Positions 1 through 64,000 of a stretch of DNA of 64,000 nt are shown piece after piece. Positions within the stretch are counted from its first letter, which is position 1. Every line of letters begins with the position of its first letter. The DNA is from Siphonodentalium dalli (Eukaryota; Mollusca; Scaphopoda; Gadilida; Siphonodentaliidae): the NCBI GenBank assembly GCA_032622095.1, contig CP136062.1, forward strand, positions 230,840,578 through 230,904,577, given 5' to 3'. Position numbers and translations under genes: made by a program. The notes beneath the pieces are model-generated. The model worked only from the letters and a program-made list of their open reading frames with translations, was not told the DNA's origin and did not search any database.

Positions 1-780
1 TTTGAAGGTATATTTAGAGCCTTTCCCATCTCAGTTAAATTATGATGAGCATGTGCAAGTGTGGCTGGACGTAGGTCTATCCCAAAAAGACATTTTTTTT
101 CAGAAAAACCAAACTTTCGTAACTTATATTATGGGCGCAATTACACCCGTCCTCTGAATTAAGTGCTCTCTATGTTATCCTGTTGGGAAGGACTGTGTGT
201 GACTACACATCGGGAAACTGCGTAAAATCATTTATAGAAAGTATAACGGTGCATCTATTTATTATGACCATCGATTAACAGATAAATTGACAATCTTTGT
301 AAATGACATGTTTACTTACAACACAAACTGTGACAACATTATTACACATGCATCTATTTTCGGTTGGATAAAATGTAGTTGACCTCTCTATACCTCAGGA
401 CGATTAATCAAACGATGAACCCATGACACGTGAATGGTTCACCCATAGCAATGATACAAGTATAATATGAATATGGTACCATACTATTTATATTCTTTTC
501 TAAAAAAAGGCTTTCAGTAATTCTCAATATTCATATGAATCAGTGAGAATATATCATCATCATGGTGAGCTTGTCTTACTGTCTCACCTGTATAATGGTG
601 CCATCCACCCTGATATAGACCTGCTGCTTGTTTCATCAATGCTATCATCATATGTGGAAACTGTAGGCATATAATTCCCATCTATTTGGCATGTTCCCTG
701 GATGATGAAAAACAACAGATTAAATTCAAATTAGCATGACTTGTTGTCATTGTCTGCTTTTACATCTAAACAAATTACCC
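1..780. other. Gene-free AT-rich DNA
   Basis: I see no open frame above background, no splice-bounded exon and no recognisable repeat in this stretch. Low-complexity A/T runs are common. Confidence 0.5.
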
Positions 781-1370
781 TCAGTCATAACAACTCACTA
801 AGTTTGTTTGTTTGTATTATGAATTGCACATTGGCAATTCCAAAATTTAAATTACCAACAGAAAGAATTACATTGCTAGATATTACATGCAACATCTGAT
901 TGACAGACTCATCACACAAAATCAGATTCCACTTTGAAATCTGAAGGGTGATTCATGTCTAATTTACAGGATACTAATGAGATAATGTTCATTCTGATAC
1001 CTATGAACTAAACTCTCTATTTTGAGAATAATCTGCGTGCGTGAGAGCACTCTAACTATAAGGCATTTTATTACTTGGTGAACAGATTTTTTGGCTCAAA
1101 GGTAGGAAAGGTGTGATGAATAAAATAAGAATACAAGTTTGTCATTTATATTTTTATTTTGAAATCAAGAGATGGATAAAAAAAAATATTGCCAAGATCA
1201 GTGTTCGTGTTTGTGGTTATTTTAGAGTCGGAAAATCCTGGCAGTTGTATACCAGATCTGTAATGTACCAGGAGGCTTCGCTGTTCATGTTGTATATTTT
1301 ACACAAACTTAAAACACTCTTTTCCTAAATTATATTTTTATATGTCTGGATTAATATTCCCATAGGTGGG

Positions 1371-2441
1371 AATAAAAACGATCGGCAGATGTTAACCCAT
1401 CCCTTGGCGATAGTAAATTACTATGATCGGAATAATAAATGAGAGTTTTGGTGTTGAATTATATATACTGTTATGTACTATTATAGACAAATGTACATAA
1501 CACAAATTATTGGAATTTATGGGTTACTCGCATTTATATAAGAGAATGCACTGGTACAGCTAAACCACCACAGCATTGGGTTACATGTGAAAAGTTGCCT
1601 GGACATGGAATACTTGGGTTAAGAGAGTCCAATTTAAGTTTACAATAATAATGTATCAAATTCTACCAACAATATAGTATAGATAAGACACCTCACTGCT
1701 GACCCAATAATTTCAATTATATAGCAGAGCTGTCAACAAATCACAAGAATTGTTTATGTTGAACACTGACTTCTCTATTAAACCAATAACAATTATAATG
1801 ACCTCAGACCATCTGAATATATCACTCTACAGCACAGATATCCAAGTCTACCATTAATACCATGTGATGTTTATTGTTGAATCTTTATTTTAAATTAGAT
1901 ACCATAGCTTTCTTTATCAGATTATTTGAACATCAATTGGCATAAGAGACATCAGAAAATAATATAGTCATATTAATAGCTAAGTAGTCCAAAGGCATGG
2001 GATGGAATTGGTGAATATGGCTCCAAACAAATTCACCAGTACATGGCAATATTATGGACCGATTTAAACCAAATTTGGTGTGGTGACGCAGGGTACCCTT
2101 GGCAGAGTTATAATGGTGTTAGTTTTTAAAATTTTGTTAGTTTAAATTTTTTTGTTTTTTAATTATTTAAACAAAAAATATTTTATTATATATTATTTTA
2201 ACTTTTTATTCATATTCATTTTTTTCATATTCGAACTCAATCTGTCTTTTATGCTGAGAAATTCATATACAAAATTTGGTTCCGATCAGATATAAAATGT
2301 TCGAGTTAACGCACCATGCGTAAAGTGTCTACAGACAGACAGACAGCCAGCCAGACAGACAGAGACGGACGGACTAACGACGAGTGGTCAATCCGGACAA
2401 CGACACTATGTTTACCATACTATGGTATGGGTAAACATAAA
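1371..2441 (+). mobile_element. Non-autonomous element, family A (copy 1)
   Basis: The 5' part holds the family signature 'cgatcggcagatgttaaccc', shared with about 4490, 5013, 6270 and 25020. The 3' end has a 'gacagacagac' block, 'gtggtcaatccgga' and the hairpin 'tgtttaccatac...gtatgggtaaaca' at 2409-2437, followed by taaaa. The body includes the sentence-like block 'caaatttggttccgatcaga' seen in every copy. There is no coding capacity. It lies inside the first insertion of the 0.8-4.45 kb duplication. The exact 5' boundary is uncertain. Confidence 0.6.
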
Positions 2442-2900
2442 AACAGAACATTTTATTTTGACAAACAACTTTTTTTGGGGGTTGGGAAATCTGTAAACCA
2501 GGTAATAAAATATTAAATGCCTAATTCTCCATCTTTGTTCTAACTAAGATGCAGTAAATACTAACTGTCTGTGGCATATTTATATATGTTTCTTTCAATA
2601 AAGCCAGCAGTCTCTGTTGGTATTGGTTAGTTAAATCTAGATTTAACGATGGGATCAATGTAGATAACTGTCCCTGTAAATAGAAGACCATAAAAAGATA
2701 AGACCATCTACGTCAGTCACAGTCTATATACGTATCTGCAGATCCACATGCATCAAAATCAAGAGATTCTGACATCTGTATAAATGCTGAAAGTCGAATA
2801 TGGATTAATTGAGCTGCAATGAAAATGAAATGTATGTTTTCTAAAATAGGAACTAGCATGACCAGAAAGCATTATTTGTTCTAAACAATATATGTTTTAA

Positions 2901-4358
2901 AACAAGAGGTGGCATCAGAGATGCTGTGTCTCGTTTTCGTTGGCTTACCGCCGGTGGCTACCGCCAATTGGTGTGCATCAGTATCGGTAGACTAATTAAT
3001 AGGTAAAATCGAAAAAATGACTAATTAAGGGCCATAACTCCATCAAATTTTATCGGGCCAGGCTGGTTTTCGAACTCGTCCGAAATATTCTTGGCAAGTA
3101 TGTCTATTCCAAATTTTAAACAAATCGGAGGACGTTTGTTGAAGTTATCGCACTAACGAGCTAAAAATTCACGAAAAATGACTAATTAAGGGCCATAACT
3201 CTATCAAATTTTATTGGGCCAGGCTGGTTTTCGAACTCGTCCAGGATATTATTGGAAGACACTTAAATACCAAATTTTAGTTGAATCGAATGACGTTTGT
3301 TGAAGTTTTCGCGCTAACGAGCTCAAAATTCGTACAAAATGACTACTTAAGGACCATAACTCTATCCAATTTTAATTGGACCGGGCCGGTTTTCTAACTC
3401 GTCCGAGGTATTCTTGGGAGACACCTATATATCAAAATTTCAATCAAATAGGATGATGTTTGTTAAATTATCGCGCTAACGAGCTGAAAATTTGTGAAAA
3501 AATGACTAATTAAGGGCCATAACTCTATCAAATTTTATCGGACCTGGCCGGTTTTCGAACTCGACCGAGATATTCTTGGGAGACACCTATATACCAAATT
3601 TCAATCAAATCGGATAACGTTTGTTGAAGTTATCGCGCTAACGAGCTGAAAATTCTTGAAAAATGACTAATTAAGAACCATAACTCTATCAAATTTTATC
3701 AGACCAGGCCGGTTTTCGAACTCGTCCGAGATATTCTTGGGAGACACCTATATACCAAATTTCAATCAAATCGGATAACGTTTGTTGAAGTTATCGCGCT
3801 AACGAGCTGAAAATTCGTGAAAAATGACTAATTAAGGGCCATAACTCTATCAAATTTTATCGGACCAGGCCGGTTTTCGAACTCATCCTAGATATTATTG
3901 GGAGACACCTATATACCAAATTTCAATCAAATCGGATAACGTTTGTTGAAGTTATCGCGCTAACGAGCTTAAAATTCGTGAAAAATGACTAATTAAGGGC
4001 CATAACTCTATCAAATTTTATCGGACCAGGCCGGTTTTCGAACTCGTCCGAGATATTCTTGGGAGACACCTATATCCCAAATTTCAATCGAATCAGATAA
4101 CGTTTGTTGAAGTTGTTGCGCTAACGAGCCTAAAATCAGTGAAAAATGGCAAAGGGCCATAACTCTGTAATAAATGTGTGGACGAACCCGATTTTTTGTC
4201 TGCAGCTTACGTGCATGGATATGTACTCACACACCAAATTTTAATCCGTCAATAAACGGTTGAGTTATAAGCAAAACACGTCGCTCGCCCGTCCGCCGCC
4301 CGCCCACCGTCCCTCATCAAACTATAAGTCGAGTTTTAGAGAAAACTCGACTAACAAA
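2901..4358 (+). mobile_element. Non-autonomous element, family B, with internal tandem array
   Basis: It starts 'aacaagaggt' followed by an imperfect hairpin (ggcatcagagatgctg). The middle is eight copies of a 161-bp unit. The 3' end has a gcccgtccg-rich block and a hairpin at about 4327-4353 (stem agtcgagttt / aaactcgact), then aacaaaa. It is absent from the paralogous site near 11.1 kb, so it is an insertion. A terminal hairpin with no long TIR is reminiscent of Helitron/Helentron-type or 'pearl'-like elements; that assignment is inference. Confidence 0.6.
3010..4172 (+). repeat. 161-bp tandem repeat array, about 8 units
   Basis: The 'ccataactc' landmark recurs at about 3032, 3193, 3354, 3517, 3678, 3839, 4000 and 4157, a spacing of 161-163 bp (157 for the last). 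Each unit carries 'cgaactcgtccgagatattc' and 'gttatcgcgctaacgagct'. Middle units are much more alike than end units, as expected for unequal crossing-over. Confidence 0.9.
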
Positions 4359-4471
4359 ACATGACATGAGCACTATATATTTACAAGCCTGTGTGCTTCA
4401 ATAAATCCAAGTTGGTGATAGGTCAACTGACAATTGAGTATTGCATATTATATCCCACTTAAACACACCAT

Positions 4472-4979
4472 AACAGCGAGAGGCCGATCATGATCGGCAG
4501 ATGTTTAACCCATACCTTGGCGATAGCGATTAGCTATAACTGATAATTGGTCAAAGATATGATCACAGTAATCCATATATCAGTACCTAACTTAAAATCA
4601 AAAACTCAAATAATTTGTCTTAAGAAGGAGTTAAAGTATTTGGGGTGGGCGAGGAGTCATTTTAAATCTCATAACTCTGTCCCTATACACACAAGGACCT
4701 CTCACTGGGAGATCAAATGTTTAGCCATTAATCAATTTGACAGATAGGATAAACAATTATTCATATTCATAATCCATATTCAAACTCAAACTGTAATTTG
4801 GGCTGAGAAACCTATATACAAAATTTGGTTCCGATCAAATAGAAAATGTTTGAGTTATCTCAGTATGCGTAAAATGTCTACAGACGGCTAGACAGACAAA
4901 CGGATGAAATACGAGTGGTCAATCCGGACGTTGACACTATGTGTACCATACTATGGTATGGGTACACATAAAAAGTTTT
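4472..4979 (+). mobile_element. Non-autonomous element, family A (copy 2)
   Basis: This is a compact copy of about 0.5 kb. It has a 5' gagaggccgatcatgatcgg palindrome, then 'taacccataccttggcgata', the 'caaatttggttccgatcaaa' block, a gacagac stretch and the 3' hairpin 'tgtgtaccatac...gtatgggtacaca' at 4940-4968 followed by taaaa. Confidence 0.7.
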
Positions 4980-4990
4980 ATCTCATGCAG

Positions 4991-6163
4991 AGTACAAGAA
5001 CGAGAGGACGATCACGATCGGCAGATGTTTAACCCATACCTTGGCGATAGCGATTAGCTATAACTGATAATTGGTCAAAGATATGATCACAGTAATACAT
5101 ATATCAGTACTTAAACTTAAAATTAAAAACTCATATAATTTGTCTTAAGAAGGGGTTAAAGTATTTGGGGTGGGGGAGTCATTTTAAATCTCATAACTCT
5201 GTCCCTATTCACACAAGGACCTCTCACTGTGAGATCCAATGGTTTAGTCATTAATCAATTTGACAGATAGGATAAACAATTATCCAGCCAGCAGGTTGTT
5301 TATCTTTACCTTCATACAACCACCCCCTAGAGCTCTGTAACATGTCATCACTCAATTAATAACAGATTTCGCTTGGAATGACATCTATTAAAGGTACACT
5401 CATATAGTCTGGATATTGGATGTTCACATGGCAATTTATTGATATCATTATATTACATGCAACTATTGCAATAAAATCTTCATATTTTCAAAACAGGACA
5501 TCACACCTAATTAATGATATACAACTAAAACAAATTAATGTCAATGACAAATTTTTTTTTTTAATTAAAATATTTTTTTATTAATATAAAAGTTTTTTAA
5601 TATTTTGTGCGTGTTAAATTCAATCTAAAAAAATATTAAAATTGTTTTTAATTAAATAATTTTTTTATTATTATAAAAGTTTTTAAATATTTTTTGCGTG
5701 TTAAATTCAAGCTAAATTTTTTTTTCAAAATTAAAATTTCGAATTTAAAAAAGAAAAGAAAAGGGGGTCATAACTCCTTTAAAATAAATCGGATCAAACC
5801 CATATTCGAACTTGATCTATATTTTGGGCTGACAATCTCACATAGCAAATTTGTTGTCAATCAGATAAAAAATTTGTGAGTTATGGCAGCATGCATGAAT
5901 TCTAAGTAAAAAAAAGGGCCATAACTCTGTAAAAAAAACTTGGATCAAACCTGGATTCGAACTCGAACTGTATTTTGGGATATGAAACCTATATTAAAAA
6001 TTTGGTTTCGATCAAATAGAAAATGTTAGAGTTATCGCATTATGCCTAAAGTGTCTACGGACGGACAGACAGACTGACGTACAGATGGACAGACGAACGA
6101 TGAGTGGTCAATCTGGACATTGACACTATGTGTACCATACTATGGTATAGGTACACATAAAAA
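4991..6163 (+). mobile_element. Non-autonomous element(s), family A (copies 3 and 4)
   Basis: 4993-5280 is nearly identical to the first 300 bases of the 4472-4979 copy. After unrelated AT-rich DNA (5290-5540), a body and 3' end of the same family follow at 5690-6163, with hairpin at 6129-6157. This is either one long copy with an insertion or two truncated copies. Confidence 0.55.
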
Positions 6164-6257
6164 GTTTTATCTCATGCAGAGTACAAGAAAAATATATCAA
6201 ACCTGGTGTGCCCCTTTAATATTTCTATTCACATTTGTAATCAATTGAAATCAATGT

Positions 6258-6325
6258 CAAACGAGAGGCCGATCACGATCGGCAGATGTTTAACCCATAC
6301 CTTGGCGATAGCGATTAGCTATTTT
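6258..6325 (+). mobile_element. Family A 5' fragment
   Basis: Only the first 65 bases of the family are present: gagaggccgatcacgatcgg, then cttggcgatagcgattagct. The sequence then departs just before the TTAA-flanked MITE. Confidence 0.6.
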
Positions 6326-6373
6326 CATAAATCCTTACACCAACCTTTTCAACAATTCACACCTTACTATTAA

Positions 6374-6809
6374 AGTTACTCAATCCGATTAAGCACCCCT
6401 CAGTTACTATTTATTTAGCTTCGGGGGTAAAAAATATTTGATTTGAATCGAGGAACCCATTCATCAAGGCTCAGAGTGAGCAGATATCAATTCTTTAAAT
6501 CTATTATTTTTCACACCTGGAATATTTAGTGGCCCAGTAAAAGTCGATGAGAAGACCAAATAGCAGATAAAGATGGATAACTCTAAAATCAAGTGACCTT
6601 TTTGTGTCAGATTTTTGACAAACCGGGAAAATTTCATTATACAAATTGTTAATAAATAACAGGTTTTGGGCAATTTTATACTATAGTGGACTGTGGATAG
6701 CATTATTTTTGGGCACTTAGTTGATTCTGATAACTAAAGCGGCATTTAACAAAAATTGTTGTTGTTGGAATCTGATAATATGGGGACCATCGAATCAGAT
6801 TGAGTACCT
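6374..6809. mobile_element. TTAA-flanked MITE, copy 1
   Basis: Ends are inverted: agttactcaatccgat at the left and atcagattgagtacct at the right. TTAA lies directly outside each end (6370-6373 and 6810-6813). A second copy is at 32277-32733. TTAA target sites are typical of piggyBac- and Kolobok-type transposases. No coding sequence is present. Confidence 0.75.
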
Positions 6810-6813
6810 TTAA

Positions 6814-8050
6814 GTTCAAAAGTGGCATAAGACTTATTGAGCACCTTCCATATGGATATGGCATTCGATTTGAACCTATTAGATCACTCTAAAATATATA
6901 AGTCTTATAGAGTGATAAAGCTAATTAAGCTCAGTCCATAGTCAGACAGAAGCACCATACAACAGATAAAGATAAAATAGTTATAATTTTGGTAAAATAT
7001 GATTGATAATGATTGGATATAACATATTTTAATGCATAATTATGAGATAACTAGAGGTGAGATATGAGAATGGTCAGATTGAAGATATTAGAGTCATTAC
7101 ATTGGATAGCATACTGTATGTCTATGGAATGAGTGGGTTAATTTGCTTCTAAGCAGATCATTTGAAAGATACAAGTCTATAAACAGCAGAAATATAATTA
7201 AAATTAGGTTTAATATTTTCAAAACCATTCAATCGATACCAAAATCTATAGTGAAGAATGTGTCATGATTAACCTGGATGTGATTATAAGAGTGATTGGG
7301 TTAAAAATGTTAAGTTATCACATTGTGTCAACAGGATTTTTGGAGAATGTTAACAATTTAAACCAAATAAACCAAATGACCCTCTCGATGCAGGTTGGGG
7401 ATGTGTTATTATAAACTATGACATGATATATAAACATAATCATTGACAAATATTTGAATTATTAAATCAGATAGCAAGGGATTAATCTTAACCACACTAA
7501 TGAACTTAGCAACACAACATAGTATATAAAAGCATGTAATTGGATTAGAAGCCCATACAAAAAGTCAGTCTCAAGAATACAAGCAATGTTATTATTATCC
7601 TGCACCCCAAATGCAATAGAGGGAATTTCAAAATAAGACATTTCCTCTGATGATAAATATTCAATTGGTGGTTTTTAGAAATCCTTACTGAACATGGCTC
7701 AAAGTGAAAGGTATACTTTAATATCTGCCTATCGGATATCATGTGTCTATGGAATGGGTTAATTTTAATCCCAAAGTCCATGCAAGTGAAAAGTGGATCA
7801 CCATCAACCTGGATATAGAATCAGAGAACGATCAAATGAAAAGCATCAAAACCATATTATGTGTGGAGAGGGTTAACCATTTTCAATGACATCATATGAT
7901 GGAACTAGGGAATGGGTAGTGTCTCTACAGCTGCTCCTTGGCCATATGTACTGGTGTATTATGTCAATCAACTGTACTGATCCATAGCTAAATATAGACT
8001 CTAATAATTCACTGCTAACTGATATCATCACTGGTAATTAATTGTTGACT
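6814..8050. other. No gene seen
   Basis: AT-rich DNA with scattered short repeats of motifs such as 'gaatgggttaa' and 'tcaacctggat'. I found no exon-like open frame with splice signals and no element ends. Confidence 0.4.
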
Positions 8051-8059
8051 GCTATGGTA

Positions 8060-9175
8060 ATCTGTTCAATTCTTAGTTGAAAAAGGGCCAGAACTCTGGT
8101 ATAAAATATCGGATCTAACCCATATTCAAACTCGATGTGTATTTTGAGTTGAGAAATTCACATACCAAATTTGGTTCCTATCAGTTGAACAAGAGCATCG
8201 CTAGGGCATGGCAAAATACGCCCTTTAGCTATTTCGAATTGTACTACTGCAAAATAAAATAATACTTTGGGCTTACATTTGAAGAATATCTGATATACCC
8301 CTAATTTCAATGCCAAAATGCGGTCAAATTCTAAGTCGAAAAATGGCTGTAACTCATGTGAAAATAATCAGACAGAACCTATATTCGAACTTGGCCTGTA
8401 GTTTTAGCTGGGAAATACACATGTATACCAGCTTTGGTTCAGATCAAATAATCAAAACTGGAGTTATCGGTCGGAAACCGAAATGTTATGAAATTGGTCA
8501 AATTCTAAGTCGAAAAAGGGCTGTAACTCACACTAAAATAACTGGACGGAACCCATACTCGAACATGGCCTGTATCTTTAGCTGGGAAATACACATACCA
8601 ACTTTGGTTCAGATCAAATAATCCAAACTGGAGTTATCGGTCGGAAACCAAAAATATTAACAGACGGTCAAATTCTAAGTCGAAAAAGGGCCGTAACTCA
8701 TGTAAAAACAATTGGACGGAACCCATATTCGAACTTGGCCTGTATCTTTAGCTGGGAAATACACATACCAACTTTGGTTCAGATCAAATTATCCAAACTG
8801 GAGTTATCGATCGGAAACCAAAAATGTTAACGGACGGACGAACAAATGGGTAGATATGTGGCTCCGACCTATGTGGCTAGAAATGGTAATGTGGCTTTAG
8901 TTTTTATGTGGCTTCTCAAGTAGCCATAAAATTTTATGTGGCTATCAAGTAGTAGATAGTGATAAAACTCCAGCTTATGGATTCATAACATGTTGGAATT
9001 ATAGCAGAAGAAGCTGGTTAAAACTCAAAAACTTGCACACAGCAACTGGGACAGTGGAATAGGAGAAACTGACAGGTCCGTCATTAGTAAATACGGACGG
9101 ACGGACTAACGACGAGTGGTCAATCCGGACATTGACACTATGTTTACCATACTATGGTATGGGTAAACATAAAAT
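8060..9175 (+). mobile_element. Family A-type element with 172-bp tandem units
   Basis: A nested start 'aacaagagcatcgctagggc' is at about 8188. Three tandem units of about 172 bp follow, with landmark 'ctgtaactca' or 'ccgtaactca' at about 8347, 8521 and 8691; each unit carries 'tagctgggaaatacacat'. The 3' end has 'gtggtcaatccggacattga' and the family A hairpin at 9141-9169. Apparent open frames across the units are repeat by-products. Confidence 0.65.
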
Positions 9176-9289
9176 GGACATCATGGCTTGTTGAACTGTT
9201 TTTTGATTAGTCAATGTGTGAAATAATGTACACAACACATATTATATTGCAGTCTATTCTTTATACCCATGTCAGCATTTAACTATCAT

Positions 9290-9385
9290 ACCTAGTGTTG
9301 AAACAATTAGTCGACTAGTCAACATCGATTAAAATTTTAGCAATAATCGATTAGCAATCTCCTAGTTGACTAATCGTCATATTTC
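9290..9385. mobile_element. Possible hAT-like palindromic fragment
   Basis: 'attagtcgactagtcaac' at about 9308 is inverted as 'gttgactaatcg' at about 9363, enclosing 'cgattaaaattttagc'. This resembles ends of short palindromic elements. No target-site duplication is visible. Confidence 0.3.
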
Positions 9386-10080
9386 CCAGAAAGGTATAGA
9401 TAAACATTTCATTGGTAGCAATTAATCATGGATGCATTCAGTATACTTCCATATTTATCGTTGCCCGTGTGTATAAAGCACTTAAAGCACAAACTATTGC
9501 AGTGGAACCCAAATACGACCACCTGGTGGCGGTTACTGTATTATAAAAAAATGTTGCTGATCTAGATATTCAGTCATCACGTGACAGATAGCGACTTGTT
9601 ATTGTCTATTATTCACTGGAAAAATGGGAGCCTTTTGATGTCTCATTAGAACAATCATTGTTCGGCTCGGTCCCCCAACAATTCAGGTAGGTCAGACCTT
9701 TCATACTCAATAGTTTAAATAAAACTTTCTGGGTGCCCTAAATAATATGTATACCCCTTCTGTTTGACCATTCCCCAATAAAAAAGTAATGTACATTTGT
9801 TTGATTTTGAACATACACAATGTTAATGCATAACTTACCATAAGTTAATGAGAATGAACAGTCAAACACTGCAGGTATGGCTTGTATGAATATTAATTGA
9901 TTTTACAGGAAGCTATTGATTGGTCAAGCCACCCAATCTTCGATGCGCAAGTAATTGCATTGGAGCAATTCCTCCAGTTTGAAATAATTTATTCCGTGGG
10001 AGAATCTAGACCTAGATGTTGATTGTAGTGAAACCTTGGCCTAGTTTGAATGAGACTGATACTATACTGATTGCAAAATT
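9386..10080. other. No gene seen
   Basis: I see no supported exon, RNA gene or complete element here. Confidence 0.4.
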
Positions 10081-10089
10081 ACATGCTTT

Positions 10090-11190
10090 AGCTTTCCTTA
10101 ACCATTACCATTTCCAACAGAAAGATCGAGTTATATTGCTTGATATTATATGCACACTCTGAATGAAGGGTTTGGCACATGTATGCAGTTATATTGCTTG
10201 ATATTACATGCACCCTCTGAATGATGGGTTTGACACATGTATGCAGTTATATTGCTTGGTATTACATGCACCCTCTGAATGATGGGTTTGACACGTGTAT
10301 GCAGTTATATTGCTTGGTATTACATGCACCCTCTGAATGATGGGTTTGACACGTGTATGCAGTTATATTGCTTGATATTGCATGCACCCTCTGAATGATG
10401 GGTTTGACACGTGTATGTAGTTATATTGCTTGATATTACATGCACCCTCTGAATGATGGGATTTGACACGTGTATGCAGTTATATTGCTTGATATTACAT
10501 GCACCCTCTGAATGATGGGATTTGACACATGTATGCAGTTATATTTCTTGTTATTACATGCACCCTCTGAATGATGGGTTTGACACGTGTATGCAGTTAT
10601 TGTGAAGAGTTGTGATGAAGAACCATCCAATTTGATTAAAAATCTGATTTAACTTTGAAATGTGAATGTAAATGTCGGGATTTGCAGGATACTAATGAGA
10701 TTATGTTCTTTCTGATAGCTATGAACTAAACTCTCTATTTTGAGAATAATCTGCGAGTCTGCATGGGAGTATTCTGTGAAGGTAATTCTCCATCTTTATT
10801 CTAACTAAGATGCCGTTAATATACTAACTTTCTGTGGCGTTATTAGATATGCTTCTTTCAACCTTATTAACACATCCAGCAGGTTATCTTTATCTCGGTT
10901 CGTAGATACCTGTTTAGGTATTGTTTCACTTTCCTGTAAGAATGAATACACCAACCATTAAAATGATAAGTCCATCTGCATCAAAATCAGGGGATTCTGA
11001 TATCTATTTACATGCTGAATATGGATTAACTGAGCTGCAATAAAGTGTATGTTTTCTGAAATAGGAACTAAGATGACCAGAAAGCATAATTCAATATTAA
11101 TTTGTTTTGAACAATATTAGCCTGTGTCCTACAATTAATCCCAGTTGGTAATTGGTCAACTGGCAATTGAGTATTGCATCTTAAAAGCCA
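10090..11190 (+). repeat. Dispersed duplication, copy 2
   Basis: Co-linear with 0.8-4.45 kb once the insertions there are removed. It includes 'tttgcaggatactaatgaga', 'ctctattttgagaataatct', 'gaccagaaagca' and 'caattgagtattgcat'. It contains the 58-bp minisatellite, where copy 1 has a single diverged unit near 865-920. Confidence 0.75.
10127..10600 (+). repeat. 58/59-bp minisatellite, about 8 units
   Basis: The unit contains 'gcagttatattgcttgatat' and 'tgcaccctctgaatgatggg'. 'gcagttat' recurs at about 10185, 10243, 10301, 10359, 10417, 10476, 10535 and 10593. The first unit is the most diverged. The inner units differ by only a few bases. Confidence 0.92.
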
Positions 11191-11535
11191 ATTGTTTGTC
11201 TGTGTGCTTGTCTGTAACTACTCTGTCATGATTTTTGCTCGCTATAAATATGTGACCCTCAAGTCTGATTGTGCCCCAATTTTGACCATGTCCTGTGGCA
11301 TGTGCCATCTTAGAATATGAAATGCATTATTTATTGCCTCATGCCATTAGTGAGAGTGAATGTGACCTGAATCTGTCTCCAGGCCACAATTGCCCACTGT
11401 GCCCCTCAGACATCACACCTGGAGGTATTGAGAGCTTTTTTCAAGCTAAATACCCATGGACTGTATAGCATGTTGCTGTTGACCTGTATGAACTGGAACA
11501 TTCCTATTACATATAATTAAAAAAAACCTGTTTCA

Positions 11536-12640
11536 GTGCTGGAGCTATAATGAGGAGCAAAAGATCATCAGTTTGTTGAGAAATTTATTCAGAGATGGAT
11601 CAGTGTGTTTGGATCACCTCAGAGACTGTTCAGTGATAACGGAGGGGAATTTAAATTGAAGTAAGAGACAAGTGTGGAAACTTTAACACAGATGTGATGA
11701 CCACAGCTGGATACAGCATGTGGAACAATGTTTTTTTAAAAGACATAGTTATACTCTTACTGAAACTGTAACAATGATAAAAGCTGAAACAAAGTGTGAC
11801 TGGGAGACTGCCTTAAACTGGGGTTTAATGGCAAAGAACTGTTTGATAAATATTCATGGCTTCATTTTTTATCAACTTTTTTGGAAAAAATCCAACACTG
11901 CCTTCAGTTTTGGTTGATAAGCCACCATCGTTGGATGCAAGAAAATCCAGTCAAAGTGTTTTCAAACACATCTATGGTCTATACACTGCGTGAAAAGTAT
12001 TCACACAAGCGGAGTGTTCTGAAAGGATCAGGAGAGCCTTACGTAAAAATGTTAGACCTACCAATGAACCATGTGTTAATGGAGAGAAGGTCTACTACAA
12101 GAGACCTGACAACCTGACCTGAGTGGAAAGGTCCAGCTACTGTTATCGGACAGGATGGTGTGATTGTATTCTTACGGCATGGAGGCATGGTTATTATGGT
12201 TCATCAGTGCAGAATACAAAAGAGGATAAAAAGATGCCAAATATGGAAAATGATGATAGTGATAATGATGAATCCACAGAAAACAATGAATCAACATCTA
12301 GTAACACAGACATTCATAAACAAAGTACTGCTGCTGCTATTTCAGATAAGGAATTATCATCTATAAAACCTGGCCAGCTTATCAAATATAAACATGGAAA
12401 CTGGGGAATCAGTTTGTGCCAGAATACTTGGTAAAGCTGCGAAACGTTCTGGACGAAATCGATACTGGTCTTATGTTGAATATTCTGAGACTGAGAACTT
12501 AGAGGGTGCCCACAGTATACATGTGGTGGACATTCAGAATCTGTTATGGTTCTAGAAGAGGATGCAGTGTGAAGTGAAGCCAAGCAAGCAGAATTGAACA
12601 ATATTTATGTAGATGTAGAAAATAAAGGACAGGCACTTGT
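11536..12640 (+). pseudogene. Copia-type integrase with start of reverse transcriptase, broken
   Basis: Reading across several frameshifts gives integrase-core sequence (RWISVFGSPQRLFSDNGGEF near 11595-11655), then TTAGYS, CDWETALNWGLMAKN (about 11798-11840), the integrase C-terminal stretch (VYYKRPD, KGPATVIGQDG, about 12090-12160), an acidic linker, and finally EAKQAELNN and a degenerate KGQALV, which corresponds to the start of a Copia RT. The order integrase before RT is that of Ty1/Copia elements. Multiple frameshifts make it non-functional. It is cut off abruptly at about 12640, where gag sequence follows. Confidence 0.7.
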
Positions 12641-12659
12641 GTGTTAACTGTGGAGACAT

Positions 12660-13288
12660 AAGTCAACTTTGAAACCAAGTTATGAATTCTTACAAACAAC
12701 CACCAATTGGTAATGATGCCAGCTATGAAACAGGGAAACAAGAAATAGACATTTGGAGGGTTGTAACAGATCTTCCCAAGGAGAAAGCTTTAGGACAGGC
12801 AAGGAAGAGAGCTTTGGACATAAAAAAGCTGAATTCTGAAGATGGGACAGATACATTGATTGAAGCACTGGATGGACTCTTCCGTAAAGATGAAGTAGAC
12901 TTGGCATATGCTGTATATACTCATTCCGAAGGGTTGGAGGAATGATTGTGAATGATTACATTATTGAGTTTGAACAGATGTACAGTCAATGTTCCAAATA
13001 TGACATTGGATTACCGGATCCTGTGCTTTCATTCAAATTACTGGATTGTGCAAACTTGGAACCACAGGAAAGACAGTTAGCCTTAACTGCTGCTGATTTA
13101 AAATTCTTAACATTGAAATCGTCATTAAGGAGAAATTTTTGGAAACTCTGCAAGTCATGATAAAATGGGAGCTACTGAAATGGTTATGAAACAGGAGTCT
13201 ACTATGTATACTAGTGACAACCATTCCAAAGAAACTTCAAGAAACAAACTTTTGTTAAAAAGACCTTCTCCTGGAACTAATCATATTG
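12660..13288 (+). pseudogene. Copia-type gag, broken
   Basis: Gag-like protein sequence starts at an ATG near 12682. It has EIDIWRVVTDLPKEKALGQA, an in-frame region to about 12945, a frameshift, then NDYIIEFEQMYSQCSKYDIG, LPDPVLSFKLLDCANL and LALTAADLKF up to about 13160. The family is recognised from the 'DIW..VTDLPKEK' and 'FKLLD' blocks. Gag lying downstream of integrase is the wrong order for one element, so this is a rearranged or second copy. It is interrupted at 13289 by an element insertion. Confidence 0.65.
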
Positions 13289-13881
13289 GTAACAAGCAGT
13301 CGCAGACGACGGTATCCCCCGCTGAATTGTGTAGTTGGGGGAAGTGCATTCTCAATAATGTTTGCGTTCTCAGTATGTGCTAAACAAGAGGTGTGATTTT
13401 ATAAAAAATCCTGGATTGCGAACTCATTTTAGATACTGACATTTGTGGAAATTAGCCATGTGACGTCGTCCATTTGCAACAAAAATAATAAACAAAGTTC
13501 AATAAGTCCGCTTAAAATATCCGGCCGACCTGGTTTGCGAACTCGTTCTAGATACTGGTCAAGTGAACTCATATACCAAATATCTTTGAAATCCGTTGAG
13601 ATTTGTGGAAATGAGCCCTGTGACGTCGTCTATTTGCTATTTGGTAAATTCGACAAAAATAATAAACAAAGTCCAATAACTCCGGTAAAATTAACCGGCC
13701 GGACCTGGTTTGTGAACTCATTCTAGGTAATGGTCAGGTGAACTCATATACCAAATATCTTTAAAATCCGTTGACATTTGTTCAAGTTATGACTCTTACA
13801 AATTCGGGACGGACGGTACGACGGGCGGACGGAACCCATTCCTATATCCCCCTCAAATTTTTAATTTGGTGGGGGATAAAA
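13289..13881 (+). mobile_element. Non-autonomous element inserted in the Copia remnant
   Basis: It starts 'aacaagcagtcgcagacgac' (AACAAG plus hairpin) and contains two diverged units of about 150 bp with 'ccatgtgacgtcgtc' or 'ccctgtgacgtcgtc' and 'gaactcatataccaaatatc'. A ggacggacgg block follows. It ends with a hairpin at about 13848-13875 (ccccctcaaattt / aatttggtggggg) and ataaaaa. Copia sequence lies on both sides. Confidence 0.65.
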
Positions 13882-13882
13882 A

Positions 13883-14185
13883 TGGAAAACAAACAGAATG
13901 GTCTATATGCCACTCCATATTTCACTGGGCAAAGAAATGTGAGCATCACAGATGCTAAAATGTGTCACTAATTCAATATCACTAGTACATGCCTTGAAGT
14001 CAACGAACACTGTTTCAGAGAAGAGACTGAGAATTGAAATGAGTGCTGTGAAAGAACTAATAGATAATAATACTCTTTGTGATGTTTTGTGGGTTGATAC
14101 AAAATTGCAGTTAGCAGATTGTCTCACCAAGAGTTTTACCAGTCTTGTTAATGCAAACATTAAACAGTGGTATAATCGCTTCTAA
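13883..14185 (+). pseudogene. Copia-type RNase H C-terminus
   Basis: The frame ending at 14185 reads LVHALKSTNTVSEKRLRIEM, SAVKELIDNN, VLWVDTKLQLADCLTK. The last motif is diagnostic of the C-terminus of Copia pol. Upstream in another frame is YATPYFTGQRNVSITDAKMC, so there is a frameshift near 13965. Protease to RT is missing between the gag remnant and this piece. Confidence 0.75.
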
Positions 14186-14520
14186 ATGTTTAATGTTAGT
14201 GATTTCGGTTTATTAAGGTATTTAATGAAGCAATTTCCTCATGTTCAATATACACTTGGCACAATTGTCAACTGTCTGTCAATTGTCTGTTTATTTAAAT
14301 ATTGAAAGGGAGATGGAGATTGACAGTCTGAGAGGTTCAATGTTTATATCTTGTGTTATTGTGTGAAAGGTAATAAGAATGCAGTGAGGTGATAGAGAGA
14401 ATTATTGCATTGAGTGAGTGAAGGTATGCTGTAGTGTGAATGAGTGGTGCAAATGAATGAGTGAACTGAATCTCTGTTGTGACAAAGGGCAGGCACTTGT
14501 AGGCACTTGTGTATTAACTG
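14186..14520 (+). repeat. Possible Copia 3' LTR or untranslated tail
   Basis: This is the non-coding sequence directly after the pol C-terminus, where an LTR is expected. Its end carries 'caggcacttgtgtattaact', almost the same as 'caggcacttgtgtgttaact' at 12633-12652, just before the gag remnant. That fits two LTR ends but could also be a repeated RT-start fragment. No tg...ca termini were confirmed. Confidence 0.35.
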
Positions 14521-14705
14521 CGGGGGACATGATAATTTTTCACTCTGTAAGTTATTGGGTAGTTGTCGATTTCATAAATGTACATTCATATGTGTCAATA
14601 CTACCAAGTACATCCCCACACAAAATACTTCGGGCGACAAACTCACGGATGGATGAAATCCATTTCTGTATTCACACCAAACTTTGTTTGCGGGGGAATA
14701 ATAAG
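14521..14705 (+). mobile_element. Short non-autonomous element fragment
   Basis: Bounded by 'gcgggggacatgataa' and 'gcgggggaataataag'. The inside carries 'acggatggatgaaatcc'. The end (hairpin-like G-rich stem plus ataata) resembles the ends at 13.88 and 48.92 kb. Confidence 0.35.
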
Positions 14706-15185
14706 TTTGTAGAGTTTTAAATAATGAATGAGAATGAGTGGTACCACCTGAATGTCAGTATCTTCTTTATTGAATTTAAGGAATCGTATCTTGAGTGAAT
14801 TTCATACCATACAATTGGAGTTAGTTACCAGCCGAAAACCAATAAATTAAAAAATAATAAGCCAAAAATGAACCATAACTCTGGCGAAAACCATTAAGTT
14901 GGACATCTGTCTGATTCAAGCTCAGCTTGTATTTTAAGCCAATTCAGCCACAAAGTTTGGTAAATATCAAGCAAAGCTCAATGGAATTACTCTCGCATTC
15001 AGTCAATCAAACAAAGCCATTTGTACCGTCAATTCTCATTGTACAGTTCTCATGTGGCCTTGAAAACCTAACTGGAATAAGTCTATGATATTTCTCTATT
15101 CCAGGTAATCGAGGCCCCACGAGAACCATACTATGAGAACTGACCATATGAATGGATAGCATGGTAATCCCCCTTTACTCACATA

Positions 15186-15643
15186 TGTGACCCACCATAT
15201 CAAATCCAGTTGTAAGTAGGGATTTTTTTACCCTGTGCCAATGCATTCTCTTAAATATGCAAGTCGACCATAGGTCGCCTCGCATATATAAGAGAATGCA
15301 TTGGCCTAACAATTTTTTATCATGTTTTTTAAATAAATGTTTCTTACAATTTTTAGGACATAAAATAAAAAACATCCATTACCCTGCAGGGAGCCCCACA
15401 CATATATAGAAGCATATAGAAGAGTGTCGTCTGCTCATATTTGTCTGGGGCTCTGTATGGGTGAAATTATAAAATTGTTAAAGAATACAAGAACAAATTA
15501 TTAAAATTGTAAAAAATTGTTAGGCCAATGCATTCTCTTATATATGCGAGGCGACCTATGGTCGACTCGCATATATAAGAGAATGCATTGGCACAGGGTA
15601 AAAAAATCCCGACTTACGACTGGATTTGATATGGCGGGTCACA
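15186..15643. mobile_element. Palindromic MITE with about 137-bp inverted repeats
   Basis: The left arm, from 15186, starts 'tgtgacccaccatatcaaat'. The right arm, ending at 15643, is its near-perfect inverse ('tttgatatggcgggtcaca'). Both arms include the nested inverted core 'ccaatgcattctctta...taagagaatgcattgg'. The dinucleotide TA lies outside each end (15184-15185, 15644-15645), as for Tc1/mariner insertions. The block is absent from the paralogous flank at 53.69 kb, which supports insertion. Confidence 0.8.
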
Positions 15644-15717
15644 TATTGTTGTAAAGAATGGATGTGTTTGATTGACTGAATGAGACATCCTAAACATTAC
15701 TGTTACTTAGTTCTTAC

Positions 15718-16064
15718 CGTAAGAATGGCTGTGTTCGATTCAGTGAATGACAGCTCCCAAACAAGCTGAAGGGCAGCTGATATCTCTGCTTCATTGCTCT
15801 TGGGTTGTTTTACTGACTTCATAATTAATGGCAAAACACCCTTCTCCACCAAAATTTTCTTGTTCTCATCATTTTTTGGAATTTTCGTCAAAGCAGCAAC
15901 AATTTCTGTAGAAGAGTGCCCATCGAATATGTGATCATCCTGTTTCAGTGATGTTCGAAGTAGATCGAGGATGAGCGTCAACAGTGTCTCATCAACTGCC
16001 AGTAATTGTTTCTGTTCTTCATCTGTTATGTATGCTAACACCAGCCACGTGTGCATTTTAACAC
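15718..16064 (-). CDS. ARM-repeat exon B, copy 1 (isolated)
   Basis: This 347-nt exon is on the minus strand. The acceptor 'ctactttag' is just above 16064 and the donor 'gtaagaac' just below 15718. The first two bases complete a codon carried from the previous exon, and it ends in phase 0. It encodes armadillo-like helices, including DENKKILVEKGVLPLIMKSV and ISAALQLVWELSF. Open throughout. The nearest upstream partner of the right type is exon A at 41174-41306, 25 kb away. Beyond it the transposase-like gene runs in the opposite direction. It may be a distant exon of an expanded gene or an orphan. Confidence 0.65.
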
Positions 16065-16559
16065 CTAAAGTAGAACAATATTTTATTGAGTATTAAGCCA
16101 CAGAATTGATGAAGCAATAAAACAGGAGTGTGTGTGACAACCTGATAGCATATATCCTAAATTGATACATTCTAAAGATAATCTATCTCTTCCCAGCATC
16201 ACTAACAACAACACAATTTAGGAAACTAGATAGCCACTTTTTCTGTCCAAATTCTGAGGAAAATATTTGAGAGAAAATTTAATTCTGAATTGAGTGCAGA
16301 GGATTAGAAGTGATGCCAACGAGGGTCAAGCGTTTTTGGCGCATATTTTTTTTATTAAAATGTGGTAACTTACACAAAGAGGTTCGCTGCTTGATAATAA
16401 ACATGTAAATTCTTACACTTTTTTTATTTTATTTTTTATTGGTTAAAGATGGATTATCTCTTCGTAAACATTTTTATATAGTTTCCTGGTTATAAAATAA
16501 TAGGATTGAGTCGAAGACACCTATCCGGAAACGCTTCTATCAATTAATATTGATTTTTA

Positions 16560-16714
16560 AACGATATAATGCATTAAAAAATCAGGCCCATTTATGTGGC
16601 TATTTTTAGAACTACAAATTCATTCGGATTTGTTCCGATATGGCGGAAACGTACGGAGTCGTTCGGGAGTATTCGGTAAAGTTTTGTTCGCAACTTCAAT
16701 AAACAATAGACAAG
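16560..16714 (+). promoter_or_regulatory. CpG-richer region upstream of the transposase-like gene
   Basis: From about 16620 CpG density rises sharply (ccgatatggcggaaacgtac, gtcgttcggg) in otherwise CpG-poor DNA, continuing through exon 1. This suggests an unmethylated promoter. No TATA box is obvious. The ATG at 16715 sits in a good context (caagATGG). Confidence 0.4.
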
Positions 16715-16992
16715 ATGGCGTCGTCAGACGGCTCTGGGAAAACTCCGAGCAGAAAAAGATTGTTTACGGCCACATTGAAAGCAAAAAAGGCTACAACTGA
16801 TTCGGCGAAAAAGCTTCTCGACAAAGCTAAACATGAAGCTACACTAAGAGAGAGAGATTTATCGCGAATAAGGATAGGTGACCAAGTAGAACGGTGGGAA
16901 AATGCAAGAAAAATTTTGGGTGTAGAGAGACACGGAGCAGCTGGAAGAGGACACGCTGTCGACAGAAACGTTGCAAAAGCACTGCTTGATCG
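16715..16992 (+). CDS. Transposase-like gene, exon 1
   Basis: Start ATG at 16715, donor gtaagt at 16993, phase 2. It encodes a basic Lys/Arg-rich head, then SRIRIGDQVERWENARKILG and VAKALLDR. The 'RI..G..ERW' and 'LLDRFFE' blocks (the latter completed by exon 2) are conserved in the family's N-terminus. The exon is flanked by direct repeats of about 45 bp at 16580-16627 and 17199-17240. Confidence 0.8.
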
Positions 16993-19900
16993 GTAAGTTA
17001 TTGAAACAAACTTCGTCATAATATTAACATGACCAAAATTATTCAAAAGATTTAGTAGTATTATCATAATTATGTCAGAAAATAACATGATGAAGTGCTA
17101 CAGTACAGCCAGGTACATGTAAAAATTTAAATGTTGTATACTATAGTCTATACATTGTAATCTGGTTTCAATTTGAAAATTGAGCCAGAATTGTAGAAAT
17201 CAGGTCAGGGTGGCTATTTATAGAACTACAAATTCATTCGGACGGAGTTAAGGTGAACCACCGATCGGTCTAAAATAGATCGATTGGTCTTCCTACATTG
17301 TAGTATTCCTTAGCGGCCTGATTCAGTGATTGGGCTATTATAGATTGATCGGTGATTCACACATATCTCACAAATTATACTACTAACATTAATCATACAC
17401 ATGTAGGTTCAGGCAATGGCTAATTTATGTGACTATCATGAAATGTGGGAAATAAATTGAATACTTTTCTGGTGTCAGAAAATACCACACTGTTCAAATG
17501 TACTCAACTTGATCGTACCGTGAAGTTGAGTAATACCTATTAATAATGTGACGGTGGTAACTTATATAAATATATATCTCTCGTGCTCGTTGTATTACGA
17601 ATATAGGTGGTAATAATAATATTATGTGATAAATAAAAGTGATGTGAAATAATCCGGTAGAGTGACCAAATAGAAATTCAGAATAATCTTGATCAAAGTT
17701 TCAGTTACGGTATTTTCATGAATATTAATAAAAATTGTCAACACACACCCTAATTCCTATATTTTAATTGAATGCAATGACTCTCGATGCCAAAATAATT
17801 TGTGTTAGTTTATTGCGGATAGTTGCGTCCTGAATCATGATGTAAATATTTACAATTGAGTGTTCTTTAGGACGATATTTACTATGGTCTATGGAGTTCT
17901 GCCATGTATTTCTTTACAATTTTCGGCGATGTTAGTAGAATTCTATATACCCCAGGTCAGTATAGCATCTGGACACTAATTTATCAATTTCACACATCCG
18001 AACAAGTCCATAATATGTCTTTAATGGGAGGGGGTGTTTGTAACATCAGTTCACATTTATATGTAACCTGAACGTATTCTTTGTTTAGCCATATATATAA
18101 CAACCAAGAGTTCTCAAAACCTTTGCAGCCTTCAGCACTTGTTTTGGTGAGAGTCTCCTTCAGTGTTATTAGCAGCCATCCAGATACAATTAAATTTAGC
18201 TTCCGGCATAATTACAGTTAAATTTTTGGAAGAAAACTATAAATTAATATTGTATTAATGTCCTTCTATCTACAGGTTTTTCGAAATGAAGGATAACATT
18301 GATGAAGTTCCTGATTTGATTGGTGAAGTTGCTGAACCAGAATTACACACACAGCCGGCAACACCATTATCAAAACGGAGCAGCCTACCTTTATTATGGC
18401 AAGGAGCAACATCGACTCCAGCTACAACGCATACCCTTACCACCACACATGTGCCATCTCTGGCTAGGAAAGCGATCTTGGCCAGTGTTTCAAGCATTTC
18501 AAGCGGGGTGTCAAGGTAGGCCTACATACTGTTCAGTGAGATAGTACTTGTAAATGTACAAAGATATGTCAAATTTATTGACTGGTTATATGGGCTAAAT
18601 TGTCTTACCCGTGATTGAAATATGGGTCCAGAATTCTAACAACAGGTTCCTTCTCTCTATTCAATCATGTAATTCACACAATGGTGCTGAATTATCTTAA
18701 AGGGGTAGAGTAATCAAGCGTTATAATTATTGTCGGCTTCTATATTCTCTGCTTTAAAGACGTTGAGCAGTCTTTCCATGATTTGGCTATCTGCTGAGTA
18801 CGAAGTAATATCTTACAGCTGGCAGATAAGCCGGTATGAAAAATGGGATACTCGTCAACAAGATAATTTTGTTTAGTTTTTAGGCAATTGTATCGATGAA
18901 ATGTTAGTATATATGCATAATATTGCCAGATACAAAACATGACAGATTTAAGTGAATTCTCAGCTTTTAGTGTTTTCTCCTTATAGTTCTGCCATTGTAA
19001 TTGGAAAATCTGCTAGATACAGGCTGGCAGCAATATTTTGAATTGTCTCGTGTTGTTAAGATTCAATTTGCTTGCGCAGGTGATTACTATATACCTGTAT
19101 TTTTCAGTGTGAATGGGGAGAGAATTTCTGATACGTCAGTAGTCCAAGGTCTAGGATGTTCAAGGATACCTGTGCCAACCTCAAGGATACCTGTGCCAAC
19201 CCGTACTAGTACCAGTGTAACAGAAACTGATGAAAGCGAAAGAAGAAGCCTCAGGTTACATAAGAGGACAATTCACGAAGATTATGTCCTTTATGAGGAT
19301 TCAAGGTGTGTACATGTACAAACATATCCTCACAAGGACCCTCACAGATACCCCCTAACCTGACAGCTTTTATGTATCACCAGTGTTATCTACATGTATG
19401 AGAATGATCAGCCATTTGACCACACATCCCTGTGCTAAAATATTGAGGAAAAACATCACATCCCATGCACCCAAACAATATAAATCTGTATTTAAATGAA
19501 ATCTTCAGGGCCAGTTGATAGGTCTGTAAAATAAAATACTTATTTGATAATTGAATCCACTTTAATCAACCAGGTTAAGGAGTCCTGGCTCTCCTAAGTT
19601 GTTAAAAAGACTGGATTTTCTCATGACACATCACTTTTTCATGAACTTTAATGATATTTTTATGAAAATTTAGAATAACTGGTGCTTTTTAAAAATAAAA
19701 TGATCTTTTCACCATACTACATATAACTCGATCCTCCAACCGAGACATTTGAACATATGACAATTAGTCTATTGGAGCAATCCATTGGTGCTTAATACTA
19801 ATTTTGACTATTTCAGGCACGAAATTGATATATCATTTGGATCAGATGATGATGTAGAAGATGAGACACCTGCATTGGCAGCAGGCGATGACGCAGATTG

Positions 19901-22900
19901 GGAGACTGATGATGAAATGGAGATAACACTAAGGCAAGTGCAATTTAATTTCATTTTGATAATATTATCAGTCACAAATCTTTTATATTTATATTTTACA
20001 ATGTAAAGTTTGAGCTATTGCCATGGGTTGATCGTCCGTACGATTGGCCAACAACTATTTCCTTTCGAACACCCTGCATCCAATTGTCACCAATCTTCAT
20101 ATGGATTTTCGGAGTGACCTCTATATGACAGCTTATCATTTTATCCAAATTCTGTTAAAAGCATGGATGCCAGTGGCCATCTTGCATTTCAATCTTTGTA
20201 TGACTAAATCCGTTGGGTGTTTAGTAATACATAGACATACCAACTTTCTGCATTCCCTATCACTCCATTATCTGTAGCAATTGACATTATTATATGCTGG
20301 TTTCTTTCCCCAATTCGTATGTTTACAGTAAGGAAAAAGACCAGAAATCTATCAATGTTCACCTCATTAATAAAACAACAGGTTAATAGCAGTTCTGAGT
20401 GACGTCAGATACTCCAGGGGTTAACATAACTTATTATCAGACCTGAAAATATATTGTAACCAAAATAAGTGAAATTTAATTTGAAATGCAGTTATAGCCA
20501 CCTCTTTGCAATACCCTCTGGTTTTGTCACCGCTATCTAAACTGTTATTCGTTCATACTAACTCCAGGCCGAGAAATTTGAATGATGCCCATATCTTGGA
20601 CCAATCTGTAGCTGAAGAGATGTTTGATATTGGCACTGATGATGAAAATGAGGATGACGATGATCGAATTGAAAATGATGAGCAAGAATATGAAGGCAGT
20701 GAAACAACATCTCAAGATTCTCAACCAAGAACTCTCAGAAGGATCAATGTTTGCCCAGGAGAAGCAAGTCAACATGTGGCTTGTATTGCATACAAAGAGT
20801 GTCTGGAACAGCTAGCGTTGATTTCCCTGACAAAGTGCTCAATGGCTGATTGTGGGGAATGCATAGAGGTTCGCTCAAAACAGATTGGTACTGCCATCAG
20901 GATGGACTGGGTATGTTACTATGATGATCTATCTACTGTAAATTAGTTTCAATGCACTTTACATTATTATTACCCTGGCCATTTGATTCCCCATCCTCGC
21001 TTGGGAGAAAGCAATACGAGCCGCTAATGAGCACATCAGGATTAACATACTGCCTATCAACTCCCTACCAGATACTCGGTTAACAGACAAATCCACAGAA
21101 ACAACTGTATTATGTTATTGCTTGTGGAAGGAAACCATTGCAGCTGATGTTCAATTGCAGATGCCTGGATTTTTATCAATGTTTTCACACCACATCTTTA
21201 CGAGTCAAGCACTGTAAACACTGGATCTACCATGTCACTATGGTACAATGATCTCCTAAAAGAAATTTCCCTAAACTCTTTTTATTTGGTAATGTTTGCT
21301 GCTCTTAATGGGGCACGAGCCCTTCAGGGTACAATCTATAGATATTCCATTTTGTTTGTAAAGTTTGAGCTATTGCCATGGCTTTGTCGGCTGTTGTCCA
21401 TGTGTGTGTGCATGATTCGTCCACAATTTCCTTTAGCACAGGCTACAGGTCGTACCTTTGGTCGGATCATTAGGAAATTTGTCATGGCTGTTGACATTGA
21501 CATGTACGGGTTACAAGTCGCATCTTTGGTCCGATCATCATAAAATTTATCATGGATGTTAATAACGACATGTAAATGGGAATGAGTCTTTTTGGGGTCA
21601 TTCGGTAAAAAACATGCCTGCCAGCGGCCATCTTGGATTTTACTCTTTGCATAACTATGCCTTTCAACTTTCATAATCACTCCATTGACTGTAACACAGG
21701 AAATTATTCCTACAGTGTCATTGACACTTTCATTGTAATCCATAATCACAATGTTGAACGTAGAAAACATATTGCTATTAATTCTTGGTTAACAAGATTT
21801 ATCATGTTGAACATGTAAGGAAAACATTACTGTTGAATCACAGAGGGCAATTGTATTTTTAAATTTCTTGCGGAAAAGAATTTATTTGACATTTTCTGAT
21901 GTTTGTCAAATGTCGATGCAATTTCATAGCATGTATATCAACTTGTTGTTGGGTAATATATTCCCTTATGTCCCTTTAAGCGTTTTGTCCAAGTCAATTT
22001 TCAACAGTGGTGTAAGTTGCATATATGTGATGCTTCAAATGTTTGAAGATATTTGGAGATGATGATCTATGGGTAGTAACACTGTTCTGCTGTAATGGCT
22101 AACTTAATTTGACTATTTTAACAGGTTTGCAAGAAGAATCATCATTCATATTCCTGGTGTTCGCAGCCGTATGTCAAACGCAGTCTCTTTGGCAATATGA
22201 TGTGTTCTTCAGCAGTGCTACTGTCAGGGAACAACTATGAAAAGATAAAGCTATTCTTCAAGTTCATGAATATGAAGTTTGTCAACACCTCATCATTTAA
22301 TAGATATGTCAGCTTATATGTTGTGCCGGAAGTTGAAAAACAATTTGAATCAATGATCTCCAAGAACCGGTCTGATGCTAAAGAAAAGGATCTAGTTCTC
22401 TTTGGTAAATAGATTTCCCTCTTTTTGTTGTCAAAATGGACAGTCAAGCAAATGGAAAGTCATAGTAATCTATTATAGCTGTTTACACCAAAGGCTCAGA
22501 AATTGTGATGGCTGGTAATTAAACAAATTTGTACTTGTGGAACAGTGAATAGGGTGCACTGGCGTGGGGCACTTGTGCACCGAAAAGTCTGGCATAATTA
22601 TGTTTTAAAAATCCTGAGATATCAAGACTACTATTACCTTTTTGCATGAAGAAAACCAAAAAAACGGAAGATTTTGTATATATTATTTGTATATAAAAGG
22701 CATAATAAAATGGTCTTTCTGAAATAGCCGAGTGAAATCACTAAATTGAAATATCATTCTCCCGGGATGGTGAGAGAACAAGTGAGAGGTTTGCTCTTGC
22801 TGCAGTCTGAACTTTTCTGCGATATCGGCTTATGTTTCTGTTCTAAAAATAGGCTGTAAAATTGTATAAATATTTTATATAACAGAAAAATTTAAATAAA

Positions 22901-25900
22901 ATTAATATTAATTGATACATGTACATGTAGATGCATTTCCGGACAGGTATCTTCGATTCATATTTATTATTTTATACCCTGAAATCATGTAAGGAAGAGA
23001 TGCATTATCTTTCGAGTGAGAGCATAATTGCTCACACTGCATTGTTCTTAATCTTTGTCTAATATAAAATAATTTTTCTTTTAGCTGACGCCCGTTGTGA
23101 CTCACCTGGTCACTCAGCACAGTATTCAACATACACCATGATGGAGAAAGACACTGGCAATATTCTAGCAATGAGGATAGTAGACAAACGCGAGACTGAC
23201 TTGAAATCGACCAATATGGAAAAGTTCGGCTTTGAACGGTGTTTGGAGGATTTACTTGGGGATGGTTTGAGAGTGAAGGAGATTGCCACTGATGAACATC
23301 AGGCAATAGCAAAATGTATTCGTAAGTATTATGGCTTCATGATTTGACAATGAAATAAATATATCTGTTGGGAGCCAGATCCCCATTATCTCCTATACCT
23401 CTGTCTGTCTGTCTATGTCTGTCTATATGTCTGTATGTCATTTATACAAATCTACGATTCTCGACCGATCGGGGCGAAACTTGGTACGTGTGTGTAGTTT
23501 GACCAGGCGGTCGTCGTTGTCGTATTGGCGAGCCCATGCGGGGCCCGCTTCGCGCATGCGCAGACCAGATCTCGGAAATGGGTGGAGCTATCGACTTGAA
23601 ATTTGCTATGTGAATGTATCTTGCCCCGGATACGAATTTTATCGGGTCGCCGGGCCCGTGCGACGCAAGCTTCGCGCATGCGCAGACCAGATCTCGGAAA
23701 CGGGTGGAGCTATCGACTTGAAATTTGGTTTTTGAATAGCCCGGACAACGTCGGGCTCATCGGCTTATCTATTATATATTTTGGAAGATCTGTGTGTGTC
23801 TGTCTGTGTGTTCACGATGGACTCGAAAACGGCAGAGCCGATTTCGATGAAACTTGGTATGTGGGGGTACTTTCGGCCGGGGAGTGGCATGGGCCTATTA
23901 ATTTGCCTGTGCGATGTGACCTTGAAATCGGGTCATTTCAAGGTCGAACGCCAGAGTATCTCAGGATTTCGATGAAAATTAGTGTCTGGGAGATACTTTC
24001 GTATGGGGAGTGTCGTAAGCCTATTCGTTTGCCCGTGCGATGTGACCTTGACCTTGAAATCGGGTCAATTCAAGGTCGAGTCGCCAATTTGGATGGGATT
24101 TCGACGAAATTTGATACGTGGGGTTACTTTTGTCCACTGAGTGTTTTGGACGGGTCGAGTCGTGACCAATTCAATTCAAGGTCAAATCTGGTAAAACCGG
24201 ATGGATTTCGACGGGTACTTTTGTCTGGCAGTGTTTTTGGACGGATCAAATCGTGACCCCACCTGACCTTGACCTTCAAAATGGACAATTCAAGGTCAAA
24301 TCGCGCAATTTGTCGAAAAGCAGAGGGGAAACAGCCCGGACGAAGTCGGGTCCACCTGCTAGTATTTTATATGGTTTGTCTGCTATTAGGACAAAATTGT
24401 ATACACAAGAAGGTGAATGTTCAAAACATTAAAATGCTGATTATTATGGCATATAAATATAGATGTGAAAATTATGACCGTTTTGGCAAGAACAATTTTG
24501 TGTAGAATCAATCGCAAACAATAATTCTTCAATGCTCATCTTAGAAAATTGCAATGCTGTTAAGACATTCATGTTTTCACACTTAAAATTAAACTCACCT
24601 TCAGTTATGATTTTGTTATTTTTGATAATTCAGGTGGAAACACTAAGTTAGGGTATTGTGATATGTATTGTATCGTTGATCATATATATCCTGATCTGTA
24701 TTGTGAACAAGTGTATCATTTCAGCCCTACTTTATTGAGATATCAACAATTGTTTGTATGGTGCAAGTGTCTAAATATACATATTTTTCTGTTACAGGAA
24801 CCAAGCATGCAGGAATAATACACTCTTTTGATGTATGGCATGGGGCTAAGCTTCTTGCTAAACACCTGAATACGGTAGGTATCCTTGGTAAAGATCATGA
24901 AATTTAGTTATGACTTCTAAAGATTCAACTCGTAAGACAGATTTGGACTGGAGTATTTTTTTTAATTCTCGGGAATAGATGAGATTTAACTAGAAGACAT
25001 ATATTCAACAAGAGGCCAATCACGATCGGCATATGATTAACCCATCCCTTGGCGATAGTAAATAACTATTATTGTAATCATAATTTATTGTTTTGATGTT
25101 GAATCATAGAGTATACATAATAAATAGAGGATATCTACAGTTTTGACTGAATATGAGAGAATTATCAATCATGAGTGGGTACAAGCTAAAATTGATATTT
25201 GCTTGGAGCCACGAATGATAATTCTCCTGTTCAGTCAAAAGCTGTAGGTTTCTTTTTATTATATGCGGTTTCGTTACTTCACTTACAATTACTTCTCTCA
25301 GGCGATTGTTTTGCCAAATTAAATGTAGACGAACACCAATCTGCTGATCGCAAACTGATTGACTCATCACTGGATCACAGATAAATCACTACACGAAGCT
25401 CGATATCGCTCTGTAACATGCATTTCCATAAGAGATCAGTACGCACTATCGCCATCTTAAAAGTATATGACGTCACGTGACTCATGTATGTCACAGATAG
25501 TAATGCAATGAATGCCAATATGAAAAGCAAATAACTTTTTGGTATTAGCTCGCTGCAACAGGTGATTGATACGCCGTTTATTTCCCGACCATTTAGAACT
25601 GTTTCACTGAAGAGCATACAGAATATATTGCTCATATATGTTATTATAACTTTTAAATTGCCCTTTAGGTACTCCCCAGGTCATCGCAAAATTTCAGGAA
25701 GCTCCAGTCATGGAAGGGTTAGACATATTTACAAATTACAAAACGTTTCTTATTTCTGCTCAGGTTGCCAAAACCAAGGGTTGTGAAGATATGAAGATTT
25801 GGGTGAAAGAAGTTGTCAATCACTTTTGGTATTGCTGTGAACACGCTAAAGACAGAAAAGAATTTCTGGTGAGTACCCACTTCACACAAATCCTTTCTAA

Positions 25901-28900
25901 ATTGAGGAGATGTTCCCTTTGAAATGTTCCTCCCAATGAATATGAAGCATACTGCTCCTGTATGATCTGTTTGTCTGTGAGCTTTCTGCTTTTATACATG
26001 AACATCCCTCCAAATGAATAATAGACCATTCCAATGTATACTTTCATAACTGATGGGAGAATCCATTTAGTAAAGGAAGGGTTATATGAGACTGAATTGC
26101 AATCACTATGGTCAGACTGGAGTGTTTATCTGTCAGAGCCTGCAAATAGAGTGCCTGTCATTTGCAAAGTGAGGTGCATGGCAGGCTAGCTTCACCAAAT
26201 TCACCCTCTCAGAACCTTATTCTGCTGAGAGCCTGAGGCCTCAGCTGCTATGGGAGATCTAGGATAAGATTTAAGTACCCAGATGGTGAATATGATGTGC
26301 ACCCATCGGCCACCTCGATTATGCATTTTATATTCTGCAAATTAGGGGATGTAGAAGGGAAAAAGTAATTAAAAACATTGTTAATTTGAGACTATAGATA
26401 CTTCCAAGAAAACGAGGACTAAGCAGAATGATGTCCTCAGAGAATGAATTTGGTGATGCTACCCCACTGTAAAGATAGATAGCATCACTCAATTCACCCT
26501 CTGGGGATCTCATTCTGCAAATGACAGACACACTATTTGCAGACTTGTATCCATCCTTACTATTTTGATATTTTCTGTGAATTTTTTTTTCTCATAAATT
26601 TTTCTTGGTTTTGCCATTAATTTGAGTTTTATGTCTCTTTCAACAGCTATAGTTATTCGTTATAGTTGTGGAGAAAAGACAGCGCATAGAGTTAACAACT
26701 TTAAAACTAGACCTAAAATACACACTAACTACCTTTTGCTGGCAGTATAAATCCCAGCTTTCAGATATATATATTTAGGAGTCACAGCCTGTTGCAAATA
26801 TATGACTAAATAAGCTATTTCATTTCAAACAGGGAATGTGGAATGGCCTGGTACACCATGTGATCAATAAGCACGAATGGCCCATAACAAATGGCTTCGG
26901 GAAAGGCAAATGCATGCATGATGAACTGCCATCTGATTACAGAAGTGACTTTCTGGTGAAAGGCTCCGCTGCACATGTGGCACTTAGGAAAGCAGTTTTT
27001 CGAAAAAGATTTCAGAATAAAATTGAGAAATATGTGACATTCAGGTAAGTCAACACTGTACTGAGATTTAGGTATGTGTATCTCAAGAATGTCTATCTTT
27101 TCCTTGAACTTTCTGCATTTATTCCAATTTTTTCCATTTATAGCTGAAACTTTTTCTTCATATTGTATCTATTAAAACTTTCGAAGTGAAATGCACCAAA
27201 GAACTGATGCTTTTTTTAGATTAATAATGCAGCCATATCTAGAATCAGATGTAAGTTCCCAGATGGTGACTATGATGTGCACCCATCGGCCACCTCAATT
27301 ATGCATTTTATATTATGCCAATTGTTTTTGTTATTTTGCCGGAAACAGACATAATCTTCAAAACACAGGAATAAGTATATGACACACCTGCAATAATTAG
27401 CTGTATTTGAAGGCAAAAATAAAAGCGCTGATAATAGTCAGATATAATAATATTTACATACGGAGTGTGATTATCACTAAATCCAGCATTCCGATTGGTC
27501 GGCGCCCACGTGACTATTTCTCGGTGAAGAGGGTCATAATTACAACCATAATTACGTCGACGCGTCATTGATTTTGGAGAAGAAGAACGCCTAATGTTTT
27601 GGGCGCATTTGCACTCGCGCAGGATTGACTTAATAAATCAGGTTTCAATATAAATCAGGTTTCAATATAAAGAGGCTCGTTTTGAAATTGTTCTCAGCTG
27701 GTTTCTGGTCGGGTGCTATGGGATATTTTGGGCTGGTTTTGTCACGATACACTTTTCGATTTAAATACATTTACAAAAGTGGCTTTTTCGCTAAATGTAT
27801 ATAAATATAAGGAATAACTGTCATGTGGACTGGTTTTATGGAGATGTAACCATGAGGTGAGTGGTTTTACACAAGTTATGACCACTTACCTCACGGTTAC
27901 ATCTCCATAAAAATAGTCCACATGACAGTTAATCCTTAAATAAATATTGGACTTTTGTATGTTTGACACCATAACTTGTGTTTATTGGTAGTACTTTATG
28001 GGCGCCTCTAATCAAATCGATTCAGAATCTTTCATCTGATTCGATTTTAATTTTTCGCGAAGATATATCATGATGCCAATGAAAGACCACGCATACAAAT
28101 AACACTGAATGTGATTGTTTACTGACTTCATAATTGCTTCTTATTTATTATGGTTAATCAGATGGCAGCAGACAATACTCACTTAATTGCTTACATACAA
28201 AATGAATCCATTTATAGATAATAATGCAATAACTCAATTTGAGATTTGATGCAATTCGTAATCATTTGGCTGATTTGATTCGAGATTCGATTCAAAATGA
28301 AAATACCCTATTCGCAGGGTACTAGTACTTGTTTGTGATTAGCTCACTTGTGTGGTGATACTGGAATGACTATCATCAAATTGGATGGGACATGCCTAAT
28401 GAATAAATTTATAAACATATTTTTTATTTCTCACAGGAACACTGGAAATTTGGAGAACTTCCATCAAATTATCCTAATGTACGCAGCAAAGCGGTTTGCC
28501 TACAAATTTCCCACCTTCAGAGCAAGAAACTACCTGGCAGCACTGGATTATCACCACCACAAGGACAGAGAAGTACTAAAAACAAAGGATGGAAAAGAGA
28601 GGTAACTTTATTAGTGGATTAAGGCTCACAGATTATGCAATGAGATTTTCAGTTGATGTACCCATCACATTCAGCTGAAATTTTAAGTAAGATACAGCAA
28701 GCGAAGAGTTCTCCACCAGAATCAATCGAGTTGAAGACGAGATTGATTCTTGTAAAGAACTATTCTCATGCTTTGACCAACTTCGAGCCCAATTGACTGG
28801 TATCAACTGGAGAGATGATTGGTCTAATTGTTATGTACTAGAATGTGACACAAGCAAGTAGTATTGCTATACATTAGTTGGGACTCCAAATCGCTATGTG

Positions 28901-29811
28901 GCTATCGAGAATTGTCAAAGTTGTGAGGTGAGAGTTCCCAGACACTGGTCACACCTTTTAAAACCTTGCCTGTTTAATATCTTCATTTGGGCAAGTAGAA
29001 ATGGTTGCAAAATAACTTTGCTGCAGTGAATAATCATGTTTTTTTCTTACACAGTGTGGCATTGCGCCCGTGCAATTTGCTTGTGTGACCAATGGGATTA
29101 TCGTTATCCTCATAGGATATTCAATCGCTAGTCTTGAGGATTTGTGTGCTTTACCATAAATCGGGGATTGATTGTAGCAATCAACCAGTGCTATGAGAAA
29201 ATTTAATTCTTACATGCAAATGGTAACCAATGCCTGACAGAACTCATTAGTAAAACATATACATGTAGACATTTTGAGAATAAACAGCTACCGGTATGTA
29301 TACCTGAACTCGAACAGTATGTAAAAAATCTCATTGGCCTCTCCTGTTTTGTTTTTAGCAAGAATCCAAAGAATTAACAAAAATAACTTAAAAGATATGC
29401 TACATGATGAGGCCACAACCATGCTACAGATTAAAAAATTTCAGTTTTAACCAAAATTCCCATCCCTGTGATAATTTACAGGGGCGAATGTTACTGAAAA
29501 GTTGTAGATATACCTATCCTGGACATAAAACAACATAATTTGCATTTTATTACAGATACACAAGAACATTCAACAAGAAATCAAAAGTTTGGTCTTGTCA
29601 CGCACAGAAAGTGAAAAAAGACTTTGCATATATACCAGATATCTTGGAAAATGTGGTAACAATAAGGTTCAAAGACAGTGGCCGAATGACCAGACCTCAG
29701 GAATTATTGCCAGAGGATCCCCGTCGAATTTCTGCAACAATTGCACCAGTCCAGCCTCCGTCGACCGAGGAGATACTCAAGGCCAAGAAGTCCAGATTTA
29801 AGTATGTATAA
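16715..29811 (+). CDS. Multi-exon DDE-transposase-like gene, complete (12 exons, 835 aa)
   Basis: Exons: 16715-16992, 18276-18515, 19108-19305, 19817-19933, 20568-20910, 22125-22404, 23085-23321, 24798-24874, 25764-25868, 26833-27044, 28437-28601, 29556-29811. They sum to 2508 nt and every junction keeps frame. The product resembles a large, poorly named invertebrate and fish family marked by 'DSPGHSAxYxTYT', 'TDxHxxI', 'HSxDVWHxAK', 'NHFWYCC', 'HHVxNxHEW' and 'LENFHxxILMYAxKRF'. Layout: conserved N-terminal block (about 60-95), long acidic and Ser/Pro-rich disordered middle (about 100-350), Cys cluster (about 355-410), then the catalytic-like half. Candidate DDE acids are D487, D555 and E702 (inference). 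No frameshift or stop was found. Eleven introns are unusual for an active transposon and suggest an old or domesticated gene. AATAAA lies 18 nt past the stop. Confidence 0.8.
17253..17360. mobile_element. Small MITE in intron 1 (108 bp)
   Basis: The left end gtgaaccaccgatcggtcta and right end tagattgatcggtgattcac are inverted copies. The element is wholly within intron 1 of the transposase-like gene. Confidence 0.6.
18276..18515 (+). CDS. Transposase-like gene, exon 2
   Basis: Acceptor ctacag, donor gtaggc. Joining CG to G restores Arg and gives LLDRFFEMKDNIDEVPDLIG. The remainder is Thr/Ser/Pro-rich and probably disordered. Confidence 0.75.
19108..19305 (+). CDS. Transposase-like gene, exon 3 (SRIPVPT repeat)
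   Basis: Acceptor tttttcag, donor gtgtgt; phase 2 on both sides. It contains CSRIPVPTSRIPVPTRTSTS, a tandem heptapeptide matching the SxIP type of EB1-binding motif, followed by a basic and acidic patch (ERRSLRLHKRTIHEDYVLYE). Confidence 0.7.
19817..19933 (+). CDS. Transposase-like gene, exon 4 (GC donor)
   Basis: Acceptor atttcag. The donor is GC rather than GT, in the strong context AAG|gcaagt typical of GC-AG introns. The exon is highly acidic (SDDDVEDE, ADWETDDEME). Phase 2 on both sides. Confidence 0.65.
20003..20285 (+). repeat. Dispersed repeat in intron 4
   Basis: It starts 'aaagtttgagctattgccat' and contains 'gccagtggccatcttgcatt'. A diverged copy is in intron 5 (21356-21680, ending near 'gccagcggccatcttggatt'). 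The 'gccatcttgg' block also links it to the repeats at 42-46 kb. Confidence 0.6.
20568..20910 (+). CDS. Transposase-like gene, exon 5 (acidic region and Cys cluster)
   Basis: Acceptor ctccag, donor gtatgt, ends in phase 0. An acidic stretch (TDDENEDDDDRIENDEQEYE) is followed by Cys at CPGEASQHVAC, YKECLEQL and TKCSMADCGECIEV. This fits a metal-binding module that continues into exon 6 (VCKKNHHSYSWCSQP). Confidence 0.75.
21356..21680 (+). repeat. Dispersed repeat in intron 5
   Basis: Second copy of the repeat seen in intron 4. It contains an internal duplication: 'ggtcggatcattaggaaatt' (21459) and 'ggtccgatcatcataaaatt' (21527), each followed by 'tgtcatggctgtt' or 'tatcatggatgtt'. Confidence 0.6.
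22125..22404 (+). CDS. Transposase-like gene, exon 6
   Basis: Acceptor taacag, donor gtaaat, start phase 0, end phase 1. It encodes WCSQPYV, GNMMCSSAVLLSGNNYEKIK and FFKFMNMKFVNTSSFNRYVS, the family block that precedes the first catalytic strand, ending in KDLVLF. Confidence 0.8.
23085..23321 (+). CDS. Transposase-like gene, exon 7 (catalytic core, first two Asp)
   Basis: Acceptor ttttag, donor gtaagt. It reads ADARCDSPGHSAQYSTYTMM, then DKRETDLKSTNMEKFGFERC and VKEIATDEHQAIAKCI. The first Asp of ADAR (about 487) and the Asp of ATDEHQ (about 555) are the expected catalytic acids of an RNase H-fold transposase. This is inference from family layout. Confidence 0.85.
23389..23767 (+). mobile_element. 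Helitron-like non-autonomous element 1 (intron 7)
   Basis: The 5' end starts 'tctcctatacctctgtctgt'. It has two units about 122 bp apart with 'cgcatgcgcagaccagatct' (23553, 23675). The 3' hairpin is agcccggacaacgtcgggct (about 23738-23757). The expected CTRR end is not clean here (CTTA). Confidence 0.5.
23768..24362 (+). mobile_element. Helitron-like non-autonomous element 2 (intron 7)
   Basis: It starts with TC ('tctattatatattttggaag') and ends with CTAG followed by T. A cccgg...cgggt hairpin is centred near 24343, about 10 bases before CTAG; this is the classical Helitron 3' signature. The body has three units with 'ccttgaaatcgggtcatttc' or close variants. No Rep/helicase coding sequence. 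Another 5' end of the same kind starts at 63891. Confidence 0.7.
24798..24874 (+). CDS. Transposase-like gene, exon 8
   Basis: Acceptor gttacag, donor gtaggt. A short 77-nt exon: RTKHAGIIHSFDVWHGAKLL, AKHLNT. The HSFDVWHGAK block is strongly conserved in the family. Ends in phase 0. Confidence 0.8.
25005..25080 (+). mobile_element. Family A 5' fragment (intron 8)
   Basis: 'aacaagaggccaatcacgat' followed by 'taacccatcccttggcgata' matches the 5' end of family A elements; the 3' part is absent. Confidence 0.6.
25764..25868 (+). CDS. Transposase-like gene, exon 9 (alternative acceptor at 25680)
   Basis: VAKTKGCEDMKIWVKEVVNH, FWYCCEHAKDRKEFL, donor gtgagt. The acceptor at 25763 gives the spacing expected for the family. 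An upstream acceptor 'ccccag' at 25679 is also in frame with no stop and would add 28 residues. Confidence 0.75.
26278..26345 (+). repeat. Direct repeat left of exon 10
   Basis: 'gatgtgcacccatcggccac' and 'attatgcattttatatt' recur at 27252-27320, on the other side of exon 10. Confidence 0.8.
26833..27044 (+). CDS. Transposase-like gene, exon 10
   Basis: Acceptor aaacag, donor gtaagt. It encodes GMWNGLVHHVINKHEWPITN and GSAAHVALRKAVFRKRF. The HHV..KHEW block is a family hallmark. The exon lies between two direct repeats (26278-26345 and 27252-27320). Confidence 0.8.
27252..27320 (+). repeat. Direct repeat right of exon 10
   Basis: Partner of 26278-26345, with only a few mismatches over about 70 bp. 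The two copies are 975 bp apart and enclose exon 10. Confidence 0.8.
27815..27931. repeat. Long hairpin (about 49-bp arms, intron 10)
   Basis: The left arm starts taactgtcatgtggact and continues ggttttatggagatgtaac. The right arm is the inverse (gttacatctccataaaa, agtccacatgacagtta). The loop is about 17 bases. Few mismatches. Confidence 0.85.
28437..28601 (+). CDS. Transposase-like gene, exon 11 (third acidic residue)
   Basis: Acceptor ctcacag, donor gtaact. It encodes NTGNLENFHQIILMYAAKRF and LAALDYHHHKDREVL. The Glu of GNLENFH (about 702) is the best candidate for the third catalytic residue. Confidence 0.8.
29556..29811 (+). CDS. Transposase-like gene, exon 12 (terminal)
   Basis: Acceptor ttacag. 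It encodes YTRTFNKKSKVWSCHAQKVK, KDFAYIPDI, a Pro-rich tail (ATIAPVQPPSTEEILKAKKS) and stop TAA at 29809-29811. 'gtatgt' overlaps the last codons and could act as a cryptic donor, but the family normally ends about here. Confidence 0.75.
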
Positions 29812-29828
29812 GTCCATACGGTACCCAA

Positions 29829-29834
29829 AATAAA
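29829..29834 (+). terminator. Polyadenylation signal AATAAA of the transposase-like gene
   Basis: Canonical hexamer 18 nt after the TAA stop, so the 3' UTR would be very short. Confidence 0.5.
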
Positions 29835-30540
29835 TCTGATTATCATGTTAGAAACCGATAAATAATCCACCTGTATCTTTGTTCAGAACACATGTAGATG
29901 GTGCAGGGTACTTACATGTGTTCCCAATTTAATTTTTTTTTATATAATTGGCTCATCACAAGCAACTATGCATGCTGTTCAAGTTTAGCTGCACTGTTAT
30001 GTACTGAATACTCAATGATGAATAGTTCTCTCAGTAAATCTTGAGATAAGTTATTATGTGAACATTTCCCCACCAATGAATATGAATACTTCTGCACTTG
30101 TATATCAATCATTTGTCTGTCAGCTGCTTTTATTACCTGTGCATAATACTCCAATAACGAGATTTTACATATTCAAAATATTGTTATGTAGACATAACTG
30201 TTATAGTAGCATTACTGATCAAGTCGACTCAAAATTAGTCTAATCTAATTGAGGATAAACATTGGATAATGTCAAAAGTATTGAAAATTATGCTTAAAAT
30301 CATATTCAGACCAAACTATTCGACTGTACTAAAGGATTAGCAATGTTTGTTAACAAACCACTGTAACAGTTATATTTACAAAACATTGCTTTCAACATAT
30401 GAAATGTCGTTGTGTAGGCTTATCCATGTTTTCTTTGTTAAGGGTGATGTTTTTACAAACTTCTACATTTTTGGCACATTACTCACCATGAGGTCCCTTT
30501 AATAAAAAAAATGATTTTACGGATTGCTAGAAGAGAGATC

Positions 30541-30546
30541 TTTATT
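30541..30546 (-). terminator. Polyadenylation signal of the P2X7-domain gene
   Basis: tttatt on the plus strand is AATAAA on the minus strand, 17 nt past the stop at 30563. Confidence 0.55.
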
Positions 30547-30562
30547 TACACATTTTCTACTT

Positions 30563-30823
30563 TCAGGCCAAGTGATTAGGATCAAACCCTCTGTATTGTC
30601 CAAATGCATCAGGATATTTGTCGCGTATCCTCCACACTGCACATGAGGGTACAACTCGCCTTATCCCAGCACCTAGCCGGCCATGCTGCCATAAAATGTA
30701 CTGACGGTATGCTCCATGACGGAATCCTTTCATTGGATCATCTTCGTCCGCACCGAATGTCTGCTCTCTCCAAAGCCTCGCTACTAACAGAACGCCGTCA
30801 TCAAGGACGATTGCATCCATGAG
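30563..30823 (-). CDS. P2X7-domain gene, exon 5 (terminal)
   Basis: Acceptor tttttacag. It encodes LMDAIVLDDGVLLVARLWRE, AYRQYILWQHGRLGAGIRRV, VPSCAVWRIRDKYPDAFGQY and RGFDPNHLA with stop TGA. The 'YRQY..W.HG.LG...R.V.PSC' block is the hallmark of the family. Confidence 0.88.
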   Translation of the reverse strand, partial: LMDAIVLDDGVLLVARLWREQTFGADEDDPMKGFRHGAYRQYILWQHGRLGAGIRRVVPSCAVWRIRDKYPDAFGQYRGFDPNHLA

Positions 30824-33800
30824 CTGTAAAAAGAGCAAAGCAGGAATTATTGATACTGGATAATGTATCGCAAAGAACCCTTTGTGTTTTGGATGCCCAA
30901 TATGTCTGGGTCTCTTTTTCCTTCATCGTCTATAGATTCATAGCTATGAAATTACATGTATAATTCAAGAGCACCAGTCAACATTTTTAGTGATTTCATT
31001 CAGTACAACAAACATCATAAAACATTGCCCTGTCTTAATGATCAATGTTTGATGGAAAGAAATTGATTTATCATCGTTTTGGAAAATGTTTGTCATATAT
31101 TCCTTGCGGTAAAACAATGGGTCTTCAAACAGAGATACATGTACCTTAAAATTCTTGAAACATGTTATTGAAAGTGTGGACAGTTCTATTTTGATGATAA
31201 TGGATGGAGCTTATTGCATTAAAATCTACCTGTGTGCCTCTCAACTCTGTACAGAGGGTCATTAATAAACACATGTACATGTAACAGTCTTTCACTGTTG
31301 AAATATTATACAAATAATGTGCTCTGTGATTTTAGAAAATTATGTCATGAGTGAGCCAGGTAAAAATTTTCATGAGTCGCTAGCAAAAAGAAAGTTTTCT
31401 TGTCAACGAATGACATCGTTTTTGATAGCCAATAGAAAAAGGACTAGATATTCTTTTCAATATATGAGTATCCATAAAATTTCAACAATTATGAAGATAA
31501 ATGTTCTCAAATGTCATGGCCATCAGACGATATGTTAAAGCCAATGCGGCCCATGAGCAAAACAGAGAAATACATGTATAGTTCATTATTTTTGCCGAAT
31601 TTCAACATAAAACAGATTTTTATTATAAGCATAATAACAGTAAAAGATAACATTACTGATTCGTGAGGATAATGAAATATTCTGGTTAGCACAATGGTAG
31701 AGTGAATTGGTCCCACATGTGAGCTTGTATGAAAGTGAAAACTGGGGATATCAAAATTTATTACACTGCATAAACCACAATTCAGCATATCATTTTACTG
31801 TATATCTCAGTGCCAAATAATAGTGATTATTGGAAATATTCTCCAAAATTCTATACAAGAGTCTGGGATGGAAATTCTTCAGCCACCTATATGAAAACTT
31901 AACTTTATATATAGGGTATATCAATTGACTTACTGGAGATACTGATATGCAATCAGCTGCTGATGTTGCGCCACAGCACAAGCGTTCTATCTCCAACGGC
32001 ATTTCTCTACATTTCGTGCAAGTGCACCAGTTAGGTGCTGTTGTTCCCTCAGGTGGGTGGTAACCCTCGAGGACCCTGGTCCCATCTACCACATGGAAGA
32101 TGAGTGCTGGATGAGCTACGGCCATCCGCAGACACAAATCTCTTACTTCTGCCTCATCCAGTTGATTAATTCGTTCCTGGAATAGAGTGGGATTATATAG
32201 CGATGTATATAATATTTACAAATAATGTGGAATGCATATATTTTAGGCATTTGTAAATTTTTCTATATAAAGTTAAAGGTACTCAATCCGATAAAACTCC
32301 TCTCAATTACGATTTCAATGGCTTCGGGGGTCAAAAATATTTAATTCGAGTCGAGGAAGTCACCCATCAAAGCTCAGATTTGTTAGATATCGATTTTAGA
32401 TATCTATTATTTTTCATTATCGGGAATACTTTCTGGCCCAGAACTCAGTCAAAATTGCGTTATTATTACCACTTGATTTTAGAGTTATCCATCCTTGTCT
32501 GTTTGAACAGTGTTTTGGTGTACACATCTCGAGCAGGATACGAAATTGACGGCAATTATTAGTACTCATCTCGAGAACATAACAAATTTCAAAAATCAAT
32601 ATCTAATAACTCTGAGCTTTGTTTGATGGGTTCCTCGACTCGAACCAAAGAAATAGTAATATAGGACCCTCTGATCGGATTGTTGTTATTGGAATCTGTT
32701 GAGATGGGGACCCTCTGTTCGGATTGAGTACCTTTAAAGAGTAGAGAAATTAAATATGAATATTCCATGAAGCATCTTACGACCTACACTAACAGTTTGA
32801 AATGTAAACAGACATTCATGTGTCTTGTTTTAGGTTACTATCAAATGGACTTTTGTAATAAAAAAAACATGTTTTCATTCCAAGTCGCCTAATGTTTTTT
32901 AAATAGCGGTTACAAAAAGGTTCAAGAAGTATATTTGATATTGTGGCACATATTGCTGAAGTAAACCATGAAATTCCACCCCGTTCTTATTACATGCTTT
33001 TGTCAATATAGACCAAGTTTTCTCGGTCTACACCAGCTTGGGATGTCGGTTGGGATGATGATATTTGGTTTTAACCTAGTCCTGCTCTTCTATAATGGAT
33101 GTTCATTCAAAAGATGTACTATATGTACATGTGGCATCTGGACATTCATGTTAACCCATGAATGTGATTAATCATCTGACATATCTGCAATTAATCTGTT
33201 TTCAAACTGATATATCATTTACCGTGATAGAAATATGTACCTGTATAGTAACGATAAAATCATGTAATGTATTGTTTACCTGCATTGTCTGATAGCGCAA
33301 CAAAAGTCAAAATTCTCTGGAAAACAGGGCTTTGTTTACTTATAAATCTCATTGCTTGGACACTTAACAGACCTCTGATATGTGCATGTTTAATATCATC
33401 ATGCTTGCGAAAATGAAAGCTTGGCATATATGAACATAGAGGGCACTATGTTCATATACGCAAAGCTTCCATTTTACCTAATCCAAAGACATACAAGCAA
33501 TAATATAACTCCTGTCCACGATTCTGTGCATACAGTTCATTATAGAAGAGTAACGGAATGGGACTCGGTTCAAAACAGCACCAACCCAACTAATATCTCA
33601 AGCTGTTGTGGGGCGAGAAGACTTGGTCGACTGCCAATGTTGATCCAACTTTAGAACTTTATTTTGTTCATACTTTTCTTCTGAAAAAATGTGAGAAATA
33701 AAAATATTTATACAGAAATGAGTATCATGATTCATATTCCAACTCTAAAAACCCTATCTGCCAAAGGGCAGAGCTTTTCCAAAAGAACGTAATCTTCTGG

Positions 33801-36800
33801 GGCGTTAAGAATTTAAAGTTTTTTATATTATAAATTATAAACAAAACTTTGAACATACTGGTATTTATTACTCGTACATACACTGTTAACGCTTCATTGA
33901 TTCACTTTCTTCCAATTTCAAATCGGATGCAGAAATCACGGATGACTCCCCACATCCATGTGTGATGAAAACCAACCACTTATTTTTTGTTTGTTTAGAA
34001 ACTACAGAAGGGTAAATGACTACGGTACTAAATGTTAAACCTACTCGAAGGTACTCCTCTTGATCCTCTCGTCTCCTAGCAACATCAACCTCAGGCCTCG
34101 CGGCAATCGCTGCTCTCCCACCTGCACGAGCACGTGCCCTTCCTCTCCTTCTTGGCACTGCCCCAACCGCAGCAGCTGGTGTTGCCACTTGCCCTCTCCC
34201 ACGGCCTCGCTTACCACGACCTCTGCCACGTTGCGTTGTTACTCCAGCTTCAGCATCTGGCGGTGGTGGAGATGCCACTGCACCACTCCCACGACCTCGC
34301 CCACCACGACCTCGTCCACCACGACCCCGCCCACCACGATCTCCAGCGCGTTCAGTGGCGATCCCACTTGGGCCAGCTTCATCATCTGGTGGCGGTGAAG
34401 GCGTCGGAACTGGAATCCTGTAAACCAAAACAAACAAATTTATCTTTGGGAAAAACTTGGTAGTATTTGAGCAAATAAACAAAACAAGTTTCTTTTCTCA
34501 TGGAATATATATTTTTAAAATTGATGGGGGCAGATGGGGGAGGCAAATATTTTTATTTATAATCTATTTGAAATTATTTTTGGAAGGCGGCAGGTATTTA
34601 TATATAATCACTCAAAGTGCAAAAAGACACCCAGGACGTCCCAAATGTGCAAAAAGACACCCAGCATCTTGAGACTTCATCAAGAATGCGATTTTAGATT
34701 AGTCGTCTGCTAACTATAATATGTATTTGTTTTTGATTGGAGTTGAATTTCAACGGCATTTGAATTGGCATCCCCATGATACTGTTTGCTGACACAGCTG
34801 TTCTGTATCATAATCGAATTGATTTTTGAGATGATGGGTAACTTTTTGCACATTTGGAAGATCTTGGTATGGGTGTCTATGCCTAGAACCATACGACAAT
34901 GACCAATTCAGCCATACTGGTAGCTATCAGTATTGCCTTGTGAAGCGGTTACCAGTTTCAGTGGTATGTATTGCTTCATACCATATACTGGTTTAATTCA
35001 TGGAGCCATATTTAATCCATGAAATTGGCCACAGCAAACAGCAATGCTGTGGCAACATGCAGGTAATGCCACAGCACAAAATCTTTCTTAATATTGAGGG
35101 CTGCAGTTCTTATACATACAATTTTATGGTGCTGTTGCGAATATGTGCCTATACCGCTATTCTCAAAGTAATTGACCAGAAAAACGGGGTGATACCCCGG
35201 TCATGACCGTGGTGATACCGGTAATAAACGGTAGCGGTATCGAGACGGTCATGGCGGTGGAGTTACGGTATTGGGCGATAATGATACCGCGGTCTTTTAG
35301 CGGGCACCGCATTAATTTTGTTGAATACCGCAGTGATTTTCATGGAACTCTTTGAGGGGAGGTATTTACTCACACATACTTGTTCGCGTTAACAAGCGGT
35401 ATCAGTACCGCGGTATTGGAGGATACCGCGGTATAGTACCGCCATATTAACGGGGTGACACCACGTTATTGGTGGTCAATTACTTTAAGTATAGCGGTAC
35501 CTGAATTCCGGACAAAACAGAAATGAAGTATTCTAAAATATAAATTTGATCACAACCTCTCCTGGGTAAAATTTAATAAATAAAAGTCTTCAGCTATACT
35601 CTCAAAATGTAAGTAAGTACCTGCTTAATCCTCTTGTTCTCACCGCACCTCGTGTCCTCACCCCACCTCTTGTCCTCACACCACCTCTACCTATTTTGGC
35701 AGGCGTTGGATGCGGTGACGATGATTCTACCGAATTTGTTGATGAAAGGCGAAGACTAACCGATGAGCCTTCTTCATCAGACTGAAACAAAAATAAGAAA
35801 ACAATAACACTAAAAGTTACAAATATATGTATTACCAAAACCAGTTATTTGAACATTTTATCAAAATCCACCGACAAATCCCTGCCAATCACTGGAACCT
35901 TGGAAATTCAAACAATATGCCATAAAAATGTCCAACAATTACTATAATGCATGAAATTTCAAACTGTAAAAATGTTTATCAAAGTTTGGGGGGGGGGGGG
36001 GGGGGGGTCAACACAAACCCCTGTTGTCACATCCCTGATTTAGAAGTGTCAAGAAGAAAATAGTACAGGATATCATTTCAAAAACATTCATTAGGCTATG
36101 CCATCTAACCCCATACATTTAAAATACATATCTGCATGTATGTGCCATGATGTGGCAAGATGGTTCCCTGGAATTACATGTAACATTGAAAAGTGCCAAA
36201 TACCTGTAGATCATGCCATGAATCTCTACTACTCTCTGACTATGGGCACTGTAGAATAGAAATTCATGGCATTATCTAAGTGGCAACTAATCATAAAATG
36301 ACCTAATACTAACCCTTTCATGACAGGGGGTGTGTGGGTGCAGCATTAAAGACCCTGTGCCAGTGCATTCTATTATATATGAGTCTCCCATAGGGAGCCT
36401 GGTACGGTACATATAAGAGAATGCACTGACTTGCAAGATCAAGGTAAATATTGTTACACCAATGCCTGCTCTTATATATGAGAGCACATATATAAAAGAA
36501 TGTATTGGCACAGGGTTTTCACAAAATTTCAGGGAGCTCCAGTCATGTCATGTCGTGAAAGAGTACGGTAAGTTCTAAAAAAGGGCAAGTTCTCAATGAC
36601 AACTAACCAAAACCCTGCTATGGTTACAATTCCTTTTTTTTTAAAAACAGGGTGCTAAAATATAATCATGACATACACGGCTCATTCTCTTTGTCAAAAT
36701 AATGAAATAATAAATAAATTTAGTGAAGTTGGTAGCCGAAAGGTAGCGTACCGGTCTCTTGTGCTAGCGGACCGGGGGATCGAAACGTGGTCAGTGTATT

Positions 36801-37213
36801 CTGACAAAAAATCAGATACCAAGTTTGTCAGGCTGAAAAGTCTCGACATTCAAGATCATATCCCCCCCCCCCCCCCGAACAAACTACACTACAGCCATCA
36901 ACAATTCACCTGTGTTGTATTCAATCCCAAGATTGCCCCCACCGGGACCTTCACCCACAAACCACATCCATTGTACCAATTTGTTGCTTGGACGATGACC
37001 AGTTCCACAGTCAACATTCAATTTCAGTTTCAGTCAGTTTGAGAGTGAAAAAAAATAAATAATCTAAATCCTCCAAAAACACACTAAATTGCCAAGACAA
37101 AGATGTCGCGCTCTCCCAAAATCTTCCGCATTTATGTGACCAACATAGTATGCTCCGGACTCGTTACGGTGATAAATCTTATGCTTTATATAACAATAAT
37201 CACTCACCGACAT
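30563..37213 (-). CDS. Stand-alone P2X7 C-terminal (ballast) domain protein, complete (5 exons, 347 aa)
   Basis: Minus-strand exons: 37213-37208, 35781-35621, 34417-34045, 32176-31934, 30823-30563. They sum to 1044 nt and all phases agree. The protein starts MSSDEEGSS and has a Ser/Arg-rich part with three VRTRG repeats, SRIPVPT, a long Arg/Gly-rich tract (RGG-like, about 75-100 residues), then the domain known from the cytoplasmic tail of P2X7 receptors: Cys-rich WCTCTKCREMPLEIERLCC and YRQYILWQHGRLGAGIRRVV, DKYPDAFGQYRGF. In P2X7 this region binds zinc and guanine nucleotide. No transmembrane segment or P2X channel part is present, so this is a soluble protein, not a receptor. It converges on the transposase-like gene. 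Confidence 0.82.
31000..31780. other. Intron 4 of the P2X7-domain gene, nothing recognised
   Basis: AT-rich, with no element ends and no second open exon. Confidence 0.4.
31934..32176 (-). CDS. P2X7-domain gene, exon 4
   Basis: Acceptor tattccag, donor gtaagt, phase 0 at both ends. It encodes ERINQLDEAEVRDLCLRMAV, HPALIFHVVDG and the Cys-rich NWCTCTKCREMPLEIERLCC, ending DCISVSP. The Cys pattern matches the zinc-binding part of the P2X7 tail. Confidence 0.85.
32277..32733. mobile_element. TTAA-flanked MITE, copy 2
   Basis: Inverted ends aggtactcaatccga and tcggattgagtacct, with TTAA at 32273-32276 and 32734-32737. Internal similarity to 6374-6809 includes 'cttcgggggt', 'ttttagagttatccatcc' and 'atggggacc'. 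Located in intron 3 of the P2X7-domain gene. Confidence 0.8.
32740..33880. other. Intron 3 of the P2X7-domain gene with one small hairpin
   Basis: No gene is seen. 33416-33468 is a hairpin with about 23-base arms (aagcttggcatatatgaaca and its inverse). Confidence 0.45.
34045..34417 (-). CDS. P2X7-domain gene, exon 3 (RGG-type region)
   Basis: Acceptor tttacag, donor gtaggt. It starts by completing Arg and reads IPVPTPSPPPDDEAGPSG, then RGGRGRGG-type repeats and an Ala/Arg-rich stretch, ending QEEYLR in phase 0. Arg/Gly-rich tracts of this kind often bind RNA or are arginine-methylated; the function here is inferred. Confidence 0.75.
35153..35503. mobile_element. Palindromic MITE with 'taccgc' ends
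   Basis: Left end taccgctattctcaaagtaa ttgacc and right end ggtcaattac tttaagtatagcggta are inverted over about 27 bp. The interior is full of 'accgcggtat' and 'ggtatcg' motifs. It lies in intron 2 of the P2X7-domain gene. CCT flanks both ends, so a 3-bp target duplication is possible. Confidence 0.65.
35621..35781 (-). CDS. P2X7-domain gene, exon 2
   Basis: Acceptor tttgtttcag, donor gtactt. It encodes SDEEGSSVSLRLSSTNSVES, then a Pro stretch and GGVRTRGGVRTRGAVRTRG. Ends in phase 2. Confidence 0.75.
35988..36007 (+). repeat. Poly-G run
   Basis: About 20 consecutive G. Similar C or G runs are at about 36864-36876 and 40755-40768. The lengths may be unreliable in the assembly. Confidence 0.8.
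36350..36520. mobile_element. Diverged relative of the 15.2-15.6 kb palindromic MITE
   Basis: 'ccctgtgccagtgcattcta' at the left and 'gaatgtattggcacagggtt' at the right are inverted copies, sharing the 'gcattctcttatatatg' motif with the MITE at 15186-15643. 'atataagagaatgcactggt' at about 1537 is a third trace. Confidence 0.6.
36727..36800 (+). mobile_element. tRNA-like SINE head (candidate)
   Basis: 'ttggtagccgaaaggtagcg' resembles an A box and 'gggggatcgaaacg', about 47 bases on, resembles a diverged B box. The CpG-rich 70-bp stretch stands out from its AT-rich surroundings. No acceptor stem could be folded by eye, so a functional tRNA is unlikely. Confidence 0.35.
37208..37213 (-). CDS. 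P2X7-domain gene, exon 1 (coding part Met-Ser)
   Basis: aaaATGTCG followed directly by the strong donor gtgagt. Only two codons are coding, ending in phase 0, which fits exon 2. The sequence upstream on the minus strand (37214-37400) is CpG-rich and probably holds the 5' UTR and promoter. Confidence 0.6.
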
Positions 37214-38343
37214 TTTCTTTGTTTTTCTTCAGCAGCTGATCGTGTGTATACAATTACAGCGCCTCCTATCGGGAAAAATGTTGTTCGCGACAAACGTAGC
37301 GAGGTAGATAACTCTATGTTACGTTCGCGAAATTTGAAATGTGTTCGCACAGAGATCGGCGAAAACTGCCGAATAGCTTTTGGTATGAGTTGATCGCCAT
37401 GGAGTGTAATAATGCACTGGGATTCGTACCCGGGTACATAACAAATAAATCACTTTATTTTGCCTTTATATACAAATAAAACACACATATTTCAGTTTTT
37501 TCTGTGTTTTATTCACTGATACACCTATTGCAAGTCTTCAAATCGAGTTTTATAAAAAATATGTTGTTGTTGTATTTGTGGCCGTGAAGAGATAATCCAC
37601 CTTTAAGAAGAATAACAACAACAAAGACAGAGACAAAGTACAGTCATTCATTCATGCTCTCAGTCCAAGACATGGAAGAGTTTTGCTCTTCCATGCCCTG
37701 GCCTACGTTCTTACCTGCGACATGCAATTTGACAATATTTAAAGCCACATAAAGAGTAAGGACACTTTTAACAATCACCGTTCAACTTAAAAAGCAGGTC
37801 CAATAACCGATACTAGGTAATACCTTGATATATTGTGCCTGAAATGGACTTTCTTTAGCAACACAACACTGGTGATAAAAAACAATATATAATCTTTTTG
37901 TCTTCAGAATAATTTTAAATTTCTCTTATTAACTGGCTAAAGTGGTCGATGGTGTTTAATATTTAAGGTTTGCAGATTCAATGTTCCAAACACTATGTGC
38001 AGCTTTATTTGATTTAAGTTCTGAACTTAACATAAACAGTATAATTAGCAAATTTAACCATATTGAGACCGTATTGTAAATATTGTAAATATAGTATGGT
38101 TCGACAGCAAACGGGAAAAATACACAACGCTCGCTTGAATTGCGTTTGGGACTGTGACTGAAAAAATATTGTTGTGACATGGTTAAGCACACCATGTATA
38201 TATATATTGACGTTGTTGTTGAATGTATTACTGGACCAATAGGAATGATCGCTCGAGTACCGGGTAATTGATTTATGCTGTGTGTTGTTCATGGGCACTG
38301 TTATGGTAGGGTTATACTTCGAGTCAGGGTTTTTAATATAAAA

Positions 38344-40142
38344 TTATTTTATTTTTAAGGCATTTCGAAGTGCCAGCCAATGATTATCGAAGTCGCGATT
38401 CATGTTACATTTTGCGTTGTATCTCTCGCATTCATACCTAAATTGAAGATCGCAAACGAACGAGCGAAGCGACAGCTGTGTTGGTGTGAATTTTGTCCTA
38501 TATATATATTGTTTCAACACTAGCAGGAAAAGGTTAATTTTTGAATATCTGTATTCATGATTGATACCTATAATAATATTCTTTTTTGTTAGATCAATTG
38601 GAAATTGGTTGTTTCTTGTACATGTTTCAATTTCAATCATAAAGGTTTGGACGTGGGGACAGTCCCAGAAAATGTGAGATATGGTTTCCTGTACATTTTG
38701 ATAGCGATTGCAAAAATCGTCGAGTCTAAGGTTAGCCATCTTCAGAAATTTATTGGTACTAATAATTTGTGTGTTTATTCTGAATTGGAGCCACTGTAAT
38801 TTCGTATCAGTTGTCGTTTTAAAGGGCATGCTCAAATATTCTTCCCAATTTTCTATCTTCTCGCCTATTTCGGATTCCCATTTTTGGCATGAATTCGGCA
38901 TAGTTTTCCAATTTGCTAGAATTTTGTAAAATAATTGCCAGCCTTTTACGTCACGGAGTATCGAAGCGAGATTGTTGGGTAGAAATGGACATGTCATACG
39001 GATTAAGGGTTTATTAAGAGAACTTGCCATTGAGAGAATCTGACGCTTTATGTTGTTGATTGTTATGAAATCGACGCGAATGTTGAACATTGCATATAAT
39101 GTAATGTATAATGGAATTTATTATCTGATTGGAATAGATCATTTATATAATATATTCTCGCATCTTTCCATGACTTAAAGTTGATCGGCGAACCTCCGAT
39201 TTTTATGTTCGGATTATTCCAGATAGTTAAGGCCATAATATTATTATTTGCATTATTTAGTCGCATAAATTTACACAATGAGCGGAAGACATCTCTCCAG
39301 AATGGATTTGCAAACTTGTCTGTTTGCTTTACAATATAATTTGCGTGGTATGTGAGAAGGAGTGGGTCGTTTAAGAGAGGGGTGGTAATCCAAAGCGAAG
39401 CCCACTTCGATTGTTTGCAAATCAAACGTCGTATACAGGTAATTTTCATGGTACCATCAAAGTTTTCAACATTAATCATCTTCAAACCTCCGTACATATG
39501 GTCAGCACATAATTGTTTTCTTTTTATTCTGTCGCATTTGAAATTCCAGATGAAATTATATAGACATGTATTTAGGGCTTTCAAAAAGGCTGTATCTGGA
39601 CTTGGGAGAGCTATAAATAGGTGTGTCAATTTTGGTAAGATTAGTGATTTGATAACTGTTATTCTACCTAAAGGGGTCAGTAGTCTGTGTTTCCAAATTT
39701 TTGTGGTCCTATCAATATATTCGAGTTTATTATTGTAGTTTATATTCATGTTTGTTTAATTGGTGTCGAAATGAATGCTTTGAAAATTAAAGGTTTTTAC
39801 GGTAGACAGGTTTAATTCCGAAAGCACTTGTCGTATTTTATTTTGTGACTCAATCCCTATCCATGTTGCTTGACATTTTTCAGGATTTATGCGCAGACCC
39901 GATACCCGAGCAAATTCGTCCAGTGTTAAGTACAATTCGCGTAAACTATTTTCAGAACCATCAAGAATGAGCGTCGTGTCGTCCGCATATTGTGTTATTT
40001 TGTATTCTGAACCTCCGAGGAAAATCCCTTTAATTGTATTGTTTTGTTGTCTCATTAGCCCCAAAACTTCGGCACAGAGGAGAAAAATATACGGAGATAT
40101 TCGTGTGACACCAATAATTAGGCCAAAAGTCAACTTATTCAT
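38344..40142 (-). pseudogene. LINE (L1/Tx1-like) ORF2 C-terminal half, 5'-truncated, frameshifted
   Basis: Minus strand. 40142-39756 encodes the end of a reverse transcriptase with RISPYIFLLCAEVLGLM, ITQYADDTTLILDGSE (YADD box) and GLRINPEKCQATWIG. After a break (about 39750), 39749-39063 continues with the conserved post-RT region (RLLTPLGRITVIKSLILPKL, GGLKMINVEN). After another frameshift near 39080, 39090-38344 gives the C-terminal part (SHIFWDCPHVQTF) and a natural stop. The motif upstream of RISPY is damaged and no endonuclease is present. This is a dead 5'-truncated insertion. The family assignment among L1-like clades is approximate. Confidence 0.75.
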
Positions 40143-40189
40143 TGTGTTTACGTCTGTGCTGACTCAGAATGTGACAACATATGATGTGT

Positions 40190-41170
40190 AGTTTAAGTTT
40201 AATGTATATTTCGTAATTCTGGATTTACTATGGATCATATTGTGTCTCTTCTGAACAAACATTATGTTGTTAGGATTACTTTGAAGAATCCCTTCATTTT
40301 TGAAGAAACCATAATATATACCAGATCATATACATATTTAACGGGTGCTATTTTCTCAGGTGGCAACTAACACCTGGCTCATTTTGGGGAGGGCTAGTTA
40401 ACATTATAGTTAGGTCTAACCATATGAAAGACTACAACACTAGGAGAATTGAGAGGGATATCCTTCAAAATCGGTGGAAAATTAATGGCCAAAAAGCCCC
40501 ATCAATTATTTGGAATTCCTGGGCATAAGGCCCTGTAGGCCTCTTTGGCTTTTTGGGGCATAAAGCCTGTAAGGAAAATTGGGATTAGATGAGGGGGGCA
40601 AATATCAAGCCCTGAATTATAAAGATATTACAGTATAATATTTGAGGATTGGCGACATTTTTGACAGCCCTCCCTGAGCCAATATGTTTTGTTGTTCCCA
40701 TATTTCCCTTGTTAAGTTTTGATATAAGTTTATTTTTGTCTATGCTAGTCATTTTGGGGGGGGGGGGGGTGGACATTTATAGTAGTTTGAAAGATATTAA
40801 GTATTTGGGGGTGGACATTTTCTAAAAAGATATAGCAGTTTAAATAAAACCCCAAGCTGGCACATGAAAACGCTATTCCTTGATTTGAAAACTTGGGGGA
40901 TTTGTGGCATCTTTTGGACTCCACCTGTCAAAGTCACTGATGTCAGGATCAGAGGAAAGTTCCCGAGTCAGTTTTCCCGCCACTTGAACCACGACAACAC
41001 GACAGACCAGACACAAACAGTACCACATGAGAAAAACATACTCAGAGGAAAAGACAGCTTGCCGGCCGGCCTCTCATACAGACTTACAAAGAATGTAAGT
41101 AGATCTGTTATGGTGGGCAAGTGATAGTGGTGAAAACACCACATCAGTTATATATGAATCATGTTATACT
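40190..41170. other. No gene seen
   Basis: Low-complexity and short repeated phrases (gggggtggacatttt at about 40766 and 40810). No supported exon. Confidence 0.4.
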
Positions 41171-41173
41171 TAC

Positions 41174-41306
41174 TCTGATCCTCTGTCTTCAGGAATGGGA
41201 TCAGACAGTTGACAAAATCAAACTTTCTGAAGTAACTTTTCTCTCCATGATGCTTGGCACAACTATGAAGAATATCATATGCATATCTATATGGATGGTT
41301 ATGTTT
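41174..41306 (-). CDS. ARM-repeat exon A, copy 1 (isolated)
   Basis: A 133-nt minus-strand exon; acceptor tttctttcag, donor gtaagtat, start phase 0, end phase 1. It encodes RYAYDILHSCAKHHGEKSYF and RKFDFVNCLIPFLKTEDQ. It is the same length as and close in sequence to 59942-60074. The carried base plus the first two bases of an exon B give Ser. The next exon B on this strand is at 15718-16064, beyond two whole genes. Confidence 0.65.
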
Positions 41307-41309
41307 CTG

Positions 41310-42340
41310 AAAGAAAAAATATAGTTATTGTGTCAGAACAGATATTTACCTGCACAAGGCCAAAATAAAATCGATACGTTGTTCTGGTAACAAACCCATA
41401 TCTCAAGCTCAAATGCAGAAATATGAACCAGTTTTCTTAAATTTTGGCCTTTTTATCACTAACCATTTTTTTGGTCAATCATTGTCGATACTCTATGTTC
41501 AAGTTGTCATTATAAAGTTCCTGAGACCTATTTGCTATCCAATCTGTGCAATTTAACAATTGTAATGGGTCAATTCAGGTCCATTCTTAAATTTTGTAAA
41601 TCCCAGGTCCATAGTGCCAAAGCCAAATAATAAAACTCAAGCAATATATAAAAAATAACATGGAAAGACACTCGCTGGTTCCAATTTGTGATTATACAGT
41701 ACATATTACCAGAAACCCACCTCCAATTTATTTTCACCTAAGCAAAAGACTCCCTGATGCATATTATGGGTGTTCTCACACTGTAGAGTCATTTATCTGA
41801 TTCAGAATAAACCACTGATTCTTATAAGACCAAACCAACATATCCTTAAGTACTGAGCATAATTTCGTTATAACGCTGTGTATAACCCTTAAGTACATAC
41901 ATGAATGCTTAACATATCTCTGTGATTGATAGATTGGCTATCATGTATACACATAGTGATATACAACATTAAGCAGATGACTACATTGAAGAACATGATT
42001 ATCTGATCCTCATAGTCTGCTGTACTAATTGTAACTCCAGAACAATTGAAAGGCACTGGAGGAAATTTAGGATCAAATGTTATAAAGGAGAGGTGTCAAT
42101 TTATAAACAACAATAACAATTGTATATAGTCAGGGGTGTTAGAACATTATTGGTAATCCCAATGGCCTATGTCGTATAAGTATACTGGTGTAACAATTGT
42201 ACTTTGTATCAGTGAAGGCTCTTTAAACTATGGGTTATCACATAGATGGAAAAAAGCATGAGTCCCTTTGATATTTCATAGCTAAAATTAATCGTGCATC
42301 TTTAATATAACACTGTGTATAACCCTAATTTACGGACAGC
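41310..42340. other. No gene seen
   Basis: No supported exon, RNA or element. Confidence 0.4.
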
Positions 42341-42344
42341 AGGA

Positions 42345-43310
42345 GACAACCAATCATGGCTAATTCCCAGGTAGTGTGGTCGTGGTACGCAAAAAAAGGG
42401 GTCAACCCAGAAGAAATTGGTATACAAGCGATCTCGGTGTCATTCAACGCGGGAGAATCTCTGCTACAACATATCCAAAATCCGCTAAAATCCGCTTTGG
42501 GCAAAATCCAGGATCCAAGATGGCGTCCAACATGGCCGCCTTTAGTCAAAAGAGATTCTGACTGAGATTAATTCGACATAATGAGAACAAATGTTGCCAT
42601 ATTAATACAAATGTATACATTTTTGCGAAGGTAAAGTATTATGCCACATATCTATAGAAAAAATTGAACCCCTCGCCCCAGATGGCTGCCAAAATGGTGG
42701 CCTAAACTCGAAAATTTGAAATTTTTGCCTAATATCTTAAAGATCAATTCCTGTTGTTTGATAATGGTTCAGACTGGCGACATTGATTAGTCATATTCAT
42801 GTTAATTCATCATCGGAGCAATGAAAGATACCATAAATGGGGTCCCAGTCTCATATACACCCTCAAAAATTTGATTTTACAGAACGCGGTATAAAATTCC
42901 ACAAAAATCGCCATTGGGATTCCAGTCGTATATCAACAAGAAATGGACAGAACTGTACAATGTAAGTTGGGCATACCATTATCTATAATTACTCCAATTC
43001 AATGAAACGCAAATTGGCGCTTTGTCTTAAAATGGCTGCCAAAATGGCGGTCAAAATATGGAAAATGGCAGATATTTAGAATGGTCGTCAGAGGGTTAGA
43101 CCCAGAAGAAATTGGTAAAGAAATGGTTTTGTTGTCATTCGACGCGGGAGAATCTCGTGTATAACATATCCAAAATCCGCTAAAATCCGCTTTGGGGAAA
43201 ATACAGAATTCAAGATGGCGTCCAACATGGTCGCCAATAATAATGAAAATGGCAAATATGTAGTTATTCACGAAAACCCATTCGACAAAACGCCAATTCG
43301 GCACCAATAC
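42345..43310 (+). repeat. Large repeat, left arm of inverted pair
   Basis: It contains 'cgcgggagaatctctgctac', 'aatccgctaaaatccgcttt', 'aagatggcgtccaacatggc' and 'tgtacaatgtaagttgggca'. 42345-43085 is inverted at 45958-46640. From about 43080 the first part of the unit starts again ('gaagaaattggtaaagaaat', 'aatccgctaaaatccgcttt'), so there is a partial tandem copy. Short fragments also occur at 56500-57130 and 61780-61890. It lacks obvious coding capacity. Confidence 0.75.
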
Positions 43311-45957
43311 ACATCATTGATTCAAATCAATGTTTTTTTTGGGTATGAGTAGCCAATCACGATTCAAAATGCTAAGATGGCTACCAAAATGGCCACCGAA
43401 AATTGTCGAAATTTAAGTTCTGCTCAGAGGAAAGCCGAAACAACACTTCGGTTGTGAGCTAACGATGACAGACCTATTAAACATGTTGCCAATAATCTAC
43501 TACCACAATCAGTTCAGCCCGAAATGTTCCAACTAAGCAGTATCTACTGCAGGATCCAACACGATGTCCACTTATTACGAGGGACTATCTGAGAATTAAT
43601 TAAAAAGAAATTAAATTGCTACGAATCTGGATTATTTGAAAACACAGTGTCAACATTTCTACTTATAACGACTATTCGGAACATCAAATATATGGGCATC
43701 GGTGGTAGTCCGGAAGCATCAGGCTATAATAGGTTTTCCAGTGCTGGCGAAAGTGAAAAGGACAGGAGGGAAAAGCGAATAATCTGGGGTTTATTTAATT
43801 GGTGGGCAAGTTGGTTATCGGAGCTGGGGAGTTTCAAAGTAAAATTATTTTCTTCAATATCAAGAGGAAAAATGAAAATTCGCACGTACATTGTATACCC
43901 TTCACACTTTATGTGACAATTCCGTGTCAGCGATTGTGGGTATATACATGTGGATAGAAACATTCTAGTACATATATAGACGCACCTATATCTTCTACAC
44001 ATTTAGTGAATTTCATCAATGATATGTAGACACAATGTGCGTCACGGCTGGATCTGACCCGTAGGCGTAAAGGTATCAACCATTTAGCTTGATTAACTGG
44101 CATTTCAAGGTTGTCATTGGATAGAAATGCCACATGAACATGGTGATTAACAACATGTTTGTCTAAGAAATGTGAACAATGAACATGTTATTTTCCGGAT
44201 GTTAGACAATCAAACTGCCACATAAGGCGTTCATCCATGCTCATCAGAGCACGAAATATGTGCAAATTAATGACACGAAAACTATTTCATGCGGACGACG
44301 TACTCTAGACCTACATCCAACGTCATTTCCTATTAACTTTTATTGTTTGGACGGACGGTTTCGAGGTTTGAAAATCCCGCTTGTCCAAGAAAACCTCCAC
44401 ATACTTACGGAGTCGATGTGTAAACAATGTATGGGGATAGTTTCTTCATACATATATGTATTTGGCACACGTATTTTCTAGAACATAAGAGATCACCATT
44501 TACCGGAGAGTTGATATCTGGGAAGAGATCAGAGTAAAACTACTTTTCTTACATGTCGAATGGGGAATCCATGGGCTACATTTAGTTCCAGCTTGAAACT
44601 TGAAAATGATGGCCGAGCCTGAATAGTTAATATTTCGTCGCATCAGTGCTATAATGTAACCCACATTTTCAACTTTCCGAGAAAATGAAGGTTGAAGTTT
44701 TTAGACAACATTTCTCCTAATGTTGACAAAGCATGACGTATTGTTGTATTTATCCCAATGAAAACTGACATTAGCTGTTCATTGAACCACATATTGTTTT
44801 CTGTTTATTCCCTCGTTTTCTTTTAAAAAGCAATAGCTTGTTTGGAGATATGACATGCCAGCGACGATTCGTTTCCGTGCTATAATGAAGTTGTGCTAAT
44901 AAATCCAGATTAAGCTAAATATGGTGGCAATCGCATGTGTCTATGAACTAAAAAGTGCATATTCTACACTATGAAAATTCACCCATGTGCATCATCATAC
45001 AGAAATGTGTGGAACAATCACAAAATTTAAATCACCAAATGATCACGTGACTAACATGGAGATACTGCCATATAGCACACATTTTAGAATTCACAAACAC
45101 AAAACAGAAGTCACGTGGACAACCTGAAGCGTCCGATTGGCTGCTGTTGGACATACGACCTCATAGCACGAATAATTGTAAAGATCGCTGGAGATACGAC
45201 ATTTGCTTCACTGGTTTGTGCGAATATTTGTCATCCAATGCAACGACAGTTTGGCCCATCGGATTGGATTTTTTCTGACGATTCGAATGGTATCAAATAC
45301 TCATTTCCCGCCAAAATGGATATACGACATTATAGCACTGATGAGTCGAGATTTTGTCAACCCGCGGGAAGCCACCAAAAGATTGAAAATAAATAGTGTT
45401 GATGTATATGAGCCACATACATGTATATGAGCCAACTATCAACTGCATCCACCACTCACAACTTCCATTATGTGATAAGCTGGGCAGAGTCTACCATTTT
45501 CGTTTTGGAACCATATTAGATAAAATTTATTGTTTCTTTTTGTCTATTTGGTCTATTTGATCAATTATTTTGTAGACAAGATCTGTTCATCCCTAAATAT
45601 CAAATGTGACCAGAACCCCAAAGTCGATTTTGGTTAAATTTCATACCACATTCGTTATAACTTATTAGTGAAGGACCAGAGTAAACTATGATCTAATCTA
45701 TTATAAATGTCATTGCTGTAATGATCAGTTGACACGATCATTGGAAGAATATACCCATGTTTCCCAGTTCAGAGAGCAACAAGTGATAAACAGAAGTGAT
45801 AGAAAATAGTATTTTTCACATCGGGTGGCCATTTTGGTACTGATTTTTAAGTTTTTACATAGAGCTAGCATAATGGCATCATAAAGAGGTATACATTCGT
45901 ATTTATTTAGTCAATTTTATTCATCAACCACTACTTATAATGGATTGAATGACACTG
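43310..45957. other. Spacer between the inverted arms, no gene recognised
   Basis: The longest open frame (about 43647-43916, plus) has no splice support and no family resemblance. Otherwise unremarkable DNA. Confidence 0.4.
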
Positions 45958-46640
45958 TGATCAATATCCGCCATTTTCCATATTTTGACCGCCATTTTGG
46001 CAGCCATTTTGAGACAAAGCGCCAATTTGGGTTTCATTGAATTGGTATGCCCAACTTACATTGTACAGTTCTGTCCATTTCTTGTTGATATATGACTGTA
46101 ACCACAATGGAGAGTTTTGTGGAATTTTATACCGCGTTCTGTAAAATTGAATTTTTGAGGGTGTAGATGAGTCTGGGACCCCATTTATGGTATCTTTCAT
46201 TGCTCCAATGATGAATTAACATGAATATGACTAATCAATGTCGCCAGTCTGAACCATTATCAAACAACAGGAATTGATCTTTAAGATATTAGGCAAAAAC
46301 TTCAAATGTTCTAGTTTAGGCCGCCATTTTGGCGGCCATCTGGGACGATGGGTTCCATTTTTGCCATAAACAGGTGGCACAACATTTTACCTTTGCAAAA
46401 ATGTATACATTTGTATACATATGACAACATTTGTTCTCACTGTTATCGAATTAATCTCAGTCAGAGTATTTTTTGACTAACGGCAGCCATGTTGGACGCC
46501 ATGTTGGATCCTGAATTTTGTCCAAAGCGGAATTTAGCGGATTTTGGATATGTCATACACGAGATTCTCCCGCGTCGAATGACACCAAAACCGCTTCTAT
46601 ACCAATTTCTTCCGGGTCGAACCCTCTGACGACCACACTA
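45958..46640 (-). repeat. Large repeat, right arm of inverted pair
   Basis: Inverse of 42345-43085. For example 'gccaacttacattgtacag', 'ttctgtccatttcttgttga' and 'attctcccgcgtcgaatgac' read as the complement of the left arm. The arms are about 700 bp, separated by about 2.9 kb. Confidence 0.75.
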
Positions 46641-46801
46641 AGGCCGAATGCTCACTCAATCAAAACAGATCTTCGTGTAAAGCGTGCGGATTCACGCACG
46701 AGTGTTCTCACACCATGTGTCTGGGTGAACTCAGTTTAATCTCACGACTTGCATTTATAAATCCGTGCTGAGAATGAGTTAATATTTTTTGTGCTATATA
46801 G

Positions 46802-46873
46802 GTTAAGCAAATAATATCATTGGCAGTCCGACAAAAAGAATCCACACAGTTACTACCGTCAAAGAAATCTAAG
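46802..46873 (+). CDS. Possible small exon (weak)
   Basis: A 72-nt open stretch between a good acceptor (pyrimidine-rich, ending ctatatag) and a good donor (aag|gtatgt). It would encode VKQIISLAVRQKESTQLLPS plus KKSK in phase 0. The partner exons are unknown; the frame at 47158-47800 lies just downstream but I could not join them convincingly. Confidence 0.25.
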
Positions 46874-47157
46874 GTATGTCTTGCTAGGTTTTTTTTGTTG
46901 GGGTAGGGGGGCATTTATTCCGTTATGTAACAGGGAGATGGGAACTAGTTGGGCCATGAAATTGCCATATTTTGACGAAGTTAATATACCAAGCTTAGAC
47001 CACTGTTAATAAAACCTGTGTTTAGCGTAACCCGCCGCATTTCACTGTTTGGTAAAAATAACAGTGCATTTCCTTTATTATCGTCAACTCGCGGCAAGTC
47101 TACCGGAGTTCGTGTCGAACCAGACGGGAACTCGGCAAATTGACCGGATATTTGAAC

Positions 47158-47800
47158 GGAAATTATACTTTTATCAAGGGGGATAATTTACAACTTCCAT
47201 CAAGGAATTTTCTCGAAATCCGTTGCATATTTTCGTTGTACTGATCATGTTGATAAAATTGAACATCCGCGAAAAGTATCGCGTGAAAATCATGCGGACT
47301 CCACTATCCAATGTTTCCTCGAGAACGTAAAGCTTGATGACGGATCCGACATAGGTATTTCTGGCGTGGGTGACGTTGAGGTCGGCAGCGAATGGGGTCA
47401 TTTTATCTCAGTAGAAAAGGCCGCACTATCTACTACCACTGCACGTGATTTACGCGCGGATGTTGCGGGGAATAATTTATTGCATATGAGAGTGGGCCTT
47501 GGAGAAACCAACAACCAAAAGAATGAACAGAATAAAGGTTCCCCATCTGATGACTCTGAGTCAAGGCCGAAAACTATCAATGATGCGTTGATGTCAAACT
47601 CTTTACGTCCGGATTACTGGCCAAAAATGAAAGTTATTAAAGACGAATCAGAATTTGCTGAAATCATAGAAAAGATAAATACATATAATGATGAAAATTC
47701 TGACTTATTTGATTCCATTCCCGCTGGAAAATCACCCAAAACACTGATGTATGACTTGCTGTTACATGAACTAAAGAAACTTAACAAATGGTGTTCGTAA
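47158..47800 (+). CDS. Unassigned open frame, likely terminal exon
   Basis: The frame is open for about 214 codons after a stop at 47155-47157, in a locally CpG-rich region, ending TAA at 47800 with AATAAA at 47802-47807. It reads YFRCTDHVDKIEHPRKVSRE, KLDDGSDIGISGVGDVEVGS, a polar middle with NQKNEQNKGSPSDDSE, and PKTLMYDLLLHELKKLNKWC at the end. The length and balanced composition look coding, but the first in-frame ATG is late (about 47485), so either an upstream exon is missing or the start is there. I do not recognise the family. Confidence 0.4.
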
Positions 47801-47801
47801 A

Positions 47802-47807
47802 AATAAA
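47802..47807 (+). terminator. Polyadenylation hexamer after the unassigned frame
   Basis: AATAAA directly after the TAA stop. Too close to be certain, but consistent with a 3' end. Confidence 0.3.
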
Positions 47808-48044
47808 ATATAAAAGCACACCGAACATACCATGTAAATCAGAATATAAAACCACATGGCAATTATTTTGTGGTTTAAAGGGCCACTTTAATACTTTGGA
47901 CATAACTGTAGTTTGAATCTCTGATATTGATTTAATACCAATGACTTCAGTCTCTTTATAATGTATGGAATGTTTAATATATAAAGTATTTGAAATTGTA
48001 TAAAAGTTTACTGGTTTAATATTTTAAAGTTAAATGTTTGAAAT

Positions 48045-48050
48045 TTTATT
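48045..48050 (-). terminator. Polyadenylation signal of the ARM-SH3 gene (candidate)
   Basis: tttatt on plus equals AATAAA on minus, about 50 nt past the stop at 48099. Confidence 0.35.
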
Positions 48051-48098
48051 ATTTGTTGAAATATTATATGTTTGAATATAATAAAATTGATTACTTAT

Positions 48099-48194
48099 TT
48101 AAATTCCAGATCTGACATATTTCTCCATCACTTCATGTGGGACACAGGTGTTGGAATTTCTGACAAAAATAGCTTTTCTGAAAACAATATCATC
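48099..48194 (-). CDS. ARM-SH3 gene, terminal exon (candidate)
   Basis: After acceptor agttttcag the frame reads DDIVFRKAIFVRNSNTCVPH and EVMEKYVRSGI, then TAA. Phase 0 fits the SH3 exon. AATAAA (minus) is at 48050-48045. The acceptor's pyrimidine tract overlaps the end of an inserted element (48203 onward). Confidence 0.45.
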   Translation of the reverse strand, partial: DDIVFRKAIFVRNSNTCVPHEVMEKYVRSGI

Positions 48195-51100
48195 CTGAAA
48201 ACTAACAAGAGGTACGCTGTCGCGTGGCATTTGCCCCCGACTGTAGCAATTCGGATTAAGCATGGTCCGGAAACCTAAAAACAATCATCACTTCTAGAAA
48301 TTCCGGAAACCCAAAAAGGAGCGATCCGGAAACCCAAAAAGAAGCGAAAATTCAAATTTTCTAAGTTGAAAAAAGAGCCATAACTCTGGCAAAAATCATC
48401 AGATCATACCCAAATTCGCACTTGACATGTATTTTCATATAACTGATCCACAAAAATACGGGATTTGCAATCGTACCACCAAAGCTCACGCTATCATCTG
48501 GAAACCAAAAAAACAAGAGAAAAATTGAATTTTCTAAGTAAAAAAAGGGCCATAACTCTGGTGAAAATGGGTGGACGAAACCCGCGCTATGCATGTAGCT
48601 GTTCCCCCATGCTGCTCTATCACCATACCAAATATCAGCTAAATCTGCCCAGCAGTTGCTGAACAATAATGCAAAATGTTTGTACGGACGGACAAAATTG
48701 AATTTTCTAAGTAAAAAAAGGGCCATAACTCTGGTGAAAATGGGTGGACGAAACCCGCGCTATGCATGTAGCTGTTCCCCCATGCTGCTCTATCACCATA
48801 CCAAATATCAGCTAAATCTGCCCAGCGGTTGCTGAACAATAATGTAAAATGTTTGTACGTCCGGACGTACGTACGGACGGAGGCGTCGACTATATACCCG
48901 CCGACTTAAAGTCGGGGGCATAATAAACAGACACTGTGAAGGCTTTGCTGTGAATCTACGTCATGGCGTTTCACTTATATTTACCGGTGAATGGTGTAGA
49001 TCCGCAGTAAAGTCTTCACACCTTGTCTTTTTTATCTGTTCTGACAGTATATGGGTGATATTTTTTCTAAGAAAAGCTATAGTAGTGATCGTGCTTAGCA
49101 AAGTGGACATTGCTACCAGGCATGTGATATGTTTTATGTTTTGATATGCCTATAAGGCTTCATCTACTTCTTCTCTGTATCCATGTAGAATGCAAGAGGT
49201 ATAGGTTATTGCTACTAAAAGGGTTATTATTAGGTACTATCAACTTGAGGTGGTTTCTTATGTCAGATTTTCATGTTCTGGAAATTGGCCCGAAAATAAT
49301 AAATAATAACCTCATTCCACATTTAGGTTTGAAAACCGAAAGTGAGTCTAAACACATGTTTTATTAACAGTGGCCTTATTTTCTTTTTATTCTGATCTGA
49401 AATTATTCCGTGGGTTGTTTGATATCTATAACAGTACATTATCATTGATGGTTATTTCAATGTTTCTATACTTATGTTAATATCTAGTATTTCCTGATAA
49501 TTTAATGCTCTGTCTCATATTTTCGCAAAATAGAGAAAACCATATTTGGTATAGTCAAATTGTGGCTATAATAGCTTAATTCAGGAGGTGCCAGACCTGA
49601 TAATGGTCACACTGACAGATTACTGATAATACATGTCCTACAAAGCAGAAGCCTTACCTCTTCAATGAGTTTAACAAAGTTACTATTAATCAGGCCAACC
49701 GCCCCATTAAGCTCCGCCTTCCAACACCCATTCTTCAAATTCATGTCCAGGATGTTAAGTTCTTCACCGATGTTGATTGACAATTCATGATCTGCTTCCT
49801 TAGTGCGGGTGTACTGCACTAATGCTCGTGTTGCTGTAAAATAGACAAATCAGTGTCTCAAAAATCACTTCAACTTCTAAGTTAATGTATCTTAGATTGT
49901 GTTGAGTAAAGTTTTGCATCTCAGCAATACATTGGCAGTTTTCCATAGTTTTAATTAGAAAAGGTCATACATGTGTCTTCAATCTGTGATGGCACAACAG
50001 TTTTTAACTGTTTTAACTGTAGCCAATTTATTGCAGAGGTCAAATTAATAATACAGACAAAGTATGTGAGTCACTCATTGAAGACTGATGAGGTTTCAAG
50101 GACAACCGAAATAAAGCAACATCTGCTAAATAACTATTCAAATAGAATCTAATTTCAATCAGATATCTAAAGATGTTAACTTGATAATCTCTTTATAGGG
50201 ACACAAGGGACTCAAAGTGGGTTATTAAATGTGCCAAACAAATTATATCGAGAATAATCACTTGATTGAACTGGTGACATGATGGTGGGTTGGGCAACCA
50301 GGGACACAGTATCATGCACCGAAACAAACATAGCTGTTCCTCATTATGAACAATGCATGGTGTAGAGCCAATATCGGACATTATGTTTAGTTTGATTCTT
50401 ACAGCGCCTAGATCATTTTCTCCAAATCGGTTGCTGACAAATTAAGCTCACCAATGATCAGAATGTTCATCCCTTTGAATATGGTGGGCTAGCTCACATG
50501 AGAAAGGTCAATATTTTAAATATGTTGTACTCTAAGTCTCTATATATTAAATTAGTTCACATACCATGTAAGGTTTTACTTTAGAATGGAAATCCAAACC
50601 TATACCTCATTGGTTTAGTACTGTTCTAAAGCCATTTATTGCATGTAACAGTACATATGATCTATGATGTAATGCTATTTCAAACTGTTATTGAGACCTA
50701 ACTAGCTTGCGCAACATGTTGTATAGCGTTGTTGTCAAGCAATATTTAAATCTGAAATGTCGTATGAATGGCAGATATTCACAGGAGAAAAACATTCAGT
50801 TCTGAAATATGTCGTAAACACTATTATTTCACCCAAAAATCATCAAATTAGCTCAAATTTATGTTTATTATGAAGATAAAGCATAATATTGTTTATATCC
50901 TGAAGGATTTTGTATATGATAGAAAAATGTCAGAGAAAATAAGTTTTTTGTCTCTCCTGAAAAATTTAGAAAACCCGGCATACGACCATTTCAAAACCAA
51001 CCGATGTTATGTGCCTTTAAAGTTTGGAACCCTTTCCAATAACATATAAAATGTCCTGCAATACGCATAACACAGTGAGGAGCTTGAACACTAAATGTGA

Positions 51101-54100
51101 CTTTAAGCTACACAATATGAATAAATACATTAAATAGGTTTGAGGAAAATGAATTTACCTTGTCTCTTTTGAGTCTCATTCTGTAAAAATTTATAGAAAG
51201 TATTAATTCATGAACATATTTATAACATAATGAACTTCACAACATTTAACACTGTATCTAATAATGAGGTGTAACACAATTGCTGTCTCCAATACTAACA
51301 AGGGCTGACATAACAGTTCTTTTCTTATTCTACATCTCCAATCTGTTCTCCGTAATTAACTTCCAACTGCTCATGGATATGCCGATGACAAACAAATATA
51401 TTTCTCATTTCGACCTACTCAATGAAATGAGACCAATGCTACTAATTATATCGATACCTGCATATATGAAATAGAAGCATGGGTGATTTCAAACAGATTT
51501 ATGATAAACGGCAGCAAAACGGAATTCATGTCGGTTCTAGGCAGCAGTGGAAGAAAGTGTCTGTTGATTCTATTCATGTTGGAGAAACATGCGGAAACTT
51601 ATGACGAGGTGAGCAGTCCTGCTGGCGACGAGGCGGGCGATGATCCGGAGCGCGGCCGCGAGACTGCGGAACCCGGCCACGGTAGTTGCGGCATCCTCAT
51701 CCAGTAGAACTCTGAATGACTTACGAATTCATGTCGACGGAAATAAGCAGCATTCCGGGCGGGTGTAAAATGCGGATTTTATGTTCAGCTGATATGGAAC
51801 AATCATACCGAAACCCAGAATGTCTGACGGATAAAATAGATCAGACAATCACATAAATCACCTCGAACCTTGTCGGCCCTGGGTGCATTATTGTTTTCTA
51901 AGATAAGACAAGTGTCTCTAAACAATGTCTGTAAACACCAATGTCTGTAAAACATCCCTACAAATGAACAGTGGACTATTCCTATTTTAGGGACCTGTGA
52001 ATATTCGAGATTAGATTCGATGTCGATATCGGGCACCCGATTTGAGATCGACACCGAATCGGTCCGCTGATTCGGATACTTTCGAATCAGTGTTACTTTG
52101 GTGATGTCTCATTTTTTGCATCTGAATAACACATACCAAATGACCTGAACTCACAAATATTGAAGCACAAGGTTGCCAAGTTAGCCAACTTAGGTAATTT
52201 TGAATGTATGCCGTTCAGAATAGTCGTGCATTATGCAAATTATGTGCTTCGATCACAACCAGTGATGGTGATCAATCGCCGTATATATTCGTAATCTGTA
52301 TCGACATTATGTAAATTGAATAAGATGTGGAACTCAATTGATTACCGCCGTTATGAGTGACAAAACATAGATTGGAATGAACAGAAACGGTGAGAAACAT
52401 TAAAACAATCAGCCTATTACTTTCTTAAATGGACGACATCATGTGCGACCAGTTATCTGTGACACTGCCGGCAGAATTCCTATAAATTTCCTACTTTCAG
52501 TTTCTGTTTCCGGGAAATCGAGCGCGTTGCACCAAGTTTCGATCGGTTGAATCTTGTTGATAACATTTAACACTTGTAACTTGTGTCTGTTTTCTGGGAC
52601 CCCCTCCGTGAAGACAACTGCTGTGAATATGTGATGTAGGTGTTTGATCTATTGTGGGGTGAACAGTTTAACAGATAACAACCATTGGTATCGGACTACA
52701 ACAATTATTGTCCACTTGTGTCAAATCTTTATTATCTTTATTGAATAACGTAGACAAGTAAATTCCATTCCATGGGGATTGTGATACGTTGATTGAACTG
52801 TCTTTAAGTGTCTTACTGTCACTTCTTGTGTCATGGTCGCCATAACACTGTTAACACAGCTAGATAGAAATTCAATGCAACACATCCCAAACCCTCCATG
52901 AGCCTGAGAGTGACTTGCCTATGTAATGATTTTCCTAAAAAATACACAAGTTCCAATGGATGTTTAAGGAGAGTAACATTGTTATTCTAGTTAATTTTAC
53001 AGATTTTTTGTCATGAGACACCGAAATACACACTGGTAAAACAATGTCAATCACTAGCTGATTCGATTCGAGATTCGATTCGATGTCGATATCAGGAAGG
53101 ATATTCGATATCGAGATTCGATTAGATGCAAAATCCCCGATTCACAGATCCCTAGGAGTCAATCACAAGTTGTCTGATGTCTAGCTATAAAAATTTGAAT
53201 TTATAATTTTTTGTCTTTTAAGTAAGTATGTTCTGTCAATTATTGCAGAGTAAGATTCTTGATGCTTCAGAGGCTTTCAGTATTATTCAGAAAATTTAGT
53301 TAATAACTAGTTTTCATGTCACTAACCTTTATTTGGCAAGAAATAACTGAGTGGTCAGATTTATAATATCAGTTTGTACATAAAGTTTGTATCTCTCACA
53401 ATGGAATTAAAAACCGAAAACACTGTCAGACATGGCATAAAATGCCTATTGGTCTGTTTCCAATATAATTTCTGAATGATACCATACAGCTGGCTCAGCT
53501 TGTGTTTGTGAATGATACCATGCAGCTGGCTCAGCTTGTGTTTTGAGCCAATTTCAGCCACAAACCAAGTTTGGTAGTGATCTAGCATCGCTAACTGGAA
53601 TTAGTCTGCAGTATTTGTCTATCAAGGTTATTCCAGGCTTTCAAGGCTCCATGAGAATTGTACTTTGAGAACTGACCATACAAATGGCTTTGTTTGATTG
53701 ACTGAATGAAACCTCCGAAACATTACAATGAGAACTTGGTTCTTACCATAAGAATGGCTGTGTTCGATTCACTGAATGACAGCTCCCAAACAAGCTGAAG
53801 GGCAGCTGATATCTCTTCGTCATTGCACTCTGATTGTTCTACATACTTCATAATTAATGGCAAAACCCCGTTCTCCACCAAAATTTTCTTGTTCTCCTCA
53901 TTTTTTGGAAATTTCGCCAGAGCAGAAACAATTTCTGAAGAAGAGTGCCCATCAAATCTGTGATCATCCTGTTTTAGTGATGTTTGTAGCAGATGAAGGA
54001 TTAGTGCCAACAGTGTCTCATCAGCTGCCAGTAAATGTTTCTCTTCTTCATCTGCTATGTATGCTAACACCATCAAAGTGTCCAATTTTACACCTAAAGT

Positions 54101-57100
54101 AGAACAAAATTGAGTATTGAGCCACCGAATGGATGAAGCGAGAAAATAGGATTGTGGGGTTGACAACCCAATAGTATATCCTATATTCGGAGGAGGAATG
54201 TATAGTCGAAAGGAAATTGTCAACTGATAAACAATGAAGAGTGAATATTTGAACTTTAAAGTGTAACTGACACGAATTAATAAATCTAAACAATATGCAA
54301 TGTAAATGATGCATCTTTCGCCCCTCAATGGCAATACAATCGTTGCCAGTCGTGACTGCAGCCGAATCGACTACCCGAGACTGATAACTGTAAAGCGCTA
54401 TGTTTTTGTTTTGATTTTGCACGAAACACGTGGCCTTATTGCATGACGTCATAAGCAGAGAACCGGCGTGTTATTTACATTAGTTCATGATGCAATTATC
54501 TAAATATACTGGTATTCTGGCCTTCAAAGTTATCTGACTGATATAGTATTCACTGTCAGACATAAAAAAAATTGATTTGTTTATGTCGTGCGTAGACTAA
54601 GGAATTTGGAAATTCACACAAATTTGTCACCATGGAAAATCTCACTCTCTTTAAATTCGTTTGATAGTCAGCTGCCGATTAGTTTTATTAATATTTTAAT
54701 AGATGACAGATATGCATAGAATAAATCAAATTCTGGTGGTCTGATTGACACTTTCACTCAGAGAAATCTTCCTTGCTGAATAATAGCTATGATATTTCTT
54801 CTCGTCATGTCATCACAAATAATGTCTTGATTCTGGGTGAAAAATAAAAACAATAACGATTCACCAGCTGGGAATGGCAAATCTTGAATGAATATTGCTT
54901 CTCTTACAAGAGTGGGGAAGCCGATCGCTCGGAATCATAGTACATGCTGTTATAACTTTACACATAACCTGCATGGTTTTCGATAATAAATACACCAAAC
55001 ATTTATTTATACAGACAATAGGCCTATATGTGCACTTTTAAGAATACCGATTTCTCATCAACTATCACAATTTTTGTTGAAAAGCCATCAGAAAAGCAGG
55101 GAATATGACTATTAATTTGTTATATGACCTCAAATATGGCATTACATCACATGAGTTCTGTTTCACCGGCAAATGGGGCTAAGTCCATACACTGGGACAT
55201 ACATATTTTGTTTGAGAATATTTTTATCTTCTTAATCATTGAGGAATAATGTTATCATTTTTTTGTGCATAATCTAGCAAAAAAAAAAGAAAAGAAAAGG
55301 AAGTTGATATTTATTCGTTTGGTCCTTTGAAATTTAGAAACTCTTTGTAGATAATATCTATTAACCTGAGAACCATTGTGGAAATAAGTTTCCCATTCAT
55401 GGGTCAGACTTTTCAATGTTATCCTCGGTGTGATGGATGCGAGTCTTATTACATCTCAAAGACCACTTCTTTAAATATCAATATATTTTATTAAACAAAA
55501 TCTAATTAATGAAACTAAATAACAAATTTGAAATAGTTGCGTGGGTATAAAATAATAACTATGAACTGAAGACCCCTATCCAGAAATAGTAGAGTCGCTT
55601 ATGTCTGATTTTGGGCTGCTGTGGGAAAATCATGAACAAATATAGAGACCATGTTCATGAGCCAGTATATGGTCTCTACTTCAGAATAATATTTTTTAGA
55701 CCCCCTGGGATCGCGACTGGGTGGTCTGATCGATTCACTTTGGGTGGCTACCACCTATTAACTGAACACGAGTAAAACCAATAAACAGACACACCACTTT
55801 GTCTGGTGTCGGGGATCTTGCCTAGTGCATGATAATGTTAATTTCAACTGAATAAACATGTCCTGGGATGTCAACAACTTATAGCAACGTCACAAAAGGT
55901 CACACATGGTATGAAAGTGGTTGGACTACTTTGTTGAATATCACCATCCATATATCAGAACCTTTAATCTTGATACGGGACGCTACCCCTTATACGAATA
56001 TATTATCCACCTATGGGGATCTATTCTATTTTGAAATGTCGTGGTTATCAATACAATTGGAACCTGCTAAGTTCAGCAAAACGAGGTTCAAATGGTGTTA
56101 CCATGCAAATTTAATTCAAGATTACAGCGCAACTAACAGAAAGACCAGCAGGCCAAATGGCAGCCATATAATTAATTCTAATTTTGTTTTGTTTTGTAAA
56201 CAAGGATGTATTGTTTCTTGCTTGCCAACAATAATGATATAGCGGAGAAGTAGAATCCCCACCTCATAGATATCACAATAAATAGTTATGTATTACTACC
56301 ATATATGATACACTATAGGCATTTTCTACTGAGGAGATGTCATGAAAAAAACTAACACCATCTGCATCTGCATCATCAATTGTCATTTGATATAGTAACC
56401 ACCAATATTTCTCAATTAGTACTCTGGCCTAGAGCATAGCACAGAAGGCTCGACATTGAGATGGTAACATTTGTCCCTCAAGCTAAGATGGAGGTCTACA
56501 CATATTTTCTAATTTCACATAGAGAGTTGGATTTTCTCTTCAACTCCCACCTCACTTAATATCAGGAAATTAGAAGACATGACACGTATGGAGTATAGGA
56601 CATGTGTTAATTTGTATAAGAAATTAAAGCTATGCCCATTTACTGAAAAGTAGCCAATTAACCCATGATGGAATGCCAGGGCGACTGTTGGTGGTGTAAC
56701 AAACACTGACTTTTGTATTTTGACTGCCATTTTGATAGTCATCTTGGATGAAATTGAGTAGTTCTGTTGAAGTTTGATAATAATTCAGTATGTGGCAAGA
56801 TTATTTCCCCCTCACTGAATTCCGCTCATTTCTTTAAAACTATTGCTAGAATATCGGAATTAAGTTTTGACAAAATGCTATAATTCGGTTGTCTAAAGTG
56901 GATTTTTGACAGATCAAACATGTTTTGTACAACAAAATTGATGTACAACACTGCTGAAGTATTAAGAAAACACTGAATTGTCACAATTCACAGTCGCTAC
57001 CAAACGGAAGATCATTTACATGAGATTATTGAAAATCGCAAAATTGTTGATTTTCTGGTGCCATTTTGGCAGCCATCTTTGACAGGAATAACATTTTCCC

Positions 57101-60100
57101 AGTGAATTTGGATACTGTACTTTGAGAACAACTATTGATGAATTGCCCTTACTGAAAAAAATGTATAACGATTAGGAAATATGCACAGACTCCATCAGTT
57201 TTTAGGACAAACAATCATTATTTACGTTGGAAAGTATGTCATAAATCAATTTCATATGAACTACTAGTTCATATCACCTTCCGATAATTTGATTGGTTTG
57301 TTGACAAAAAGTGTGTTTTGATTGGCTGAATGGCAGCCGATGCCGAGCCGTATCTCTAACTAAATGCAGGTCAAATTCGTGCGCTTCAATCAACGCGATG
57401 ACGAAATTCTCGCAATTATAATCTTGAAATATATAGTTTTGGACATTGTTATACGATAAATAGAATATGTAATTCGTATTTATCTAATAAACACACGATA
57501 TAATGTCACAAACTGAGAACAGAATAGCGCATTATATCTTCGCGTGCATATTATTTCTGCTAGTTCACCAGGTGTAATTGGGCTTCCGGTGCAATGAAGT
57601 GACGTCACATTAACCTTTTGCTGCCGATGTCATATAGCTATTTAGTGATTTGTGTGCGTTTTGGACATCATAATCAATTTATAGGTGTCATATGATAAAT
57701 AGAATATGTAATTCGTGTTTCTCTCATATGATATTTATGAAACTCGTCACGAATTTTCAGTTTTCTCTCGCCGGAGGCTCGAGAAAACTGAAAATTCTTA
57801 GACTCGTTTCATAAATATCATATGAGAGAAACACTCATTTCATATCCTCTATATATCTAACAAATATAATATATGACTCAGTCATTTAGTACATTATTAT
57901 GTTGCCATGGTAACTTTGTTGATATAATCAGATCCCCACACTACCACGGTTTCAAGCTATGGCTGAACTAATTATTAGTAATTTTGTATCTCTCTGATAA
58001 TACATTTCAGTAGTATAGCTGGGTTCTATTGACAAAAAAGTGCCATTTTTGCAACAAGATGCCACCATTACCATGGGTGGAAATCTTCAAAAATTCCTTG
58101 GAAGGTCCTGATATGAATCGTACATGATACGTAGTGGAGCAACAACACACGCTGTGCCTCGAATTTGCTTTTTACCGGCTATCTAACGCTAAGAATAATT
58201 TATGTTACAGCATGCAATGGCCCCAGTGGGAACGATATGAAAAGTATTGTCATGGATTGTGCAATCTTGTCTGGATTCTGGCCCACAAAGCCAACATGAC
58301 ATAAATGACGTTATGAACCATGCCATGATGTATCCTCTGGTTTTCATTAAGCTAACTAAGGAAATTGATCCTAAATCGAAGTAATATGCCTAAATCACAT
58401 GGGATTTCTTCGGAAGTTGTGAAGTTGACAGTTTTATTTTCATATCGTTGGTCCAATGCTGATTCTGCAATTTAACAATCAGTTTGTGTATGGCACATGC
58501 TTTTCATAGTAGCTCCCTTGAAATTAAGAAGTTCACATCATGTTGAAATCAGGCCTCAGCTCACAAGGCGACTCGGGCGAGATTGTCGCCTTACTGTCGC
58601 TGACTTCGCCCTATCGTTGCTCTAAGGCGAAATCGAAGTCGCCTTCAATTTTAGGGGGATATTTTTTATTTTTGTTTTCTTTATTTTTTTTCTAGTTTTT
58701 TCCCCAGACATGTCCGTATATAGATGAATTGTGGCGGCCATCCCAAAAAGAAACAGACGATTCAGAGACAAAGACCCAAGTGTTTAAAATAAAAAATAAA
58801 ATATGACCTATTGTTTTGTGTTGTTATTCAGTCGCCTTTGTTCGCTATGCAGTAATGAATGTTAATCACGAATGTTTTGACACGCTGAAAACACGATATG
58901 TTCGCATCTGTGTTGTTACTGACCATCGTGAGTGTCACAAATAAATGTTTTAATTAACTTAAAAGACCGCCGTCCCGCTTTTCAGATATAAAAACAATTA
59001 TTATTATTATCAGAGTATGTTCGGAAGTTCGTTTCGGTAACGCGTCGTACTTCTTGAAGAGACTGCGTCCCACTTTTTTAAGAGACCGCTTCCGTAGCCG
59101 TAAATAAATGTCAAGTTTATTGCTTTAATCGGATTATACCAGTGATGTTGGCATTAATTAAGGGAGGCCATTAATTAATAAAAGCTTTAGCAACTCCTTT
59201 GTTAGCTAGTCCTTATTGTTTATTTTAGCGGACACCCACATTACAGCCGTGACCAAATTAAACTTAAAAAGTTACATGCATCATCTGATCTAGTCCGCAA
59301 ATCTGACGTTAATTATCAGAGCACGGCTGAATGTTTGATTAGTTGGGTCCACCAACTACATCTGATCATGATTCAGACTGTTAAATGTATAATAACAATT
59401 AATTACGCTAATTTCAGATAAAGTCAAAAGTTTTTAGTTTTATTTCTTATTTTAACTTTTTAAATTTTTTTATTGATGTTTAATATAAAATAAAGCGATA
59501 TTTGAAAATTGTCAATTTTTGGTAGTCTCCCCCACTTCTCACTGAAGTCTCCCTAAATTTCCTGAAGTCTCCCTAAATTTCCTGGAGGGAGACTTCAAGT
59601 CTCCCTGTTCTGAACCCCTAGGCTGAGGCCTGGTTGAAATATCAACCCCCGTTCTAATAATTGCTTCAAATAGAATTTGGAATCCTTTATCTAACAGATT
59701 CATTATGAGATACATGTACCATTGTTTGATCCCTGAATAAGAATTACCCAAACCAGTTCTCAGTGTGACATCATAATTATCAGTAGAGTTGAGTTGGTGA
59801 GGGGGGGGGTAATCAGCTGAGTTGGGGTGATATTATCCGGGGTCCATAATAGGTCACTTGATATAAAATAAGTAAATAATATATTTATTTATATGATATC
59901 TATCAATAATCACAGTTATACATTAATCATGTTATACTTACACTGATCCTCTGTCTTGAGGAATGGAATCAGACAGTTGACAAAATCAAACTTTCTGAAG
60001 TAACGTTTCTCTCCATGACGCTTGGCACAACTACGAATGATATGACATACATGTTTGTGTGCATTTTTATGTTCCTGAAAGAAAAATAATAGTTATAGTG

Positions 60101-63100
60101 TAAGAACATATATTTACCTGCATAATGGAAAACAAAATGGATAAGTGTTTCTGGTAAAAACAAGACAGTCATTGACTGTGGGGTCGATCACCAGACTGTA
60201 AAGATAGAGAAGACTGGGACTCTGAAGACTACAATAGTTAGTACTTGTCAAATCACTTTAAAATAAGTAGTTCTAAACAGCGACACATGTAGAGGGTCTT
60301 CGTTGAACCATGGGAAAGGATATGGAGATGTCCACCTTGAAATTTATAACTGCACACCCCTCTTCCTCTCCTGTGGTGTCCATGCAGTCAACCACGGTAA
60401 TGGTAATTATACTGACCGTGGTACTACCTCGCATTCGCAGTTGGATAACTTTCTTTGTGATAAAGTATTCAATAGTCGCGGTCTACCAGCGGTGGTGACC
60501 GAGGTCATCACTTATTTTTTTCGGAAACTGGAAATGATATGAAGTAATGATGTCAACTATGCATGAGATGTTGATTGGTGTGGTGTGTGTGCAATATAAT
60601 AGATATTATTGATATATTAAGCACCAAAAAAATATGTGTTTCTGATTTGTCGACAGACCTGGAAAAATGTTGCCAATGTGCATAAAATGTGCAGCACAAC
60701 TCAAAATAAATAATAATCAGGCATCCATTACAAGAACATAGTTGGGATTAACTTTCCTATTGCTTGTGTCTCTCATCTAATTGTTCAACAGACCCTGCTC
60801 CTGGGACCTGGAAAAATGTTGCCAATGTGCATAAAATGTGCAGCACAACTCAAAATAAATAATAATCAGGCATCCATTACAAGAACATAGTTGGGATTAA
60901 CTTTCCTATTGCTTGTGTCTCTCATCTAATTGTTCAACAGACCCTGCTCCTGGGGCTCTTCGTGGGATACACTATATAATAATAGTATGCTACATGGCAG
61001 TGTTTAGCGTGCAATGCGGTGCATTGTCGGAGCACGTGCTTTTTGCTGCCAAAATTTAGTAAGGTCACAATCAGTTCTAATGGGGCAGGTACGACCCCAT
61101 GAAAAGGTCTGCTAATTGGTCTGTTTTTGTTTTGTGAAGTATGTCATAAATTAGTCTGGTATATAATATGGGCTCTCATTACATGAGGTGTCATCAGAAA
61201 GCGGAATTTCAGCAACCACCATATTTGTGTTGCAGAACTATTTTAATTTAAGGATCCAGTTGCCAGATAATTGTTTGACGTTTGAGCTGTGACGTATTTC
61301 GTTAATTGTGAACGTATTTTTTCCTGCTGATTCAGCTACATGTGCCTGTTTCAACTCGGTTTATCGATATCTTATCAGATGTTGTCGCCATATGTATGCA
61401 TTTTCGTGATTCATGGCATATCTGCTATTGGATGGCTGTATTATTATGACCCTATGCCATACGTAGTGCGAATACAGGGTAAAAACTTATTCCCCCCCAA
61501 ATGATATTTAGTGACGAGTTTGACAAATAGTCGGATTCCTTATATCAGATCTGAATATTTTTTTGCTGGCTAATAGCGATATGAAAACACTTTTGTATAC
61601 CTAGTTGGTTTATTTTCAGGATTAACTTGTTTCCATTCTTAAATATTGGTGGATTGGCCTAGCACGGGTCAAAATAATTTAAAGAGTGTTTTGTTTTTAT
61701 CGAAAATGACAGATGGGGCCATTTGGCATATGGTGATCAGTGTGATTTAATTTAAATATTATGACAACTGCTAAATTAATCGGAGAAGGGTTGGACCTAG
61801 AAGAAATTGGTAGAGAAGCAATTTTTATGTCATTGAACGTGGAAACATCTCCACAACTACATATCCAAAATCCGCTAAAATCTGCTTTGAGCAATTGTTT
61901 CTACATCACTTTGAAGTATGGTCCCCTTTGTGTTGATTTTCCAATTAGCAATAAATTGTAAAACAGTGGGTACCAAGATGACATTGACAGATATCTATAA
62001 TTGTTACTAGTATTACCTCCAGTCTATATTACCTTTCATAAATTAGTCAATATTGATGAGAATTTCGGCCCTATTTAAACAAAATTTACAAAAAAAGTGT
62101 TTGTTTTTCAAAAATATCTCTGAGTAATTTGCATATATTTTGGAAATGGGATAATCGAATGTATCGCAAATTCTAAAGGAACCAGAACTTTCAACAGAGT
62201 TAGCAGATGTGCTGGAATCAAGCGTTTACCTTGCTCAACATCAGAAATGTCATCCATGCTAGGGTAAGAATGTACACTGTACTCCCATCTTACTCAATTG
62301 AGCTCTGATCATCTTGACAGCTGCTATTACTATACTCCTGGCTTCTTCCTCAATGTCTTTTTTTTCTCGGCTGTACCACTTATCATTGATTATGAAACTG
62401 GCCATATTTCCGAAACAAATAACGTGGCTTCGACCATCCACCTCAGCAAAAACTATGTAGGTCCCATAGTGGTCAAGTAACTTCTCCTTTAGCAATTTTA
62501 TGGAATATATTTCGGACCCACCAGAGAATTCATTCATCTTACTATGAAGTTCATAGAGAGTGTATAATTCTGCACCAGATTCTGACTCAATCTACTCACA
62601 GACCATTTGAAACCATTGCTGCATTTCATAGTCTATTTTCCGACCGGACTGTGGTTTTCGATCTGTTGGTACTGTGATAACTTTTTTCAACATGAAATGA
62701 GTGAGACAACTGTCATGGTAAACAGCTTCAGCTGCAACCAGATCAATAGAACCATGAAGTTTTGTTTGGACAGAAAGAGCCAACGAATCCCTCCCCCCAC
62801 CCTTTCGCTTTGATTGACTGAATGAAACATCCTAAACATTACTATGAAAAGTTAGTTCTTACCATATGAATGGCTGTGTTTGAATCACTGAATGAAAGCT
62901 CCCAAACAAGCTGAAGGGCAGCTGATATCTCTTCTTCATTGCTCATGGATTGTTCTACTGACTTCATAATTAATGGCAAAACCCCCTTCTCCACCAAAAT
63001 GTTCTTGTTCTCATCACATTTTGTAATTTTCGCCAGAGCAGCCACAATTTCTGTAGAAGAGTACCCATCTAATCTTTGATCATCCTGTTTTAGTAGCTCA

Positions 63101-63197
63101 AGGATGAGTGTCAACAGTGTCTCATCAACTGGCAGTAATTGTTTCTGTTCTTCATCTGTTATATATGCTAACACCATCAAAGTGACCAATTTTACAC
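48099..63197 (-). CDS. ARM-repeat and SH3 gene (six exons chained, 5' end outside window)
   Basis: Minus-strand exons: 63197-62863 (B), 60074-59942 (A), 54093-53747 (B), 51180-51159 (22 nt), 49833-49658 (SH3), 48194-48099 (stop). All six junctions agree in phase: 2 leading bases plus 369 codons end exactly at TAA. B and A encode armadillo-like helices (KKILVENGVLPLIMK, FVNCLIPFLKTEDQ). The fifth exon is an SH3 fold (ALVQYTRTKEADHELSINIG, GEELNIL, NGCWKAELNGAVGLINSNFV). I infer a cytoplasmic scaffold-type protein, with ARM helices followed by SH3. The gene is not one I can name. Earlier exons must lie beyond 64000. Joining B3 to A2 to B2 in one transcript is inference from phase and order. Confidence 0.55.
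48203..48923 (+). mobile_element. Non-autonomous element with terminal hairpins and recent internal duplication
   Basis: It starts aacaagaggtacgctgtcgc and carries 'ccataactctgg' units. The 3' end has cgtacggacgga, then the hairpin ccgacttaaagtcgg (48900-48914), then gggcataataaa. The termini have the same layout as families A and B but a different sequence. Confidence 0.65.
48521..48866 (+). repeat. 173-bp tandem duplication
   Basis: 'aaaattgaattttctaagta' occurs at 48521 and 48694. The following 150 or so bases, including 'acccgcgctatgcatgtagc', are almost identical, with two or three differences. Confidence 0.9.
49658..49833 (-). CDS. ARM-SH3 gene, SH3-domain exon
   Basis: 176 nt, acceptor attttacag, donor gtaagg. 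The first two bases complete Ala, then TRALVQYTRTKEADHELSIN, IGEELNILDMNLKNGCWKAE and LNGAVGLINSNFVKLIEE. This is a whole SH3 fold (ALxxY, acidic RT loop, W, G-x-x-x-SNFV). The Pro of the usual xxPSNYV motif is replaced by Asn, which may alter ligand binding. Confidence 0.78.
49840..51150. other. Intron of the ARM-SH3 gene, nothing recognised
   Basis: No further exon or repeat ends were found. Confidence 0.4.
51159..51180 (-). CDS. ARM-SH3 gene, 22-nt microexon
   Basis: Acceptor atttttacag and donor gtaaattc surround 22 bases encoding NETQKRQ plus one base. It starts in phase 0 (as exon B ends) and ends in phase 1, exactly what the SH3 exon needs. Confidence 0.5.
51350..51600 (+). pseudogene. 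Non-LTR reverse transcriptase fragment (CR1/Jockey type)
   Basis: Plus strand, in the frame starting near 51370: TAHGYADDKQIYFSFRP (YADD box), one stop, NETNATNYIDTCIYEIEAW, VISNRFMINGSKTEFMSVL, then after a frameshift QWKKVSVDSIHVGET. These are the palm and post-YADD blocks of CR1/Jockey-like elements. Both ends are missing. Confidence 0.65.
51600..51720. other. CpG- and GC-rich patch
   Basis: 120 bases with many CpG (gcgggcgatgatccggagcg, cgcggccgcgag) inside very AT-rich DNA. The minus strand is open here (DEDAATTVAGFRSLAAALRI), but I see no splice signals and no family. Confidence 0.35.
51990..53152. mobile_element. TIR element, possibly hAT-like
   Basis: Left end tagggacctgtgaatattcg and right end cgattcacagatccctagg are inverted over about 16 bases. 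Subterminal parts are rich in 'gattcgatgtcgatatc' on both sides (52010-52030, 53078-53095). No open frame of a transposase. No target duplication was found. Confidence 0.5.
53747..54093 (-). CDS. ARM-SH3 gene, exon B (copy 2)
   Basis: 347 nt, acceptor ctactttag, donor gtaagaac. It encodes VKLDTLMVLAYIADEEEKHL, NKKILVENGVLPLIMKYVEQ and ISAALQLVWELSFSESNTAI. Open throughout; the same length as copy 1 at 15718-16064. Confidence 0.72.
54200..55860. other. No gene seen
   Basis: Intronic DNA. A small inverted pair (tagagaccat / atggtctcta) is at about 55643-55678. Confidence 0.4.
56500..57130 (-). repeat. Diverged copy of the 42-46 kb repeat family
   Basis: 'ttgactgccattttgatagt' (about 56718) and 'gtgccattttggcagccatc' (about 57058), with 'aactcccacctcac', follow the style and order of the 45958-46640 arm, but similarity is low. 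Confidence 0.4.
57440..57715 (+). repeat. Direct repeat of about 24 bp, 236 bp apart
   Basis: 'gataaatagaatatgtaatt' followed by cgtattt (57455) or cgtgttt (57691). The second copy leads straight into the long hairpin. Confidence 0.7.
57715..57834. repeat. 120-bp hairpin (about 55-bp arms)
   Basis: The left arm starts gtgtttctctcatatgatat and continues to ttttcagttttctc. The right arm starts gagaaaactgaaaa and ends atatcatatgagagaaacac. The loop is about 10 bases (tcgccggaggc). Only four or so mismatches. Confidence 0.9.
58550..59632. mobile_element. hAT-type non-autonomous element with exact 8-bp target duplication
   Basis: Terminal inverted repeats caggcctcagct and ggctgaggcctg. The octamer gttgaaat is repeated directly outside each end (58542-58549 and 59633-59640). 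Eight-bp duplications and CAGG ends are typical of hAT elements. The interior has 'ggcgac'-type repeats near the left end and 'gaagtctccctaaatttcct' repeats near the right. No transposase frame. Confidence 0.85.
59942..60074 (-). CDS. ARM-SH3 gene, exon A (copy 2)
   Basis: 133 nt, acceptor tttctttcag, donor gtaagtat, start phase 0, end phase 1. It encodes EHKNAHKHVCHIIRSCAKRH and RYFRKFDFVNCLIPFLKTED. The carried base plus exon B's first two bases give Cys, then VKLDTLMVLAYIADEE. Confidence 0.7.
60080..60650. other. Intron of the ARM-SH3 gene, no gene recognised
   Basis: An open stretch at 60303-60542 (plus) has no family resemblance and no splice support. Confidence 0.35.
60657..60952 (+). 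repeat. Exact 148-bp tandem duplication
   Basis: 60657-60804 and 60805-60952 are identical as far as I can read, from gacctggaaaaatgttgcca to agaccctgctcctgg. Either a very recent duplication or an assembly artefact. Confidence 0.92.
61780..61895 (+). repeat. Fragment of the 42-46 kb repeat family
   Basis: 'gttggacctagaagaaattg', 'catatccaaaatccgctaaa' and 'atctgctttg' match 42400-42500 and 43095-43200. Confidence 0.7.
62110..62800 (-). pseudogene. Broken transposon-type gene fragment
   Basis: The minus-strand frame 62783-62595 reads DLVAAEAVYHDSCLTHFMLK and YEMQQWFQMVCE, then TAG where related proteins have Trp (TGG to TAG), and continues in frame with IESESGAELYTLYELHSKMN, YSIKLLKEKLLDHYGTYIVF, EVDGRSHVICFGNMASFIIN and DKWYSREKKDIEEEARSIVI. 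A frameshift near 62275 leads to YPSMDDISDVEQGKRLIPAH. I know this block order from a multi-copy, unnamed transposon-associated invertebrate family; the name is unknown to me. It lies in an intron of the ARM-SH3 gene, directly beside exon B copy 3. Confidence 0.65.
62863..63197 (-). CDS. ARM-SH3 gene, exon B (copy 3)
   Basis: 335 nt, acceptor cttctttag (minus strand), donor gtaagaac, ends in phase 0. It encodes VKLVTLMVLAYITDEEQKQL, KNILVEKGVLPLIMKSVEQS and ISAALQLVWELSF. It is 12 nt shorter than the other two B exons; four codons (Arg/Gln-Thr-Ser-Leu region) are missing. Confidence 0.7.
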
Positions 63198-63199
63198 CT

Positions 63200-63890
63200 A
63201 AAGAAGAACATTATTTTATTGAGTTTTAAGCACACAATTGATGAAACAATAAAACAGGAGTGTGGGTGACAACCCAATAGTATATCCTAAATTGAGAAAT
63301 TTTAAAGTCGTACGAATTTATAACTGAAAAGAAATTGTCAACTGATAAAACAATAAAGAGTGGATATTTGAAGTATAGAGCTTAGTACATAAACGTATTT
63401 GTAAATTTGTACATCATATGTGCAATTGATTGCAGTAAACACCAACTGCAAAATAATGTTTATTTATATTTGTTCCACGGTATTCATTATTGATGTAAAA
63501 AATGTCTAATAGTAACATTACACCTCACAACGGATTTATCTCTGTGATAAAACCATTTATATACACCGTGTTTCAATTGAAAATTAAAAACAACAATTAG
63601 GCAAATTAACAAACACCACAGTTAGCAGTTCTTAATAAACAGTGGGGTTTATAAAATGAGTTTTAGGAAACCATTGGAGTGATGTGAAGGAATCTCTGAA
63701 CGTTGAGTACTTCGTAGTTCAATGTTTACTGGTTATCGCTGAGCTGGCAACAACTTTCAAAATGTTACCCTCGGTTGTAACAAGTGATGTAATGGCCCAC
63801 CATGTGACACACCCTCAGCCAATCAGAAGAGAGGAGACTGGAGTTTCAGACTCAAATATATTGTTTTAACCCTTTGGAGAGTATATGTAA
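63200..63890. other. Upstream intron of the ARM-SH3 gene
   Basis: 63198-63400 still matches the intron flanks of the other B exons (caacccaatagtatatccta, gaaattgtcaactgataaa). The rest has no recognised feature. Confidence 0.45.
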
Positions 63891-64000
63891 TCGAATATAT
63901 ATTTTGGAACTTCTGTTTGTCTGTATGTCTGTTAGCTGTGGCCGGGAAAACGGCTGGACCAATTGAGCTCAAACTTCCAATCTAAGGTTAAAAACCCACG
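63891..64000 (+). mobile_element. Helitron-like 5' end, cut by window edge
   Basis: It starts TC (tcgaatatatattttggaac), then ctgtttgtctgtatgtctgt and 'gccgggaaaacggctggacc', parallel to the 5' end at 23768. Confidence 0.55.

What the first reader, a model, noticed from the sequence alone, without database searches (positions are those of the whole stretch)
16715..37213. Convergent pair: intron-rich transposase-like gene and stand-alone P2X7-tail gene
Two complete, in-phase genes face each other with about 750 bp between stop codons (polyA signals 29829 and 30546). Both belong to families that are multi-copy in invertebrates. Together they form a compact two-gene block of about 20.5 kb, each with a CpG-rich 5' end on the outside. 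A transposase-like enzyme paired with a soluble zinc/nucleotide-binding ballast domain may be a functional unit, such as a large mobile element with an accessory protein or a domesticated pair. I do not know of a description of such a unit.
Basis: partly seen in the sequence, partly recalled or inferred. Interest (0 to 1): 0.75.

Follow-up and report, generated by a model that had tools for sequence, protein, structure and literature searches.

The report
Complete Kolobok jumping gene with KolX
The two facing genes are the whole cargo of one 21-kb cut-and-paste jumping gene of the known Kolobok type, which carries its transposase together with a stand-alone version of the tail domain of the human P2X7 receptor; the kind has been described before, but this is an unusually large, intron-rich, recently moved and apparently intact example.

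Summary
A 12-exon transposase gene (835 aa, + strand) and a 5-exon gene for a P2X7-tail ("cytoplasmic ballast") protein (347 aa, - strand) converge with about 750 bp between stops. They are not merely neighbours. They fill one DNA transposon, window 16447-37602, bounded by 17-bp terminal inverted repeats (AGRTGGATTATCTCTTC) and a duplicated TTAA target. A second full-length copy on another chromosome (0.86% substitutions) and empty target sites for both copies show movement as a unit. Genome-wide, 37 of 64 transposase loci have a P2X7-tail gene within 40 kb. All 37 converge, against 0.22 pairs expected in any orientation. This is what the literature calls the Kol0 lineage of the Kolobok superfamily: transposase plus accessory protein KolX, whose P2X7 ballast fold was reported by Kojima & Bao 2022 (PMC9587614). 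Distinctive features are the size, 17 exons, strictly convergent layout, a basic RG-rich arm on KolX in at least two families, and about 20,000 copies of its terminal motif in the genome. How KolX helps transposition is unknown; I infer a DNA-binding cofactor.

The parts
16443..16446 (.). left TTAA target-site duplication
   Evidence: single TTAA at the empty site in related repeat copies
16447..16463 (+). left terminal inverted repeat AGATGGATTATCTCTTC (5'-RR)
   Evidence: homology with the C1 copy begins at the TTAA
16715..29811 (+). Kolobok transposase gene, 12 exons: 16715-16992, 18276-18515, 19108-19305, 19817-19933, 20568-20910, 22125-22404, 23085-23321, 24798-24874, 25764-25868, 26833-27044, 28437-28601, 29556-29811; 835 aa
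   Evidence: in-phase splicing, consensus splice sites, no internal stop; putative DDE triad D487, D555, E702, DxxH 576-579, H2CH zinc finger 633-654
23085..23321 (+). exon with the first two putative catalytic aspartates (DARCDSPG ... TDEHQ)
   Evidence: conserved with other Kolobok transposases of this genome
28437..28601 (+). exon with the putative catalytic glutamate (NLENFHQ)
   Evidence: alignment; matches RLEVFHS of a 32%-identical relative
29812..30562 (.). intergenic stretch between the convergent stop codons, with a polyA signal for each gene; 30143-30411 is a dispersed repeat
   Evidence: sequence; repeat
30563..37213 (-). KolX gene (P2X7 cytoplasmic-ballast protein), 5 exons: 37213-37208, 35781-35621, 34417-34045, 32176-31934, 30823-30563; 347 aa
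   Evidence: Pfam P2RX7_C E=5e-31; P2X7 structures E=4e-17
34045..35781 (-). KolX exons 2 and 3 (35781-35621, 34417-34045): basic RG-rich arm (180 aa, 35 Arg, 33 Gly, net charge +20)
   Evidence: the same kind of arm in a second family (L082/L031)
30563..32176 (-). KolX exons 4 and 5: ballast domain with all 7 zinc-binding cysteines
37586..37602 (-). right terminal inverted repeat AGGTGGATTATCTCTTC
37603..37606 (.). right TTAA target-site duplication

Best explanation
Window 16447-37602 is a complete, apparently intact autonomous DNA transposon of the Kolobok superfamily, Kol0-type (transposase + KolX). SHOWN: it has short terminal inverted repeats, integrates into TTAA with duplication of the TTAA, exists as two independent full-length 21-kb insertions in this genome (this copy and C1:2032694-2057799), and carries two intact convergent genes. 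INFERRED: the transposase, with its DDE triad, DxxH motif and H2CH zinc finger, binds the ends, cuts the element out and joins it into TTAA. KolX, a zinc-stabilised ballast domain with an RG-rich basic arm, is made from the opposite strand as an accessory cofactor, most likely a nucleic-acid-binding partner that helps assemble or regulate the transposase-DNA complex. The transposase probably also moves part of a large set of non-autonomous elements (MITEs) sharing its ends. The convergent layout puts each promoter at an outer end of the element.
For: Second copy 96.6-98.2% identical over the whole length, with homology stopping at TTAA on both sides in unrelated flanks. Excluding gaps the two copies differ at 175 of 20,346 positions. 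Empty sites: five copies of the repeat that this element entered show one TTAA where the window has TTAA-element-TTAA; the C1 copy sits in a roughly 880-bp satellite whose other units run uninterrupted through the site. Intact gene models. KolX: Pfam P2RX7_C 5e-31, P2X7 structures 4e-17, seven zinc cysteines kept in the families readable over them apart from single changes in two loci. Pairing: 37 of 64 transposase loci convergent with KolX within 40 kb, none divergent or same-strand at that distance, expectation 0.22, random placement mean 0.05 convergent. A second, independent family (copies on C1, C2, C5, C6, C7, about 98% alike) also begins at TTAA|AGG on its KolX side and also has an RG-rich KolX arm. 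Terminal motif: 19,717 matches with up to 2 mismatches against 1 for the reversed control; of 1303 exact 17-mers 851 follow TTAA. Single-exon relatives of the transposase give a weak MULE transposase-domain match across the second D to DxxH (E=4e-4 to 8e-4, below Pfam's cut-off). Literature: Kol0 = transposase + KolX, KolX = P2X7 ballast, TTAA, 5'-RR...YY-3' (PMC9587614).
Against: The window's own transposase has no Pfam match above threshold; its class rests on motifs, on 32% identity to relatives and on TTAA/TIR structure. It has no THAP domain, which many Kolobok transposases carry. An AlphaFold model of a relative was too poor to use (mean pLDDT 37). No expression or transposition data. 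The C1 copy has a stop in transposase exon 11 and an altered exon-2 splice donor, and the C8 copy is truncated at both ends and lacks KolX. For the C1 copy the satellite units read have TCAA, not TTAA, at the site. The role of KolX is not tested by anything here.
Confidence: 0.92

Rival explanations
1. The two genes are unrelated host genes or separate repeats that happen to converge here.
For: Both families are multi-copy, so a chance neighbourhood is conceivable; 59 of 96 KolX loci have no transposase hit nearby.
Against: Pairs occur at 37 of 64 transposase loci with one orientation only; both genes lie inside one TIR/TTAA-bounded block that exists as a second full copy.
Confidence: 0.01
2. 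A domesticated pair: the host keeps both genes for its own use.
For: Both reading frames are intact; exon divergence to the C8 copy is lower than in non-coding parts (22/1965 against 222/10872, p=0.005).
Against: Ends, TTAA duplication and a near-identical second insertion show recent mobility. The DDE triad is intact, whereas in Xenopus most domesticated Kolobok genes lost it. Purifying selection in the active lineage explains the exon conservation.
Confidence: 0.05
3. It is a piggyBac element: piggyBac also uses TTAA, and a few piggyBac families carry a KolX-like protein (PMC9587614).
For: TTAA duplication.
Against: Ends begin 5'-RR (AG), which the literature gives as the difference between Kolobok and piggyBac; the transposase has the C/DxxH signature and H2CH finger of Kolobok; KolX keeps all 7 cysteines, unlike the piggyBac-borne version.
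Confidence: 0.02
4. It is a Kolobok transposon, but KolX is not a cofactor: it is a regulator or passenger, for example a repressor that limits copy number, or a factor against host silencing.
For: KolX loci without a detected transposase outnumber paired ones, so KolX may persist alone; what it contacts is unknown.
Against: Long-term retention with the transposase in one fixed layout, in families with only about 32-35% transposase identity, fits a required partner better than a passenger, but does not separate cofactor from regulator.
Confidence: 0.35

Closest known systems
Kolobok superfamily, Kol0 lineage (prototype Kolobok-1_XT; transposase + KolX)
   Same: TTAA duplication, 5'-RR ends, DDE transposase with DxxH and zinc finger, second gene encoding a P2X7-ballast protein (PMC9587614)
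   Different: 21.2 kb with 12 + 5 exons, whereas Xenopus Kolobok transposases were catalogued as single ORFs of about 2.1-2.6 kb (PMC6004289); no THAP domain found; RG-rich arm on KolX.
KolobokP
   Same: transposase on one strand and an accessory gene downstream on the other strand; Kolobok core
   Different: KolobokP has long terminal direct repeats, a His-Me finger nuclease and a CCHC finger after the first D, and is 4.0-4.7 kb in oyster; none of these was seen here
P2X7 receptor ballast domain / NANOR-like proteins (Panther PTHR36981)
   Same: ballast domain, all seven zinc cysteines, R546, Y550, R578
   Different: no channel part; R574 and K583 of the rat GDP site replaced; located in a transposon
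Xenopus T2-MITEs and their Kolobok source
   Same: a Kolobok transposase thought to drive a very large MITE population
   Different: different host; ends not compared directly

Membership tests
Kolobok superfamily | TTAA target-site duplication | tested here: met
   window copy: empty sites with a single TTAA in five repeat copies
Kolobok superfamily | ends 5'-RR ... YY-3' | tested here: met
   AG...CT; second family AG at the end found
Kolobok superfamily | DDE triad with C/DxxH between second D and E | tested here: met
   D487, D555, DVWH 576-579, E702 aligned with relatives; assignment by motif, no structure
Kolobok superfamily | zinc finger (H2CH) between C/DxxH and E | tested here: met
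   HHVINKHEW...KCMH, residues 633-654
Kolobok superfamily | THAP domain (usual in the Xenopus members; not part of the definition given by Kojima & Bao, so not treated as defining) | tested here: not met
   no THAP hit in the Pfam scan of the 835-aa protein
Kol0 lineage | encodes KolX, similar to the P2X7 C-terminal ballast with 7 conserved Cys | tested here: met
Kol0 lineage | transposase groups with Kol0 in the DDE-core tree | not testable with these tools
   Repbase Kolobok proteins are not held
KolobokP / KolobokE / KolobokD | CCHC finger after the first D and a nuclease (His-Me, lambda exonuclease-like, DnaQ) | tested here: not met
   too few Cys between the first and second D for a CCHC finger (sequence); no nuclease domain in either protein
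piggyBac | piggyBac transposase core and ends | tested here: not met
   no piggyBac hit in the Pfam scan; ends begin AG
P2X7 receptor | two-pass channel fused to the ballast | tested here: not met
   Pfam finds only P2RX7_C in the 347-aa protein

The most novel reading that the evidence does not exclude
KolX gives the Kolobok transposase a guanine-nucleotide switch, comparable in logic to the GTP requirement of P-element transposase (own knowledge). The guanine-nucleotide site of the P2X7 ballast would then be a relic of a transposition cofactor. R546, Y550 and R578 are invariant in the KolX copies readable here, but R574 and K583 are replaced, so binding is uncertain.
Probability: 0.1. Interest if true: 0.75.

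Novelty: new member of a known kind. Interest (0 to 1): 0.35.

Why it matters
The P2X7 receptor's intracellular tail has a structure but no settled function, and it is thought to descend from KolX. An intact, recently moved element with both genes, defined ends and a known target makes the function of KolX testable: add or leave out KolX, mutate the zinc or arginine residues, and measure transposition. The 37 convergent pairs show that the partnership is stable across divergent families in one animal genome. The roughly 20,000 end motifs suggest that this machinery has shaped the genome substantially.

Tried and rejected
AlphaFold2 on a single-exon relative (L051) gave mean pLDDT 37 and was not used for fold searches. 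The first acceptor chosen for transposase exon 9 broke the frame and was replaced by the in-phase one. Rfam finds no RNA family in the window. Considered and rejected: piggyBac, KolobokP/E/D, chance neighbours, domesticated pair. The right end of the second family was not reached within the letters allowed.

Full report
OBSERVATION. On the plus strand, 12 exons from 16715 to 29811 join in phase into an 835-residue protein; all introns begin GT (one GC) and end AG. On the minus strand, five exons from 37213 to 30563 join into a 347-residue protein. The stops are about 750 bp apart with a polyA signal behind each. Both 5' ends are CpG-rich relative to the window.

IT IS ONE TRANSPOSON. A DNA search of the intergenic stretch found a second copy of the whole convergent region on C1 and a partial one on C8. 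Aligned to the C1 copy, homology runs from 16443 to about 37609 and stops on both sides. The ends read TTAA-AGATGGATTATCTCTTC ... GAAGAGATAATCCACCT-TTAA; these two sites are the only matches with up to 3 mismatches in the window (0.01 expected). The element body is therefore 16447-37602, 21,156 bp.

TARGET DUPLICATION. The flanks of each full copy, joined in a script with one TTAA, were searched in the genome. The C1 copy lies in a tandem satellite; 40 listed units match the joined sequence end to end, those read having TCAA at the site. The window copy lies in a dispersed repeat. Five copies read through the site with a single TTAA. So the TTAA beside each end of the window copy is a duplicated target, and both copies are independent insertions.

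STATE OF THE COPIES. Window and C1 copies differ at 27 of 3551 coding and 148 of 16,795 non-coding positions, so movement was recent in relative terms; no clock was applied. The window copy has both genes open. The C1 transposase has a stop in exon 11 and a changed donor after exon 2, while its KolX is open. The C8 copy lacks both ends, exon 1, exon 12 and KolX. Differences from the C8 copy are rarer in exons than outside (p=0.005), as expected if the active line was under selection, though counts are small.

THE TRANSPOSASE. It carries a D-D-E arrangement (D487, D555, E702), a DxxH signature (576-579) and an H2CH zinc finger (633-654), aligned with single-exon relatives at 32% identity. Pfam gives nothing above threshold for it and only sub-threshold MULE-type matches for relatives. 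There is no THAP domain. An AlphaFold model of a relative was unusable.

KOLX. The second protein has the P2X7 C-terminal domain (Pfam 5e-31; P2X7 structures 4e-17). All seven zinc cysteines are present. Across the loci read, the cysteines are kept apart from a T in L042 and a stop in L043. R546, Y550 and R578 are invariant, H547 is usual, and R574 and K583 are never kept (residue names from PMC7016195). Its first 180 residues form a basic RG-rich arm (35 Arg, 33 Gly, net +20). An independent family has the same kind of arm, which is the reason for proposing nucleic-acid binding.

GENOME-WIDE PAIRING. KolX searches gave 96 loci and two transposase queries gave 64 loci. Within 40 kb, 37 transposase loci have a KolX gene, and all 37 are convergent. 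Chance predicts 0.22 pairs of any orientation, and random placement gives 0.05 convergent ones on average. Copies within a family are not independent events, but the pairs span families with only about 32-35% transposase identity. The search keeps only the best candidates, so the unpaired loci (27 transposase, 59 KolX) are partly a matter of sensitivity and probably partly decayed copies. A second recently multiplied family (C1, C2, C5, C6, C7, about 98% alike) also starts exactly at TTAA-AGG on its KolX side.

NON-AUTONOMOUS RELATIVES. The terminal 21-mer occurs 19,717 times with up to two mismatches against one reversed control; 851 of 1303 exact 17-mers follow TTAA. Some belong to short elements of about 300 bp with both ends and up to 115 bp of similarity to this element's left end. 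That this transposase moves them is inference.

WHAT IS KNOWN. Kolobok was defined by Kapitonov and Jurka (2007, cited in PMC9587614): TTAA duplication, 5'-RR ends, and in the Kol0 group a second protein, KolX. Kojima and Bao (2022, PMC9587614) reported that KolX has the P2X7 ballast fold and argued that P2X7 arose by fusion with KolX. This element meets every Kol0 criterion that could be tested. The tree test needs Repbase proteins and could not be run. The papers found do not state the orientation of KolX, nor describe an element of this size or intron number, but the library is partial, so I claim a new member and not a new kind.

MECHANISM. Shown: unit insertion at TTAA with duplication, and conserved pairing. 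Inferred: cut-and-paste by the transposase, with KolX as a DNA- or RNA-binding cofactor. A repressor or passenger role for KolX is not excluded.

VERDICT.

Noticed in passing
whole genome (G000); terminal motif TTAAAGRTGGATTATCTCTTC: About 20,000 matches (up to 2 mismatches) against 1 for the reversed control: a very large population of short elements shares this transposon's ends.
   Followed up: partly
G000 C3:126.16-126.29 Mb: Tandem satellite of roughly 880-bp units; a unit of the same satellite on C1 is the target of the second full-length copy.
   Followed up: partly
G000 C1:53.87, C2:189.44, C5:229.37, C6:136.73, C7:27.49 Mb: A second Kol0-type family with five near-identical (about 98%) copies, KolX-side end TTAA-AGGCCCACTTAATTTTCGAGTCATA and an RG-rich KolX arm.
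   Followed up: partly
G000 L050, L051, L053: Transposase relatives with a largely intronless core (open frames of 325-632 aa) beside the 12-exon type in the same genome: intron gain or loss within one transposon lineage.
   Followed up: no
window 23345-24370: GC-rich internal repeat block with GACCTTGACCTTGAAATCGGG-like motifs in a transposase intron, also in the other two copies.
   Followed up: no
window 34934-35497 and 36208-36332: Stretches within KolX introns that are largely absent from the C1 copy, probably later insertions.
   Followed up: partly
window 38344-40163, minus strand: Open frames that look like parts of a non-LTR retrotransposon reverse transcriptase (by eye; no Pfam hit for 39063-39755).
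   Followed up: no
window 15703-16092, minus strand: Armadillo-like exon (weak LRRK2 ARM match, E=0.02) just outside the left end; the transposon may sit next to or in a host gene.
   Followed up: no
window 13943-14185, plus strand: Open frame resembling the end of a copia-type retrotransposon (ADCLTKS motif, by eye).
   Followed up: no
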